The position numbers and the translations under genes were made by a program. Positions 1-64,000 of a stretch of 64,000 nucleotides of DNA are shown here, in pieces; the stretch's first letter is position 1; the number at the start of each line of letters is the position of its first letter. The DNA comes from Sphaerolaimus hirsutus (lineage: Eukaryota > Nematoda > Chromadorea > Monhysterida > Sphaerolaimidae), in assembly GCA_964036195.1 (NCBI GenBank), contig OZ038451.1, positions 4,158,529-4,222,528 on the forward strand. Direction: 5' to 3'. Under the pieces are notes generated by a model, which saw nothing but the letters and a program-made list of their open reading frames with translations, made no database searches and was not told the origin of the DNA.

Positions 1-72
1 TCGAATTATCCCCCCTCAAATTTTGCTGGCGAAATAATAAACCCCCTGGGGGTATTTCGAGGTAATACGGTA
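1..72. repeat. Partial CCGTATT-TIR miniature element
   Basis: The right end of a recurrent element with the terminal sequence GTATTTCGAGGTAATACGGTA, preceded by C-runs and AAATTTTGCTGGCGAAATAATAAA. The left part lies outside the window. The same terminus occurs about a dozen times in the window. Confidence 0.75.
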
Positions 73-3000
73 TATTCGGTAAGTTTTTTGACACCTGAAT
101 GAATATGCAGGTGCTATGTGGGCTCTAAACGTGTGCAAAACTTATATATGATACGAAAACCACTGTTTCCATATAAAAATGCGATAAAATGCAACTTCAG
201 TAAAAAACTTGTTTTTATCAAAAACCTTATGTTTCTACAAAAAAGCAGAAATAAAACATGGAAACTCAAGTTTTTTCACGAAAAAACTCAAAATACAGAT
301 ATTCCTTTCTTAAAAACACATAATACAGAAAGTGTTTTTTTTCTCTGAGAACTTACCCATTGTTGGCTGCCAGTGGATAGCTGAACCACAATCTACCAAA
401 TTATTTGTATTCTATGAATATGGGGTGACCAGTAAAACGTGTTGGGTCGATTGAACTAGGACAAAAAAATCAACTCACTCATTGAAAAAATTGACAGGGA
501 AATCTGCCCCAACCATAAGATTATCTCTGGAAAACCGCCAGAAATTATTTTGAGCTTCACCTGGGGCACCTAGAAAATGTGCAAGGGAAATTGAAAATTT
601 TCAAATAAGTTGAACTTGATGCTCATTTTTTCTTTTTTTGTTCTTTTATGGAGCACGAAAAATAGTTTTCACTAGTAACGCTTGTCCAACTCTTGTAACC
701 TGACCGCATAAAAACAAATGTGACACAAAAGTGAGATTACCAATGCTGAGGTATTCATCTGCGCCATTTGTCAAGTTCATATGTGTCGATCCAAAAAGTG
801 TCCACTGAAAAGTGAGGTATTTCTGTAAATAGCATCCTGATAATGTTTTATAATCAGATTAAAATCTTACAAATGAAGCCATTATCTCCAGTAATGGGGG
901 TAGTAATTTGCGGGATAAATTATTGTGCCATTGAAAATTCTGCACAACAAATTGATCAAATTTCTTAAGGGAAATTATTATTGCCTCACACATCTTACCG
1001 GGGGAATTATTCGAGAGGGGGAATTATTCAAGTAGCCAATATTCAAGCAAATACGGTGTATAGTATTTTACGGTAATTCACATCGTAATCATTGGCTAAA
1101 TTTACTCACTACATTCCTTGCAAGGACACCCTGTGCTGATAGAGCGTGAAAGATTGGATAGTTGTAGATATGAGCAATTCTGCTTCCAGGCAATGTTGTC
1201 TCACAAAATTCCCAGCTAGATGTCCTGGTCAAATGGATGTTCTGCTATTGCTATTACGGACCTTTGTTAAAAGTAGGTAAAAATCATAGTTGTTAAAACG
1301 TAAATATTCAAGTTTACTCGATAAATACAGATACTTGAGTACTGCGTAAATACATTTATGTTTCCTGCCGGTACTACCGGTACTCGGTACTGGTACTCAC
1401 TTTTTGAAAAAACAGAAAACGTATTTCAAACGGCATTTTTAATAGGCTTTATCAAGGCTTAAAGGAAAAAGGAGGAGAGAAAAGCTGAAAATAGAGACAA
1501 AATATCAAAAATAACATCAAAATATGAAAAAAGACATTAAGTAGTGAATTTGATGGTTAAAAAGTTTGAAAATTAGTGATTCTGAGCAAATATTGGGGCA
1601 AAATTACTAAAAAATACTCACTTTTACGTTTTCTGGAGACAAAAGTAATTTACTCACATTTACTCATGAGTAAAAGTAAAAAATAAATACTTAATGTTTT
1701 CTGTACTCACCTTTTTACATTTATGTTTACTTTTGAAAAAGTTCATTACTTTTAACAACTCTGGTAAAAATATACTCAAACAAGATTAAAGATTCAAAAA
1801 TTCTCACCATCCAGCGGCCAGAATGGTTTTGTCAAAGAAAAAACAATTATCTTGTATAATTGCTCGTTGTAGATTGCTGGTATGCTTCATACACATTGTA
1901 TGCATCTCATTTTGAACATCTGAAAAAATGTAGAATGCTATGTTGTTCCCAATTATTATATTTTTCGCCCCAAAAGTGTGAAACCTGATGGGAGGACTGC
2001 CATTTCTCCAAGCTCAACAAAATACCAAAGTGCCGCAATGATGACCATGCATTTTCCCTGGTTTGCCATAAGTTTTTTTTCTCTAAATACTTTCAAAGCT
2101 ACCATATTTCCTCTTTTAGGACAGGTATAATTTGACTGATTCTAGAAACGTGTGAACCATCTGGCAGAAACTTCACTAGTGAGTCACTAGTAGTGATGTA
2201 AAAAGTGCAACTGTAAAAGTGTAAAAAGTCACTTTGGCACCAAACAATTTTGGCTTTTATAACCTTATGCTGAGATTACAGCTCGAACATAAAATTTCAG
2301 CGAAAATTCCATCGCAAAATTGATTACATGAAAGTGGATGATGATACAGGTCTGCAATTATTATGGAGAATATGTTTATCAATACCTTCATTGTGACCAA
2401 GGGTCATCGTCCACGGTTACTTCTATTTGATTGTGAAAATTCAAAAATTTAAATTTTACATTGAAATTTTATGCCAGCTGAAGAAAAATCAATCAATAAA
2501 TCAGCTACGCCGGGTGATAGCATACAATGACATAGCGTAGAATTGATTTTTCATCAGCTGACATAAAATGATAATGTAAAATAGAAATTTTTGAATTTTC
2601 ACAATCAATCAGTGACTGTGGACGATGACTCTTGGACACAATGAAGGTATTGATAAACATATTGTCCATGAAAAATTGCAGACCTGTATCATCATCCACT
2701 TTCATGTAATCAATCTTGCGATGGAATTTTACGCTGGAATTTTACATCCGAGCTGTAATCGCTCCATTATGCAGCAATTACAGCTCGATGTAAAATTCAT
2801 CTAGCGTAAATTTGATTTTTGGGTGTAAAATTAATTACAGGTGAATGGATAATGATATGACGTTGTAATTACATAACATTACAGCATAAAATTAAAAAAA
2901 AATTGTGCCAAAATTCATAACTTCCGGTACAATCAAAATAAACTGATGAGCTTTTGAAGAAACATCTGCACTGTGCTTTCTTTGACTGAAATAACAATGT

Positions 3001-3093
3001 CATATCTTGATCCATTCACCTGTAATTAATTTAACGCCCAAAAATCAATTTTACGCTGGGTCAAATTTTACGTCGAGCTGTAATCGCAGCATT
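73..3093. repeat. Duplicated block, copy A (first part)
   Basis: No gene is visible. The stretch is colinear with 52925-57597, with near-identical text interrupted only by insertions private to one copy. Examples are GTAAGTTTTTTGACACCTGA near 80 and near 52930, and TGTAGATTGCTGGTATGCTT near 1868 and near 56219. Short ORFs here are not supported as genes. Confidence 0.8.
2265..2770. repeat. Large imperfect inverted repeat
   Basis: Two arms of about 200 bp face each other around a short centre near 2500-2540. For example, ATGAAAGTGGATGATGATAC near 2329 is answered by its reverse complement near 2695, and flanking text such as ATTACAGCTCG is mirrored further out. The same palindrome occurs in copy B at about 56578-57015. 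It looks like a foldback element or a decayed inverted-repeat transposon. Confidence 0.7.
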
Positions 3094-3948
3094 GTGGCCA
3101 CACAAGCTGGTTTTTAATGTTCCTTTTTGAAAACTCTCCTAGGCGACGCGTCACTGTACAGAATTCAAAAGTGTGCAATTTGCACTTTTTTTCAATAAGT
3201 GACAGCGTATGTGAATATTGGTTTCGGCAAGTCACATTTGCCGTTCAAAGTTCACATTTGCAGAACATTTTTGAAAACTGTAGGGTGACGCGTCGCCTCT
3301 GTAGCGGTGACGCGTCGGCAACATAATACTCTGAAGACAATTTTGAAAACTTAAAATTGAATAATGTAGTTTTCAAAAATGTACATTCTAGTTTTCAAAT
3401 ATATTAAACATTTTTGAAAAGTGAACATGGAGGGTGATGTACAGCGACGTATGGCAACGTCGCTGTACGTCGCTGTACACGCCAGTTTTCAATATCTGTG
3501 GAACATATGTGAAAATGTGTCGCCTTACACACCAAAAGTAGCAAAATCATCGCCCAGCATCACCAGTTTACAAAATTTTGCCAACTTACTCCAAAATCCT
3601 TTAAAAACCACTGGATGAATGGGTTCATGTAAAATTGACACTGTAGATGCAGTATTTTTTTGCTGCATCTAATGATAGAGTCGTAGAAAACTTGGGATTT
3701 ATATAAATAAAATAATTTTTTTTTAAAATTATGTTGCTGTGGCTACGTTTCAGGTGACAACTGCATATGTCACCTGTTTCCATAACTTATTACCAATTTT
3801 GAAAAGTATTTATAAAATGAAAGAATTCATGCATTTATCAACCACACAGAATCTGGGACTTGGTACTACTGTTATGAAGGGTTCAAAAGCACAACTACCG
3901 GTAAAATTTCTCTTCGTGAAATTTGTGTGGACCATGCAATAATTATGA

Positions 3949-4378
3949 ATGATCTTGCAATACAGATTGCCCCATGCACGCCATTGTGTAGAATGCGTTT
4001 TTTGGATTTTGGCTGCTCACTGGCGCATCCTGCTCACGACAATTTCAATGGAACCGCACAGGGTCAGCAAACTGGTGATGGCCATGTGTTATTTGCACAA
4101 TTTTATCAAAGACGTGCGTGGCACAAATGTATCCAACCACTTTGACGAGGAAGGAAATGATATGCCACCTGTTTTGATTTCATTAATTTATAAATATTTC
4201 TGAATGTTATTATTACACACAGTTAGATTGGCGCTCGGCGTACAATGGGCTAGATGAAATTTTGGATGCAAATCACAGGGATGAAACACGAGATGCTGGG
4301 GGAATGAGAGAGAAACTCAAAGACTGGTTTAGATCTGCTCATGGTAGACTTCCATGGATAAATCCGGATCACTTTTGA
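3949..4378 (+). pseudogene. HARBI1-like (DDE_Tnp_4) transposase, C-terminal remnant
   Basis: The frame from 3949 contains VECVFWILAAHWRIL and then VMAMCYLHNF, the typical end of the DDE nuclease domain of Harbinger transposases. A second piece, 4223-4378, follows an AG acceptor (CACACAG) and reads GGMREKLKDWF then HGRLPW before a stop. That is the usual HARBI1-family C-terminal tail. The N-terminal two thirds, including the first catalytic acidic residues, were not found between the upstream TIR and 3900. It therefore looks like a two-exon remnant of a transposase that should be about 350 residues. Family assignment rests on motif resemblance only. Confidence 0.72.
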
Positions 4379-5032
4379 TTTTTCAAAAAAGTTCACATTT
4401 ATGTTACATTTCATGACACATTTTAGTATGAAATGAAAACATGTTTGAAAACAATACAATAAAATGGTTTTTATTTTTTTGTGCTAGTGTATTGAATGTG
4501 AAATTGTTGCAGTGAGTGTTCACTTGTTGTTCATTTTTTTGCCTTTGTTCATTGTTGTTCATTTACATACAAAATTGGCTGTATGAATTGCACTTGTGAC
4601 TTTTAAAAAATGATAAAGTTGATTTTTAAAAATATCATTGTTTGTTTTGTGGACATGTTATTGAACTGATTTTTTTTTGTTCGATGCGCAAAAATATTGG
4701 CTTTTTCATGTTACAATGCTATAATTACAGATACATGGATGTAATTAAAAAAAATTATTTAATGTATGAAGCATAACCACAATTTCTCCATCATATTTGA
4801 ACTTCTATCGCGAAACATGGTATCAAATGAAAGAGAAAAATACTGGACATATATCTGAGACGGATATCATCTACAATGTAAAACCGAATTTTTAAAAATA
4901 TTTATAGCTAGAAAATGATTTAATTTTTTTAAAAATGTATCACAGCGCTAAAAATATACAATACAGTCCCAAAAATCAAGCATAATTTTCTGCATCACAT
5001 GCTGCTTACAGCTTGTCCTACTAATTTGTACT

Positions 5033-5493
5033 TACCGTATTACCTTGAATTATCCCCCCCCCTTGAATTAACCCCCCCTCGAATTAACCCCCCCTCGAAT
5101 TAACCACCCCTCAAAATTGGCTGGGGAAATAATAACCCCCCCCCCCCCTTGAAATACCCCCCCCCCTTCGGAATGATGTACGTCATGTACATAATAAATA
5201 CGCCATGTATGCAATGTACATGATGTATATTACTGTTTATTTGTATTGCAGCTACACATGGACATGTTTGTGTAGCTAATCTAACTTTTTATGTCCAAAT
5301 ATAACTTGTTTGGACACATTTATTACCTGTTTTGGGCATGCAAATGCCTACTATTTACTACAATCCTTACAAAAATTTCTGATGAAATAATAAGACCCCC
5401 CCCTCAAAACCCCCCCCCCTCAAATAAACCCCCCCTCAAATTTTGCTGGCGAAATAATAAACCCCCATGGGGGTATTTCGAGGTAATACGGTA
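5033..5493. mobile_element. CCGTATT-TIR MITE nested in the Harbinger element
   Basis: Bounded by TACCGTATTACC on the left and GGTAATACGGTA on the right. The subterminal regions are strings of CCCCCC, and the core is rich in ATGTACAT. The core recurs in copies at 8106, 54353, 62829 and 63474. No coding capacity is visible. Confidence 0.8.
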
Positions 5494-5931
5494 TTCCACA
5501 AAAAATTATTATGTCTGCAGCATTTTACCACACGTTTCAAATATGTGTTCTTCCGGAGGAAAAATAGAAAAAAAATAAAGATGGCAACCGTTTGGCTGAT
5601 TACACAGACTGCTTAAATGAATTTGAAAACTAAATAATGGGTTTTCACAGAGGGAACCTTGAAAACCAGCTTGTGTGGTTCCATTAGCGCCAATCGCTAA
5701 AGCCGGATTTACAGCATAACGAAAACGATCAATAGGAGGTGATGCAACAAATTCAACGTCACCGAAAAATTGCTTATTTTCATTTTTACAAGTATTTTAT
5801 TAAAAATTCATGTATCATAATTAATATTTTGCAAAATTTATTTTGTGTGAGATGTGAAATTCGAATTTAAATGAAAAGGGTTCGGTAAAAAATTGAATGC
5901 CGTCAAATCAATTTCACGGTGAGGCCTAAAA

Positions 5932-7136
5932 TAGTGATGTAAAAAGCGCCAGGACTTTAGCGCCAAGCGCCAAAAGCGCCATGGCGCTTTTCCAAAGCCA
6001 GCGCCAAGCGCCAATGGCGCCACAGCAAAATGGCGCCAAGCGCCAAAAGCGCCATGGCGCTTTTTCAGACCACGGCGCCAAGCGCCAATGGCGCCAGAGG
6101 ACAATGGCGCCAAGCGCCAAAAGCGCCAGCGCCAAAATAACTTCACAGTTTGTATATGCAGCGGTGGTTATGAAACGCTTCGCGTTCAGTTCTATTTTTT
6201 TTTCATTTGCAGCGAGGTAAAGCTTTTTAGAGCACTGGGATAAGTTTAGTTAAAATCAGATATCATCATCTATAATTCTTTTAGCATCAATCAGCCAAAA
6301 TGTTGCTTCTTCTGTAAGTTGGAGGCTGCAGTTATTAGATAAAATAATGAAACTCTTCGTGTGAGATATGATATTACAACAGTAAATATGAGATTATAAA
6401 TTTATTAGCCTTAAAGTAATTGCCTTACATTGCAAAAATTGGGTATTTTTACAGGAAAAGTTTTTGTTGAAAAAGTGCCAGTTTACTCCAGATACCGTAT
6501 TTCCTCGAAATACCCCCCCCCCTCGAAATACCCCCCCTCAAATTGGGCACTATGAATTTGTGGTCCGGGAAATGCATAACAGACGTTCAAAACACTTACT
6601 GTGTTACGTTAAAACATCGTTTATACCATCTAAATCCTTATACAAGGCTGTAAAAACTTAAAAACGGTGGTTATTGTTGCATTTTTTACGTTTTTCTCTC
6701 AAAATTTTCACTCTGAAAAAATAAACCCCCCGGGGTATTTCGAGGAAATACGGTATGTAGATTGTAGATAGTTTAGCAATTGGGGGAGGGGCATTCGGGT
6801 GATAGTGGCCAAAAGCTATTAAGATAAATATTACAAAATTTGGGGTGTTTATTCGATTTTTATTTTTGCAATTTACACATTTTTTCCACAATTGTTGCTG
6901 TGAATTTTAAACTGTGTGGCGCTTTTTTGGCGCTTTTCAAAACACTAGCGCCAAGCGCCAATGGCGCCAGAGCATTATAGCGCCAAGCGCCAAAAGCGCC
7001 ATGGCGCTTTTCATAAGTCCAGCGCCAAGCGCCAATGGCGCCACAGCAAAATGGCGCCAAGCGCCAAAAGCGCCATGGCGCTTTTTGCTTTGGCGCTAGC
7101 GCCAGGTGCCAGCGCCATGGCGCTTTTACATCACTA
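5932..7136. mobile_element. hAT-like element with GCGCCA interior
   Basis: Ends are TAGTGATGTAAAAAGCGCC and GGCGCTTTTACATCACTA. Flanks are GCCTAAAA (5924-5931) and TCCTAAAA (7137-7144), an 8-bp target duplication with one mismatch. Copy B has the uninterrupted site near 58823-58830. The interior is built of GCGCCAAGCGCCAATGGCGCC units at both ends and contains a nested CCGTATT MITE (6493-6755). TIRs of the YAGNG type and an 8-bp duplication are hAT hallmarks. No transposase is visible. Confidence 0.8.
6493..6755. mobile_element. CCGTATT-TIR MITE
   Basis: Runs from TACCGTATTTCCTCG to CGAGGAAATACGGTA with C-rich subterminal stretches. It is nested inside the hAT-like element. Confidence 0.8.
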
Positions 7137-7699
7137 TCCTAAAATCAATTTGTCGGTGGCCATTGCATGCAATGACCGCTGACAAATTGATTTTAGGGCC
7201 TCACCGCAAAATTGATTTGACGGCGGACCATTTTTCATTGAACGTTTTTCATTCAAATTCGAGTTTCACATCTCGCACATAATAAATTTTTGCAAAATAT
7301 TGATTATTAAACATGAATTTTTAATAAAAAAACTTGAAAAAATGAAATAACTAATTTTTCTGTGGCGTTGAATTTGTCGCATCACCTCGTATTGATCGTT
7401 ATGCTGTAAATCCAGCTTAATGGCGCCACAGGAAAATGGCGCCAAGCGCAAAAACGCTGTGGCGCCTTCTTTTATTGGCGCTAGCGCCAGGAAGGTGCCA
7501 AACGCCAAAAGCGCCACGGTGCCTTTCTTGGGCATGGCACTAAGTGCTGGACATTGCTGTGGAAACGCAAAGGAGAATGTCCAAATGTCCATTCTTTTCG
7601 ATTGAAAGTACCATACTCCACATTAGTTCTTCGAGCGAAAAAATGTTTAATAGTTTTGTAAAAAAGCAAACATTGCATTCAGTTTTCAGGTAGAACACA

Positions 7700-7943
7700 T
7701 ACCGGATTTCTTCTGCTAGAAGAGCGCCGTTCTATTTTTTTTTCGTCAACTATTTTAGCTGCCATTCTATTAGAGGTGCCGTTCTATTGGAGGCTGCATT
7801 TGGCACAATCCCAGCACTTTGTGTACCTTCTATTGGAGATCGCCCTACTATTTATTTCGTGGCCCAAAAGTCGAAAAAGTGTACCTTCAATTGGAGATTC
7901 CCTTCTATTGGGGACCCGCCCTTCTATTAGAAGAAATGCGGTA
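7700..7943. mobile_element. Small TIR element with TTCTATTGGAG repeats
   Basis: Ends are ACCGGATTTCTTCT and AGAAGAAATGCGGT. The interior repeats the phrase CTTCTATTGGAGA several times. A related relic is at about 50567-50711 in a lectin-gene intron. It is non-coding. Confidence 0.55.
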
Positions 7944-8105
7944 ACAGCATTTACCTACTGCATGCAAATTTTGCAAAGTAATGGAAAAATTTGCCACTTA
8001 AAGTATTTCATGTCTAGATCTAATGATAACATTTTTCTGTCTTTGGATGCGAGATTCCGATTTTTTGTAAACTATTTGTACAATTTTTGTCAAATGATTT
8101 AGTTT

Positions 8106-8410
8106 TACCGTATTACCTCGAAATACCCCCATGGGGGTTTATTATTTCGCCAGCAAAATTTGAGGGGGGGTTTATTCGAGGGGGGGTTTATTCAAGGGGG
8201 GGGTCTTATTATTTCGTAAGGATCGTAGTAAATAGTAGGCATTTGCATGCCCATAACAGGTAATAAATGTGTCCAAACAAGATATATTTGGACATAAAAA
8301 CGTAGATTAGCTACACAAACATGTCCATGTGTAGCTGCAATACAAATAAACAGTAATAATCATCATGTACATTGCATACATGGCGTATTTATTATGTACA
8401 TGACGTACAT
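8106..8410. mobile_element. CCGTATT-TIR MITE, cut by the assembly gap
   Basis: Begins TACCGTATTACCTCG and carries the same ATGTACAT-rich core as the copy at 5033-5493, in the opposite orientation. The far end is lost in the N run. Confidence 0.8.
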
Positions 8411-8610
8411 NNNNNNNNNNNNNNNNNNNNNNNNNNNNNNNNNNNNNNNNNNNNNNNNNNNNNNNNNNNNNNNNNNNNNNNNNNNNNNNNNNNNNNNNNN
8501 NNNNNNNNNNNNNNNNNNNNNNNNNNNNNNNNNNNNNNNNNNNNNNNNNNNNNNNNNNNNNNNNNNNNNNNNNNNNNNNNNNNNNNNNNNNNNNNNNNNN
8601 NNNNNNNNNN
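8411..8610. other. Assembly gap (200 N)
   Basis: Exactly 200 N, a conventional placeholder for a scaffold join of unknown size. The missing 3' exons of the cadherin gene may lie here or further left. Confidence 0.99.
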
Positions 8611-8692
8611 TTCTTTTAAACAGTTAAATGGGAAAACGTTTGCACAATTCCCAGTCTAGGATCTTTAAAACAGACACCAGAAAAAAACAAAC

Positions 8693-9019
8693 CTCCACAT
8701 TAGTGACAGTCTCCAAACTAGGCGTGCCGCCATCTTTGGCAACGATCCCAAACGCATAAGAATCCCTGGTTTCCCTGTCCAAAGGTCCGCTAAGAACCAA
8801 TCGCCCACTGTGCGCGTCCACGCTAAAGGGCAATTCACTCTTAGCCCCGCCTTTAATCCCGGCGCGCACAGCAAACTCCACATTGCCAGCCGGCCCCGAA
8901 TCTGGATCGTTTTGCACTGAGAACCGCTAAAAACGGTGTCGATTTGGGCGCTTTCCACTATGGACAGGCGGGAATAGCTGGCGGCGAATTATCGGGGAGT
9001 TGTCGTTCACGTCGACGAG
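8693..9019 (-). CDS. Cadherin exon 25, with a frame disturbance
   Basis: Begins LVDVNDNSPIIR and ends LDRETRDSYAFGIVAKD then TNVE, with donor GAG|GTTTGT. First and last parts are in the same frame. The middle (about 8984-8920), which should carry SRLSIVESAQIDTVF, is in another frame, so two compensating indels or sequence errors lie inside. The exon is the last before the 200-N gap, where consensus errors are plausible. Downstream exons were not found. Confidence 0.85.
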
Positions 9020-12000
9020 CTGAATAATGTTTTATTTCAATGTGAAAATTTAGATTTTAAATTTTTAATTTGTAGCGATTTTTGTTGTAAAATAATTGTA
9101 AAAAATGTCGAATATAGACAGCATCAATATCGCAAAAATATCCATCAGATAAAAAAGTCATTTTACATCGGATGAAAACCTTGTACAGAAAGCCTCCCAA
9201 CCCTACAGACGATCAACTAGATTTGTGGTCCACTTATAGTTGCCATTTGGAACTTAAAATTTAGAAGAAGTATTTTCAGTTGACATTTCAATATATATTT
9301 TTATGCAACTATTGCTATTGGTTATTTGCATCAACTGAATCAAATCATAAATACTTGTATAAATAAACTAAATAAATACTTAAATAATAAACGCAAATAA
9401 TAAATAAAAAAACAATTTTCAAAAATGAAGCCGACCTCGATCAAACACTCGCCACACTCCTCACATCCCGATTTATCGCACTATTAGCCGTCACAGCGAA
9501 ATTATAAAGTTGAACGCGTTCCCGATCCAAATTTGAAATAATCGTCACATCGCCGCTATGACTGTCAATTGAAAATGGCAGTTGGGAAGTGCCCGCGTGC
9601 GTTGACAGCTTGTATGCCAAGAGACCTGCGGAGATGTGAATTAAAAATTTTCGGAGAGCCAGTGGAAATTAATTAAATTCCCTACACACACTAGTTGACA
9701 ACGATACTAAACGTCAACTGGTCCCGATCCCAATTCAAAGCTTGCTGACTGCAATGCTCAAGGCCGATATGAAAAATCTTGTATGGTCTAATGTGTATAC
9801 AATAAGGCGTAGTGATACTCGTCAGCAAGCTACCAATTGGGATTGGCACCAGTGGACATTTCGTGTCGTTGTCAACTAAATAGTGTGTGGGGCCACAGGG
9901 AACAGAAGGAATAAAAATGCGCAAATGAAGCCAAATAAAACTAAACGAATGAACTTTCGAACCCACCATCAAACTCTGCGCGCAAACTCCCCACCGTCTC
10001 CCCAATCTCCGCATCTTCCCTCACGCTGAACTTGAAAATCTGCCTCTCAAACCGGGGCACCTTTTCGCGGACAACATCGACCACCAATTTCGCAGAGCCA
10101 ATCAAAGGGGGGTTGCCCAAATCAGATGCTCTCAGCCGAAATTCCAACGATCGACCAGCGTGTTTGATCAAACTTTCCGCCACTGTCAAACGGCCGGTTT
10201 TCGAGTCGAGACGCAGCAAATTGGCAGCGCTTTGGGGCGGCGCGGCGGCCGAATGCAGAATGTACTCGATGCGCGAGCCAGAGTCGGCGTCGTGCGCGTG
10301 CAGCTGAAAGTGGGTGATTTTGCGTTGTGACGGGGGTCTCCAATGGGGGTTTGGGGGTAGGGATGGAAAAAAATGAACGACCGTTTTATTTTAAGAAAAA
10401 AGGAAAAAAAGGCCGCGACACCGCTGCGGCAACAGGCAAAAATAATCTGAAACTTGACATTTATGTGCTCTCAGTTTATGTATACATCACTTTGAACTTT
10501 ACTTCTATTCTACCGTATTTCCTCGAAATACCCCCCGGGGGGTGATTGTTTCATAGTGGTCCCGAGAGGGGGGGGGGGGGGCTAAACGAGGGGGGGGGGG
10601 GTATTTCAAGGGGGGGGGGGGGTATTTCGAGGAAATACGGTATACTTTACTTGTATACATCACTTTTTCCTTGAAATATGCAGCTTTTGGTCACTAAATT
10701 TTTCCTGTAACCACCGTCTAAAAAATTGTCTATGGAAAAGAATTTCTTAATTTTCTTCTAAAAAAAATCAAACTTCCAAAGACGACGTATTCGCGTTTGT
10801 CTCAAATTGGAACTGGGCCCAGATATCTATCAACACATCTACCAAGACACTCAAAAAACAACACCCAAAAACCGCACCTCCATCACCAGTGTGCCCACGG
10901 TGGCATTGGCACTGACAGCCACCTCATAAGTGTCCGTGGAAAAAACGGGGGCGTTGTCGTTCACGTCGAGCACGGACACCTCCAGCGTGGAGAATGCCCT
11001 GGCGCCGTTGCCGTCCGTCGCAACCAGGGGAATCCTGGGGGTTTTGGGGGATTGGGGTTGGATAAAGGGGGTCTTTTTGGGGAGGGGGAGGGGTGTCTTT
11101 GTGAGAGTTTGATTGCGAATATCACGTGATTGTTCCATGATTCTACGTTGATACATACTGTATTTTCTTGAAATACCCCCCAGGTTTGAGCGGGCTTATG
11201 AAAAAATTGATCCCTAGAATTACCCCACCCTCAAAATTTGCACCATGAAGAACTACACCCCTGGGGGTATTTCGAGGAAATACGGTTGACAATACACCAG
11301 GTAGCAGTTCATATCACAAATGCATGCCCTATATTTGGCTGGCACATCTTAATTAACAAGGGCTTTTCAAAACAGGTTCAAAATCGGGATTTAGTTGTTT
11401 TTTAAAGCGTATAAGTACCAATGAATAAATGAAACAGTATTTATTACTTCATTAAATTGAACCACCAAACTGCAAGAAAATGACTCCTATAATTACCTGT
11501 AAGTGGGCGCCGTTTCTCTGTCGAGTGGCAGCGCGGCCGTGATTCTCCCACTCAGCGGTCCCAATCGAAATGGACCAAACTGTTGCAAGTTCGAGCCCCC
11601 GCCGAAACTGAAAAATTCGGGTAAAATGTTGGCAACGGAAAAAATTTTACGGAAAACGGAAAAATGGAGAGGGAATGAGATTGATCGAAACGACAATTTT
11701 CAGATGCCGGAAAAAGGGAACTGGGATTTTAGTTGACGGATACTAGGGATAGAGCTTTTAATCAAGAAGCTGTATTTTATTACTGGATCTTTTCCAACCC
11801 TAGTTAACACTATACCACCAACACAGACAACTGAAAACCAGGGGGCAGTCCCGAGCCCTGTAAAGTGTAAAGTCAAGTATCAAATGTCATGTAAATGCCA
11901 TACATGTTTTCTATGACATTTGACATGACATAAATATTTGACACTTGACCTTACCCGGCTCGGGACTGCCCCAGATAAAAAAATCCAACAAAAAATCCGC

Positions 12001-15000
12001 AAAACCACTGTCACCTATACTTGACAGGTTTGGCGCTGGCGACAGCCTTCACACTAGCCACGAAAACATCACTGCCCGCTTCATTCTCATTCACCAGGGC
12101 CTCATAGCGGTTCCTTTCAAACACTGGCGCCATGGCGCCAGCGCCAGCGCCGTATTGGCGCCGCTGAACGCCAACGGCAAGTGTTGTATAGGCGCTGAAC
12201 ACCCCGTCGCTCGCGGATATGTTCAGTGAGAGTGATGTGGGGTGGGCGGAGCCTGGGAAGGGGTGGATTGGGGTTGGGTGTAGGGTTCAAACGGGACCAG
12301 TTTTTCGGACCGGGACCGGGACCGGGACTGGGGTGTCGGGACCGGGACCGGGACCGCCCCAGTCCCGACTTTTTGCCGAACCATGTACCGGGACCGCGGT
12401 CCCGTTTGAACCCTAGTTGGGTGTGAATGGGGTTCGAAAGGGACTTGAGATTTAGGGTTGAGGGAGTTTTAGAGGGATCATAGTACTTACTAGGGATAGA
12501 AAAAAATTGGAAACATTTTCAAGTTTTCTATTTTTTGGAGTTTCTAACTTTTATTCACAGAAAAACTACTCGGATTTACGAAAAATTCAAGAAATTAATT
12601 CATGATTCGCTAATTACGCCACTAATTTTCACAAAAAAAGTTAATAACAACACTTACCGGCGCCGAAACCTCTAGCCAGCGTGACCAATCCGTTTTTGCC
12701 ATCGATATCGAACATGGGCGGAGTCAAGTCGCCATCCAGCACAGAGTAAATCAGGTGATTCCCATCGGGATTGGCCGTTACCGTATCCCGATCGCTGGCA
12801 GACACTACGGCCACGAATTGCCCCTGCGCGGAGATTACTTTAATGAAAAAATGTTGATGAAAATTTTCATGCAGCCGCTGAAAAATTACACTAAGAACAA
12901 AATTAATGTAATTTTTTGTTGTGGTGTGAAAGGTTTTCAAAAATTCAATTTAATGTGTAAAAATGATAAACTTTCAATGGAATTGTCATATGAAAAAACA
13001 CAACCCCCGAACAAAAGTGCAAAATTAAGAGTTTTGCCGGAGGCTGCACCCCATCAATCAACTTCTATTTTCTCAAAACTCTCACTTATTTGAACTTTCC
13101 AGGTCACCCGTGCCCAAAAAAATCCAACAACAGCCTGCTAAAAAAATCTGTATCCAAAACGCACCTTAACCGCGGTATCCAAAACAGTAGCGTCATACCG
13201 TAACCTCTCGAATACGGGCGCATTGTCGCTCACATCGCCCACTTCCACGATCAATTCCGCAGAACTGCTCAAAGGTTTCGTAGGGGACGAGTCGCGAGCG
13301 ACTACCGTAATCCGATGAATTTTCTGCGATTCGAAATCCAGCCGACGGGCCAGCGTGATTTTGCCCGTGGATGGCGATATGGAGAAAACTGAAATGGTTG
13401 AGATGGTAGGAGGGTGACTAGAATTTTGGTGGCCAAAATATGACTACTGGGGTGTGAAATGGGGGGGGGGTCTAAGAAGGTTTAAAAAGGCTCTTGGGGA
13501 CAAAAAGTGCACAATAGAGGTTTACGTTCACATTTCATAGTGCTTAACGATCGTTTGGCCAATTTGGGAGAAAAAGTTGCGGTCGGGATCAGGGATATTT
13601 TTTCGGGATTCGGAAATTTTCGGGATTGGAATCGGAATCAGAAGTGGCTTTTCAAGGATTGGGGATTGGGGCTTCTCGATCGGGGCCGCAGAACCCCGAA
13701 AATTTTCGCGGTTCGGGATCGCCATCCCGTTTGCACCCTGCTTATAAATCCATTTTCCACCCCAAACCCCCCCCCCCCAACTCACACTTGGCATCCGGGC
13801 CATCGCTCAAATGATACGCGACCCTAGCATTTTCACCCGTATCCAAATCTAGCGCCACCAAATCGGCCACATTCGAGCCGACCGGAACATTTTCCGGCAC
13901 CGAAACTTTGAACGCCGACCGATTGAACATTGGCGCGTGGTCGTTCGCGTCGGTTACGGTAATTCGGGCGGTTACGGTAGAGAAAATGGCCCGTCGCGCG
14001 ATGTCCACCGCTTTTATGGTCAGGTTGTAAGAGGATATTGTCTCGCGGTCCAGTGGGGAACGTATGCGGATGGTGCCTGGAATTTTGGGCTAAATTGTGA
14101 AAAATGTGTGAAAATTGTGGAAAATTTGCATTTTTTGGCCAATAGTGTACAAATAGTGAATTTATTTTTCGGTGCGGGTATTCGAATTTGGAGTGCTACA
14201 ATTCGTTCACTAATGGCGGAGTGAAAATCGTTCACAGAAACTTCACGGTGGCACACACACATTCGCTGCACTGATAGAGTGTTGAAGTAGGATTTAAGTT
14301 GTGGTGTGGTTACAAAAATGTAGAAACACTTTTTCAAAATGTAAAAAATATATCAAAAACTTTTACTTTTAGCGATATTTTTTATGTTTTAGTGGTGTTT
14401 AATTGAACATTTTTTCTGTATCCGCACCACTTAATCAACTATAGACCCTGCCTGGGCACTTTTTAGGTGCTGTAAATTGTTATGCAAGCATAAGTGAACC
14501 GTGATGGAGTAATTATTGATAAATCTCTTACACATTGACTTGTGTAAAAAAACGAATAAATGTAACCAATGGAGGTGCGCCTATCAGTTAAATAAAAGAA
14601 ATAAAACATAATTAAAATGGTTTCCGCAAAGAAAACGAAATGCACACACGCAACCAATAATAGTGAAAAGTGAAAAGAACCACTGTTTCAACCAACAAAT
14701 ACAGGTAAATATAAAAAATTCGATCGAAGCACATAAATATTTCAGCAATTCAGCGACATTGGCGGTGGATGAAAAACAAATATTTCGGTGCCATTTTTTT
14801 GTCAACAAAATCTTCGAAAAACTCACATTCAGACGATGGATAGCCAATCTCCAAACCTTTTTCACGAGGAAACAAAATTAAAATAGGATGATAAGATGAG
14901 GGGTTGAAATAAAAGCAAGCATAATGAGCATTTGCCGAAACTAATTAAAGGACTATAACACCCTCCACGCAACTAGCAAGCAATTAAACACGCTGTTTTA

Positions 15001-18000
15001 GCTTCAGCTTTTTCAAGAGCTGAAAATTTTCAGCCATTCACGTTCTCTATGCCTTCCACATTGTAATTTTTTACATATGCACATTTTTACATGTTTACAC
15101 GCATACATATGTGGCATTGTACAATTTTGTACATACACTGAAGGGTATAATTTGGTCACGCACATCGTTGAAAAATGAATTTTATCCTTTGAAACACCGC
15201 TTGCTTCTAAAGGTAAGAATAATCCGACAATTTCTTATCGATTCCGCTCTGTTTTAACGGATAAAGAAAATCATTTCAATGTCAAAATCAGCCGCCAAAA
15301 AAACACTAAACCATCTTAAATCGCGTAACTAAATTCCAAAAAAAAAAATCCCACCAAACCAAAAACCTCACCAGTAACATAATCCAATTCAAACTGATTG
15401 GCCACATTTCCACCAATCAGCGCATAGCCAATGGTCCCGCCCACATTCGAATAGGCTTGCACAGTGAGCACAGAAGAGTGAATTTCAGAGTCCTCGGATA
15501 TTTGGGCGGTGTAAAACGCCTTGCGGAAAACTGGCATCGCCCGGTTTACGGCTTTGATGTTCACTTTGGCACGTGTGGATAGGGGTGGGGTGCCTGGAAG
15601 GTAATGTAGGATGTTTTTTGTAGGGTTTCACTTTCAAGGGTATATTTGTCGATATGGCTAATGGTCGATGTCGTGATTTGTGTCGATATAATCGATAGTC
15701 AATGTGATATTTAAGTTGAATTTTTTGATTGCCAAAAAATTTTATTCGAAATCGGAACTATTTTAAAAAATCATTCCAATCGTAAACATAAGTGTTTGTA
15801 TCTAATGAGCATCCAATATTGAGCAAATTTGGATCCATTATAAGATATTTTCAGTTTATCAAGATGAATAGTGAAATCAATGTATTTAAGAAAATTATCT
15901 CAATTTTCAATCAAATCCACAACTTACCCAAATCCGTGGCCACCACAATCAGCTCATACTCTACCGTAATCTGTCCGGGCGGCAGCACTTTTTTCACACT
16001 TATCAGTCCACTTTTTTCATCCACTTTAAAGTGTCCCTCACCACCACTTTCAATGCTGTATTTTACACGGCCATTTTCATCGGAATCCAAGTCGATAGCT
16101 TTAATCTGGGTGACATTTTCACCGATTTCCGTGTCCAACGGCGTCACGGCGTGATACGGTAAATTAGTGAATACTGGTGCGCAGTCGTTGATGTCCTGGG
16201 AGGTTGCCAAGAAAATTTTGTGAAGTTTGGAGGTAGTTGGGGAAGGATTTCAAAACGTTCAAAATGTGTTTTGGAATATATATTTTTACGATAAATTTTT
16301 TTTTTCGAACGCACACAAGTGGAACAATGCGAAGCGGTTTGCAATCGCAGTGTTGACAAGTAACGCTTGACAGGAAAAGTGACATAATTTGTAGGAAAAG
16401 TGACAAATATTTACAATAGTATGACAAGTAAATAGCAGCGAAAATAGCTTCCACCTTTTTCATTTGCCATATGTTTACTTATCCATTGGCTCAAGACTTA
16501 CAGCTTATAGAAAAGGCGCCAAAAACCACGCCCAAAAGTAAATGTTATACCACAAAATTCAAACATTCCCTCACCTGCACGGCGACTTTGACGATAGTCT
16601 GGGCCCTTCTACCCCTCTGGTCGCGGGCTGCCACGACCAATTTCACATTGGGGGTCTTTTCCCTATCCAAAGGCACCCCAGTCGTACTCAATTGTCCGGA
16701 AACTGGCCCCAGTGTAAAATGGGGATTGTCGTTGAGCAGGGAGTAAGTTACGTGCTCCCCGAGCATCGTGCCCACCGTTTGCAATTGCAAAATGGGCCTG
16801 CGAAGAGATCAAATTTGTGCGAAATGAAATGAATGTAGGGTTTGGACGATATGACTATTCGATATTTTTTCAAATTTTTCGATATAGATATTCGATATTC
16901 AATTCAATTCAATTCAATAACGATATATTGTCTGAACCTAAATAATTAAAAAAATTCGTGCAAAAATCGACGGACCTATCTTCCGCCGCTGTGACATTCT
17001 CAACCACAGACACGGTGTAATCATTCCGTCTGAATCGCAAATCGTCATCCGCGGTTGGAAATAACCGCGGTGAACCGGAACCGGAACCGGAACTCGATTC
17101 GGAACCAGAGCCCAGGTAGACGGTGTCGATGGGAACGCGCCCGTAAGTCGTGTGCACACCGTCGTACACAGATATTGCCACCTGCAAATACGTATGGCGC
17201 TGTTATAAAAAACTATCCATTTACATCAACACACATCAATGATTCAAAACATAAACGACCGATAAAAAATAAAAGCTAAGTGGACACCCACCTCAAATAT
17301 TTCCAGTTTGTAGATTTCTCTGGAGCCATCCAGTTTAGTGCGAATCACCCCGGTTTTTGGCTCGATGCCAAACAAATCAGAAAACTCAGAATCGTCGGCA
17401 AGGGAGAATGTGCAGTGGCCCAAAGTGTCGATGTCTTTGCATACGGCTTGCGTTAACCGCACGCCTGTAACGAGTGTGGATATTTGCACCGTCATTTCGG
17501 GTTGGAAGGATTAGGGTTGGAAAAAAAACGTTTTTTTTTTAACTCGATGTTTTTTTAAAAAAAAAAACGTTGTTTTTTTTAAAACGTTTTTTTTAAAAAG
17601 CTCCCAGATATGACCTAGTGTCAACATATATAGGTATATCAGACACTGGCAATACTCTGTGATGTTAAATATGACCATATAATGGCTGTGGAGCCATGGG
17701 ATAGCATTATAAGTGGTGATTTGTGTCAAAAATATCCATTTTTTGTCGACATATCGTTCGTATATCGCCTTATAGTCGAATGTTCGTGACTTCAGGTAAA
17801 GTTTGGCACGGAATGATGATCAAACAAGGTTATAAAAGGAGGTTGTTACTTTGGGAGTGAAGTTACACACTGTGGAGGTACATGGAAGCACATTACCTCA
17901 ATATTATATATTACAGCAACATATGTCGGCTTATTCACCCATGGTAGCACATAGAAATGGATGTTTTGATACTAAAAATGCAACAAAATCAATGAAAACA

Positions 18001-21000
18001 ACCACCAATGTCAATTTGTGTGTGAAATTGCGCGCTTGCGCGCAAAAATTTTGCAAAATACCTAGTGCTTAGTACTAAAAATTTCGGCCGATGTTTTTTT
18101 TTTAAAAAAAACATTTCGGACGTCATGTTTTTTTTTAACGTTTAAAACGTTTAAAACGTTAAAAAAAAACATCGGCCAACCCTAGGAAGGATACAATTTT
18201 CATTTTTCATAAAATGAATTTTCGCTTTTAAAATTCAATTTTCGACATCGAAACCATTGATGTCCAAGATTCGACCCAATATATTGAAATCATAGGAAAA
18301 TTTTCTACACAACAATTTTTTCACTTTTTTATTATGTCCACAGATTTTTACGGGATCGGGATCAAGATCGGGTACAGGATTGAAGTCACGGGATCGGGAT
18401 TGGGTTTGAAAACTTTCGGGATCGGGATTTTTTTTCGGGATAAGGATCGGGATTAATTTTTTGAGATGTCGGGATTCGGGATCGGGATCCCGTTTGGACC
18501 CTACAACCCCCCCCCCCCATTTCCACCCTCAAAACACCCAAAAAAATCACCAAAATCAGAAAAACCCACCCGCCACAGTCGGCAACGCCAAGTGCGCGCG
18601 CGACGGCCGGAAAATCAGCTCCGGCGGCACATCGTTCACATCTTTCACGTGCACAATAACCGTCGCTTGAACGGCGCTGCGTCGCCTCACAGCGCCCATG
18701 TCGCTGGCGCGGACGGAAAATCGATAAATGGAAGATTGCTCAAAATCCAGCGGTTTTCTGGTTCTCACAGCCCCAGTGCTAAAATCGACTGTGAAATATT
18801 CGGCCGCCCATTTGTGAACGATTTCGTAGGTGATTAGAGCGTTGGCGCCACGGTCTAGATCGGTCGCGCGCAATACTAGCGGAAGCGATCCGTTGTGAGA
18901 TAGTACGATCGAGTCTGCGAAATGGGATGTAAAAAATGTCTTAAGTGTGATCTGGGGTATTTAAATGACATAATTGTACAGGCATATAAATGTCTTTCGC
19001 TTAACCTACTACCAGTGGTGCAAATTGTTTTTAAATATAACAAACAAATACAGTGGAACCCCCAAAAGCGTGAAATCCGCGTAAATTGGATGTCAACTAA
19101 ATAACACAAATATTAAAAATATCACACTTAACAGAAACAGCGTAAATTAGATGTGACGATTTAAAATTAATCATGCTCCATCACACAGGAAAGTTGAAAT
19201 CCCATAATTAACAAAAATCTAGTTGAATTCAGTTGACACCAATTTCGCTGTCAACTAGCGCGCGTGGGCCCAAACCACTTGAAAAAAACCTCCCCCAAAC
19301 CACCACAAACCAGCTGGTGCATTTTCCTGCACGCTGCCCTCATACAACAGCTCATCAAACACCGGTGCATGATCATTAGCATCGCTCACGTGCACATGCA
19401 CCACGGCCATGCCGTACTGGGATCCACTTAAATCGGCCCCTGGGGCAGTCCCAGACCCTGTAAAATGCCCTGTGAAATGTAAAATGTCATGCAAAGTGTC
19501 TAAAGTCATGTAAAATGCCCTGCAAAATGGCAACCGAGTTGCCATTTTGCAGGGCATTTTACATGACTTTAGACACTTTGCATGACAGTTGACATTTTAC
19601 ATGGCATTTTACAGGGTCTGGGACTGGCACCTGGTGGATTCAATTCTAGCGAGGCGCCGTGACGATCGAATACAGCGGGCGTGGATGCGAGTACAGTGAA
19701 ATTCAAGTTTGGTGCCGATTCGAAATCCAGAGGCAGCGCCAGGAATACCAGCCCGCTGGATGGGTGCACCTGGATGGGTGAGGGGGTCGTTTTGTTGAGT
19801 TTGTGGTGCTGTGTATTTAGAGAAGAGTTTGCTATTTTTCGGGGAATTTACATGAGCATTTTGACATTTTATTTGACATTTTACAGGGTCATGGAGTAAC
19901 GTGACAACTGGAGGCCCTGTAAATGTAAAGTTAAGTGTCGAGTGTCATGTAAAATGTCAATAAAAACAAAAAGGAAATATTTTTACTGAACTTTGCATGA
20001 CAATTGACAAATTTGTATGACATTTGACACTTGACTTCACACTTTACATCGTCCTGGACTCATGGCTCCATCTATATTTCCAATCAAAATCACAACCAAA
20101 ATACAAACCCCACCTGAAACACAGTGGCCGCATAGCTGCTCGGCTCGATGTCGTATCTGAGCGGGGCACCCCTGGGGGCGTCGGCAGCCACCTCCAGCAC
20201 CAGTCCGCCCACGGGAACATCTTCACTGACTGTCACTGAGTAGGAGAGCCTGCGGGGGAAATTGGTGTGGGAATTGGGCGGTTGAAAGTACTGGTGAAAA
20301 AGTGTCAGGAAAAATGGCGCCATGGCGCCGGCTCCATAAAAGGGCGCCAGCACCACGGCGCCATTCCATCACAAGTTGGAAGGACTACTGGATAGTTCGA
20401 TCACTTTTTTGAATTGCGCCATCAATATTCTATATGAAAATTGATGGACGAAGTTCGGACCAATATTTCGGTTATATTTTTACTATATATTCGATGTGAA
20501 GATTTCAGGTTGTCAGTTTAAAAATATCCGCTATCTAGTCTCAACGAAAGTCTACTGGTTACAACTAAAAATCCCACAAAACAAGTGCCACAACCAGAGC
20601 CTGTCAAATGTCATGCAAAGTGTCAAAACTCGTGTAAAACTCCCTTGCCATTTTCCAGGGCATTTTACATTACATTTAACACTTTACATGACATTTCACA
20701 CTTCACTTGACATTTTACATTCCACAGTCCCCAAAATCACCCCCATCCAAACCCTCCCCACCTCTCAAACTTTGGCGGTGCATCCCTCGGTCGAACCATC
20801 ATCAATCGCACACTAGCAGTGTCGAACTTCTGCATGGGTTCCCCTTGATCGGTGGCCTTGACGGACAGGATGGTGGTGGCGGCGGCGGCGGGGGGCAGCG
20901 GCTTGGCCAGGCTCACCTCGCCCGACACCGAGTCGATGCTGTAGTAGTTTTCGGTGTTGCCTGAGGGGGGGTTGTTGGGGGGTTGTTGGGGGTTGTAGGG

Positions 21001-24000
21001 ATGGAAAATACGGTTTAAAAACTTTTTTTAAGGAAACACATAGGTCATCACTAGTTGTAGAGGTTAAAGCTGTTGTTCCCGTTCAAATGCATTTTCAGAA
21101 ATCGTCACTGCTGCTCCCGTATATTTATGTATTTACAGAGCAGACGCAGAAAATTTTACACTATATTAGCAACATTTGCAACTTTACGATTGACATTGAG
21201 CAGAACCAGAATTTAAAACGAACCTTAAAATGCAATTTTCTCGAAATCAACTTTTTGGAGTTATCGACTTCTACAAGTAGACACCTTCAATATAAATATC
21301 ATAAATTCACCAACCGGACACAATCGCATATCTCACAACTCCATTCAGCCCACTATCTCCATCAACAGCGTGCAAAGTGGCTAGCACAGTTCCCACGATC
21401 GTGTCGGCGCCGACTTTCACTTCGAAATGGTTGATCAAAAACCTGGGGGCACTCACAGAGCCTGTAAAATGCCCTGGTAAATGTGGAATGTCATGCAACG
21501 TGTCCAAAGTCATGTAAAATGCCCTGCAAAATGGCAAACGTAAGTTTGCCATTTTCCAGGGCATTTCACATGACTTGAGACATTTTACATGACGCTACAC
21601 ATTTACCATGACACTTTACAGGGTCCGTGACTGTCACCTGGGCTGCTTATCGTTCACATCGGTGACGGTCACATTGACGGCGGCCAGTGAAACTAGCGTG
21701 TCGTGTTTGGCGGCTACGACCAGCCAGTGATTTTGAGCCGATTCGTGGTCCAAGGGGGCGGAGACTGATAACCTACCCGTTGTTGCGTCAAGCTGAGTGG
21801 TTTTTTGAGGGTGGGGTAGGGTAGCGAGTGTAATGGCGCTACAAAGGGCCCACAATAGATACTAGTTGACATCGAAATTCATGTCAACTCGATTCAACCA
21901 AATTTTGGTTAATTATGGGATTTCAACTTTCCTATGCGAGGCAGAGTAGTTAATTTTATATCGGGACACTTAATTTTCATTGTTTTTGTCAAGTGTGATG
22001 CTTTTGAAAAATGTATATTTTTAGTTGACATATATTTGCGATGTACAACTTATATGTGTGTGTCTAAAGTAATTCATTCGGAACTTACATTTGTGTTATT
22101 CAGTTGACATTCAGTTGACACGAATTTGCGTTGTCAACTTGTGTCTTTGGGCCATCTCCAGCGCAAGCAATAAAAAATAGCTACGCACATCGGTTGTCAT
22201 AAACATAAAAGGTCCCACAAAATTACCTTGAACAACTCGGCGCTTTTCGCAGACTCAGTTTCATACAGCGAATAAGTAATCAAAGCTCCCTCAGTGTTTT
22301 TCGCTGCCCCATCAAAATAAGCGGTCAGTTCAATTACAACGTCACCGGGGGAAGCATTTTCCGGCACCGACACTTCGTACACGGTCGCGTTGAATTGGGG
22401 CCGGCGCGGCGGCATGCGAGAAGTGTGGATGTTCAGCTGAAATGGACAACCATCTATTTGTACAGGATTTGTTGCGGACTTTATATAAGCGTCATATCAT
22501 AATTCTTATGGAATTTCTACTGAAAATTACGATGTATGAAACTAATTTATGCGGTAAATTTACACAGTAAATTTATCAAACGTTTTATGCAAAATTCTAA
22601 CGGAAAGATAAGTACCCCTCGACCCGCCTCGAATATCCCCCAAGAATAAATAACTTCCCAGTCTAAAAAGTCTGACGGAAAAATAACTCCCCTGGGGACT
22701 TATTTGAGCAAACACAGTATTTTTCATTTCTCAACTGTTATCATCACCTATCATCAAGGACGTACGCAGGATTTTTGAGCGGGGGGGGCGGATTGTATAC
22801 GGAGCCCGGCGAACGGGGGGGCGGCGCCCCCCCCCCTAAAATTTGGCCCTGTGGTACGCAATGGGGTCATGGCGCTGGCGCCATTTACAGGCGCCAGCGC
22901 CAAGAAGTATTGGCGCTGGCGCCAACGTATACTCTACACGTACCTATTTATACACAAAAATGTGGTACTAGGCACCCTATTGGTTAAAAATTTAATCGTG
23001 AAACAGATATAAACGAGGAAATGGGGAATTGCGCGCTTGCGCGCAAAATTTTTCCAATGTGGCGCCAAAATCGCCTCACAAAACTGCCATTTCCGGGTAC
23101 ATTTTATGTCTGGCCCGGCGAACGGGGGGGGCGGCCGCCCCCCCCGCCCCCCCCCCCTGCGTACGCCCTTGCCTATCATTACCCCTATTTACCCCCAACA
23201 ACCACCCAAAATGGCCACCCAAAAACCGACATTCATATCACTGCTAACAAGTCCATCACTGGCACTGACAGTCAACTCATAGACATGGGGCCCGGTGGGC
23301 TGCAAGCGGCGGGCCAGTTGAATTTCTCCCCTGTCGCGCACGATCGAAAACACCCCCTCATCGTTGCCGCCTGAGGGTCGGAAATGAGTTGATAGGCGGG
23401 GGCAAAATGTGTACATGGATAGAGGGGGAACAGAGCCATGTGTAGCTAGGGTTTCGTTTTGGTATTACCCATACCCCACCCCCCCTCGCTATTTTTCCCT
23501 CACAAACACATTTTTGATGAAATTTCGGTGCCTCAGCCGCTCAATATATATGAAAACAGAAAGTGAAATTTCTGAGCCACCCCCCCCCCCCCTTGGCGGA
23601 ATAACAGCTATTGTATCTATCACTTGGGGGCAGTCCCAGACCCCGTAAAATTCCCTGTAAATTGTCAAATGTCATCCAAAGTGCCAAAAGCCTTCGAGAA
23701 TGACAAACGTACGTTCCCCATTTTCCACTGCATTTTACATGACCTTAAACACTCTGCATGACATTTTACATTTAACATGGCATTTCACAGGGTCTGGGAT
23801 TGACACCCCAATACCCCCATCGGAAAACCAACCAATAATATCGAACCACACAGCATCACCATCAGGATCGGAAGCTTCAATGAGCGCCACCATGGCGCCA
23901 ACTCGTTCCTCAAACGCCACGCTGACGCCAGCGCCGCTTTTGGCGTTCAATTTTGGCGCGCCATTGGCGCTGGGCACCCCGGTCAATGGCGGGAGAACGG

Positions 24001-24504
24001 ACACTGATACTTTGGTGGTTGTTGATTGAGGGGGCACGCCTTGGTCGGTAGCCGTTGCCTGAGTGGGTGGGAAATTTATTTATTGGTTTACATTTATAAA
24101 TAATTCACTATTTTACGCGTACCATTTACTAAATATTCTACAAACACATCTTAAATCACCCCAATCATTGAGGGAAAATTGATTGAAGTTTCTAGGTTTT
24201 TGTAACATTTCACGATAAAAATATTTACAAATACTTATATCAAAAATATTTCAAAAATTTATAATCCGATAGCAAAACCCACCCGCAATTCATACACATC
24301 CTTCACAGGCAGCGGCCCAACTGCATAAATCATGCCAGTATCTGGTTCAATCTCAAATTTCCCGCCAATGTTCTCGTCGAAGTCCAGACTGTATCTGATC
24401 TGCGCGTTGTAGCCGGTGTCCGCGTCGGCGGCGAACACCCGGCCCACGGGGCTGCGCGCGTCAGCGGAAAGAACCTGCGTATCGAAGTTGTGCTTTGCAA
24501 CCAC
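8693..24504 (-). CDS. Giant cadherin gene (Fat/Dachsous-like), internal part, 25 exons recovered
   Basis: A transmembrane adhesion protein built of cadherin (EC) repeats is inferred; such proteins bind one another through Ca2+-rigidified repeats. Exons were joined by GT-AG sites, and all 24 junctions agree in phase, giving about 1,717 codons. Linker motifs such as DVNDNAPVF, DANDHAPVF, DINDCAPVF and DVSDNAPVF, repeat starts like VSVPEN, and LDRE/LDFE segments give roughly 15 EC repeats. No signal peptide, EGF, laminin G, membrane segment or cytoplasmic tail is present, so both gene ends are missing, probably across the gaps. Several linkers are degenerate (RPRDAPPKF, AVNRAMPVF, REKVPRF). Size suggests Fat, Dachsous or a related large cadherin; the subtype cannot be decided. 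Introns are loaded with MITEs, and two introns consist entirely of one. Confidence 0.93.
9447..9625 (-). CDS. Cadherin exon 24
   Basis: Encodes LLAYKLSTHAGTSQL, FSIDSHSGDVTIISNLDRE and FAVTANSAINRDVRS. Acceptor CCGCAG|GTCTC, donor GCGAGT|GTTTGA; phase 1 in, 0 out. Confidence 0.88.
9689..9885. repeat. TTGACA-type TIR repeat in intron 23
   Basis: CTAGTTGACAACGATACT on the left and GTCGTTGTCAACTAAATAG on the right are inverted ends of the same repeat family seen at 18930-19260 and 21853-22140. Confidence 0.6.
9967..10303 (-). CDS. Cadherin exon 23
   Basis: Encodes LHAHDADSGSRIEYIL, LDSKTGRLTVAESL, FRLRASDLGNPPL and the degenerate linker VREKVPRFE. Acceptor TTTCAG|CTG, donor GATG|GTGGGT; phase 0 in, 1 out. 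Confidence 0.92.
10511..10642. mobile_element. CCGTATT-TIR MITE in intron 22
   Basis: Begins TACCGTATTTCCTCG and ends CGAGGAAATACGGTA. The interior is mostly G-runs of up to about 12. Confidence 0.85.
10878..11034 (-). CDS. Cadherin exon 22
   Basis: Encodes IPLVATDGNGARAF, then VSVLDVNDNAPVF, a textbook calcium linker, and EVAVSANATVG. Acceptor CCCCAG|GATT, donor ATGGAG|GTGCGG; phase 2 in, 0 out. Confidence 0.95.
11156..11286. mobile_element. CCGTATT-TIR MITE in intron 21
   Basis: Runs from TACTGTATTTTCTTG to CGAGGAAATACGGT with short C-runs. Confidence 0.75.
11497..11607 (-). CDS. Cadherin exon 21
   Basis: Encodes FGGGSNLQQFGPFRLGPLSG and ALPLDRETAPTY. Acceptor TTTCAG|TTTC, donor TACAG|GTAATT; phase 2 at both ends. 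Confidence 0.9.
11842..11970. mobile_element. Introner-family MITE inside intron 20
   Basis: GGGCAGTCCCGAGCCCTG on the left and CGGCTCGGGACTGCC on the right, flanked by CCAG on both sides. It lies within the larger intron between exons 20 and 21. Confidence 0.75.
12015..12252 (-). CDS. Cadherin exon 20, with GCGCCA-like insert in the linker
   Basis: Encodes SAHPTSLSLNISASDG, then VFSAYTTLAVGVQ, then RRQYGAGAGAMAPVFERNRY and ALVNENEAGS. Acceptor TCCCAG|GCT, donor TATAG|GTGACA; phase 1 in, 2 out. The expected DxNDN calcium linker is replaced by YGAGAGAM, encoded by DNA of the dispersed GCGCCA type. Confidence 0.88.
12282..12417. mobile_element. Small TIR repeat TAGGGTTCAAACGGGA
   Basis: Near-perfect inverted ends TAGGGTTCAAACGGGACC and GGTCCCGTTTGAACCCTA surround CGGGAC repeats. 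One-ended relatives with CGGGAT repeats are near 13600-13740 and 18350-18505, all in introns of this gene. Confidence 0.65.
12658..12823 (-). CDS. Cadherin exon 19
   Basis: Encodes GQFVAVVSASDRDTVTANPD and FDIDGKNGLVTLARGF. Acceptor GCGCAG|GGG, donor GCCG|GTAAGT; phase 0 in, 1 out. Confidence 0.88.
13165..13388 (-). CDS. Cadherin exon 18
   Basis: Has no start codon but is clear when joined: FSISPSTGKITLARRLDFES, VVARDSSPT, VSDNAPVFERLRY. Acceptor TTTCAG|TTTTC, donor GTTAAG|GTGCGT; phase 1 in, 0 out. Confidence 0.93.
13786..14076 (-). CDS. Cadherin exon 17
   Basis: Encodes TIRIRSPLDRETISSYNL, TVTDANDHAPMFNRS and VSVPENVPVGS, ending HLSDGPDAK. Acceptor TTCCAG|GCACC, donor CAAGT|GTGAGT; phase 1 at both ends. 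Confidence 0.94.
15372..15593 (-). CDS. Cadherin exon 16
   Basis: Encodes TPPLSTRAKVNIKAVNRAMP, VFRKAFYTAQISEDS and FELDYVTG. Acceptor TTCCAG|GCACC, donor ACTG|GTGAGG; phase 1 at both ends. The linker AVNRAMPVF lacks the usual Asp residues. Confidence 0.9.
15928..16195 (-). CDS. Cadherin exon 15
   Basis: Begins with a calcium linker DINDCAPVF, then AIDLDSDENGRVKYSIESGG and YELIVVATDLG. Acceptor TCCCAG|GAC, donor TTGG|GTAAGT; phase 0 in, 1 out. Confidence 0.94.
16575..16797 (-). CDS. Cadherin exon 14
   Basis: Encodes PILQLQTVGTMLGEHVTYSL and VPLDREKTPNVKLVVAARDQ. Acceptor TCGCAG|GCCC, donor GTGCAG|GTGAGG; phase 2 in, 0 out. Confidence 0.9.
16976..17181 (-). CDS. Cadherin exon 13
   Basis: Encodes VAISVYDGVHTTYGR, an unusual Ser/Gly-rich stretch (SGSESSSGSGSGSP) and then FRRNDYTVSVVENV. 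Acceptor TTGCAG|GTG, donor GATAG|GTCCGT; phase 0 in, 2 out. The Ser-Gly insert replaces the usual calcium linker. Confidence 0.88.
17292..17464 (-). CDS. Cadherin exon 12
   Basis: Encodes GVRLTQAVCKDID, then FGIEPKTGVIRTKLD and YKLEIFE. Acceptor TTACAG|GCG, donor GAG|GTGGGT; phase 1 in, 0 out. Confidence 0.9.
17504..18187. mobile_element. AGGGTTGG-TIR element in intron 11
   Basis: Bounded by TTAGGGTTGGAAAA and GGCCAACCCTAG, with A/T-runs and AACGTTTT motifs inside. The core near 17880-17960 resembles 27535-27640, which belongs to the related element interrupted by the LTR retroelement. Confidence 0.6.
18570..18914 (-). CDS. Cadherin exon 11
   Basis: The largest exon (345 bp). Reads DSIVLSHNGSLPLVLRATDLD, then YFTVDFSTGAVRT, LDFEQSSIYRFSVRASD and DVNDVPPEL. 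Acceptor TCGCAG|ACT, donor GGCGG|GTGGGT; phase 1 at both ends. Confidence 0.93.
18930..19260. repeat. TTGACA-type TIR repeat in intron 10
   Basis: Contains GTTGACACCAATTTCGCTGTCAACTAG at the right edge and GGATGTCAACTAAATAACAC near 19087. The same phrases occur at 9689-9885 and 21853-22140, all in introns of this gene. Confidence 0.5.
19311..19439 (-). CDS. Cadherin exon 10 (acceptor side of introner intron)
   Basis: Encodes ADLSGSQYGMAVVHVHVSD then DANDHAPVFDE and GSVQENAP. Acceptor CCCCAG|GGGCCG, donor GCTG|GTTTGT; phase 1 at both ends. Confidence 0.93.
19440..19630 (-). mobile_element. Introner-like MITE forming a complete intron (191 bp)
   Basis: The intron between exons 9 and 10 is a near-perfect palindromic element. 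On the minus strand it runs from TGCCAGTCCCAGACCCTGT to ACAGGGTCTGGGACTGCC, with the centre near 19525 (GGCAACCGAGTTGCC). CCAGG is present on both sides and supplies the G of the donor and the AG of the acceptor. Removing the intron leaves one CCAGG and keeps phase 1, so the element behaves as a ready-made intron. Confidence 0.92.
19631..19769 (-). CDS. Cadherin exon 9 (donor side of introner intron)
   Basis: Encodes VHPSSGLVFLALPLDFESAP and NFTVLAST. Acceptor CATCCAG|GTG. The donor CCACCAG|GTGCCAGTCCC lies at the edge of a MITE; phase 1 out. Confidence 0.93.
19905..20055. mobile_element. Introner-family MITE, diverged, inside intron 8
   Basis: GGAGGCCCTGTAAATGTAAAG on the left and CTTTACATCGTCCTGGACTC on the right form a foldback of the CAGTCCCAGACCCTG family. 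It occupies part of the intron between exons 8 and 9. Confidence 0.6.
20114..20249 (-). CDS. Cadherin exon 8
   Basis: Encodes LSYSVTVSEDVPVGGLVLEV to YAATVFQ. Acceptor CCGCAG|GCT, donor TTTCAG|GTGGGG; phase 2 in, 0 out. Confidence 0.9.
20600..20745. mobile_element. Introner-family MITE, diverged, inside intron 7
   Basis: Contains the family phrases GAGCCTGTCAAATGTCATGCAAAGTG and CCAGGGCATTTTACATTACA as a foldback. Here it is only part of the intron between exons 7 and 8, starting a few tens of bases after the donor. Confidence 0.65.
20762..20960 (-). CDS. Cadherin exon 7
   Basis: Encodes GNTENYYSIDSVSGEVSLA and SVKATDQGEP, ending with the degenerate linker VRPRDAPPKFE. Acceptor CCTCAG|GCAAC, donor GAGAG|GTGGGG; phase 1 in, 2 out. 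Confidence 0.9.
21315..21442 (-). CDS. Cadherin exon 6 (acceptor side of introner intron)
   Basis: Completes the linker as RFLINHFEVKVGADTIVG and continues to VDGDSGLNGVVRYAIVS. Acceptor CCCCCAG|GTTTTT, donor TCCG|GTTGGT; phase 2 in, 1 out. Confidence 0.92.
21443..21637 (-). mobile_element. Introner-like MITE forming a complete intron (195 bp)
   Basis: The whole intron between cadherin exons 5 and 6 is one near-palindromic element. Its minus-strand start is TGACAGTCACGGACCCTGT and its end is ACAGGCTCTGTGAGTGCCC. CCAGG flanks it on both sides. The donor GT uses the last G of the left CCAGG and the first T of the element, and the acceptor AG lies in the right CCAGG. Splicing therefore leaves one CCAGG and an open frame (phase 2). 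Confidence 0.88.
21638..21792 (-). CDS. Cadherin exon 5 (donor side of introner intron)
   Basis: Encodes LDATTGRLSVSAPLD to VTVTDVNDKQP, an EC repeat end with a good calcium linker. Acceptor CTCAG|CTT. The donor GCCCAG|GTGACAGTC is formed at the edge of a MITE; phase 2 out. Confidence 0.93.
21853..22140. repeat. TTGACA-type TIR repeat in intron 4
   Basis: CTAGTTGACATCGAAATTC on the left and GAATTTGCGTTGTCAACTTG on the right are inverted ends. A shared inner phrase, TTAATTATGGGATTTCAACT, also occurs near 19200 in reverse. Confidence 0.6.
22227..22436 (-). CDS. Cadherin exon 4
   Basis: Starts LNIHTSRMPPRRPQF and continues with YEVSVPENASPGDVVIEL, a canonical EC start. Acceptor TTTCAG|CTG, donor AAG|GTAATT; phase 0 at both ends. 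Confidence 0.9.
22776..23170. repeat. C/G-run and GCGCCA repeats in intron 3
   Basis: Contains GGCGCCAGCGCCAAGAAGTATTGGCGC near 22890 and two G-run/C-run stretches with the phrase GGCGAACGGGGGGGCGGC, mirrored around 22800 and 23120. It looks like a further inverted-repeat element. No coding sequence. Confidence 0.5.
23231..23370 (-). CDS. Cadherin exon 3
   Basis: Encodes GNDEGVFSIVRDRGEI and YELTVSASDG. Acceptor CCTCAG|GCGG, donor GATATGAAT|GTCGGT; phase 1 in, 0 out. Confidence 0.88.
23629..23804. mobile_element. Introner-family MITE inside intron 2
   Basis: GGGCAGTCCCAGACCCCGTAAAATTCC to TTTCACAGGGTCTGGGATTG, foldback structure. It starts about 30 bases after the exon-2 donor but does not make up the whole intron. 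Confidence 0.75.
23833..24058 (-). CDS. Cadherin exon 2
   Basis: Reads ATATDQGVPPQS to ASDPDGDAVWFDII. Acceptor ACTCAG|GCA, donor ATTG|GTTGGT, phase 0 in and phase 1 out. Where the DxNDxxP linker should be, the exon reads SANGAPKLNAKSGAG. The DNA there resembles the dispersed GCGCCA repeat. Confidence 0.88.
24283..24504 (-). CDS. Cadherin exon 1 of those recovered
   Basis: Encodes the body of an EC repeat with AADADTGYNAQIRYSL and FEIEPDTGMIYAV. The donor is CGG|GTGGGT in phase 0. The acceptor is uncertain, so the upper boundary is approximate. Confidence 0.8.
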
Positions 24505-24899
24505 TTGGCGAAATTTGACGAAAATTTAACATAATGAGGTTTCAGGTCGGGGCGGTATTGAAAATCGAAATCGACTTTATACGACCCCCCTGACCCGAGA
24601 TAGGGGGGGTCTATAAAAAGACCCATTTTTCGATTTTTTTCGCTGTCACCCGAACACGCGAACTTTGAATGTCAATAACTCCGTCATTTCACGACCGATT
24701 TTGTTCATTCAACTTCTAAAATGAAGAAAAATCTTTGGAGATTCCATTTTTGAGGTCATTTAGGTGATGTACAGTTGCGGTCATATCGATTTGACCCAAT
24801 TTCTGAATGCCAAATTTTGAGCAAAATTTTTTTTTTTGAACATGCTATCATATACTCTTGGTCAAGAGAAACAACATAAAAAAAATTAAGTCGATATCT
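24505..24899. other. No gene recognised
   Basis: AT-rich unique-looking sequence between the first recovered cadherin exon and the gap. No exon with cadherin motifs was seen, but upstream exons must lie here, in the gap or beyond. Confidence 0.5.
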
Positions 24900-25099
24900 N
24901 NNNNNNNNNNNNNNNNNNNNNNNNNNNNNNNNNNNNNNNNNNNNNNNNNNNNNNNNNNNNNNNNNNNNNNNNNNNNNNNNNNNNNNNNNNNNNNNNNNNN
25001 NNNNNNNNNNNNNNNNNNNNNNNNNNNNNNNNNNNNNNNNNNNNNNNNNNNNNNNNNNNNNNNNNNNNNNNNNNNNNNNNNNNNNNNNNNNNNNNNNNN
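24900..25099. other. Assembly gap (200 N)
   Basis: Exactly 200 N, a scaffold join of unknown true size on the 5' side of the cadherin gene. Confidence 0.99.
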
Positions 25100-25401
25100 A
25101 TTTTACTTTTTATTGAATAAAATGAATGAGATTGGAGTGTAGGGAACATGAAAATATAAATTCAGGCGCCCAATTCTACAAGTCGACAAGTTCAACAGGG
25201 GTCTCCATGCGGGGGTGCCCCTAAATCACCCAGCTATCCTATCTATTGGGAGGCATGTTTTTGGCTATTATTCCCTATTTTGAGCCCCCCTCTTATTGCT
25301 AAGCTATCTATCTATTTATGTGGAGCAAATTTTAGCGATTTTCCCCAATTTTTACTCCCAAAATTTTTACTTGCAAAAACTCCACAACATGCGATTTTGA
25401 G

Positions 25402-26485
25402 TACCGTATTTCCTCGAAATACCCCCCCTTGAAATACCCCCCCCCCCCTCGTTTGACCCCCCCCCCCTCTCGAGACCACTATGAAACAATCACCCCCCCC
25501 TCGAAATACCCCCCCCCCCCAAATTGGGTGTAAAGGGAACGTACATGACAATAACTGTAGTTTGTGTTCAGTGTACTGCAGAACACACGTTTAAACAATG
25601 TCGGTATCACGTTAGAACAGTGTACATACCATCTAAAGTCGGCGGACATTTCACCCTACAAAATCGGAGAGTTAGAATTCGCTCGCGAATAGAGCGAACA
25701 CAAAACTTGGGTCCCACCCGGACGCTCGGAATTGAAAAAGAAAAAAGTATTAAAAGAGAAATGGACGCTTCGCCGTGTCCGTGCGTGCACGCCGCCCGTT
25801 TCAACGTTTCGTTTCAACGTTGTCCGTTGGAAGCGAAAAAATTTGACTGTTTTAATGACCCTTTTACCGTTTTTGTTAATTTTTCATTCGTTGGCTCTGT
25901 TCCAATGGAAGAGTCCCCATATGATAACTTGGCAGCCAGCCAAAATTGCGAAATCCGCTATAAATGTAAATAAAAAAGGCTAACACTAACTATATAACCA
26001 GGTATATAAACAAAAATAGCGATTATAAAGGTGGAAATTGGCAAAGTGGAGCAACTTTTAACGATTTTTGCCTAACTTTGACTTTTCACTCGCGTTTGTA
26101 TAATACGCAACTGGAAACTGGGATAAGAGCCAAGTTTTCATACGTGATCCGATCCATTCCAATCATAAAAATATTGCGTCACAATAATGACGACATGCAC
26201 TCTCCACTGGAGAGACTGACGCAAATGTTTGTAGGGCGATACGTCTGCCGACTTTACATACTAATATTAGTCTACAGAACCTTATAAATGGCGGTTTTTG
26301 TTGCATTTTTCGACGTCTGCGTACGTTTCAGACGACAATTTCGTACTTGGTTTTCGTAAATGTTCTTGTGAAATAATAACCCCCCCCCCCTCGAAATACC
26401 CCCCCCCCCCTCGTTTGACCCCCCCCCCTCTCGGGACCACTATGAAACAATCACCCCCCGGAGGGTATTTCGAGGAAATACGGTA
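25402..26485. mobile_element. Long CCGTATT-TIR element (1.08 kb)
   Basis: Starts TACCGTATTTCCTCG and ends CGAGGAAATACGGTA, each followed or preceded by C-rich blocks with GACCACTATGAAACAATCACC. The interior (25530-26340) has ACCATCTAAAG and GGTTTTTGTTGCATTTTT, also seen in the 6493 and 59904 copies, so this may be a longer member of the family. The longest ORF (25524-25973, 149 codons) shows no recognisable domain. Confidence 0.7.
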
Positions 26486-27287
26486 CCTAAATCGCATTTT
26501 AAGTTTAATTTCCAATTCATGGCCTTTGATGCGTGTTCAATACGGCTCGCGCATGCCTACCATAAAGTTCCACATGTTGACAATAAAGTGTCAAATTTCA
26601 GTCTCCGCACTAAATGTATATGTGAAAAACAGGGTTCCACAAAATCCCATTTGGACAGTTCAGGAATGTTTTGGTGAGGGAAATGGACTTGTCGACTTCT
26701 TGCATGCGAGAACATTTTTGTTTCCTTGTGGCAATTTATGGACTTGTCGACATTAATCGGTGTCTATAGTGGACGTTACTCGTTTCTTACTTATATTTAT
26801 CTTGTCCCAACAAAAAAGGCTGCACAAGGTGGACTTGTCGACTTTTAGCCCAAAATTAAGTGAACTTGTTGACTTCTTGCCCCATTTTTTTCTCTCCATT
26901 TTCCCCAAAAAATGTCAAATTTGACATTGTCATATGGGGCATGTGAGGTCAAATAATTTGTGGAAAGTTATTAAAAATGTGCGGGAGTAGCCCAAAATGA
27001 TGTTTCCGGGGCTAACTCGTAATTTTCAAAATTGGATTTGTCGACTTTTAGCATTGGACGCCTCAATTCAGTGATCGCTTGACGACGAGAAACGGAGGAC
27101 TGAAACTCTTATTTTCACTGTTCTATGTTACTTCTAGTTGGTATTTTATTAGGTTTCATTAGGTAGAATAGGTTTATGTAGGGTAGGTAGGAATATGTAG
27201 TTATTGCCTTTGATTGTTGTAGTCTGCCGCAATAAAGATTCTGTTTGATTTGATTCACATAAACATCAAACAATGTTACCTATATAC
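26486..27287. repeat. Dispersed repeat, no gene
   Basis: Phrases around 26680-26950 (CTTCTTGCATGCGAGAACATT, AAAAAAGGCTGCACAAGGT, GGCATGTGAGGTC) recur at 62568-62810. The right part ends with GCCGCAATAAAGATTCTG, a possible poly(A) signal of a decayed retrotransposon. Nothing coding was recognised. Confidence 0.45.
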
Positions 27288-27677
27288 TAGGGTTGGGAAT
27301 CTCAAAATTTTCGGTTCCGGTTCTCGGTTCTCGGTTCCAAAAGATTTCGGTTCGGGTATCGGTTCTCGGTTCCTGAAAATTTTCGGTTCCGGTTCTCGGT
27401 TCGGTTCTTAAACTCGGTTCCGGTTCGGTTCTTTCGGTTCTAAAATGATCAAAATTTCGGTTCCGGGTAATAAAATAACCGGGTATCGGGTAATAATCGG
27501 CTGAATAACAGAAAAACAATATACCGGCCCAAGTTTACATGTGTAAGCACATTGGTTGGATATTTCATACTACAGGAGCATATCACAGCTTATTATTTCA
27601 TGGTAGAATGCAGAAATCAGAGTTGTTATACTAATACTGGTATTTAAAAAAGTGTAAAAGCAAACATAGACGTTTTC
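27288..27677. mobile_element. AGGGTTGG-TIR element, left half, split by the LTR element
   Basis: Begins CTAGGGTTGGGAATCTC followed by GGTTCCGGTTCTCGG repeats. The matching right half (45244-45932) ends GGTTCCCCAACCCTAC after the same repeats. The LTR retroelement therefore inserted into an older MITE. Confidence 0.75.
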
Positions 27678-27681
27678 TGTA
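27678..27681. repeat. Target site duplication, left (TGTA)
   Basis: TGTA directly precedes the 5' LTR and is repeated directly after the 3' LTR (45240-45243). Four bases fits Ty3/Gypsy integration. Confidence 0.9.
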
Positions 27682-28521
27682 TGTAGGTGGAAATATGGCT
27701 AGCTAATCATGCGTAAAAACGTAACGACAATTCTGTGCAGACACTCCGACGACTCGAGAACGACCATGTGTGACCGAATGACGGCCCGCGGTGCACAGGG
27801 AAGTCACAGTGAACGTGCGGTTCGCTGTGCACTGCAAATCCGCCAACGAAGCCGCAGCCCCAGGACGGTACGCCCGAATGGACACTACTGCGGCCATGAA
27901 TTTATTAATTATTTCTTTTCCGTTAATTACGTAATTACTTCCCGTGTGATGCTAATTTTTCTTTTTTATTTCATGTTTCATTAATTAAGCTAATTAGGTT
28001 ACCCGCATTTTGAGTTAATTAAGTGATTACTTTCAATTTTTTTTTAAATGCATTTTCCAACATGTACTTTCGAATGTTATAATTTTTAGATTTTATCAAG
28101 TTTACATATTTGGTTAAAAGGGTGTAGTGTCTGGGAATGGTTTAGAAAGGCTTTTAATGTTTCTAGTTAAGCTAAAAGGTGTTGACTCTGTTAAACGCTT
28201 AGACGCCCCGATAGATAACATTCAGAAAATTCCCCGACCAAGTGCATTTTTATTTAGGACTAGGTAATGGGTGGAAAAGTGGCAAACAGCAATTATTGTC
28301 AACATGCGACTGCAAGACACATGCAGAGCACAGTTTACAGTGAAGAGCACAGCAGTGCCAATTAATTATTCCCATCACCCAGGGTGATTGGCAAACTCAC
28401 AAGTGCTAGTGTTTTTGCAGCGTGTGTTCAGGCCCAAAGTTCCAACCCTTACCCGGCAATGCAATAACCTTGAACAACCCCCGCAAATGAGCGTTCTTTC
28501 TGTGGCCTTGGTCGGGCGCGC

Positions 28522-28528
28522 TATAAAA
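28522..28528 (+). promoter_or_regulatory. TATA box of 5' LTR
   Basis: TATAAAA within GCGCGCTATAAAATATTTTT. It is the only strong TATA box in the LTR and is placed about 450 bp before the AATAAA signal. The 3' LTR equivalent is 44400-44406. Confidence 0.65.
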
Positions 28529-28971
28529 TATTTTTCACCTAAAGGGGCGCAGGTTGATAACACGTGTCACACCACCTGCTCTAGATTGTACCGTAACCTC
28601 TGAATAGAAACCCAGTTTCCGACACTCACCTTTGAGATAAATTGCATTTTAATTACGTCATTGATAATCACAGTTACCTTACGTTTGGTTCAATTCATGT
28701 TTGTACCCGTTTTATTTAATTAGTTATTTTTTCCCGCACTTAATTAAATTACTTGTGCCTTGTACGCTATGTTAACAGTTTTCCAGTGATCATTGATTTC
28801 GCCTTATTAATTCGCTCATTACGGTTAATTGTTGTGTCTTTGATTTAGTATTCATTTCGCTTATGGTAGATTTTGGTGATTATAAAGCGCGCTGATTTTA
28901 CATTTTTTTACCCACTAGAGGCTATACGACTCACTTGAGCTATTGTGAAATTGACTCTGATTATATTGCTA

Positions 28972-28977
28972 AATAAA
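28972..28977 (+). terminator. Poly(A) signal of 5' LTR copy
   Basis: AATAAA within GCTAAATAAAGTTCCCGTG, marking the probable end of R. The functional copy for the transcript is in the 3' LTR at 44850-44855. Confidence 0.6.
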
Positions 28978-29120
28978 GTTCCCGTGAATCCAACTTGGTC
29001 CCCCTGAAGTATACTAACTGCTTGAATTTTAATTTGAATTTTATTAATTTTGGCTTTACTTTAATTACGGCTTATTAACAATTAATCGAAGTAAACCGCC
29101 GGCTGCAGTTACGAAAAGGG

Positions 29121-29130
29121 ATTGGTAAGT
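29121..29130 (+). promoter_or_regulatory. Candidate splice donor in U5
   Basis: ATTG|GTAAGT matches the metazoan 5' splice-site consensus and is upstream of all ORFs. It could feed a subgenomic RNA for a downstream ORF. No transcript evidence is available. Confidence 0.45.
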
Positions 29131-29367
29131 TGCCGTGTCCGTCCTCAGGAACTGTCAGGACCCCAAGGGGTACTGGCGCTGTTCCTGATTTGCGTGTAAA
29201 ATCCCCGTACCATAAAAACAATCATTTATTTAATTACGCACGCAATTAGAAGCGCAAAGGGACCGGAATTTACAATTCTCTGCCGCGGCAAATTTCGACG
29301 GGTGGCGTATTTTTGTGGTAAAAACGGAAACTAGTAAAATTAGTAAAAACGTAAAATATCTGACAAC

Positions 29368-29385
29368 TGGTAGCGTAGCGAGTGG
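29368..29385 (+). other. Primer binding site
   Basis: TGGTAGCGTAGCGAGTGG begins two bases after the LTR. It starts with TGG, complementary to a tRNA CCA end, as expected for minus-strand priming. I could not name the tRNA. Confidence 0.7.
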
Positions 29386-29480
29386 TTTCCTAAGCAAGCC
29401 ATAAAGTTTTCTGTCCGGGGCGCCTGATCAACGCCTCTACAAAAAACGGCTTCACGGATAACGAATCACCCCAAAGGGAA

Positions 29481-32400
29481 TTGAGATCGAGGGGGCCAGC
29501 AAGCTTACAAGGGGACACTATAGAACAAGTTTGGCACGCTGCGTTGGAGAAGCAAAAACAAGCACGAAGGCGCGCGCGACAACAGAAAACTGGGCAAGAA
29601 GTGGACGCACAACTTGCTGCAGCTGAGAGTCAAGCAGGAGACAGTGAGTCGAACGATTCGGTTAACCCTGAAACAGAAGCGCCGGAAGCGCTAGAGGAGA
29701 GTGAAAGTCAACGCTGGTCTGGACAGACAGCTGAGGATACACCGGTAATCAGATTATCAACGGTTGAAGGCGCAGGGCCTGCGCCAGACAGTTTTAGTCA
29801 GTGGAAGACGCCAGCTGTACCGGCAGCGGCACGGCAGCTAACGTCCAGCGCAGAAGCAGAAGAAGCGCCTGGGACAAGTAGACAAGCTGCAGGAAAGGAA
29901 GCAGGAAAGACAGGTAAGTGGTCTAAGCTTCGGAGGACATTGGGTTGGAGCGCGGGCAGCTCATCCATATCGCCTGGAGTGCGATCGGGTTCTGAAGTCG
30001 GTTCAGACGGATACGTTGGTGACAGCGAGCCTCTAGGGCAGCCGTCGATTCAACGTGATTATCCTTTGATTGCAGCTGAGCTTGGAGCTACTGCAGATCA
30101 ATTTCCCGTGATTGAAAATACCGTAGCGGAACTGTTGGAGACAGCGGCACAGAGTGGAGACACTTCCCCGGCGCTGCAGTTAAGCCCCCCGAAGAGCACT
30201 TCGACGCCGAGAGACGTGTCAGGCAACAGCAGTCGAAACTTATCGAGCGACCAGTCGAGATCGCAGAGCGCAACTGCAAAGGCTAGACGCCAGTTAATTA
30301 AGACCGAATTTTCAAGTAACCCCCCCGTGATAATTATTAGCAGCCCCGCTAGCAGAATGACAAACAATGGCGCAAACCAGACGGCGGCCCCGGCGCTGGA
30401 AGATAGGTACGCAAAGGTCACTAATGCGAATTTAATTTACCAAGCTACCATAATGGACCTGGACCCGGTGCAAACAACGCCATCCTGTGCACAATGGACA
30501 CCCAAAAAGGCATGTGAAGCGGCAAAGAAATGGGCAAACATGATGAGTCAGGCGAGACCGATTGGTGCTTTCTCACAGAATGGTGAACCAGGGGATTTGC
30601 GTATGGTGGCACTAATTAAAACTGCTATGAATTTATGGGGAAGTGACCCAGTCAACGAGGTACCTAGGGTGGAACATTACTTGAGGGAATTTGAAGCGCA
30701 CCACAGTTCACATGGCGATGATATAGTTGATCTGGCGACTGCGTACCAGCAGCATAATCAAGCCCTACAAAATCAGAACGCGACGCTGGGAGGAAATTCG
30801 CCGGCCAGTGGTCAGCAGCCAATAGTACTGACCAATGGTCAAGCAGCGCCCTTGCAATCATCGACGGCACCAGCGGCGCCCCTGTCGGCAGCTGGAACAG
30901 ACCAGGTGAGAACTGTTACGCAGCGACGCGCTCGATCCCGCTCGCCGGCGTCTTCAAGAAGCTCGTCAGCTACGTCCGAAGTGGCAAGGCCCACGGACCC
31001 GGGACAAAATTGGCAATTAGAACAAAGCAATGCGGCAGTCATTACAGCCTTAGCACAGCAATGTGGATACTTTCGCGGCAAACCAAATGAGGGTTTCAGG
31101 GACTGGAGAAGGAGCTGGGACACGGTGTGTGACGCGCTGCGCATAAAATTACAGGAGCGGAAGCCGCTGGTAAAATTGTTTTTGAAAGGCAGTGCCAGAG
31201 CCATTTTCAACACGGGATACAGAGAATTGCGCGACCTGAACTACAAGGACATGATGCAAGCACTGGAGAAGTTCTATGAAAATCCGAATGACAAACATCA
31301 TGCACAGAGAGAGATTTTTGAGACACGACAGGGCGCAGATGAGTCGGTACTGGAATGGGCGGTACGTTTGGAAAAATTGATAAAACGCGCCTATCCAGGC
31401 ATGGGTCATGAAAAACGAGGTGACACATGCATGATAAAATTTCATGGAGGATTGAGAAATGAAATTCGGCGCAATGTACCTGTCACGGCTTCTATCACAT
31501 GGAAAGAAATGGTTGACAACGCGCGTGCTCAGGAGAGCTTTTTGGAAGCAGAACAAAGCCAGAATAAGGGAGAAAAATCTAAACAGGATGTAGTTGCCAG
31601 CGCGACCGACAAGGTAATGGACAGGTTGATGGCGCTGAACATGCCCGCCATGGCTGGACTGCCGTCCCAGGCCGACAAGACGCTAGAGACAATGGAACAG
31701 AAAATGACTGAGAGTGTTGCCAAATTTGACTCGGTGCACCAAGAGATAGCGAAGAAATTAGCGCAACTGGGCGCGTTGGAAGGTAAACTTTTGGGATTGA
31801 ATAGGGACCCCCCTAAGTTGCCCCCGCGCAAATTTGACAAAGGATGTTGGGAATGTGGCTCTGAAGAGCACATCAGATATGAGTGTCCGAAACTCACCCC
31901 AGAACAGAGGGAACAGTATTTCCAAAGGAGCCGCGGCGGCGGAACATCCAGAGGAAATGGACGTGGGCCCGGCGGAGGACAACGTGGCGGCTATCAGAGA
32001 AATGACCAAGCCCAAGCGATGCAGCCAGGTATGGTGCCCATGCAATACGCATATCCGCAGTGGCAACCAGCTCAGCCGATGCCTGTGCAGCCGGCGCAGA
32101 CGGTACAGAGGGCTGGTGATATGAACATGCAACCGCAGATGATGGCATATCAAACGCCGCCAGCTAATTGGATGGCTATGGGACCGGATGGGCGCATGCA
32201 ACAATATAACATGCAACCAGTACCGGTAAGTAACCCCCACGTAGAGTCGCTGAACCCCACCCGAGTGACCAGTACGACTGGAATGACCATGCATGTGCGC
32301 GAAGATGATCGATGCATGATGATACGTCCCGTTAATAAATTAATCCCTGTGATGCAAGGCCTGGAAATAGAGGCAGATGAACCTGACGAACTGGTTCCAG

Positions 32401-33677
32401 AGTCACCCGAAGAACAGCAGCGCACTACGGGAATGCATGTGCTCGCGCAAGAGCGGGAATTCTGGATCAAGCCATGGGCATACATGCGAACTGAAAAGGG
32501 TTATTTGTTTGGAACTACTTGGCTGGCCTTTTTACGCAGGATTGGAATGCATGATCTGAGAGAAACGGACTGTACGCTGTGGCCCAATTGTCCAGCCGAC
32601 GACCACTCGGACACGCTGACTGAGGTGCCCTTGGATGTGCTCATGAATATCAGTCTGGACCCGTTTTTGTACGCCACGCCGGCCGCTCTGCCGCCGCGCA
32701 CTGGATCAAGCAACCACATAGACAGGTATATGGGTTTTCTGTCTACTGAGGAAGGGGTGCGCCCCGCGCCGCGCGCGTACTCAGAACCCCCCTACATGCC
32801 CCAGGTCGCACAGTCGCTGTTTTTTGTATTGGCAGTTGGGTTAATTATAATGGGATTAGCTTTATTACCGGGCGCGGGCGCGACTACCATGCCCTCGTTT
32901 CCATTGCTATGCAGTGACTTGACGGATCACTACGATTTATACACGTACCCCCCCCTACCAAATTGCACGGCTATTGTTGACACTACGGCGTCATTAGAAC
33001 GGCCACGAAAATTGACACTGACAATCTACAAGCGAAATATGGTAGAATATCGTGCGGCAGCGCACAGGTGTGTGGCCTCTACCAGAACGGCAAGGACGTA
33101 CCAGAACTTCTGGGGCGACGTCACGCTGGAAAAGTTTGATTCTAACCCCCGATCTGTGGGCGCCGCCGAGTGCGAAGGCATGATTAAATATCACAAATGC
33201 AACGATGGGCCCATGACCCCTGTGAGTGATCTGGACAATGCATGGGACACCCAATACCCAACCAATGTTAGCTACTCAGGACATGGATTGTATTGTTGCA
33301 AATGGGTGAGTGAAACGACGCCACACTGTGGGCTGTTTCGAGGGGAAGTACGAATGAGATATGGAGCCAACACCATGCAAAGCACGCTGGGTGAGGTTAG
33401 TAAGTGCAATTATGAAATGGGTGCATGCACGCTAGAAGACGGCAGCCAATTAACATGGAAACCGAACCCGAAGGCGGAATGCCCTTATGAAAAATGGCGT
33501 GAAATGCATGGACGTATTAGACAGGATATCTGGCTGGCCAATGATCATACACTATCACTGTCTTTCAGAGCACATGAAGAGGTTGAATCATGCGGCATCA
33601 AACTGTGGAAATCAGATCAGGATATAGTAGTGGCCCCATTTGAAAAGGCAGTGATTCGAAGCGTCAGACAAAAATGA
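29481..33677 (+). CDS. Gag, continuing in frame into an envelope-like glycoprotein (N-terminal part)
   Basis: Numbered from a TTG at 29481; the frame is open from 29394, and the first in-frame ATG is only at 30357, so the true start is unclear. Residues 1-500 are low-complexity and charged. About 510-692 is a retrotransposon capsid domain (GYFRGKPNEGFRDW, LKGSARAIF). A CCHC knuckle C789-X2-C-X4-H-X4-C follows, then Gly/Arg- and Met/Gln-rich stretches. At about 1113-1135 a hydrophobic segment (SLFFVLAVGLIIMGLALL) resembles an internal signal peptide. It precedes a roughly 260-residue Cys-rich region with NCT and NVS sequons. The Cys pattern (for example YCCKW) resembles glycoproteins of chuvirus-like viruses and some invertebrate LTR elements, judged by eye. 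The frame stops at a TGA (33675-33677) just after basic residues, inside the glycoprotein region. Confidence 0.85.
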   Translation: MRSRGPASLQGDTIEQVWHAALEKQKQARRRARQQKTGQEVDAQLAAAESQAGDSESNDSVNPETEAPEALEESESQRWSGQTAEDTPVIRLSTVEGAGPAPDSFSQWKTPAVPAAARQLTSSAEAEEAPGTSRQAAGKEAGKTGKWSKLRRTLGWSAGSSSISPGVRSGSEVGSDGYVGDSEPLGQPSIQRDYPLIAAELGATADQFPVIENTVAELLETAAQSGDTSPALQLSPPKSTSTPRDVSGNSSRNLSSDQSRSQSATAKARRQLIKTEFSSNPPVIIISSPASRMTNNGANQTAAPALEDRYAKVTNANLIYQATIMDLDPVQTTPSCAQWTPKKACEAAKKWANMMSQARPIGAFSQNGEPGDLRMVALIKTAMNLWGSDPVNEVPRVEHYLREFEAHHSSHGDDIVDLATAYQQHNQALQNQNATLGGNSPASGQQPIVLTNGQAAPLQSSTAPAAPLSAAGTDQVRTVTQRRARSRSPASSRSSSATSEVARPTDPGQNWQLEQSNAAVITALAQQCGYFRGKPNEGFRDWRRSWDTVCDALRIKLQERKPLVKLFLKGSARAIFNTGYRELRDLNYKDMMQALEKFYENPNDKHHAQREIFETRQGADESVLEWAVRLEKLIKRAYPGMGHEKRGDTCMIKFHGGLRNEIRRNVPVTASITWKEMVDNARAQESFLEAEQSQNKGEKSKQDVVASATDKVMDRLMALNMPAMAGLPSQADKTLETMEQKMTESVAKFDSVHQEIAKKLAQLGALEGKLLGLNRDPPKLPPRKFDKGCWECGSEEHIRYECPKLTPEQREQYFQRSRGGGTSRGNGRGPGGGQRGGYQRNDQAQAMQPGMVPMQYAYPQWQPAQPMPVQPAQTVQRAGDMNMQPQMMAYQTPPANWMAMGPDGRMQQYNMQPVPVSNPHVESLNPTRVTSTTGMTMHVREDDRCMMIRPVNKLIPVMQGLEIEADEPDELVPESPEEQQRTTGMHVLAQEREFWIKPWAYMRTEKGYLFGTTWLAFLRRIGMHDLRETDCTLWPNCPADDHSDTLTEVPLDVLMNISLDPFLYATPAALPPRTGSSNHIDRYMGFLSTEEGVRPAPRAYSEPPYMPQVAQSLFFVLAVGLIIMGLALLPGAGATTMPSFPLLCSDLTDHYDLYTYPPLPNCTAIVDTTASLERPRKLTLTIYKRNMVEYRAAAHRCVASTRTARTYQNFWGDVTLEKFDSNPRSVGAAECEGMIKYHKCNDGPMTPVSDLDNAWDTQYPTNVSYSGHGLYCCKWVSETTPHCGLFRGEVRMRYGANTMQSTLGEVSKCNYEMGACTLEDGSQLTWKPNPKAECPYEKWREMHGRIRQDIWLANDHTLSLSFRAHEEVESCGIKLWKSDQDIVVAPFEKAVIRSVRQK

Positions 33678-35537
33678 GCGCAAGGTCGACCCACGCTGGG
33701 AATAGTGAGCGCAGGCCAATTAGCAGCCAGCATGCAGGCGGTATACGAAACGGCAGAACAAACCATGCGTGCACAGACCGTAGCCACCTGCAAGAACGTG
33801 CAACACTTCCAAGAATTTGTGCGCCTGGCCATGAGTGAACACGCCACTACGACAGCCCGCTGGTACATGAATGATAATGAAATAATTGCCAAACCCGCGC
33901 CGGACGGATTTTTGCTCCACAAATGTTTCGCGGTAAAAACGTACGAGATAATGAAAGAGAAAAAGTCTCCAGAATGTTATGAAACAGTACCTGTGCAAGT
34001 TAGCGTGCATGGGCAAAATGTGACGTTACACATGAATAGGTTGACAAACATTTTGCACTTTCAAGCGATCCCGGGATCATGCACTAATGCACACAATCGT
34101 GTGGTAATGTTAAATGGACAGTGGTACAAATATCTACCGGAAGTAGGCGGCCTGGAACACTTACCTATGTATAACACACACAGTTTCCCGCAGAAATGGC
34201 AACAGGAAAAGGTTAAAGACGTGCATCATCAGATTTTTGCCGCCACGACCATGTACAACTTATCAGAATTATTGCCGACGACCACCCTAAATGACGTATG
34301 GCATGCATATTCAATCGTGCGGCAAATTATGCAGGGGGCGGAGCCGAAGGTGGAATCACACATGCAAAGGCATCGAACATTGGCAAAATCAGTATTGGCG
34401 CTGGGATGGTGGGATTTTGACACTTGGCGCACCTGGCTGCAAGTATGGATCTACCTGATATGTGCCCTAGTCACCATGCAATATCTACTAGCCGCGCTCA
34501 TGGCTGCAGCGCCGGAAATGGCCGTGACTTTGGTGAACAGGGCAAAGGAAAAAATCAAAAGGCGACCAAAGACAGAAGAAAAGTCCAATATCATTGTCGA
34601 ATTGGCTGAGGACCGCCCTAGCGAACAGGTAAAGGTAAGAACGGTAATTAACCCGTGCGTGGGAATGCCAAGTGGCATGCCCGCACTCACGGGCGCGCGT
34701 CGTTTTCCCGCTATACAATACAGTATCAACAGAAAATGCGATCTGGAAGAAGAATCGGTGTGCATGATCACTTTCTCGACGGAGGAAAGAGATAACATAC
34801 ATCAGGTAGCCAATCGACGCGAAGAGATCGTGCATGTGTATTACAGCCCATCCATTACCATAACCATCGACGGGAGAGAATATCGGAGATGTCTACTGGA
34901 CACAGGTGCCATGCGTTCATTATGCAACAGAGACGTGCTGATGCGACATAAGGAAAAGGCTACGAAGCATGATGAAGTTTCACCTATTGGAGCCCTCAGG
35001 TGCGCGGCAGATTCGAAACTTTTGGTATTGGGACAGATGGAAGTACCGGTAACGATGGGAAACCACACCTTCGGGATTGTGTTTCAGGCAGTAAACGGAT
35101 TAGCTGGTGAAATTTTAATTGGCGCAGACGTTTTACGGCACATGGTAGTAGACATGCCCGCAAGGGAACTACGAATCCCTACGGCCAACGCGATAATTCC
35201 CTTCGATAACCCAGACCCGGAAGTGCAGCAGCGCAGAATTTACGCTATTGTGAACGAAAAAATAGAAATTCTGGCTAGACATGAAGCGCTAGTGACCGCA
35301 AAATTATCTGCCCCCATGGATGAAAGGTTATTTACGGTCATGGGATTGGATACGGTAGGTGAACGCTGTGGCGTTATGGCTGCTTCAGCGGCCTATGAAA
35401 CTAGTGCCCCGGTGTTTCAGGTGAGATGTGCAAATGTACGAAATCAGCCCGTAGTGCTACAGGTAGGACAGCGCATTGCGGTAGTCGAACCAGTGGATTG
35501 CGTGCTGAAAGTGAAACCTGGAGACCCCCCCCACTGA
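33678..35537 (+). CDS. Envelope-like glycoprotein (C-terminal part) continuing into retropepsin
   Basis: Same frame as the Gag ORF, separated only by the TGA at 33675-33677; a GTG at 33705 is the first alternative start. Numbered from 33705, residues 1-240 look like the second half of a viral surface glycoprotein, with NVT and NLS sequons. A membrane anchor lies at about 247-269 (VWIYLICALVTMQYLLAAL), followed by a basic tail (EKIKRRPK). The retropepsin follows: LLDTGA with D399, and ILIGADVL at 470-477, the two signature segments of an aspartic protease. The ORF ends at TGA 35535 just after a run of eight C (35525-35532), where the pol frame takes over. An envelope lying between Gag and protease is atypical, since retroviral and errantiviral env genes follow pol. 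Confidence 0.82.
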   Translation, partial: AQGRPTLGIVSAGQLAASMQAVYETAEQTMRAQTVATCKNVQHFQEFVRLAMSEHATTTARWYMNDNEIIAKPAPDGFLLHKCFAVKTYEIMKEKKSPECYETVPVQVSVHGQNVTLHMNRLTNILHFQAIPGSCTNAHNRVVMLNGQWYKYLPEVGGLEHLPMYNTHSFPQKWQQEKVKDVHHQIFAATTMYNLSELLPTTTLNDVWHAYSIVRQIMQGAEPKVESHMQRHRTLAKSVLALGWWDFDTWRTWLQVWIYLICALVTMQYLLAALMAAAPEMAVTLVNRAKEKIKRRPKTEEKSNIIVELAEDRPSEQVKVRTVINPCVGMPSGMPALTGARRFPAIQYSINRKCDLEEESVCMITFSTEERDNIHQVANRREEIVHVYYSPSITITIDGREYRRCLLDTGAMRSLCNRDVLMRHKEKATKHDEVSPIGALRCAADSKLLVLGQMEVPVTMGNHTFGIVFQAVNGLAGEILIGADVLRHMVVDMPARELRIPTANAIIPFDNPDPEVQQRRIYAIVNEKIEILARHEALVTAKLSAPMDERLFTVMGLDTVGERCGVMAASAAYETSAPVFQVRCANVRNQPVVLQVGQRIAVVEPVDCVLKVKPGDPPH

Positions 35538-35541
35538 ATGG

Positions 35542-36078
35542 GTGAAGCAGTGTTATGACAGAGATGTGTGTCGACAAGTGCAAGCGACTGAACCTCCCCC
35601 CAAAGTAGCCGAAGACAAATTAGGACCCCCACTGCAAGTTGCATGCCCAGACGGACACGTGATGGAATTCACCGTGCCAGAAACTTTGACGGACGAACGT
35701 AGAGAGGAACTGAAAAAGGTGATTTTGCAGTACAAAGAAGCTTTTGCCCAACATAAGTATGACATCGGCTACAGCGAATTGGTGGATTACCGGTTGCAAT
35801 TAGTGGACAAGAAACCAATTGCATGCAGAATGTACCGGTTGAGTCTGGATGATCAGCAATACTTAGAAAATCATTTGAGATGCCTCATCGAGCACGACAT
35901 CGTGGAACCCAGTACGAGCCCGTATTGTGCCCCCACGCTGGTGGTATCCAAACCGGATGGATCAAAGCGGATGGTAATTGATTACAGACGCCTGAACGCT
36001 GTTTTGCACGCTCCCCAATTCCCATTACCCCGCTTAGATGAAACAGTCGAATCTTTATGTAGCTGCAAGTATTTTTAG
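35542..36078 (+). CDS. Reverse transcriptase, N-terminal segment (pol, frame 1)
   Basis: The frame overlaps the protease end and is in the +1 frame relative to it; the listed GTG at 35542 is not a true start. It carries the fingers of a Ty3/Gypsy RT: VDYRLQLVDKKPI, CRMYRLS, IVEPSTSPYCAPTLVV, KPDGSKRMVIDYRRLN and FPLPRLDET. The frame ends with a TAG at 36076, immediately after a run of five T and right before catalytic motif A, where the sequence continues in another frame (36038-38797). Either a programmed slip, an indel or a sequence error explains each change. Confidence 0.88.
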   Translation: MKQCYDRDVCRQVQATEPPPKVAEDKLGPPLQVACPDGHVMEFTVPETLTDERREELKKVILQYKEAFAQHKYDIGYSELVDYRLQLVDKKPIACRMYRLSLDDQQYLENHLRCLIEHDIVEPSTSPYCAPTLVVSKPDGSKRMVIDYRRLNAVLHAPQFPLPRLDETVESLCSCKYF

Positions 36079-38797
36079 CAGTGCCGATATAAATCAAGCT
36101 TTCTATAACATTGCTTTGCATCCAGATGATCGACACATTACGTCGTTTAGAAATATTGTTGGACAATTTCAACTGAAACGTTTACCAATGGGATTAAAAT
36201 GCTCACCTAGTTTAGCGCAACGCTGTTTTGAATTAGCTATGGCCGGCTTAATACATCGAAATGTGTTATTATACATCGACGACTTGCTGATTTATAGTGC
36301 AACCTGGGAAACACATTTATACGACATAGGGCAGGTGTTGGAACGATTAATTAGAAATAATTTCAAAATTAGTCCAAAAAAGTGTTTTTTCGCACGCGTC
36401 ACAGCTGTACGTTTTCTAGGATTTATGATTGGCCGTGACGGCGTGTGCGTACCGGATGACAAACGCCATATAATTCAGGACTGGCCGGTACCCACTACCG
36501 TAAAAGAGGTTAAGGGTTTTCTGGGAGCTATAGGTTTTTTTAGACGCATGATTCACAGGTGCGCAGAGTTAGCTGTACCTTTGTCAAATCTCACGCGTAC
36601 GGGACCAAGAGAAAATTACAATAGCGACACCCCGGTGGATTTGACAGCGAAACCCAAAGCATTGGAAGCTTTTCATAAGCTCAAGGAAGCATTGTTAGGA
36701 AGCCCATGTTTGCAATTCCCCGATCCCAAACGCATGTTTATAATTATCACGGACGCCTCTAAAATTGCTGTTGCAGGAGTGCTAGCACAACGAGCAGAGG
36801 ACGAAAAGGTACTACATGCATGTGCCTTTTACAGCCGGAAGTTAGGCGCAACCCAAAGCAAATGGCCAGCAATTTCACTGGAAGCATGTGCAATCTACGA
36901 AAGCATACGTAATTGGCATTGTTATCTGGCGGGACGGCCTTTTGAAGTCTGGACTGACGCCAAGAGTATTTCGTGGGTAAAGAATCCTAATTTAGAGACC
37001 ACCCCGCACGCCATGCTACACAAGTTAGCTTTAGCAATTACGCCGTACCAAATCACGTTCAAGCATTTGCGGGGAAAAAGCAACGAATTAGCAGATGCAT
37101 TATCTAGAAGACAAGACGCGCCAGTGGTATTCGACGAGAAAAAGGACCTGGACGAGGCTTTTGAGCAGTTCGCACAAGTTACGTGCCGTGAAATCGCTAT
37201 CCCGCACGATAAGCAGGTTACGGTAGTTGCGGCGAGCAGGGCAGCGTACCAGCCAATCAGCGAACGAATCGGCGTAAACGAGGAGGCGGAGTTACTGCGA
37301 CCAATCAGCGACCAGACGCGCGGGCGAAAAGAGGCGGAGTCACCCGGGCTGCGAGAGCGGCAGCGGAATGCGGAAGCGCCTGGAACTGGAACAATGGCTG
37401 GTGGTTCAGGAGCCGGAAATGAAGTTGCTCCGGGTTTAACGAGTGTAACCAAGCGCAGTACAATCATGGCGCTACCTCCCATGACTTCGGTTGACAAATT
37501 GAAGCGACTACAAGCGGAAGAACCGTACATTGCCACAACTATAGAAGTGTGTCGCGCAGATAATTTTTACAGCGCCGCGCTGTATTTTATTGACCAATAC
37601 GGTTTGTTACGTCGCCAAGCGGGAACGCCCCAGATACCAGGTATACAGTTATATGACCCGGTGTGTATCCCGTCGGAATTAGTTCCATTTGTGTTAGAAT
37701 TAGCTCATAATCACCCCACGGCGGGCCACTTAGGAATAATAAAAACATTTGAAAGATTACAGGAATTCGCGTGGTTTCCAGGAATGCGGCCAGAAAGTGC
37801 GCGCTGGGTAGCTACTTGCCCTTCGTGCAACGCCAAGAAAGGTCTCAGAGCGGCAATGCGAACTCAAATGGTGTGCCGCCAGGTAGCCAAAAGGCCAGGT
37901 GATGTGATAGCAGTAGACGCAATAGGACCTTTACTAACCACGAAACGCAGAAACCGACATGTGTTGGTATTTGTTGATCAGTGCACACGTTTTGGAATTG
38001 CCGTGCCCGTTCCCGACATAAAACAAGACACAGTATCATTTGCATTTTTGTTGCACATTTTGCCTATATTTAGTGTGCCGGCCATTATACTCAGTGATAA
38101 CGCCCCTAGCTTTACCGAGGGCACTTTTGCCAAGCTTTTACAATATTTGAACGCGACCCAACACACATCATTTGCGTACACCCCCAAGAGCAACGGAATG
38201 GTGGAACGTAGGAATGGTGTTCTGATGGAAATAGTATCTCACTACGTAAATCGTACACATGACGATTGGGACATACATTTAGGCGCCGCTGTACATGCGT
38301 ACAATACATCGAAACACCCTTCCCTGCAAACCACCCCCTATGCGTTGCTATTTGGCAAGCCTGCTGCGTCCATGTGGGAGCGTATGATCGAGCCTCCCCC
38401 TGACACCGAGGCATTGCCCTCACTGCCGCATAAGCGCGCGCTTATAAATGAATTAGGCGCGCGTCTGACCACAGCACGCGAAGCAGCGCACACCGCTTTA
38501 GCAAAGGCGCAGCAAAAGGAGCAATTTTACGCCAATCGCCGTGCGCGCCGATTGAATGTGCAACGTGGGCAAGCGGTACGCGTGTACACGCCGCGTATTA
38601 CTCAGTTGACGGGCCCTAGTAAGAAATTCGCGCCTCGCTTTATCGGCCCGTATGAGTGCATTGATTATGCCCACCCATTAGTGACTTTGTTCAACAATAT
38701 TAATAAGAAAATCTATGTAGTTCATGCAGATCGTTGCAAGGCAACCAGTGAATATTTAATTCCCCCTTCTTACAGTGAATTATACGGCAACGACTGA
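36038..38797 (+). CDS. Reverse transcriptase (catalytic part), RNase H and integrase
   Basis: Numbered from 36038; real homology begins at about 36074 with SSADINQAFYNI (motif A). The RT active site is YIDD at 79-82. RNase H follows with D239 (ITDASK), E282 (SLEACA), D307 (VWTDAKS) and LRGKSNELADALSRR. A charged linker of about 100 residues leads to the integrase: zinc-binding H559, H564, C594 and C597, then catalytic D627, D687 and E723, spaced as DD35E. A basic C-terminal region ends with FIGPYECIDY. Domain order and RNase H type are those of Ty3/Gypsy elements. This is the enzyme set that copies the RNA and inserts the cDNA. Confidence 0.94.
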   Translation: MKQSNLYVAASIFSSADINQAFYNIALHPDDRHITSFRNIVGQFQLKRLPMGLKCSPSLAQRCFELAMAGLIHRNVLLYIDDLLIYSATWETHLYDIGQVLERLIRNNFKISPKKCFFARVTAVRFLGFMIGRDGVCVPDDKRHIIQDWPVPTTVKEVKGFLGAIGFFRRMIHRCAELAVPLSNLTRTGPRENYNSDTPVDLTAKPKALEAFHKLKEALLGSPCLQFPDPKRMFIIITDASKIAVAGVLAQRAEDEKVLHACAFYSRKLGATQSKWPAISLEACAIYESIRNWHCYLAGRPFEVWTDAKSISWVKNPNLETTPHAMLHKLALAITPYQITFKHLRGKSNELADALSRRQDAPVVFDEKKDLDEAFEQFAQVTCREIAIPHDKQVTVVAASRAAYQPISERIGVNEEAELLRPISDQTRGRKEAESPGLRERQRNAEAPGTGTMAGGSGAGNEVAPGLTSVTKRSTIMALPPMTSVDKLKRLQAEEPYIATTIEVCRADNFYSAALYFIDQYGLLRRQAGTPQIPGIQLYDPVCIPSELVPFVLELAHNHPTAGHLGIIKTFERLQEFAWFPGMRPESARWVATCPSCNAKKGLRAAMRTQMVCRQVAKRPGDVIAVDAIGPLLTTKRRNRHVLVFVDQCTRFGIAVPVPDIKQDTVSFAFLLHILPIFSVPAIILSDNAPSFTEGTFAKLLQYLNATQHTSFAYTPKSNGMVERRNGVLMEIVSHYVNRTHDDWDIHLGAAVHAYNTSKHPSLQTTPYALLFGKPAASMWERMIEPPPDTEALPSLPHKRALINELGARLTTAREAAHTALAKAQQKEQFYANRRARRLNVQRGQAVRVYTPRITQLTGPSKKFAPRFIGPYECIDYAHPLVTLFNNINKKIYVVHADRCKATSEYLIPPSYSELYGND

Positions 38798-39025
38798 AAT
38801 TGATTAATTAGCTGATTAATTAGCCGTTACGACCATCGCCGTCGCGTCAAGCAACACGGAACCAGGTAAAACAGGTATGAAGTGTGTGTGAAAGTGTGCG
38901 TGTGTTTTTAGGAAGCTCGTGCACCCCTTTTGCCCACGGGCAACTGGACCGCACGAGTTTTTATTACTTTCCCCGTTCATTAAAACCTTCGCAATTAATT
39001 ACTTTGTCACATTGTTATAATTATA
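38798..39025 (+). promoter_or_regulatory. Spacer between pol and helicase ORF, with hairpin and candidate 3' splice site
   Basis: Contains GTGTGTTTTTAG|G (AG at about 38909-38910), a plausible splice acceptor, followed by inverted repeats CTCGTGC (38916-38922) and GCACGAG (38951-38957) with an inner TGCCC/GGGCA stem. No ATG lies between the acceptor and the ATG at 39026, which has a favourable context (ATAATGG). Confidence 0.4.
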
Positions 39026-39136
39026 ATGGCTTCGGCTTCTCGCAAACGCCCATTTGAAGGTGCAGATGCCCCGCCCATTAAATCTAAGGAGACAAATACA
39101 CACGGTGCCTGCGGCGGCGGAACCATCCCCCCGTGA
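39026..39136 (+). pseudogene. Short 5' segment of the helicase frame, closed by TGA
   Basis: An ATG at 39026 opens 36 codons in the same frame as the helicase ORF, beginning MASASRKRPFEG with a basic, nuclear-signal-like SRKRP. It ends at TGA 39134-39136, after which the frame is open to the helicase. It is either a nonsense-broken N terminus, a read-through site or an upstream ORF. Confidence 0.5.
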
Positions 39137-39157
39137 CAACTTTACCGCGCGCAGCAG

Positions 39158-42100
39158 ATGCAAAATGGACCGGAAATCTACCCCAGCAGAGGGAAATTCG
39201 AAGGTTGGGTAGATAGAGTGTATATTGACTCGGGCGCCGACGGGCATGTTGAGTATCAGTGCCATGTGAGAATTTCTGAGCAAACAATGGCGATACTCAG
39301 CGAAAATGAGCAGTGGGTGAATGCGGATGAGGCCTATCCGTATTTTTACTATTCAAATAAGCGGGCCAAGGCGGCCAGGGACAAACGGACCACCCAGCTG
39401 GTGGATTTGTGCGCGAGAATTCAGAAACAACACCCTTCGATGTTTCTGCCCCTGGTGCGCCACGGAATGCGTTTCTCGGCGACCACGATCGCACAGAAAA
39501 TAGAGAACCCAAGGTACTGGGAGTTCACCGGCGTCGCGATATGGGGTAATCAGACAAAGTGCCCCTTAAACGTTGCCGCCCCAGTGGTAGTGAGGACGCA
39601 GGGCACGCGGCGCGTCACTCAAGCGGCACGTACATTGACGCGCGGCGACACTTCCGGCTACCAGCCCTATACGAGCGACTGGAAAACGGCGCGGCTGCGA
39701 GCGGCCTTCACGCCGTCGAATTACAAAAATCTGGAACCGTTGGGCGCGGCGGAGCGGGGCGATGCCGGGCCGGAAAAGTTGGTCATTTTACACAGAGAAT
39801 ACGTGAGTGACAGCAGAGTGGAAAATTTGAGTGCTGGACAGTTGGGGCTGGCCCACGTTGAGTATCACGACCTGAACGATTTGGACGTGTTCGGCGACGA
39901 ATTCTACGGCCATGCTTACGGGCTGCAGGTCGCCACAGCCGAGGACATCAGCACAACGGGCATCCAGCCGGACACAGAGAACCGAGACAACATGGACGCA
40001 TTTCTCAGGTATAAGTTGAGTATTTTAGCAGCGGCCCACTGCTATAACGAGTCATTTTTGCGGTTTTGGGCGAAACGCGCAACGGACGTGTGCGCACATG
40101 TGTTCTGGGAGCACACGCCGCAGGGCACTGCATGCGATATTATGGTGCGCCGCCCGGACCCAGAAGAATTACAAGCTGACACTTTCGAAGGACCAGAAGA
40201 GCAGCGCGTTCGTCTGCTGGAGCAGGTGAATACGCAGACACAGCTGTTGAACCAGGCGACACCCATGTCAGTGTTGAGCTTGGTGCTGGCCAGACCAGAT
40301 GAAGACAAACCAGCGGCGGGCAGCCCCAACCTATCAGTCAGAATTACCAGTGTGGAATCAGAGCCAACCACTACAATGCTGCATGCGAAATTGGACATGG
40401 CGACGTCGCAATCAGCACTGCCCCGTACTCTGGAGAGTGGAAGATACATGGTGCGCGGCTCAAACGACTCGCCCAATTATGACCGAACCATGCGGTCATT
40501 GCAAGCTGCCCTGAACAAAGCGCCGGTCGGCTGGGTGCCAAAAGTGGTTCAGGGGTCAAAAGTACTCACCCTGGAGGCGCAAATCCAATTAGCTGTGATA
40601 TTGAATTTGCGTCTGCTGGATGACGAAACTGACTGGGCGCTAATTAGCCGCGAGGCTAATGAGTTGCACGAATCATTGTTCAGGGGAAAGAACGAACAAA
40701 TGATTCAGGCCAAATTAGGTGAGTTTTTACCGCAGCAGGGGCAGGTAGAAATTTTAGGAACTGTGATCACAGCCGTGCGGATGCGCAAACCCCTGTTGAT
40801 TATGTGTGACTCGCCTTTCGGGTCCGGGAAGACGACCACACAAAATCAACTGGCGTATGTGTGTTCACGCGGCTATAACTATTATAACTCGAGACCCAGG
40901 GTGCGCGCGGGCTCCGATTTGCCATCGGACAAGCAGCCGAACGCCAAATACCATTCGACGCTCATCACGTGCACGGTCAACTCGGCGGCCGACGAAGGCG
41001 CGCGCAGGGCCCTGACCAACCTGAATAAATTAGGGCAGCGGGATATTTTTGGGGCTTTGGAAGTTTTGTTGCGGGAACGCGCGAAATGGACCGCTATGGC
41101 CGATACGCCATTTTCTGAAATGCAAAAACTGGAGGGTTTTGAAGAATTTTTGAAATTGAGAGCGGCATTCCCGGTGCGCGTTTTGAGCCCCATGTGGGAA
41201 ACTGACCCCACTTACAGTACCACCCCCGCGACCAAATTGCCAACCCTACACACCCTAGCACAGCGAACCGGCCACAACATCGTCCGCCTCAGCCCCGAAT
41301 GGACGGCAGCGCTGGAAAAGTACGACGGCGCCAAGAAGGACTACGAGCTGGTGGACGAAATTATCAACAACTGCACGGACGACGCCGTTATACGCGCGCA
41401 GCTGACCGAACAAGTGCCATTTCTCACCGCCGAAGATGGAGACGAACAGCCATTCGATGACTTCGAGGCCGGCGTGGCGGGCGCCCGGACTGGTGAGGCT
41501 AGCTTAGCTGACCAGGGATTTTGGGGTAAGGTGCTGCGTAGGGCGCTGTCTAAATATGTCAGGGCTACGGTCAGGCTGCACCGGGTGTTTTTGGAGGTGG
41601 TGCAGCCCGGTCAAATCCATGTCACTTTAGACTCCGCCCACGACGCCCGTATAAAAAGTGTGACGGCGTGTGCGGTAATTGTTGACGAAGCGTCTTTGGC
41701 GTCTGACGCTGCTGTAATTAGCGTGGTTCAGGCGGCTCAGCTCCCGGTGAACGGCATGCTACTTCTATTTGGAGACAGTAAACAATTGACGCGTATGATT
41801 CGCGTGCAAGACTGGGTGGAGCCCGTCCTGAAACCCGACCCCACCCTCATTGATAGGCTCACACAATATCAACTATGTCCCGTGGTTCACTTGGAAACAG
41901 TGTTCCGCGGGCATCGCCAGCTCATTCAGGCCAACTCTGTGGCGGCGTACAACGGACTGCTACGCGCCTACAACGACACCGCAGCGCACGGCGCCACCAT
42001 GTTGCCCGCACCTGGCGACTTCGAGGATGGCGTCATGCTGTCATCAACGTTGGTGCACCAGGGCTGCGAATCAAAAGAGGGCATGTCCATTATCAACAAG

Positions 42101-42997
42101 AAGGAGCTGCGCATCATCCTGCACCTGTACGATTACCTCGTGGCCACAGTGAAAGAAGATCCCACCCTGCCCTGGGCAGATCTTACAGATCCCGCTAGTT
42201 TGCTAATTGTGTGCTTTTATGCGGTGCAGGCGCGCGCCCTAATCAGTCGACTAGTAGCCCACACAGAACATGACGCGGCTTACTGGGCCACCCGTGTGAT
42301 TACTGCCGACAAAGCACAGGCCCGTGAAGCGGAAGTGGTCATCATTTCCTGCGTGCGCGGCAGCCCGCCTACCGACTCCGCCCAGCTGGATGCCGATCCC
42401 AAGAAGGCGTATGGTAGAGTTGGATTTGTAGCGGAGTTGCCCCGGGGAAACGTAGCCACCTCCCGCGCCAAATGTGTGCGCATCGTGGTGGCCAACGCCG
42501 AGACCATGTTGTGGTCAACCTTTTTCCACCGGTTTCTGACGGTCGAGCACAAAGCCGACCGGATTTACTCTTACGAATCAGGCCAAATCTGGGGAAACGT
42601 GTTGGGATTTTGGCCACCGGAATGGCGCCCGCGGGCTGACTTGAAAGAACTAGTCGGACCGGACAGATACCCGGCCCTCGAAGAAGAACTGCAGGCGGAA
42701 TGTTTATCTGATATTGAAACCGCCACCGCGGGCTCTGACTCCTCCGCCGACGCGCGGGAGGAAGGTGTGCCGGTGTTGGAGGAAGTGGTGCCCGTTGTCG
42801 AGCCAGTTTACCGCCCTAATGAAGAATATTCCCCCATTAGCAACGACATGGCGGCCATGGCACTGCAGAACGTAGCCGAGCCCCCCTCGCCGCCGCCCGA
42901 GCACCACGACGCGGTCGAGGCCATCCCACTGCCACCGGAGGAGGCCCTAGCGCAACAGGTAGAACACCACATGGAAAATGGTAATTGTGAAAATTGA
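39158..42997 (+). CDS. Superfamily 1 (UPF1-like) helicase encoded by the LTR element
   Basis: 1279 codons from the ATG at 39158, all on the sense strand between pol and the 3' LTR. All core SF1 motifs are visible in order: Walker A SPFGSGKTT (552-560), Walker B VDEAS (D843, E844), motif III FGDSKQL (G872), FRGH (916-919), motif V TADKAQAREAEVVIISCVRG (about 1049) and motif VI NVATSRAK (1098-1105, arginine finger). This set matches the UPF1/DNA2-type SF1 helicases. The first 540 residues match nothing I recognise, and no Cys/His zinc domain like that of UPF1 is evident. The C-terminal tail is acidic and Pro/Glu-rich. Possible roles are unwinding RNA or cDNA during replication, or countering host RNA surveillance; both are inference. 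Codon use and GC match the element's other ORFs. Confidence 0.9.
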   Translation: MQNGPEIYPSRGKFEGWVDRVYIDSGADGHVEYQCHVRISEQTMAILSENEQWVNADEAYPYFYYSNKRAKAARDKRTTQLVDLCARIQKQHPSMFLPLVRHGMRFSATTIAQKIENPRYWEFTGVAIWGNQTKCPLNVAAPVVVRTQGTRRVTQAARTLTRGDTSGYQPYTSDWKTARLRAAFTPSNYKNLEPLGAAERGDAGPEKLVILHREYVSDSRVENLSAGQLGLAHVEYHDLNDLDVFGDEFYGHAYGLQVATAEDISTTGIQPDTENRDNMDAFLRYKLSILAAAHCYNESFLRFWAKRATDVCAHVFWEHTPQGTACDIMVRRPDPEELQADTFEGPEEQRVRLLEQVNTQTQLLNQATPMSVLSLVLARPDEDKPAAGSPNLSVRITSVESEPTTTMLHAKLDMATSQSALPRTLESGRYMVRGSNDSPNYDRTMRSLQAALNKAPVGWVPKVVQGSKVLTLEAQIQLAVILNLRLLDDETDWALISREANELHESLFRGKNEQMIQAKLGEFLPQQGQVEILGTVITAVRMRKPLLIMCDSPFGSGKTTTQNQLAYVCSRGYNYYNSRPRVRAGSDLPSDKQPNAKYHSTLITCTVNSAADEGARRALTNLNKLGQRDIFGALEVLLRERAKWTAMADTPFSEMQKLEGFEEFLKLRAAFPVRVLSPMWETDPTYSTTPATKLPTLHTLAQRTGHNIVRLSPEWTAALEKYDGAKKDYELVDEIINNCTDDAVIRAQLTEQVPFLTAEDGDEQPFDDFEAGVAGARTGEASLADQGFWGKVLRRALSKYVRATVRLHRVFLEVVQPGQIHVTLDSAHDARIKSVTACAVIVDEASLASDAAVISVVQAAQLPVNGMLLLFGDSKQLTRMIRVQDWVEPVLKPDPTLIDRLTQYQLCPVVHLETVFRGHRQLIQANSVAAYNGLLRAYNDTAAHGATMLPAPGDFEDGVMLSSTLVHQGCESKEGMSIINKKELRIILHLYDYLVATVKEDPTLPWADLTDPASLLIVCFYAVQARALISRLVAHTEHDAAYWATRVITADKAQAREAEVVIISCVRGSPPTDSAQLDADPKKAYGRVGFVAELPRGNVATSRAKCVRIVVANAETMLWSTFFHRFLTVEHKADRIYSYESGQIWGNVLGFWPPEWRPRADLKELVGPDRYPALEEELQAECLSDIETATAGSDSSADAREEGVPVLEEVVPVVEPVYRPNEEYSPISNDMAAMALQNVAEPPSPPPEHHDAVEAIPLPPEEALAQQVEHHMENGNCEN

Positions 42998-43559
42998 TAC
43001 GAAACAATTTTTGGTCAAAAAAGTTTTAAGATGTAATAATTCATGCACAACTTTTTGTCATCAAGAAAAACAGACAACTTTGTAACAAAAAACCAGTAAT
43101 TAAAAACATACTTGTTAATATTCCATGAAAACAATTAGAAAATCTTGTCGACGATCAATTTTCACACGCACGGACTGCAAAGTGTCGGTCGAGCAGGTAA
43201 CTTGAATGTTGATTCCAAACTGCCCGTCCAACAGTGGCACGACGCTGTGAAACAACACAGATTAGTAATCCAATTAATTAGTTTCCAAAAAAGAAAAAAC
43301 TTTTTCTCACATCGAGCCCTGAGCGGGAACCAAAATTTCGAAGTTTCGAGCACAAAAAGCCGGCACGGCGGAAAGCTGATGCCATAATTCAAATGAAGAC
43401 GAGCCATATTTGCACCCCCAGGGCATGTGACTGCCACAGCCGTCCACCGAAAAATGCAGAGAAGGCATGATTTTTGAATAACCAAAAAAACGGCGCAAAA
43501 CACTTTTTCTGAACATGTCGTTTTTAGCCCGGAGGTAAAAAATTAATGGCTGGTGGGAT
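42998..43559. other. Non-coding region before the 3' LTR
   Basis: No ORF of interest. The expected polypurine tract next to the LTR is weak: the last bases are GGAGGTAAAAAATTAATGGC then TGGTGGGAT. It holds no second envelope gene. Confidence 0.6.
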
Positions 43560-45239
43560 TGTAGGTGGAAATATGGCTAGCTAATCATGCGTAAAAACGT
43601 AACGACAATTCTGTGCAGACACTCCGACGACTCGAGAACGACCATGTGTGACCGAATGACGGCCCGCGGTGCACAGGGAAGTCACAGTGAACGTGCGGTT
43701 CGCTGTGCACTGCAAATCCGCCAACGAAGCCGCAGCCCCAGGACGGTACGCCCGAATGGACACTACTGCGGCCATGAATTTATTAATTATTTCTTTTCCG
43801 TTAATTACGTAATTACTTCCCGTGTGATGCTAATTTTTCTTTTTTATTTCATGTTTCATTAATTAAGCTAATTAGGTTACCCGCATTTTGAGTTAATTAA
43901 GTGATTACTTTCAATTTTTTTTTAAATGCATTTTCCAACATGTACTTTCGAATGTTATAATTTTTAGATTTTATCAAGTTTACATATTTGGTTAAAAGGG
44001 TGTAGTGTCTGGGAATGGTTTAGAAAGGCTTTTAATGTTTCTAGTTAAGCTAAAAGGTGTTGACTCTGTTAAACGCTTAGACGCCCCGATAGATAACATT
44101 CAGAAAATTCCCCGACCAAGTGCATTTTTATTTAGGACTAGGTAATGGGTGGAAAAGTGGCAAACGGCAATTATTGTTGACATGCGACTGCAAGACACAT
44201 GCAGAGCACAGTTTACAGTGAAGAGCACAGCAGTGCCAATTAATTATTCCCATCACCCAGGGTGATTGGCGAACTCACAAGTGCTAGTGTTTTTGCAGCG
44301 TGTGTTCAGGCCCAAAGTTCCAACCCTTACCCGGCAATGCAATAACCTTGAACAACCCCCGCAAATGAGCGTTCTTTCTGTGGCCTTGGTCGGGCGCGCT
44401 ATAAAATATTTTTCACCTAAAGGGGCGCAGGTTGATAACACGTGTCACACCACCTGCTCTAGATTGTACCGTAACCTCTGAATAGAAACCCAGTTTCCGA
44501 CACTCACCTTTGAGATAAATTGCATTTTAATTACGTCATTGATAATCACAGTTACCTTACGTTTGGTTCAATTCATGTTTGTACCCGTTTTATTTAATTA
44601 GTTATTTTTTCCCGCACTTAATTAAATTACTTGTGCCTTGTACGCTATGTTAACAGTTTTCCAGTGATCATTGATTTCGCCTTATTAATTCGCTCATTAC
44701 GGTTAATTGTTGTGTCTTTGATTTAGTATTCATTTCGCTTATGGTAGATTTTGGTGATTATAAAGCGCGCTGATTTTACATTTTTTTACCCACTAGAGGC
44801 TATACGACTCACTTGAGCTATTGTGAAATTGACTCTGATTATATTGCTAAATAAAGTTCCCATGAATCCAACTTGGTCCCCCTGAAGTATACTAACTGCT
44901 TGAATTTTAATTTGAATTTTATTAATTTTGGCTTTACTTTAATTACGGCTTATTAACAATTAATCGAAGTAAACCGCCGGCTGCAGTTACGAAAAGGGAT
45001 TGGTAAGTTGCCGTGTCCGTCCTCAGGAACTGTCAGGACCCCAAGGGGTACTGGCGCCGTTCCTGATTTGCGTGTAAAATCCCCGTACCATAAAAACAAT
45101 CATTTATTTAATTACGCACGCAATTAGAAGCGCAAAGGGACCGGAATTTACAATTCTCTGCCGCGGCAAAATTCGACGGGTGGCGTATTTTTGTGGTAAA
45201 AACGGTAGTAAAATTAGTAAAAACGTAAAATATCTGACA
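43560..45239 (+). repeat. 3' LTR (1680 bp)
   Basis: Nearly identical to the 5' LTR. Visible differences include AACGGCAATTATTGTTGACA versus AACAGCAATTATTGTCAACA (near 44163), GGCGAACTC versus GGCAAACTC, CCCATGAATCC versus CCCGTGAATCC, GCGCCGTTC versus GCGCTGTTC, and the missing AAAC. TATA box at 44400-44406, AATAAA at 44850-44855. Confidence 0.96.
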
Positions 45240-45243
45240 TGTA
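45240..45243. repeat. Target site duplication, right (TGTA)
   Basis: TGTA follows the final CTGACA of the 3' LTR and matches the four bases before the 5' LTR. Confidence 0.9.
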
Positions 45244-45932
45244 CTCGCATATTTTCAAAAAGTACACAAGTAAATGAGTACTGGATTTTTTTCTGGAGGA
45301 AACGTAAATGTATTTATGTAGTACGCGAGTGAGTACTCGTATTATCTTGAGTACAAACATTAATAACTTTTGCCAACTACGGTTAAAACTGCCACAAAAC
45401 CAATGAAAACTACTACCAGTGATAATGTGTATACTGCAGCATTATTACACCTTACAAGGAAATCTACCATATCCCATCTGAATAAACGAACATACATAAA
45501 AAATTTCATCATATTTATCAAAGCAATTCAATAAATATAATGAAATTTTTTGATGTTTGTTATTTTATTCAGGTGGGATATGGTATGATTTCATTGTAAA
45601 GTGTAATGTCGCTGGAGTATATGTGAAATTACACGCTCCCGCGCAATCATTTTGCAAACAGATGAATTTTGCAATTCTGAACACGCACCAAGATGTTCAG
45701 CTGCTGTTTAAAGGCTTAGATGTAGGTGTTAAAAAAACGCTGTTTAAAAACTTGAAGATTCCTAGGAAATTTCGGTTCTTTCGGGTATTTACTTCGGTTC
45801 CGGGTATAAGTGCCGGTTCTCGGTTCCGGTTCGGTTCTCAAGCTCGGTTCCGGTTCTCGGTTCTCGGTTCCAAAATAGTGCTCGGTTCTCGGTTCGGTTC
45901 GGTTCGGGTCGGTTCGGTTCCCCAACCCTACT
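45244..45932. mobile_element. AGGGTTGG-TIR element, right half
   Basis: Continues the element broken by the LTR insertion. It contains AAATTACACGCTCCCGCGCAATCATTTTGCAAA, related to 18030-18058, and ends in GGTTCCGGTTCTCGG repeats and CCCCAACCCTA. Confidence 0.7.
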
Positions 45933-45935
45933 ATA

Positions 45936-46270
45936 TACCGTATTTGCTTGAATAGTTCCCCCCCTTGAATAATTCCCCCCCTCGAATAATTCTTCCCTGT
46001 AAGATGAGTGAGGAGATAATAATTCCCCCCCTCGAATAATCCCCCCCTTAAGAGATTTGCTCAATTTATTGTGCCTAATTTGAACAAACATGGCACGTTT
46101 GTGTGTGAATAAAGCATATTTCATCAAATGAGTTGATAGAAACATGGTTGAAATTGTTGACGAAATAATAATTCCCCCCTCGAATAATTCCCCCCCTCGA
46201 TTAGTTCCCCCCTCAAAAAAGTCTGACGAAATAATAATCCCCCAGGGGGATTATTCAAGCAAATACGGTA
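45936..46270. mobile_element. CCGTATTTGCTTGAATA variant MITE
   Basis: TACCGTATTTGCTTGAATA and TATTCAAGCAAATACGGTA are inverted ends, with CCCCCC blocks and TTGCTCAATTTATTGTGC inside. A partial copy is at about 950-1063. Confidence 0.8.
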
Positions 46271-46649
46271 ATCACTTCAGAATTGTAAAAAGTGCCGAAC
46301 ATTTCTTAAAGTATACTTAAATGTTAAGTTTTTATTCCCTTCAACCACACTGCGTTTTAAATGACAGATACATGCATTTCACAATTGAAATGTTACCCGT
46401 CATTCAGAAAAATGCGGTCAATTTGCCAAGGTTATCGGAATAATTATACCATCAGAAAACTACAAAAATGTACAAATATTTTCGTAAAATGTAAATGTAG
46501 GTTTATCACACAAAAATCCACTGCAAAGTCTTGTCATAAGTAAATATTGTAAATGCAATATTGTGCAAATTCTGAGACCCCATACCATGAACAATTTATT
46601 GTGATCCGCTGTGAAACGTTGTGAAGTGGTCTGCGCGCCTGCACTGCCA

Positions 46650-46937
46650 CAGCAAAAAAAGGGTTCGTGAGGTGTGTGGAAGCGCACTCTGTTAAGACAC
46701 TCCAACTCACTTCCACACGCTTCACGAAGTTTTCGGTGAGGTGTCTTCTACTCACCTCACCTAGCTTCACGGAGCCTGCAATTTCGTGAAGCGCGCTTCC
46801 CGAAACTTCCCAGTGTGGTGACATGTGAAGTGGCTTCACGGCAAATTTCGTGAAGCACCGGGAAGCGCCATCAGCTTAGTGAATAGTCGTGAAGTGTCGG
46901 CCTGAATACACTTCACGACCCATTTTTTGCTGTGTGC
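46650..46937. mobile_element. CACAGCAAAAAA-TIR repeat with TTCACG/GAAGCG interior
   Basis: Starts CCACAGCAAAAAAAGGGTTC and ends CCCATTTTTTGCTGTG. The interior repeats words such as GTGAAG, CTTCACG and TTCCACACGCTTCACG. Related copies are at 50933-51237 and 51789-52163. The flanking 46271-46649 and 46938-47288 hold no recognisable gene. Confidence 0.65.
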
Positions 46938-47288
46938 GTGTCTGGAGCACTAGGATAAATAAGAGCACTTCACTGAGTGTCAAATACTTCACGCTGCTTC
47001 ACAAACCATGCAGAGAAAAGCAGTTTTTTGAGTTCAGAATGCATCATTATGATGGGTGAAGCCTATGAAATGTACGTCCCATGTAAACCCTACTATGCAA
47101 GTGTGTAAAGCTAAATAAAGCATTTGGAAGCATGTCACTTCATTCAAGTGCATCCAGTCTGCTTCCTCACACTTCACTTATGCATTCTTGGCACTGAAAC
47201 CTTACCGAACTTCAACCTGATACATAGCAGAAAAGTTTGTGGCCAAAAGATCTCAAAAAAGTTCACCGTGTAATCAAGGAAAAGCAAA

Positions 47289-47396
47289 TCACAGTTCATC
47301 ATAAAATATAAATCCTGGTGCTGCAATTTTGCTCACAGGCACTGGGATGTGGGTGGCGCCAGCTTCACTGAACTCAAACCGCTGCAGCTTGCACAC
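47289..47396 (-). CDS. Lectin-gene exon G (terminal)
   Basis: Encodes VCKLQRFEFSEAGATHIPVP, then SKIAAPGFIFYDEL and a TGA. Acceptor GTGCAG|GTG, phase 0. It was found by following the PAN pattern, since the exon has no start codon. Confidence 0.8.
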   Translation of the reverse strand: MCKLQRFEFSEAGATHIPVPVSKIAAPGFIFYDEL

Positions 47397-50300
47397 CTGC
47401 ACTTGTTGCTGAATTTTGTATTATCAAAATTAGTGATGAAATAGCGCCATGGAGCAATTGGCGCTTGTGCCTTATTTCTTATTTCTTTCTAACACATCCC
47501 AATTTCCAAAGTATTAAATGCCATCCCAGTGTCATTTATGGGACCAATTTTCTTCTGTGTTCTGTGTTCAAAAAGACACTTAGCGCCATTTTGCCAGGCT
47601 TTTTCCATCACTAATCATGTGACAATGTTCTGTACTCAATCATATTGTTAACCTGTGTACTGGGGTTGAATGCAATCGATGCGCAGTCAATGACTTTTCG
47701 GCACAGGAAGCCACACGCTTCAGCAGTGGGTACACGTTCGAGTGTGTCCAACACATGTTCGTTTTCCCAGTGTTCATCCTGCCCCATTGCGACCCATTTT
47801 GGTGCATGTCTATTGCTGGTGTCACCTGGGAGTCGGTCATGAAGCAATACTTGTTTTTACATTTTATGATATTTAATGTACAAGCATTGGAAAAATGAGT
47901 GATTATGGTAATTTATTATCGGCAATTCGCAGATAAACCCTCAAAAAATGAAATCTCTCTGAACGACGCAGGGAATGTGAACAAATATTTATGAATTTTT
48001 TAAACATTTTCTTCTCATAAATAAAACATAATAAAAGGGCTTTTTTTATTTTTTTTCCTCCCACCAAAGCGCAAAAAATAGTGCCCACCGAATTCGCAAA
48101 GCACATAGCCATCTGCAGGTTGGTGAAGCCTGTTTTTTCCATAGTAGAAGTCTTTGACATAAGGGGCACCGTCTTTGATGAATGCAGCACGCAAAAATGA
48201 CCGGACTCTAGTGTTTGGCTGATTATACCCCCAAGCACTGGGCGGTGGGTGAAAATCTATGTACTGCCCTGTTTCCGGGTGTCGGTAAACCCAGTTACCG
48301 TAATACATGATGGTTGTGTTTGCCTGAAAGCCTTCGATGTATGCAGCTTTTGAAGTTGCCTGCAGTTGTGTGGAAATGCAGTTAGGGTACAGATATTTTC
48401 ATGCCCATCGCCGCTCTGCGTAGACTCCGCCCACTTTCGTATTAATGCCCGCACATGCTAAGCCCGAAAATCTCGCGCGTTTCCATCAGACTCGCCTTGT
48501 TTTGTGTGTGGGCTCAATAATGAGGGTTAGGTAAATTTCTCACATTTTACAGAGAAAGCACATAATTTTGAGCCCTCATGCATATGCTCCACCCACAATT
48601 CCCATTTACATGTGGGTGTTGGGCTTCAAAAAGTTTGCAAAAATCACAAATTTGTACAGGAAAAACGACACGCGCGGTCGAGCAAATTTGCGTGCGGTTT
48701 AAAGATGTAGGCTGGCGCGAGTGCGCGGAGTAACAGTGGCAGATGCATCGATGCCACTACACTCAGGAATTTCTGCCCGCACTGTAGGTAGTGCACAAAA
48801 GTAGCCCGTCTGCACCTACAATTGGTAGCCCATGCAAATTTGCGGGAATATACCCAGCAGCAATTTGTCAATTTTGTGTCATTGAAATGCAAATTGTTCT
48901 GCGAAGGGGACATGGGCGAACCTTTTTTTATACTACATCCCACCCAAATAGAGCAGTCGCTGTGTCATTGCACACTGACCATCATAGCTCCAGTTGTGGG
49001 GAGGTGTACCCAAAAAATGCCTGAAATTTTGGTAGGACATGCCAAAGAAACCCCCCACAACTATATACTAGTAAAGGAAGACTGACAACACTTTGTTGCC
49101 CTCAAATAGCAATATTCCATCACTAGTTGTGGGGGGAGGGTGTTGGGTACCTTAAAGATTTCAGACCTTTTCCCCTCATGACTTAATCTGTGTTTGTTTG
49201 GTGTAAAATGACACAGTTACTGGTGGTTATGGGTGCTGAGCAGTTTACATCTGAACCTGAGTATGTAATCTGAAGACAGACCTGTATATCTAATTTACTA
49301 TGAATGAAAATTAATGGAAGTTCTGAGATCTGCATTTTATTGGAACTAAAAATAAAAGTTATGGGTCTGATTGGGAGTGTATAAAATGAGTTCAGTTGGA
49401 TATGACTTCTCAATCAAATCTTGACGCTGTTTTTGCCAGGTCTAGTTTCAAAGTGATAACCAACTGAAAATGTCTCTGCCAATCTTTCCAGCATTGTTTT
49501 CGATCTGATGAATGCCAAATTTCCATGAAATCCATACAATGTACCCTTCTGCTGACATGTGCGTTTAACATTGTGGTAGTTGAAGTCATCTATATCAGTG
49601 AAGATGGCATAACATTTGCCCTGATGAAATGCCACTTTGCCAGTACTCTGGACATCATGGGCCAATTTCACGTTGCATTTTGTGCGGAATTCTGCAGTGC
49701 AGAAGTAATGTTGGTAGGATTCTGTTTTACATCTCCAGTAAAAAGTGACACTAGATTGTGTAAAAATAATGTTTACTTGCAACTTATTCTACCACTAGCA
49801 TAATGCACTTCCTGCAGACAATCATAAAGATGCAAATATAAATCACCAGTAAAGTATTCATTTACCTCCAATAATATTCCTTGCATAGTAGTTGAATGCC
49901 ACTTTGGGTATCAATGGAAGAGTCTTCATGTCACTGGCCAACTGAATGTAAGTGGTGCAGTGCCCACCAGGTGCCAGTCCCAGACCCTGGAAAAGGACCT
50001 GTAGTCTAATGTCATGCAAAGTCATGTAAACTCCCCCCCCCCAAACTGAACGCTATTTACAGAGGCCCCCATTGGGGACCGGTCCCTGTCAAAAAATAAA
50101 AATGTTCAAAAGTCAATAATTGGTGTGTATGATTTGTTTGCATGCTAATTAGGTGAATTATCACCAAATTTGCATGCACAAAATTTCTTGAAGTCGGTCA
50201 CAGACACTGATGCATTTTCTTTGGGGTAGTGTATAAATTTTTTTAGATTTGCCTCAATTTTGGCATGCATGTACTCTTTGTTTAGTCAGTACGCATGCCA

Positions 50301-51494
50301 AATTTCAGCTCACCACGGTGACTGGTTCTTATTTTTTTCACTTTTATTTTGTCGTTCACTGTATTTTTGTATAGTGAACGAAATCCCACCAGGGACTGGT
50401 CCCCGGTGGCAATAGTAATGGCCCCGATTGGGGCCAAACGTCCCTGGTTAGAAAATTGATTTTTCAGTAAACCAAGAATTTGTGTCAACGATAGGGTACA
50501 AAAAATTTGAAATTTGTGACATTTTTGGTGAATGTTTTTGATTTGTGCACTCTTCCAATGAAACTTCTACCTGCTGTTCTACTGGAGACTGATTGGGCAG
50601 TGCCATTCTATTGTATTCATCAGGACAAAAAAGTGCCAAAACCTGTTGTTCTATTGGAGGTGTCGTTTTATTTGGGCTTTTTATGCCATTCTATTAGAAG
50701 AGATATGGTAAATACAGTAAAATGTGACATTTCACAGGGCAGGGTGTGGGACTGGCACCGGCGGGGCTGTGCGCGAAGGCGAAGCACCACTTGTGCACGA
50801 GGCACTGGTGGGCGCAGCCACGCACGTCCGCCCCGGTCAGTTCGGTGTGCCTGCCCGCTGCCGCTGGCACATGGTCCTTGGCCACCAGCGTGTAGGTTAG
50901 AAGTGGCGATGCTGGGGATCGGGTGTTAGGTCACAGCAAATAATGCGCTGGTTATCTACCGTGATCTGCGGTGAAGTGCCTTCACGTACACGCTCGCAGG
51001 CACTTCAACGCAGTTCACAAATTTCAGATTTTTTATTTCTGTAAACAATTAAGTAATGAGATTCGTTAAGCGTCGCTGAAGTGCATTCCAATGGTGATCA
51101 GGCTTGATCAGGATCTGAAGTGTGATCACGAGCGGTGAAGTTCTATGTGATCAGGCTTGATCAGGCTCTGAAGTGTGATCATGAGAGGCACTTCCAACCG
51201 CTTCAGTGCACTTCACGAGCGTTTTATTTGCAGTGTAGGGCTCAAAACTAGGGTGCCAACTTTCCATTTTCTGTTTTTCATTTCAGTTTTCCTTCATTTC
51301 ATTTTCAACAAATGCGTTTCCCAGTGCCACCCACCTTTCTCACACATGACACCATGGCCCCCCAGTCCCGGGTTGCAATGATTTTGACCATCCCATGGAA
51401 TATAATTAGAGATTGGTGCAAGGTTACTGTAGAACTTGCAGACTGCTCCTGCCAAATTATAGTGCACAAATTTTGATACACTGCAAGTGTTGTT
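47289..51494 (-). CDS. PAN/apple and C-type lectin domain gene, 3' part (7 exons)
   Basis: Seven exons on the minus strand agree in phase and end in a TGA at 47289-47291. Domain order: an apple/PAN-like Cys module (exons A to C), a C-type lectin-like domain split over exons D and E, and a final PAN/apple module (exons F and G). PAN cues are the Cys spacing in CAHQCLVHKWCFAF and CGFLCRKVIDCASIAF. CTLD cues are HQGKCYAIF, WGYNQPN and YVLCEFG. Such proteins are secreted or surface proteins that bind carbohydrate or protein ligands. The 5' end with a signal peptide was not found. The intron between exons B and C is bounded by introner-family ends and has an unusual TG acceptor. Confidence 0.85.
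47431..47613. mobile_element. hAT-like MITE in lectin-gene intron
   Basis: TAGTGATGAAATAGCGCC and GGCTTTTTCCATCACTA form the ends. It is the same family as 5932-7136 and lies inside the last intron. Confidence 0.7.
47653..47825 (-). CDS. Lectin-gene exon F (second PAN/apple, N-half)
   Basis: Encodes DTSNRHAPKWVAMGQDEHWE, then ACGFLCRKVIDCASIAFNPS. Acceptor TCCCAG|GTGAC, donor ACACAG|GTTAAC; phase 1 in, 0 out. Confidence 0.86.
48089..48359 (-). CDS. Lectin-gene exon E (CTLD, second half)
   Basis: Encodes AAYIEGFQANTTIMYYGNWV, AWGYNQPNTRVRSF, then DGAPYVKDFYYG and GYVLCEFG. The QPN triplet sits where EPN or QPD decides sugar specificity in calcium-dependent lectins. Acceptor CTGCAG|GCA, donor TTCG|GTGGGC; phase 0 in, 1 out. 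Confidence 0.85.
49465..49775 (-). CDS. Lectin-gene exon D (CTLD, first half)
   Basis: Encodes WRCKTESYQHYFCTAEF, then FHQGKCYAIFTDIDDFNYHN, CQQKGTLYGFHGNLAFIRS and AETFS. These are the opening Cys and the LAxIxS region of a C-type lectin fold. Donor TCA|GTTGGT, phase 0; the acceptor (CAAG|TA) is a guess. Confidence 0.82.
49866..49967 (-). CDS. Lectin-gene exon C (PAN/apple C-half)
   Basis: Encodes GHCTTYIQLASDMKTLPLIP then FNYYARNIIG. It fits after exon B in phase 1 and resembles the final exon G in layout. Donor GGAG|GTAAAT. The 5' boundary depends on a TG acceptor and is uncertain. Confidence 0.7.
49968..50758 (-). mobile_element. Intron bounded by introner-family ends, enlarged by nested repeats
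   Basis: On the minus strand the intron begins GTGCCAGTCCCACACCCTG and ends CAGGGTCTGGGACTGGCACCTG, both the TGCCAGTCCC terminus of the introner family. The middle contains a TTCTATTGGAG relic (50567-50711) and other sequence. The in-frame junction requires the acceptor CCTG|GTGGGC, that is TG instead of AG. Confidence 0.6.
50759..50911 (-). CDS. Lectin-gene exon B (PAN/apple N-half)
   Basis: Encodes ASPLLTYTLVAKDHVP, then GCAHQCLVHKWCFAFAHSPA. Acceptor CCCCAG|CATCG, donor GCCG|GTGCCAGTCCC at the edge of a MITE; phase 1 at both ends. Strikingly GC-rich compared with its neighbours. Confidence 0.82.
50933..51237. mobile_element. CACAGCAAATAA-TIR repeat in intron A
   Basis: TCACAGCAAATAATGCG on the left, CGTTTTATTTGCAGTG on the right; inside, TGATCAGGCTTGATCAGG is repeated among GTGAAGTG words. 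Same class as 46650-46937. Confidence 0.6.
51335..51494 (-). CDS. Lectin-gene exon A (PAN-like)
   Basis: Encodes NNTCSVSKFVHYNLAGAVCK, PWDGQNHCNPGLGG and MCEK. Acceptor AAACCAG|AAC, donor GAAAG|GTGGGT; phase 0 in, 1 out. The matching N-terminal half of this module must lie further right. Confidence 0.75.
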
Positions 51495-52320
51495 CTGGTT
51501 TTGTGCTATTTTTTCAAGATGTGCACATGCAACAAATCTAGGTTTTTGTTCAATCAGCCCACACACTTATTATTGTCTTTTGTGTACATAAAAATAGACT
51601 TGAAGAAGAATACAGTACAGGTGCCAATTGCCTAACACAACCCAATATGTTGCCAGCAACGATTGCAAAAACACACATATTAAATATGGAAACTCATTGA
51701 GTTTCGTTGGTTTTTGTTTAACACAGAAACAGGGGAACTCAACAATTTTTAAAAAACACGGAGACTTAAATGAGATTTTTGTTGGAGAACACACAGCAAA
51801 AAATGGGTGTGTGGATGCGCGGTGAAGCGTCGGGAAGTGTCTTCACGCCAACACTTCCCGAACGCTTCACCAAGCATGTCAGCGCTTCCACATACATCAC
51901 GAAAAAATGCGTGAAGACACTTCACGCTTCTTAATATCGCGCTCCCACGCAAATTTATACGCGGGGGAAGCGTGTGGAAGCGCCAGCGGCGTGAAGTGTC
52001 TTCCACATGTTTGGATGCGCGTGAAGCGCGCGGTGAAGATAGGTGAAGCGTGTGGAAGACACTTCACCCAGAATCTCGTGATGTTGGTGGAAGCGTGTGG
52101 AAGCGCGCCGCTTCACGCGCATCCAGCCCGCTTCCACACGCTTCACGGATCTATTTTTTGCTGTGACACGGAAACACGGAAACACTGAAAATACGGAAAT
52201 GATTTTTGAGTTTTTTCAGGCACAAGATTTGAATTGAACAATGTGTGTATGTGCATACTGAAAAGTTTTACTGAAAGCCCGATGTTGCCCGTGAAAAGTG
52301 TTACTGTACCAGTTTGCATG
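51495..52320. repeat. Repeat region upstream of the lectin gene
   Basis: Contains a CACAGCAAAAAATGGG-TIR element at 51789-52163 whose interior is made of GTGAAGCG/GTGGAAGCG words, framed by fragments with ACACAGAAAC and AACTCATTGAGTTT also seen at 55980-56020. No exon was recognised, although 5' lectin exons should lie in this direction. Confidence 0.55.
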
Positions 52321-52757
52321 TACCGTATTACCTCGAAATACCCCCAGGGGGTTTATTATTTCGCCAGCAAAATTTGAGGGGGGGATAATTCGAGGGGGGG
52401 GGGGGTTTATTCGAGGGGGGGGGGTCTATTATTTCGCCAGAAATTTTCGGAAATTCCCCATACGCAGACGTAGAAAAATCGAACAATCACATAGATTTTT
52501 ATGTGTTTATAGGTATATATTACTGTATATACACAAAAACCCTTCCCTAACGTCACTTAATCATCAGTTTTAACGTGTGTTCTGCATTGTACAGATCACA
52601 AACTGCGGTATTTGTCATGTACGTTCACGTTACACTCAATTTTAGGGGGGGTATTTCGAGGGGGGGGGTTTATTATTTCCTCAGCCGAAATTTAGGGGGG
52701 GTATTTCGAGGGGGGGGGGTTAATTCAAGGGGGGGGATAATTCGAGGTAATACGGTA
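52321..52757. mobile_element. CCGTATT-TIR MITE
   Basis: TACCGTATTACCTCG to CGAGGTAATACGGTA with G-run blocks and ATTTCGCCAGCAAAATTTGAGG. Confidence 0.85.
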
Positions 52758-53574
52758 TGTATATTGTATTGTATGTAAATACGTACATCAGGTATCCAAA
52801 TTTAACGATGAAAAAATTATCCAAACATGAATAAGAACCCCCTTGAATAACATCCCCCCTTGAATAACTCCCTCTGCAAAACTTCTGATCAAATAATAAT
52901 TCCCCTGAGGTATAATTAGAGTATATTCGGTAAGTTTTTTGACACCTGAATGAATATGCAGGTGCTATGTGGGCTCTAAACGTGTGCAAAACTTATATAT
53001 GATAAGAAAACCACTGTTTCCATATAAAAATGCGATAAAATGCAACTTCAGTAAAAAAACTTGTTTTTATCAAAAAAACTCATGTTTTTACGAAAAAACT
53101 TGAGTTTTTACAAAAAAAACTCGAGTTTCTACAAAAAAGCAGAAGTAAAACATGGAAACTCAAGTTTTTTCACGAAAAAACTCAAAATACAGATATTCCT
53201 TTCTTAAAAACACATAATACAGAAAGTGTTTTTTTTTCTCTGAGAACTTACCCATTGTTGGTTGCCAGTGGATAGCTGAACCACAATCTACCAAAAATAA
53301 TTTGTATTCTATGAACATGGGGTGACCAGTAAAACGTGTTGGGTCGATTTAACCAGGGTAAAAAAATCAACTCACTCATTGAAAAAATTGACAGGGAAAT
53401 CTGCCCCAACCATAAGATTATCTCTGGAAAACCGCCAGAAATTATTTTGAGCTTCACCCGGGGCACCTAGAAAATGTGCAAGGGAAATTGAAAATTTTCA
53501 AATAAGTTGAACTTGATGCTCATTTTTTTCTTTTTTTGTTCTTTTGTGGAGCACGAAAATAGTTTTCACTAGTA

Positions 53575-54035
53575 TACTCGGGGGACTTTATGCCGTTCAT
53601 TTTTCGCGAGGAAACACTCCATCGGTGTGAATCGTCATTTTTTTAGCCGCTGTCCAACTCGTTCTGGTGTGAAAAACAAAAGCGAAAATCTGCGTATTTT
53701 ACCTTAATGAAATGTTCGGCTGCGCTCGAACTCGTTCTGATGGAAAGTACGAAATTTTTCCTGAATGTCAAGGTCATATAACAAACGTTTAGCAGAACAG
53801 TGTAAAAGACTGCGATAAGTTCCGCTGAAGATAAATAGAATATTTCTGGCTACAGAAACGCGACATATTTACTTCAAAATAGTATGGTCGGACGGCATAC
53901 AAACGAATCTATTCTTTTCTTGATTTTTTTGTGAAAGATGAGTCCAGAAACTTTTCAGTTTGACATAGATATTTGATTTTGAAAAAACCCGTACATAAAT
54001 ATTATCTATTGGTAGAGTATCATGTCTGCCGAGTA
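53575..54035. mobile_element. TA-flanked MITE (461 bp)
   Basis: Begins TACTCGGGG and ends GCCGAGTA, flanked by TA on each side. Copy A reads ACTAGTAACGC without it (TA at 675-676). TA duplication suggests Tc1/mariner. Confidence 0.75.
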
Positions 54036-55260
54036 TAACGCTTGTCCAACTCTCGTAACCTGACCGTATAAAAACAATGTGACACAAAAGTAAGATTACC
54101 AATGCTGAGGTATTCATTTGCGCCATTTGTTAAGTTCATATGTGTCGATCCAAAAAGTGTCCACTGAAAAGTGAGGTATTTCTGTAAATAGCATCCCGAT
54201 AATGTTTTATAATCAGATTAAAATCTTACAAATGATGCCATTATCTCCAGTAATCGGGGTGGTGATTTGCGGGATAATTTGTTGTGCAATTTAAAATTCT
54301 GCACAACAAATTGATCAAACTAATTGATCAAACCAATTGATCAAATGGTATATACCGTATTTCCTCTAAATAACCCCCCCCAGGTGTTTTTGAGCTGGGG
54401 AAAAGATACCCCCCTCTCGAAAAACCCCGTGTGGAATTATGTACATCATGTATACAATGTATTGGTCGCAGTTTGCATCACAGCTACACATGTACTAGTT
54501 TGTGTAGCGATGGACGTTGATATGTACAAATATACCCTACTTGGACACGTTGATTACCGGTTTTGGGTGTATAAAAGCGTACTCTTTACTATGAATTTTG
54601 TGAAAATTTCTGACGAAATAAAAAAAACCCTCGAATAAGCCCCCCTCAAAATACCCCCCCTCAAAATTTCCCCCCGTAAGCCCCCCGGGTATATTTTGAG
54701 GAATGGTAATTCACATCGTAATCATTGGCTCAATTTACTCACTACATTCCTTGCAAGGACACCCTCTGCTGACAGAGCGTGAAAAATTGGATAGTTGTAG
54801 ATATGAGCAATTCTGCAAGTAGGTAAAAATCATAGTTGTTAAAACGTATTTCCGTTTACTCGATAAATACGGATACTTGAGTACTGCGTAAATACATTTA
54901 CGTTTCCTGCCGGTACTACCGGTACTCGGTACTGGTACTCACTCTTTGAAAGTACGCGAGTACAGAAAACGTATATCAAATGGGCTTTTTTATAGGCTAT
55001 ATCAAGCCATAAAGGAAAAAGGAGGAGAGAAAAGCTCAAAATAGAGACAAAATATCAAAAATAACATCAAAATATGCAAAAAGACATTAAGTAGTGAATT
55101 TGATGGTTAAAAAGTTCGAAAATTTTGAGCAAATATTGGGGCAAAATTTCTCAAAAATACTCACTTTTACGTTTTCCGGGGACAAAAGTAATTTACTCAC
55201 ATTTACTCATGAGTAAAAGTAAAAAATAAACACTTTATGCTTTCTGTACTCACCTGTGAG

Positions 55261-56042
55261 CAACGATGGGTAAGTTCTCCAAAAAAAACACGTTCTGTGT
55301 TTTGAGTTTTTCAAAAATGAATACCTGTGTTTTGAGTTTTTTATCAAAAAAAACTTGAGTAACTCTGTTTTTATTTCTGTGTTTTTTTGTTAAAACTCAA
55401 GTTTTTTAGTTTCTTTCTAAAAACTCAAGTTTTTGTCCAAAAAACTCGAGTTTTCCCCCCAAAAATTCTGATTTACAGTTTTTTGATGTGGAAACAGTAG
55501 TTTTCTTTTAAAATATTGGTTTTGCACATGTTTTAACCCCACATTACGTATGTGTATTCATCCAAGGGTCCAAAAGTCCATAAAAATGTCCTCATCAACA
55601 AAATGCTCACAAAGGACAATTTACGCAGTACTCCAAAAATCTTCAATGGATGTGCACTGTATGGAAGACTACAGAATTGATTTGAGCTACAACTAAATAT
55701 ATTTAAACATGTCCACCAGGAGATGTGCATGCCATCTTTAATTTACTTTTTGTTCCATCATAAAAAATGAATACTATATGTACATATTTACTTGCTATAC
55801 ATGCATATCTTATCTTGTTTAGTGTAACTGAATTCATGTGCATTCTGAAAATGTGTTCAACCACTTCGCTGAAAAAAACTCAAAAACTCAAAAAAACTTT
55901 TCTGTGTTTCTGTGTTCTCCAAAAAAAAACTCATTTGAGTTTTAAGTTGTTTTTTTTAATTTTTGAGTTTCCGTGTTTCTGTGTAAAACAAAAACACAGA
56001 AACTCAATGAGTTTCAGTGTTCAATTTCTGTTTCCATCGTTG
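55261..56042. mobile_element. CAACGATGG-TIR element (782 bp)
   Basis: Ends CAACGATGGGTAAG and TTTCCATCGTTG, flanked by CCTGTGAG (55253-55260) and CCTGTGGG (56043-56050), an 8-bp duplication with one mismatch. It is absent from copy A near 1708. The interior is runs of AAAACTC/GAGTTTTT. Confidence 0.72.
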
Positions 56043-57185
56043 CCTGTGGGTAAAAATAAAATACTTTACATTTATGTTTACTTTTGAAAAAGTTCAGTAC
56101 TTTTAACAACTCTGGTAAAAATATACTCAAACCAGATTAAAGATTCAAATATTCTCACCATCCGGCGGCCAGAATGGTTTTGTCAAAGAAAAAACAATTA
56201 TCTTGTATAATTGCTCGTTGTAGATTGCTGGTATGCTTCATACACATTGTATGCATGTCATTTTGAACATCTGAAAAAATGTAGAATGCTATGTTGTTCC
56301 CAATTATTATATTTTTCTCCCCAAAAGTGTGAAACCTGATGGGAGGACTGCCATTTCTCCAAGCTCATAGAAATACCACAGTGCCGCAATGATGACCATG
56401 CATTTTCCCTGGTTTGCCATAAGTTTTTTTTCTCGAAATACTTTCAAAGCTACCATATTTCCTCTTTTAGGACAGGTATAATTTGACTGATTCTAGAAAC
56501 GTGTGAACCATCTGGCAGAAACTTCACTAGTGAGTCACTAGTAGTGATGTAAAAAGTGCAACTGTAAAAGTGAAAGTACATGAAAGTGGATGATGATACA
56601 GGTCTGCAATTTTGAATGGACAATATGTTTATCAATACTTTCATTGTGACCAAGGGTCATCGTCCACGGTTACTTCTATTTGATTGTGAAAATTCAAAAA
56701 TTTTGATTTTGCATTGAAATTTTATGCCAGCTGAAAAAAAATCAATCAATAAATCAGCTACGCCGGGTGATATCATGCAATGACATAGCGTAGAATTGAT
56801 TTTTCTTCAGCTGACATAAAATGATAATGTAAAATAGAAATTTTTGAATTTTCACAATCAATCAGTGACTGTAGACGATGACTCTTGGACACAATGAAGG
56901 TATTGAAAAACATATTGTCCATGAAAAATTGCAGACCTGTATCATCATCCACTTTCATGTAATCAATCTTGCGATGGAATTTTACGCTGGAATTTTACAT
57001 CCGAGCTGTAATCGCTCCATTATGCAGCGATTACCGCTCGACGTAAAATTCAACCCAGCGTAAATTTGATTTTTGGGTGTAAAATTAATTACAGGTGAAT
57101 GGATAAAGATATGATGTTGTAATTACATAACATTACAGCATAAAATTTAAAAAAAAAATTGTGCCAAAATTCATAACTTCCGGTA

Positions 57186-57431
57186 TACTCCGGTTACTTT
57201 ACACCCTGCACGCGTGGTTCCCGCTGGAAGTGTGCCAACGATGGTTAACGCGTCCGAGTTTCATAAAAAGATGACAAAATTGATTGTTGTTATAATGTTA
57301 TTCATTAACATATTCACATCGATGAATTTTTTTCATATTTTTACGGAAATCGCATGATTCAATAATAATTGGCACGCTTCCAACACGAAACATAAATCAG
57401 TGCGAGGGCAGAGTATCACGTACGCCGAGTA
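57186..57431. mobile_element. TA-flanked MITE (246 bp)
   Basis: TACTCCGG to GCCGAGTA between TA dinucleotides. Copy A has the empty TA at 2928-2929. An inverted, highly similar copy is at 61061-61307. Confidence 0.82.
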
Positions 57432-57649
57432 TACAATCAAAATAAACTGATGAGCTTTTGAAGAAACATCTGCAGTGCGCTTTCTTTGACTGAAATTACA
57501 ATGTCATATCTTTATCCATTCACCTGTAATTAATTTAACGCCCAAAAATCAATTTTACGCTGGGTCAAATTTTACGTCGAGCTGTAATCGCAGCATTAGC
57601 GCCAATCGCTAAAGCCGGATTTACAGCATAACGATCAATAGGAGGTGAT

Positions 57650-58636
57650 TAGTGATGTAAAGGCACCGGGGCACCGGTGCCCCGGTGCTGGGCACCGAAG
57701 GGCACCAGCACCGGTGCTGGTACGGTGCCATTGCAATCTTCAGGGGTGCCATGCCGGTGCCGGTGCCATTCTTTTCAGAATAGCACCGGTGCCGGTGCGG
57801 TGCGGTGCCATTTTTTTGCCGGTGCCAAAGGTGCTAGCACCAGGGCCAAAGTAAAAGGCACCGGGAAAGGCACCGGCCAAGGCTTCATGTGCTGTGCAAT
57901 TTTGTTCATAGTATGTGCTTATTCATATTTCAAAAAACAGCGATATATTTACCCAACCGTTTTCGCCAATTTTGTAAACCTCCCATCAAATAAATATACC
58001 TACTGTGAAATCCATTTCTGTGATCTGATGAGCGAATTTAAAAATTTGTTAAATTTTAAATCATTTTTATATTTTATATTTATCTTACTTGTTTGTTCAA
58101 AATTTGTTGTCAGTTTATGACAGAGATAGGTCCATTCTCTGTACAGCAACGACTCCGATCAGTAGACAATAGTGGCTATGGACATTGCAGTGAATAAAAT
58201 ATTTTATCTTTCATTTTTAGTCATTGTAATTGCTACATAAAAGTGATTGCCACATCATTCTGATCGTTTTAAGTGCTCAACCATCAAAATCGGTTGAAAA
58301 TTCATGGAGATATGCACTACCACTGAGAAACTGCCCGATATTTACTTCAGAAATTCCAGCCCGGTGCGGTGCCTTTCGGTGCTAGCACCGGCAACCCGCC
58401 GGTGCCCTTCGGTGCCGGTGCCATTTTTTCAAAAAGGCACCGGTGCCGGTGCGGTGCGGTGCCATTTTCTGGCCGGTGCCCCAGGGTGCCAGGTTGCCCT
58501 GCGTTGGCAAAGGTGCCGGTGCGGTGCGGTGCCATTTTTTGGCCGGTGCCCCAGGGTGCCAGGTGCCCTTTTCATGCGTTGGCAAAGGTGCCGGTGCGGT
58601 GCGGTGCCATTTTTCCCGGTGCCTTTAACATCACTA
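57650..58636. mobile_element. hAT-like element with GGTGCC interior (987 bp)
   Basis: TAGTGATGTAAAGGCACC to GGTGCCTTTAACATCACTA, flanked by GAGGTGAT on both sides (57642-57649, 58637-58644); copy A has one GAGGTGAT at 5736-5743. The ends are built of GCACCGGTGCC words where its relative at 5932 has GCGCCA words. ORFs across it are repeat artefacts. Confidence 0.85.
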
Positions 58637-59903
58637 GAGGTGATGCGACAAATCCAACGTCACCGAAAAATTACTTATTTTCATTTTTACAAGTATTTTA
58701 TTAAAAATTCATGTATTATAATCAATATTTTGCAAAAATTTATTTTGTGCGAGATGTGAAATTCGAATTTAAATGAAAAGGGTTCGGTAAAAAATTGAAC
58801 GCCGTCAAATCAATTTCACGGTGAGGCCTAAAATCAATTTGTCGGTGGCCATTGCATGCAATGACTGCTGACAAATTGATTTTAGGGCCTCACCGCAAAA
58901 TTGATTTGACGGCGGACCATTTTTCATTGAACGTTTTTCATTCAAATTCGAGTTTCACATCTCGCACATAATAAATTTTTGCAAAATATGTATTATTTAA
59001 CATGAATTTTTAATAAAAAAACTTGAAAAAATGAAAATAACTAATTTTTCTGTGGCGTTGAATTTCGTACTCACCTCGTATTGATCGTTATGCTGTAAAT
59101 CCAGCTTAATGGCGACACAGGAAAATGACGCCAAGCGCAAAAAGTAATGGAAAAATTTGCCATTTAAAGTATTTCATGTCTAGATCTAATGATAACATTT
59201 TTCTGTCTTTGGATGCGAGATTCCGATTTTTTGTAAACTATTTGTAAAATTTTTGTCAAATGATTTAGTTTTATTTTGATTATGGGATTTTGCAATAAAA
59301 TAAAACATGGACAAAATAAAAATCAAATACAATTTTTATAGAATTTTAGTAAAATTCTTTAAGTTTAGTTAAAATGAACTTTTATAAAACCAACCGTGTT
59401 AATGTCTATTGAATTTTTTGCGTTCGATTCAGCTAATATACCTACCTACCTAGCTAACATATTAATGCATTATGATGTGCAAACGGTATAAAAACATAAA
59501 TACCACATTTCCTCAAAATAGCCCCAGGGGGTTTATGTTTTCAGAGTGCAAATTTTCAAGGGGTTAATCGAGGCAGGGGGTATATTTTGGAAAATACCAC
59601 CATTTTCACCTTTAGATGGTTGAATCACTGATTTCTATGCAATATCTGCAAGTTTTTAGCAATTCATCACCAACAACATCAAGTGAGTAAATTTGAAAAA
59701 GAAATGATTATGTTATAACAAAATATTGAGCATAAATTACACCTTTTTGTAATTCAATATGATAAATCACTCCCTCTCCATTGTTTACGATCCCAAATGG
59801 AACTTTCTTCTATTGGCTTGATACATAAGTTTTTGCCGTTTCCAAGTCGAACAGCACCTTCCGCCTGAGGGATGCGCTGATGAGGCTTCAGCCGGGGTAT
59901 AAA

Positions 59904-60379
59904 TACCGTATTTCCTCGAATTACCCCCGGGGGGGGGTTTATGTTTTCAGAGTGAAAATTTTGAGAGAAAAACGTGAAAAATGCAACAATAACCACCATT
60001 TATAAGTTTTTACAGCCTTATATAAGGATGTAGGTGGTATAAACGATGTTCTAATGGATTCCAGGTACTTTTCCCCCTGTGGACAACTTGCCCCCGGGGT
60101 GTGTTGTATTAGCGTTTTGTCCGTGTTGCATTAGCGTTTGGTCGTGTTGCATTACCGTTTTGTCGTGTTCCATTAGCGTTATGTCCGCACGGACATAACG
60201 CTAATGCATCACGCCACGGGGGGAAGAAGTCCATGGGGGGAAACGTGAAGTTAACGGTTCTAATGTAACACGGTAAGTGTTTTGAACGTCTGTTATGCAT
60301 TTCCCGGACCACAAATTCATAGTGCCCATTTTGAGGGGGGGGGGTATTTCGAGGGGGGGTATTTCGAGGAAATACGGTA
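59904..60379. mobile_element. CCGTATT-TIR MITE
   Basis: TACCGTATTTCCTCG to CGAGGAAATACGGTA. The core includes TTTTACAGCCTTATATAAGG and ATTTCCCGGACCACAAATTC, shared with the 6493 copy. A further relic lies at 59506-59600. Confidence 0.8.
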
Positions 60380-60527
60380 GGGCCGTCGTGGCTGTCTTTT
60401 CAAATCAGTCAGATTTCTGTAGCCATCATCATGTCTCTCAGGCGGAAGGTGATGTTCGGCTCAGAAACTGCAAAAACTTATGCATCAAGCCAATAATTTT
60501 GACAAGCCTTTTTTTGACATTTTTTGG

Positions 60528-60727
60528 CGCTGGCGCTATTGGCGATGGCGCCATTACCCTCTGGCGCCATTGGCGCTTGGCGCTAAGGTTCAGAAAAGCG
60601 CCATGGTGCTTTTGGCGCTTGGCGCTATTTTGCTCTGGCGCCATTGGCGCTTGGCGCTGGGGGTTAGAAAAACGCCATGTCGCTTTTGGCGCTTGGCGCC
60701 AAAAGTCTGGCGCTTTTTCCATCACTA
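60528..60727. mobile_element. hAT-like GCGCC relic
   Basis: Tandem GGCGCTTGGCGC words ending in CTTTTTCCATCACTA. The left TIR is not clear. Remaining DNA to 61060 is repeat-like without genes. Confidence 0.55.
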
Positions 60728-61060
60728 GCCCTGTCCTAATGTAATGACGTCATGTGTTGTGCATTACGCAGATTACAAAGGGGGTATTTCAAGCCAAGGG
60801 GGGGCGGGTATTTCTTGATAAGCGCGCTCAGACCTGCGGTATTTCAAGGGTGGTGTATTTCGAGGGTGGTATTTAGAAGAAATACGGTAGATTAATCGTT
60901 CACATTTGCTGACAGTGTCATATCGCTCTTTTGTCTAAATTTTAATTTGTTAAAACAATGTTAGGTAATGCAATTGCGCCTAACCCGTAGTTGCCATAGT
61001 TATTTTGCGCACGTATTAATCAAAATCATTGCAGATGCAAAACGATGCATATTTTTCCTA

Positions 61061-61307
61061 TACTCGGCGTACATGATACTCTGCCCTCGCACTCATTTAT
61101 GTCTCGTGTTGGAAGCGTGCCAATGATTATTAAATCATGCGATTTCCGTAAAAATATGAAAAAATATCATCGATGTGAATATGTTAATGAATAACAATAT
61201 AACAACAATCAATTTTGTCATCTTTTTATGCAACTCGGACGCGTTAACCATCTTTGGCACACTTCCAGCGGGAACAACGCGTGCAGGGTGTAAAGTAACC
61301 GGAGTAT
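61061..61307. mobile_element. TA-flanked MITE (247 bp), inverted relative of 57186
   Basis: TACTCGGCGTACATGATACT to CCGGAGTA with TA on each side. The text is the reverse complement of 57186-57431 with few changes. Confidence 0.82.
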
Positions 61308-61338
61308 ACCCATAAAACACAGAACACCCATGTACTAA

Positions 61339-62363
61339 GTCCGGCTGAAAAGTCCCCGGGCAGTGCCCGCCATTCGTGCTAGGGGTGAGCTACGGTCACA
61401 AAATTTTGACAAGTTAAGATATCGGGTGTTTTGAGTTTTCACCTAAAATTTTACCCCTCTAGCTCCACCCACTGCGGAACTGTGGGGGTTTCAATTTCGG
61501 TCATTTTGTACTGATGTACACATGGTGCTCTAGCTCAACGCTGATTTAAGTTGTGATCATGAAACTTTGGCTACTGTAAGCCACCAGTGTTGGCAATGTG
61601 CTGATAGTTTTCAACACTTTCATCAACATCATTGCTATTAAGGTAAAATTAATATGCAGATCGGGGTTAGCATTGAAAAAATCTCTGGGAGATTTATATT
61701 TAAAAAATCTCAGAAAATATAAGATTTTCTGAGATTTATATTTTTTCCATGATTTTCCAGAGAGATTTAATTATATTTTCTCTGATTTGGGGTGATGTGC
61801 AAGAAACGTGGGAACTGATGGATGATTTTGGTGATGGTCTGAGATCATGTCGTATTGCAGTGATTTTAATGTTGTTTTAAAACATACAGTAAATGAATTA
61901 TGTTAATAAAATTTCCCTATGTTTCATTACTAATGTGTAGTGGACACATTACCTGTGTTCAACAGGAGTGAATAGACTCCAAGGGGGGCTATTTTGAGAA
62001 GGAGAGGCAGCATGATGAATTTGGTAGTGAGAGTAGTGACAGTAATGACAATATAGACAAGGCTTATGATATCATAGCTAATGTTGGTTAGTGCTGGCAC
62101 ATTGCCAACACTGGTGGCTCACACTAGCCAAAGTTTCATGATCACAACTCAAAGCAGCATTGAGCTAGAGCACCATTTGTATTTACATCAGTACAAAATG
62201 GCCGAAATTGTAACCCCCACAGTTCTGCAGTGGGTGGAGCTAGAGGGGTAAAATTTTAGGTGAAAACTCACAACACCTGATATCTTAACCTGTCAAAATT
62301 CTATGACCGTAGCTTACCCCTAGCGCGAATGGCGAGCACTGCCCGGGGACTTTTCAGCCGGAC
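61339..62363. mobile_element. Foldback element with inverted repeats of about 250 bp
   Basis: GTCCGGCTGAAAAGTCCCCG on the left is mirrored by CGGGGACTTTTCAGCCGGAC on the right, and the match continues inward through TCTAGCTCCACCCACTGC and ATGAAACTTTGGCTA. The middle 500 bp is AT-rich without a clear ORF. Confidence 0.78.
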
Positions 62364-62828
62364 CAAGTACAAAATGCAATGCAAGCAATGAATGTAACTT
62401 CCTATGTAATGAATAGTGATGGAATGGCGCCATGGCGCTGGCGCCCTTTTTCTGTGGCGCCCTTGGCGCTTGCCGCTGGTGCTGGTTCCACAAGTGGAAA
62501 GTTAAATAGTAAAGTAAAAAATAAGGAGTAGCGTAAAGAGTAAAGTGAAGATTGAATGCGAGGGAATCGACTTCTTGCATGCAACAACATTTTTGTTCCC
62601 AGTGAGATGAGGCTGCCTTATGAGCAATTTATGCAATTGTTGACTTTTGGAAATCGGTGTCCAGAGTGGAATTATCACATTTCTCTCTTGTTTTACCAAC
62701 AAAAAGGCTGCGGAGGTAGACGGACTTGTCAACTTCTTGCCGAACTTTTTTTGCATTTTTCCACAAAAATGTCAAATTTTACACAACCATCCAGGGGCAT
62801 GTGAGGTCGAAAATTTATGAAAAATATG
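62364..62828. repeat. hAT-like relic and dispersed repeat
   Basis: GAATAGTGATGGAATGGCGCC at 62410 is a hAT-like TIR end. From 62565 the text matches 26680-26950 (CTTCTTGCATGC, AAAAAGGCTGCGGAGG). No gene. Confidence 0.5.
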
Positions 62829-63453
62829 TACCGTATTTCCTCGAAATACCCGTAGGGGGTTTATTTTTTAAGTGTGGAAATTTTGAGGGGGGTATTTCGA
62901 GGGGGCACTTATTCGAGGGGGGTGTATTATTACGTCAGAAATTTTTGGGAAAGTCATACTAAAGAATGCGCTTTTACATACCCCAAACCGGTAATAAACG
63001 TGACCAAATAGGGTATAAATATAAGGGCATAACAGGAATGTAAACATACATCGCTACACAAACTAGCGTTTTTTTATGTGTAACTGCGATGCAAAATGGT
63101 CGCAATAAATACATCATGTTCCTTGCATACATGATGTATTTACCTTATTGCTGGGGGCAGTCCCAAGCCCTGTAAAGTGTAAAGTAAAGTGTCAAATGTA
63201 AAGTCAAATGCAAAGTAAAGTGTCAATCAAAACAAAAAAGAAAAGATTTTATTTCTGAACTTTGCATGACAATTGACATTTGACTTTGCAATTGACTTTA
63301 CATTTGACACTTTACTTTACACTTTACAGGGTTTGGGACTGCCACCAGAGGGGGTATTTCGAGGGGGGGATATTTTTTCCACAGCTCGAAAACACCTGGG
63401 GATATTTCGAAGGGGGGGGGGTTAATTCAAGGGTGGTATTTCGAGGAAATACG
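62829..63453. mobile_element. CCGTATT-TIR MITE interrupted by an introner-family copy
   Basis: TACCGTATTTCCTCG to CGAGGAAATACG with the ATGTACAT-type core. The introner-family element 63155-63344 is nested in it. Confidence 0.75.
63155..63344. mobile_element. Introner-family MITE outside any recognised gene
   Basis: GGGCAGTCCCAAGCCCTGTAAAG to CTTTACAGGGTTTGGGACTGCC, about 190 bp, foldback, with CTGG on the left and CCAG on the right. Its size equals the intron-forming copies at 19440 and 21443. Confidence 0.78.
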
Positions 63454-63473
63454 TTTTGTCGTTTTTTATTGAT

Positions 63474-63894
63474 TACCGTATTACCTCGAATTATTCCCCC
63501 CCTTGAATTAACCCCCCCTCGAATTAACCCCCCCTCAAAATGGGCTGGGGAAATAATAAACCCCCCTCGAAATACCCCCCCCCTCCGGAACGGTATACAT
63601 CATGTATGCAATGTACATGATGTATTTATTACTACTTATTTGCATCGCAGCTACTCTTATACGCTCATCTGTGTACAGATGTACATCTATAGCCCCAATA
63701 TAACCTATATTCTCACATTTATTACCGTTTTTGTGTAAGAAATAGCGCATTCTTTACTATGAATTCCACGAAATTTTCTGGCGAAATAATAAAACCCCCC
63801 CTCGAATAACCCCCCCCCCCCTCGAATAAACCCCCCCTCAAATTTTGCTGGCGAAATAATAAACCCCCATGGGGTTTTTCGAGGTAATACGGTA
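63474..63894. mobile_element. CCGTATT-TIR MITE
   Basis: TACCGTATTACCTCG to CGAGGTAATACGGTA, ATGTACATGATG core, C-run blocks. Confidence 0.85.
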
Positions 63895-64000
63895 TTTAGT
63901 ATTTTTTAGAAAAATCATGGTTTCTTCAAAATTTTCTTATTTTAGCTAACAGAAAATCGGGATTTTAGCAACAAAATTACATTTTGAGGCATAACAAAAT

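Follow-up and report, generated by a model that had tools for sequence, protein, structure and literature searches.

What is a helicase gene doing in the env slot of an LTR retroelement? The window discussed here, a stretch of 64,000 nucleotides from the nematode Sphaerolaimus hirsutus (assembly GCA_964036195.1, contig OZ038451.1, positions 4,158,529 to 4,222,528), contains a Ty3/Gypsy-type element of 17.6 kb (27682-45239 including both LTRs). Between its integrase and its 3' LTR, on the sense strand, lies a long open reading frame (ORF) with the motifs of a superfamily 1 (SF1) helicase. Retroviruses, HIV-1 among them, make use of the UPF1 of their host, and if an element really supplies its own UPF1-like helicase, this would let one ask which step the helicase limits. 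The element also shows that a putative RNA-remodelling enzyme can occupy this slot of LTR elements, where selection acts on it as strictly as on integrase.

The element and its genes

The features of the element are collected in Table 1. The ends of the LTRs, the short target duplication, the gag/CCHC/protease arrangement and the order of reverse transcriptase (RT), RNase H and integrase fit, by sequence criteria, a Ty3/Gypsy-type element (Metaviridae). The two LTRs have TG...CA ends and are identical at 1673 of 1684 positions (99.3%). The presumed primer binding site has the same position in five other 5' ends, slightly shortened in one of them. In Pfam, RVT_1, RT_RNaseH, H2C2 and rve exceed their cut-offs and are arranged in that order, and Retrotrans_gag, with a cut-off of 24.1, reaches 26 bits; the protease families (15-17 bits) and zf-CCHC (16 bits) are all under theirs. 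A protein search with pol gave 31 matches that are 22-35% identical, nine of which have a chromodomain.

Table 1. Features of the helicase-bearing element (positions within the window)
Feature	Position	Strand	Remarks
Target site duplication TGTA	5' copy 27678..27681; 3' copy 45240..45243		flanks the LTRs
5' LTR	27682..29365	+	TGTAGG...CTGACA; TATAAAA at 28522; donor-like GGTAAGTT at 29124
Presumed primer binding site TGGTAGCGTAGCGAGTGG	29368..29385	+	2 nt past the 5' LTR
gag frame continuing into glycoprotein-like region	29394..33674	+	Retrotrans_gag 31170-31409; CCHC knuckle 31842-31892
Glycoprotein-like region	32814..34502	+	between nucleocapsid and protease; C-terminal hydrophobic segment 34446-34502
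Aspartic protease	34890..35537	+	DTGA within 34890-34913
N-terminal part of RT	35515..36078	+	ends at TTT TAG C (36073-36079)
pol: remaining RT, RNase H, integrase	36038..38797	+	ORF and Pfam
Acceptor-like TTTTTAG, then stable hairpin	38905..38962	+	just upstream of the helicase ORF
First 44 codons of helicase frame, from upstream ATG	39026..39157	+	uninterrupted in 18 of the 20 other copies
SF1 helicase ORF	39158..42997	+	1279 aa in the window copy; AAA_12 at 41843-42499
Possible small antisense gene	43245..43468	-	exon 43468-43311, intron 66 nt
3' LTR	43560..45239	+	downstream of the helicase

The element departs from the usual plan in two ways: nucleocapsid and protease are separated by a glycoprotein-like region, not mentioned in the initial annotation, and there is a conserved frame break inside RT. 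The first hydrophobic segment of the gag-glycoprotein frame lies at 32814-32873, and the stop that closes this frame in the window copy (33675-33677) is found in none of four other copies. A Monjiviricetes_fusion match (PF24664, 33786-34145) scores 27.2 bits against a cut-off of 27, and 24.8 when the region is cut differently; the best match of the region in the PDB has an E value of 0.59. By these scores the region may be called chuvirus-like, in that it appears to resemble a chuvirus glycoprotein. Its place between nucleocapsid and protease may be the reason why the env position is free for a helicase. As to the frame breaks, the one between protease and RT, at a run of C near 35.53 kb, is found in the window copy and in one of four others, the frame being open in the other three. 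The break inside RT (36073-36079) recurs in every other copy in which this part is preserved (19 of 19).

The helicase gene

The motifs follow each other in the correct order: I (GSGKTT, 40820), Ia (40967), II (VDEAS, 41675), III (FGDSKQL, 41759), IV (FRGH, 41894), V (42296) and VI (NVATSRAK, 42449). The initial annotation had proposed a UPF1/DNA2-like SF1 helicase at this place, from most of these motifs, and translation and Pfam bear out both the position and the motifs, with profile and pairwise scores agreeing on the UPF1/SEN1/IGHMBP2 type. Of the two profiles it named, AAA_12 matches strongly (3e-24, 86.1 bits, cut-off 27) and AAA_11 stays at 19.1 bits, under its cut-off of 27. Its start of the ORF at 39026 needs a correction for the window. 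The ATG there is usable in 18 of 20 further copies, which read MASASRKRP... in frame with the helicase, but in the window copy a stop at 39134-39136 interrupts the frame, so that the ORF listing and its translation begin at the ATG at 39158 and give 1279 aa. This N-terminal extension is basic, and its SRKRP is presumably a motif of the nuclear localisation type.

Residues 1-581 have no Pfam match. The Cys-His (UPF2-binding) domain of UPF1 is absent, as there are seven Cys in residues 1-560 without any C..C or C..H pair. AlphaFold models of two pieces from the window, made with no alignment, have pLDDT values of 34 and 31 and were set aside.

Single sequences are only distantly related. The best is a fungal SEN1-type protein (P0034, 28% over 335 aa); host UPF1 is 28% identical over 96 aa and is, on this comparison, evidently a different gene. 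The whole helicase gave nothing at 1e-3 among 7995 scored candidates from 5.8 billion proteins, and its core gave two matches in the protein database, a fungal protein that is SEN1-type by its domains (E 0.18) and one named senataxin (E 1.6). In the PDB, SEN1- and UPF1-type chains were matched. Viral 3C-like proteases were also matched there, to residues 250-338 (E 0.26-0.5), and were taken as chance. Searches of viral contigs with the helicase and with pol found seven and nine pattern-matching stretches, no relative among them; a phage search gave a single match (E 7e-3), PHROGs a single family of unknown function (3.6e-5), and Rfam no match. Judged by pairwise and profile scores, on which its kinship is based, the product of the ORF is a divergent SF1 helicase whose closest kin are in the SEN1/UPF1/IGHMBP2 group, without the Cys-His region of UPF1.

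Copies in the genome and selection

One explanation for such an ORF would be a single capture, in the window copy, of a gene or pseudogene of the host, and the initial annotation named this, together with copies lacking the ORF, as what would speak against a helicase of the element. The genome refutes it, and its probability is negligible. By profile range and score, 148 of the 150 AAA_12 matches scored are the element helicase, and host UPF1 is not the same gene. The best 50 pol matches are all followed by the helicase, in 48 cases according to the list of matches and in two after closer inspection, and the order integrase, helicase, 3' LTR is kept in 19 of 20 further copies. Of 608 candidate matches in the genome 36 were scored, and all 36 (the window's own included) span helicase residues 1-1279, 34 of them with no internal stop, so that the ORF is not a product of chance. 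The frame is shorter than 1279 aa at 46 of the 148 helicase loci and open at 102. Within six copies the LTR pairs are 99.3-99.9% alike, and 4-bp target duplications were read in five of six copies (window included), one copy having none. The element is thus a multi-copy (well over a hundred copies), recently active Ty3/Gypsy-type element in which the helicase ORF is a standing gene.

In one copy (L019) the helicase is joined to gag. This was considered as a trace of splicing and rejected, the join having a shared GCGA and no GT/AG, and as an in-frame fusion, also rejected, the helicase being joined out of the gag frame.

Across 21 copies the helicase has a pN/pS of 0.043, pN being somewhat lowered because the 20 further copies were those with the highest-ranking similarity to the helicase. 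Silent variation only is found in 364 codons, and amino-acid variation in 100, in 81 of these as singletons only. The ratio differs little between the core (0.047) and the 560 aa at the N-terminus (0.040), and in the same 18 copies it is 0.049 for integrase and 0.042 for the helicase. All 21 copies have motifs I, III and VI unchanged; three differ in the DEAS of motif II and two in motif IV. The helicase is under strong purifying selection during rounds of element replication, since its pN/pS is low and integrase-like despite the near-identical LTR pairs. It has been suggested for other retrotransposon helicases that they are kept for the benefit of the host, for example against viruses (PMC6338049). 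Here this is very improbable, as integrase-like selection among numerous copies scattered in the genome, with near-identical LTRs in all six examined, is the pattern that element replication leaves. The helicase is almost certainly an integral, selected gene of the element.

What the helicase may do

The acceptor-like site before the ORF is followed by a stable hairpin, the 126-nt stretch having a predicted fold of -31.6 kcal/mol (z -3.9). The hairpin is identical in eight copies except for the last few bases, and a few columns stand at 90-99% among 20 rows; covariation was found in 0 of 20 pairs, the sequence hardly varying. GGTAAGT is present in at least 90% of 21 3' LTRs. The conserved acceptor-like site with its hairpin and the GGTAAGT in the LTRs are among the points counted for a mechanism to which we give somewhat less than an even chance. 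The helicase mRNA would be spliced from the LTR transcript, from the donor-like site in the LTR to the acceptor-like site, and the protein would enter the nucleus by way of its basic N-terminus. It would load on the unspliced 17-kb genomic RNA and remodel the protein coat of this RNA, which could then be exported and spared by RNA surveillance. The anatomy of the element favours action on genomic RNA, without establishing any of the roles that the initial annotation suggested (help in reverse transcription, processing of the RNA, or escape from nonsense-mediated decay). A long stretch downstream of a stop is expected to provoke such decay, and about 9 kb of the element lie beyond the frame that ends at 36078. 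The helicase would be a self-supplied version of what HIV-1 borrows in host UPF1 and of what Cer1, itself a Ty3/Gypsy element, has in CERV.

Several points count against this mechanism. Frameshifting at 36073 would mean that the stop there is used less often. The nearest kin, SEN1, works in the termination of transcription, and UPF1 is itself part of the decay machinery, so either might be a danger to the RNA instead of a help. The changed motif II (3/21) and motif IV (2/21) and the 46/148 short frames were also counted against it. Selection of the same kind would also be expected on a helicase with a role in reverse transcription or in the evasion of silencing.

For reverse transcription, a helicase packed in the particle would open structure or displace strands on the RNA of about 17 kb, and the unusual length of the element and selection as strong as on integrase are consistent with this. 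However, the helicase is a separate ORF after pol, outside the gag and pol frames whose products enter particles, and L019, the only gag-joined copy, is out of the gag frame and lends no support. We consider this role rather unlikely. Slightly less likely still is that the helicase counters RNA silencing, in that it unwinds or removes antisense or double-stranded RNA derived from the element, a role that has been proposed for the helicases of insect LINEs. A possible antisense gene in the tail of the element suggests that sense-antisense RNA may form; its first exon has 2, 4 and 12 variable sites at first, second and third codon positions, mostly at the third, and the proposed second exon has no third-position bias. 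Transposon helicases with weak silencing suppression have been reported (PMC6338049, PMC5563155), but these are of viral type, whereas here Viral_helicase1 (PF01443) reaches 13.5 bits, below its cut-off of 21.

The best explanation overall is a selected SF1 helicase, made from a spliced mRNA, that would enter the nucleus and remodel genomic RNA for export or sparing, and we put this at about an even chance. We hold more tentatively than either this or the mechanism by itself that the element supplies its own counterpart of UPF1/SEN1, carrying unspliced RNA through export and past decay, with its envelope gene moved into the gag-pol frame.

Comparison with known systems

SEN1/senataxin, UPF1/NAM7 and IGHMBP2 have the helicase core with AAA_12 in common with the element helicase, which is very divergent from them. 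Host UPF1 is used by HIV-1 (PMC4693258). The initial annotation knew of no described Ty3/Gypsy element with such a gene, and our literature search likewise found no UPF1/SEN1-type helicase in one, but retrotransposon helicases as such are in print. LINEs of the TRAS and Jockey groups have SF1 helicases of viral type, and others occur as fusions in Ty1/Copia elements (PMC5563155; Morozov 2019, PMC6338049, which also cites Lazareva 2015). These are similar in having an SF1 helicase with the full motif set in a retrotransposon (PMC6338049). They are virga/negevirus-like and sit in LINE ORFs or Copia fusions, whereas here a separate gene of UPF1/SEN1 type occupies the env slot of a Ty3/Gypsy-type element at 148 scored loci.

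In a similar case, Cer1 of C. elegans is an LTR element with a non-env protein, CERV, in the env slot (PMC10309623). CERV is made from a spliced mRNA, as is proposed here for the helicase; it has no obvious homology outside nematodes according to that paper, and its role in export was shown by experiment, whereas ours is inferred. LTR elements of bdelloid rotifers also have an enzyme gene in the env position, in their case a DEDDy exonuclease or a GDSL esterase, with no helicase ORF3 in the available text of the source (PMC5408684). Finally, the Anakin elements share with this one a chuvirus-like glycoprotein in an LTR element (PMC7642597), but they belong to BEL/Pao, whereas here the glycoprotein-like region is in frame, in the interval between nucleocapsid and protease of a Ty3/Gypsy-type element.

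Distribution in the genome

It is well supported that the helicase is a standing gene of the LTR element, and the proposal of the initial annotation, that an LTR retroelement carries it, stands against the alternative of a host gene captured once. The host is probably an animal, judging from cadherin-like translations in the window and from a UPF1 of animal-like sequence. In its genome (348 Mb in 762 contigs), a search with the helicase protein that scored 36 out of 608 first-look candidates gives at least 36 matches including that of the window. Each spans residues 1–1279 at 98–100% identity, and 34 of the 36 listed have no internal stop. With the Pfam AAA_12 profile 150 of 454 candidates were scored, of which 148 are the element helicase, judged by score and profile range (4–194, in one case 5–194), and the remaining two are host UPF1. 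Among these scored matches, 102 of the 148 helicase loci have an open frame of at least 1279 amino acids.

The same ORF is found in other copies of the LTR element: in 19 of the 20 further copies fetched, integrase is followed by spacer, helicase, tail and 3′ LTR, as in the window. At one locus, L012, the match to the 3′ LTR is incomplete. The twentieth copy, L019 (1–9937), is an internal-deletion derivative where gag up to about window position 32019 is fused to the helicase from about 39135, with helicase and LTR retained; the join has four shared bases (microhomology) and is not in the gag frame. A search with pol that scored 50 of 2272 candidates, and in which the 50 best matches (the window's own included) are compared with the helicase list, places the helicase domain 5776–5808 bases downstream of the pol start in 47 cases and at 6867 in one more, and the frame is open for at least 1279 amino acids in 33 of these 48. 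The other two were not on the list, and on reading both contain helicase sequence with a broken frame, in place in L041 and in a rearranged copy in L040 (longest open stretches with a motif 898 and 1055 amino acids). No pol copy without a helicase is thus found among the 50 best matches, a similarity-ranked set beyond which distant helicase-less subfamilies could exist.

Selective constraint

In 21 copies (the 20 fetched and the window's), 364 helicase codons vary silently only, and a further 100 differ in the encoded amino acid, in 81 cases through singletons only. The mean pN/pS is 0.043, a value biased toward low pN since the 20 copies are those that rank highest by similarity of the helicase protein. 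It is similar along the protein (residues 1–560, 0.040; 561–1150, 0.047; tail, 0.047), and differences at codon positions 1, 2 and 3 amount to 1.2, 0.45 and 7.5% (20 of the 21 copies). L019 lacks integrase, L020 has a length change there and L027 a stop; in the 18 copies that remain, pN/pS is 0.049 for integrase and 0.042 for the helicase. In our judgement, a neutral gene at 11% silent divergence should not show such a pattern, despite the ranking bias.

Six copies, including the window's, had both LTRs read, and these are 99.3–99.9% identical (1673 of 1684 aligned positions in the window, where TGTA flanks the element on either side). Five of the six have a matching 4-bp duplication, which is absent in the C2 copy, where there are some extra bases at the 5′ LTR edge. 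From copy to copy, silent divergence (pS 0.11) is far above the divergence since insertion in these six, so constraint acted during replication of the element.

Nature of the helicase

Motifs I to VI are all present in order. Of the two Pfam models named in the initial annotation, AAA_12 matches residues 896–1114 at 3e-24, but AAA_11 gives only a weak match that falls short of its cut-off. Viral_helicase1 also scores below cut-off, and the NCBIfam IGHMBP2-family model gives 49.9 bits, well under its cut-off of 348.9. In single-sequence searches of PDB the best match (1.4e-5) is a chain named 5′-3′ RNA helicase-like protein, which we take to be SEN1, while UPF1 gives 0.047. No Pfam match is found in residues 1–581 at E up to 5, and no Cys-His pair pattern in residues 1–560, so the N-terminal domain of UPF1 itself is absent. 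Host UPF1, an exon of which matches PDB UPF1 at 7.8e-63, is by sequence a different gene, 28% identical to the element helicase over 96 residues in the one exon compared. It lies at two near-identical loci, L038 (C65) and L039 (C14), perhaps haplotype copies.

Organisation and expression of the element

The window holds a single LTR element. The spacer from integrase to ATG 39026 is 228 bases, and 562 bases separate the end of the helicase from the 3′ LTR.

Features of the window and of the element within it
Feature	Position (strand)	Remarks
LTR element	27682–45239 (+)	17.6 kb
TATAAAA	28522	LTR
Donor-like GGTAAGTT	29124	LTR; conserved in 90% or more of 21 3′ LTRs
Chuvirus-type glycoprotein-like region	32814–34502	in frame, between nucleocapsid and protease
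Stop	33675–33677	within glycoprotein region
Frame break at C run	near 35.53 kb	
TTT TAG C	36073–36079	inside RT; putative +1 frameshift
Acceptor-like TTTTTAG, then hairpin	38911–38962 (hairpin)	upstream of helicase
Stop	39134–39136	helicase N-terminus
Helicase frame	39158–42997 (+)	open from ATG; after integrase and spacer
Candidate small antisense gene	43245–43468 (−)	element tail
Cadherin-like translations	8600–24500 (−)	putative host gene upstream of element, exon by exon, read by eye
Dispersed C-run repeats (CCCCCCTCAAATTTTGC...)	e.g. 10–73, 5431–5494, 63832–63895	many copies

Copies free of each of the three breaks in the window copy exist. The glycoprotein-region stop is absent from all four other copies read there, and three of the four are open at the C run (one of these three, L029, has another stop further on). 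In the helicase, the frame that begins at ATG 39026 is uninterrupted in 18 of 20 further copies. The glycoprotein match itself is only at cut-off (27.2 bits against 27 when the region is delimited in one way, 24.8 when in another); in L031 and L032 one open frame extends from this region across protease and into RT.

TTT TAG C is present in every one of the 19 further copies where this part of RT exists, and RT resumes past it in the +1 frame with nothing lost. Following the logic of a slippery stop, it looks like a programmed +1 frameshift, apparently placed within RT and not between gag and pol.

The 126-nt stretch with the hairpin that precedes the helicase has a folding energy of −31.6 kcal/mol (z −3.9; none of 200 shuffles as stable). 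The hairpin is identical up to its last few bases in 8 aligned copies of the 21 at hand, and across 20 rows a few of its columns are at 90–99%, the surrounding spacer being more variable. Together, the donor-like and acceptor-like sites look like the retroviral plan, by which the gene downstream of pol would have a spliced mRNA of its own.

In the antisense candidate, exon 1 varies by 2, 4 and 12 at the three codon positions, a third-position excess. Its frame is unbroken in 19 of 20 readable copies (one further copy is unplaceable). Exon 2 has no position bias.

Possible function and known systems

The genomic RNA of the element would retain splice sites and a long stretch past the first stop, and would need to exit the nucleus whole. 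A helicase in the env slot could do this export job, for which one that resembles UPF1/SEN1, is under selection and has a basic N-terminus would be suited. The N-terminus includes SRKRP, presumably NLS-like. We favour this only tentatively, at rather less than an even chance. That the helicase is borne in the particle and helps reverse transcription is unlikely, and that it is a means of escape from silencing is slightly less likely still.

The initial annotation knew of no described Ty3/Gypsy element with such a gene. This holds for the UPF1/SEN1 type, for which a literature search over titles and starts of abstracts (few subscription papers, no bioRxiv preprints) found no case, but viral-type helicases are already published (PMC5563155, PMC6338049), both from the LINEs TRAS and Jockey and as fusions with Copia domains. 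The helicase here is instead of UPF1/SEN1 type and in a Ty3/Gypsy-type element. Support for export of the whole genomic RNA would liken it to two known systems. In HIV-1, host UPF1 is recruited into a Rev-CRM1 export complex (PMC4693258), whereas here the element encodes a UPF1/SEN1-like helicase of its own. In Cer1, the need for export is met by CERV, a protein made from a spliced mRNA and encoded in the env slot that is here occupied by the helicase (PMC10309623).
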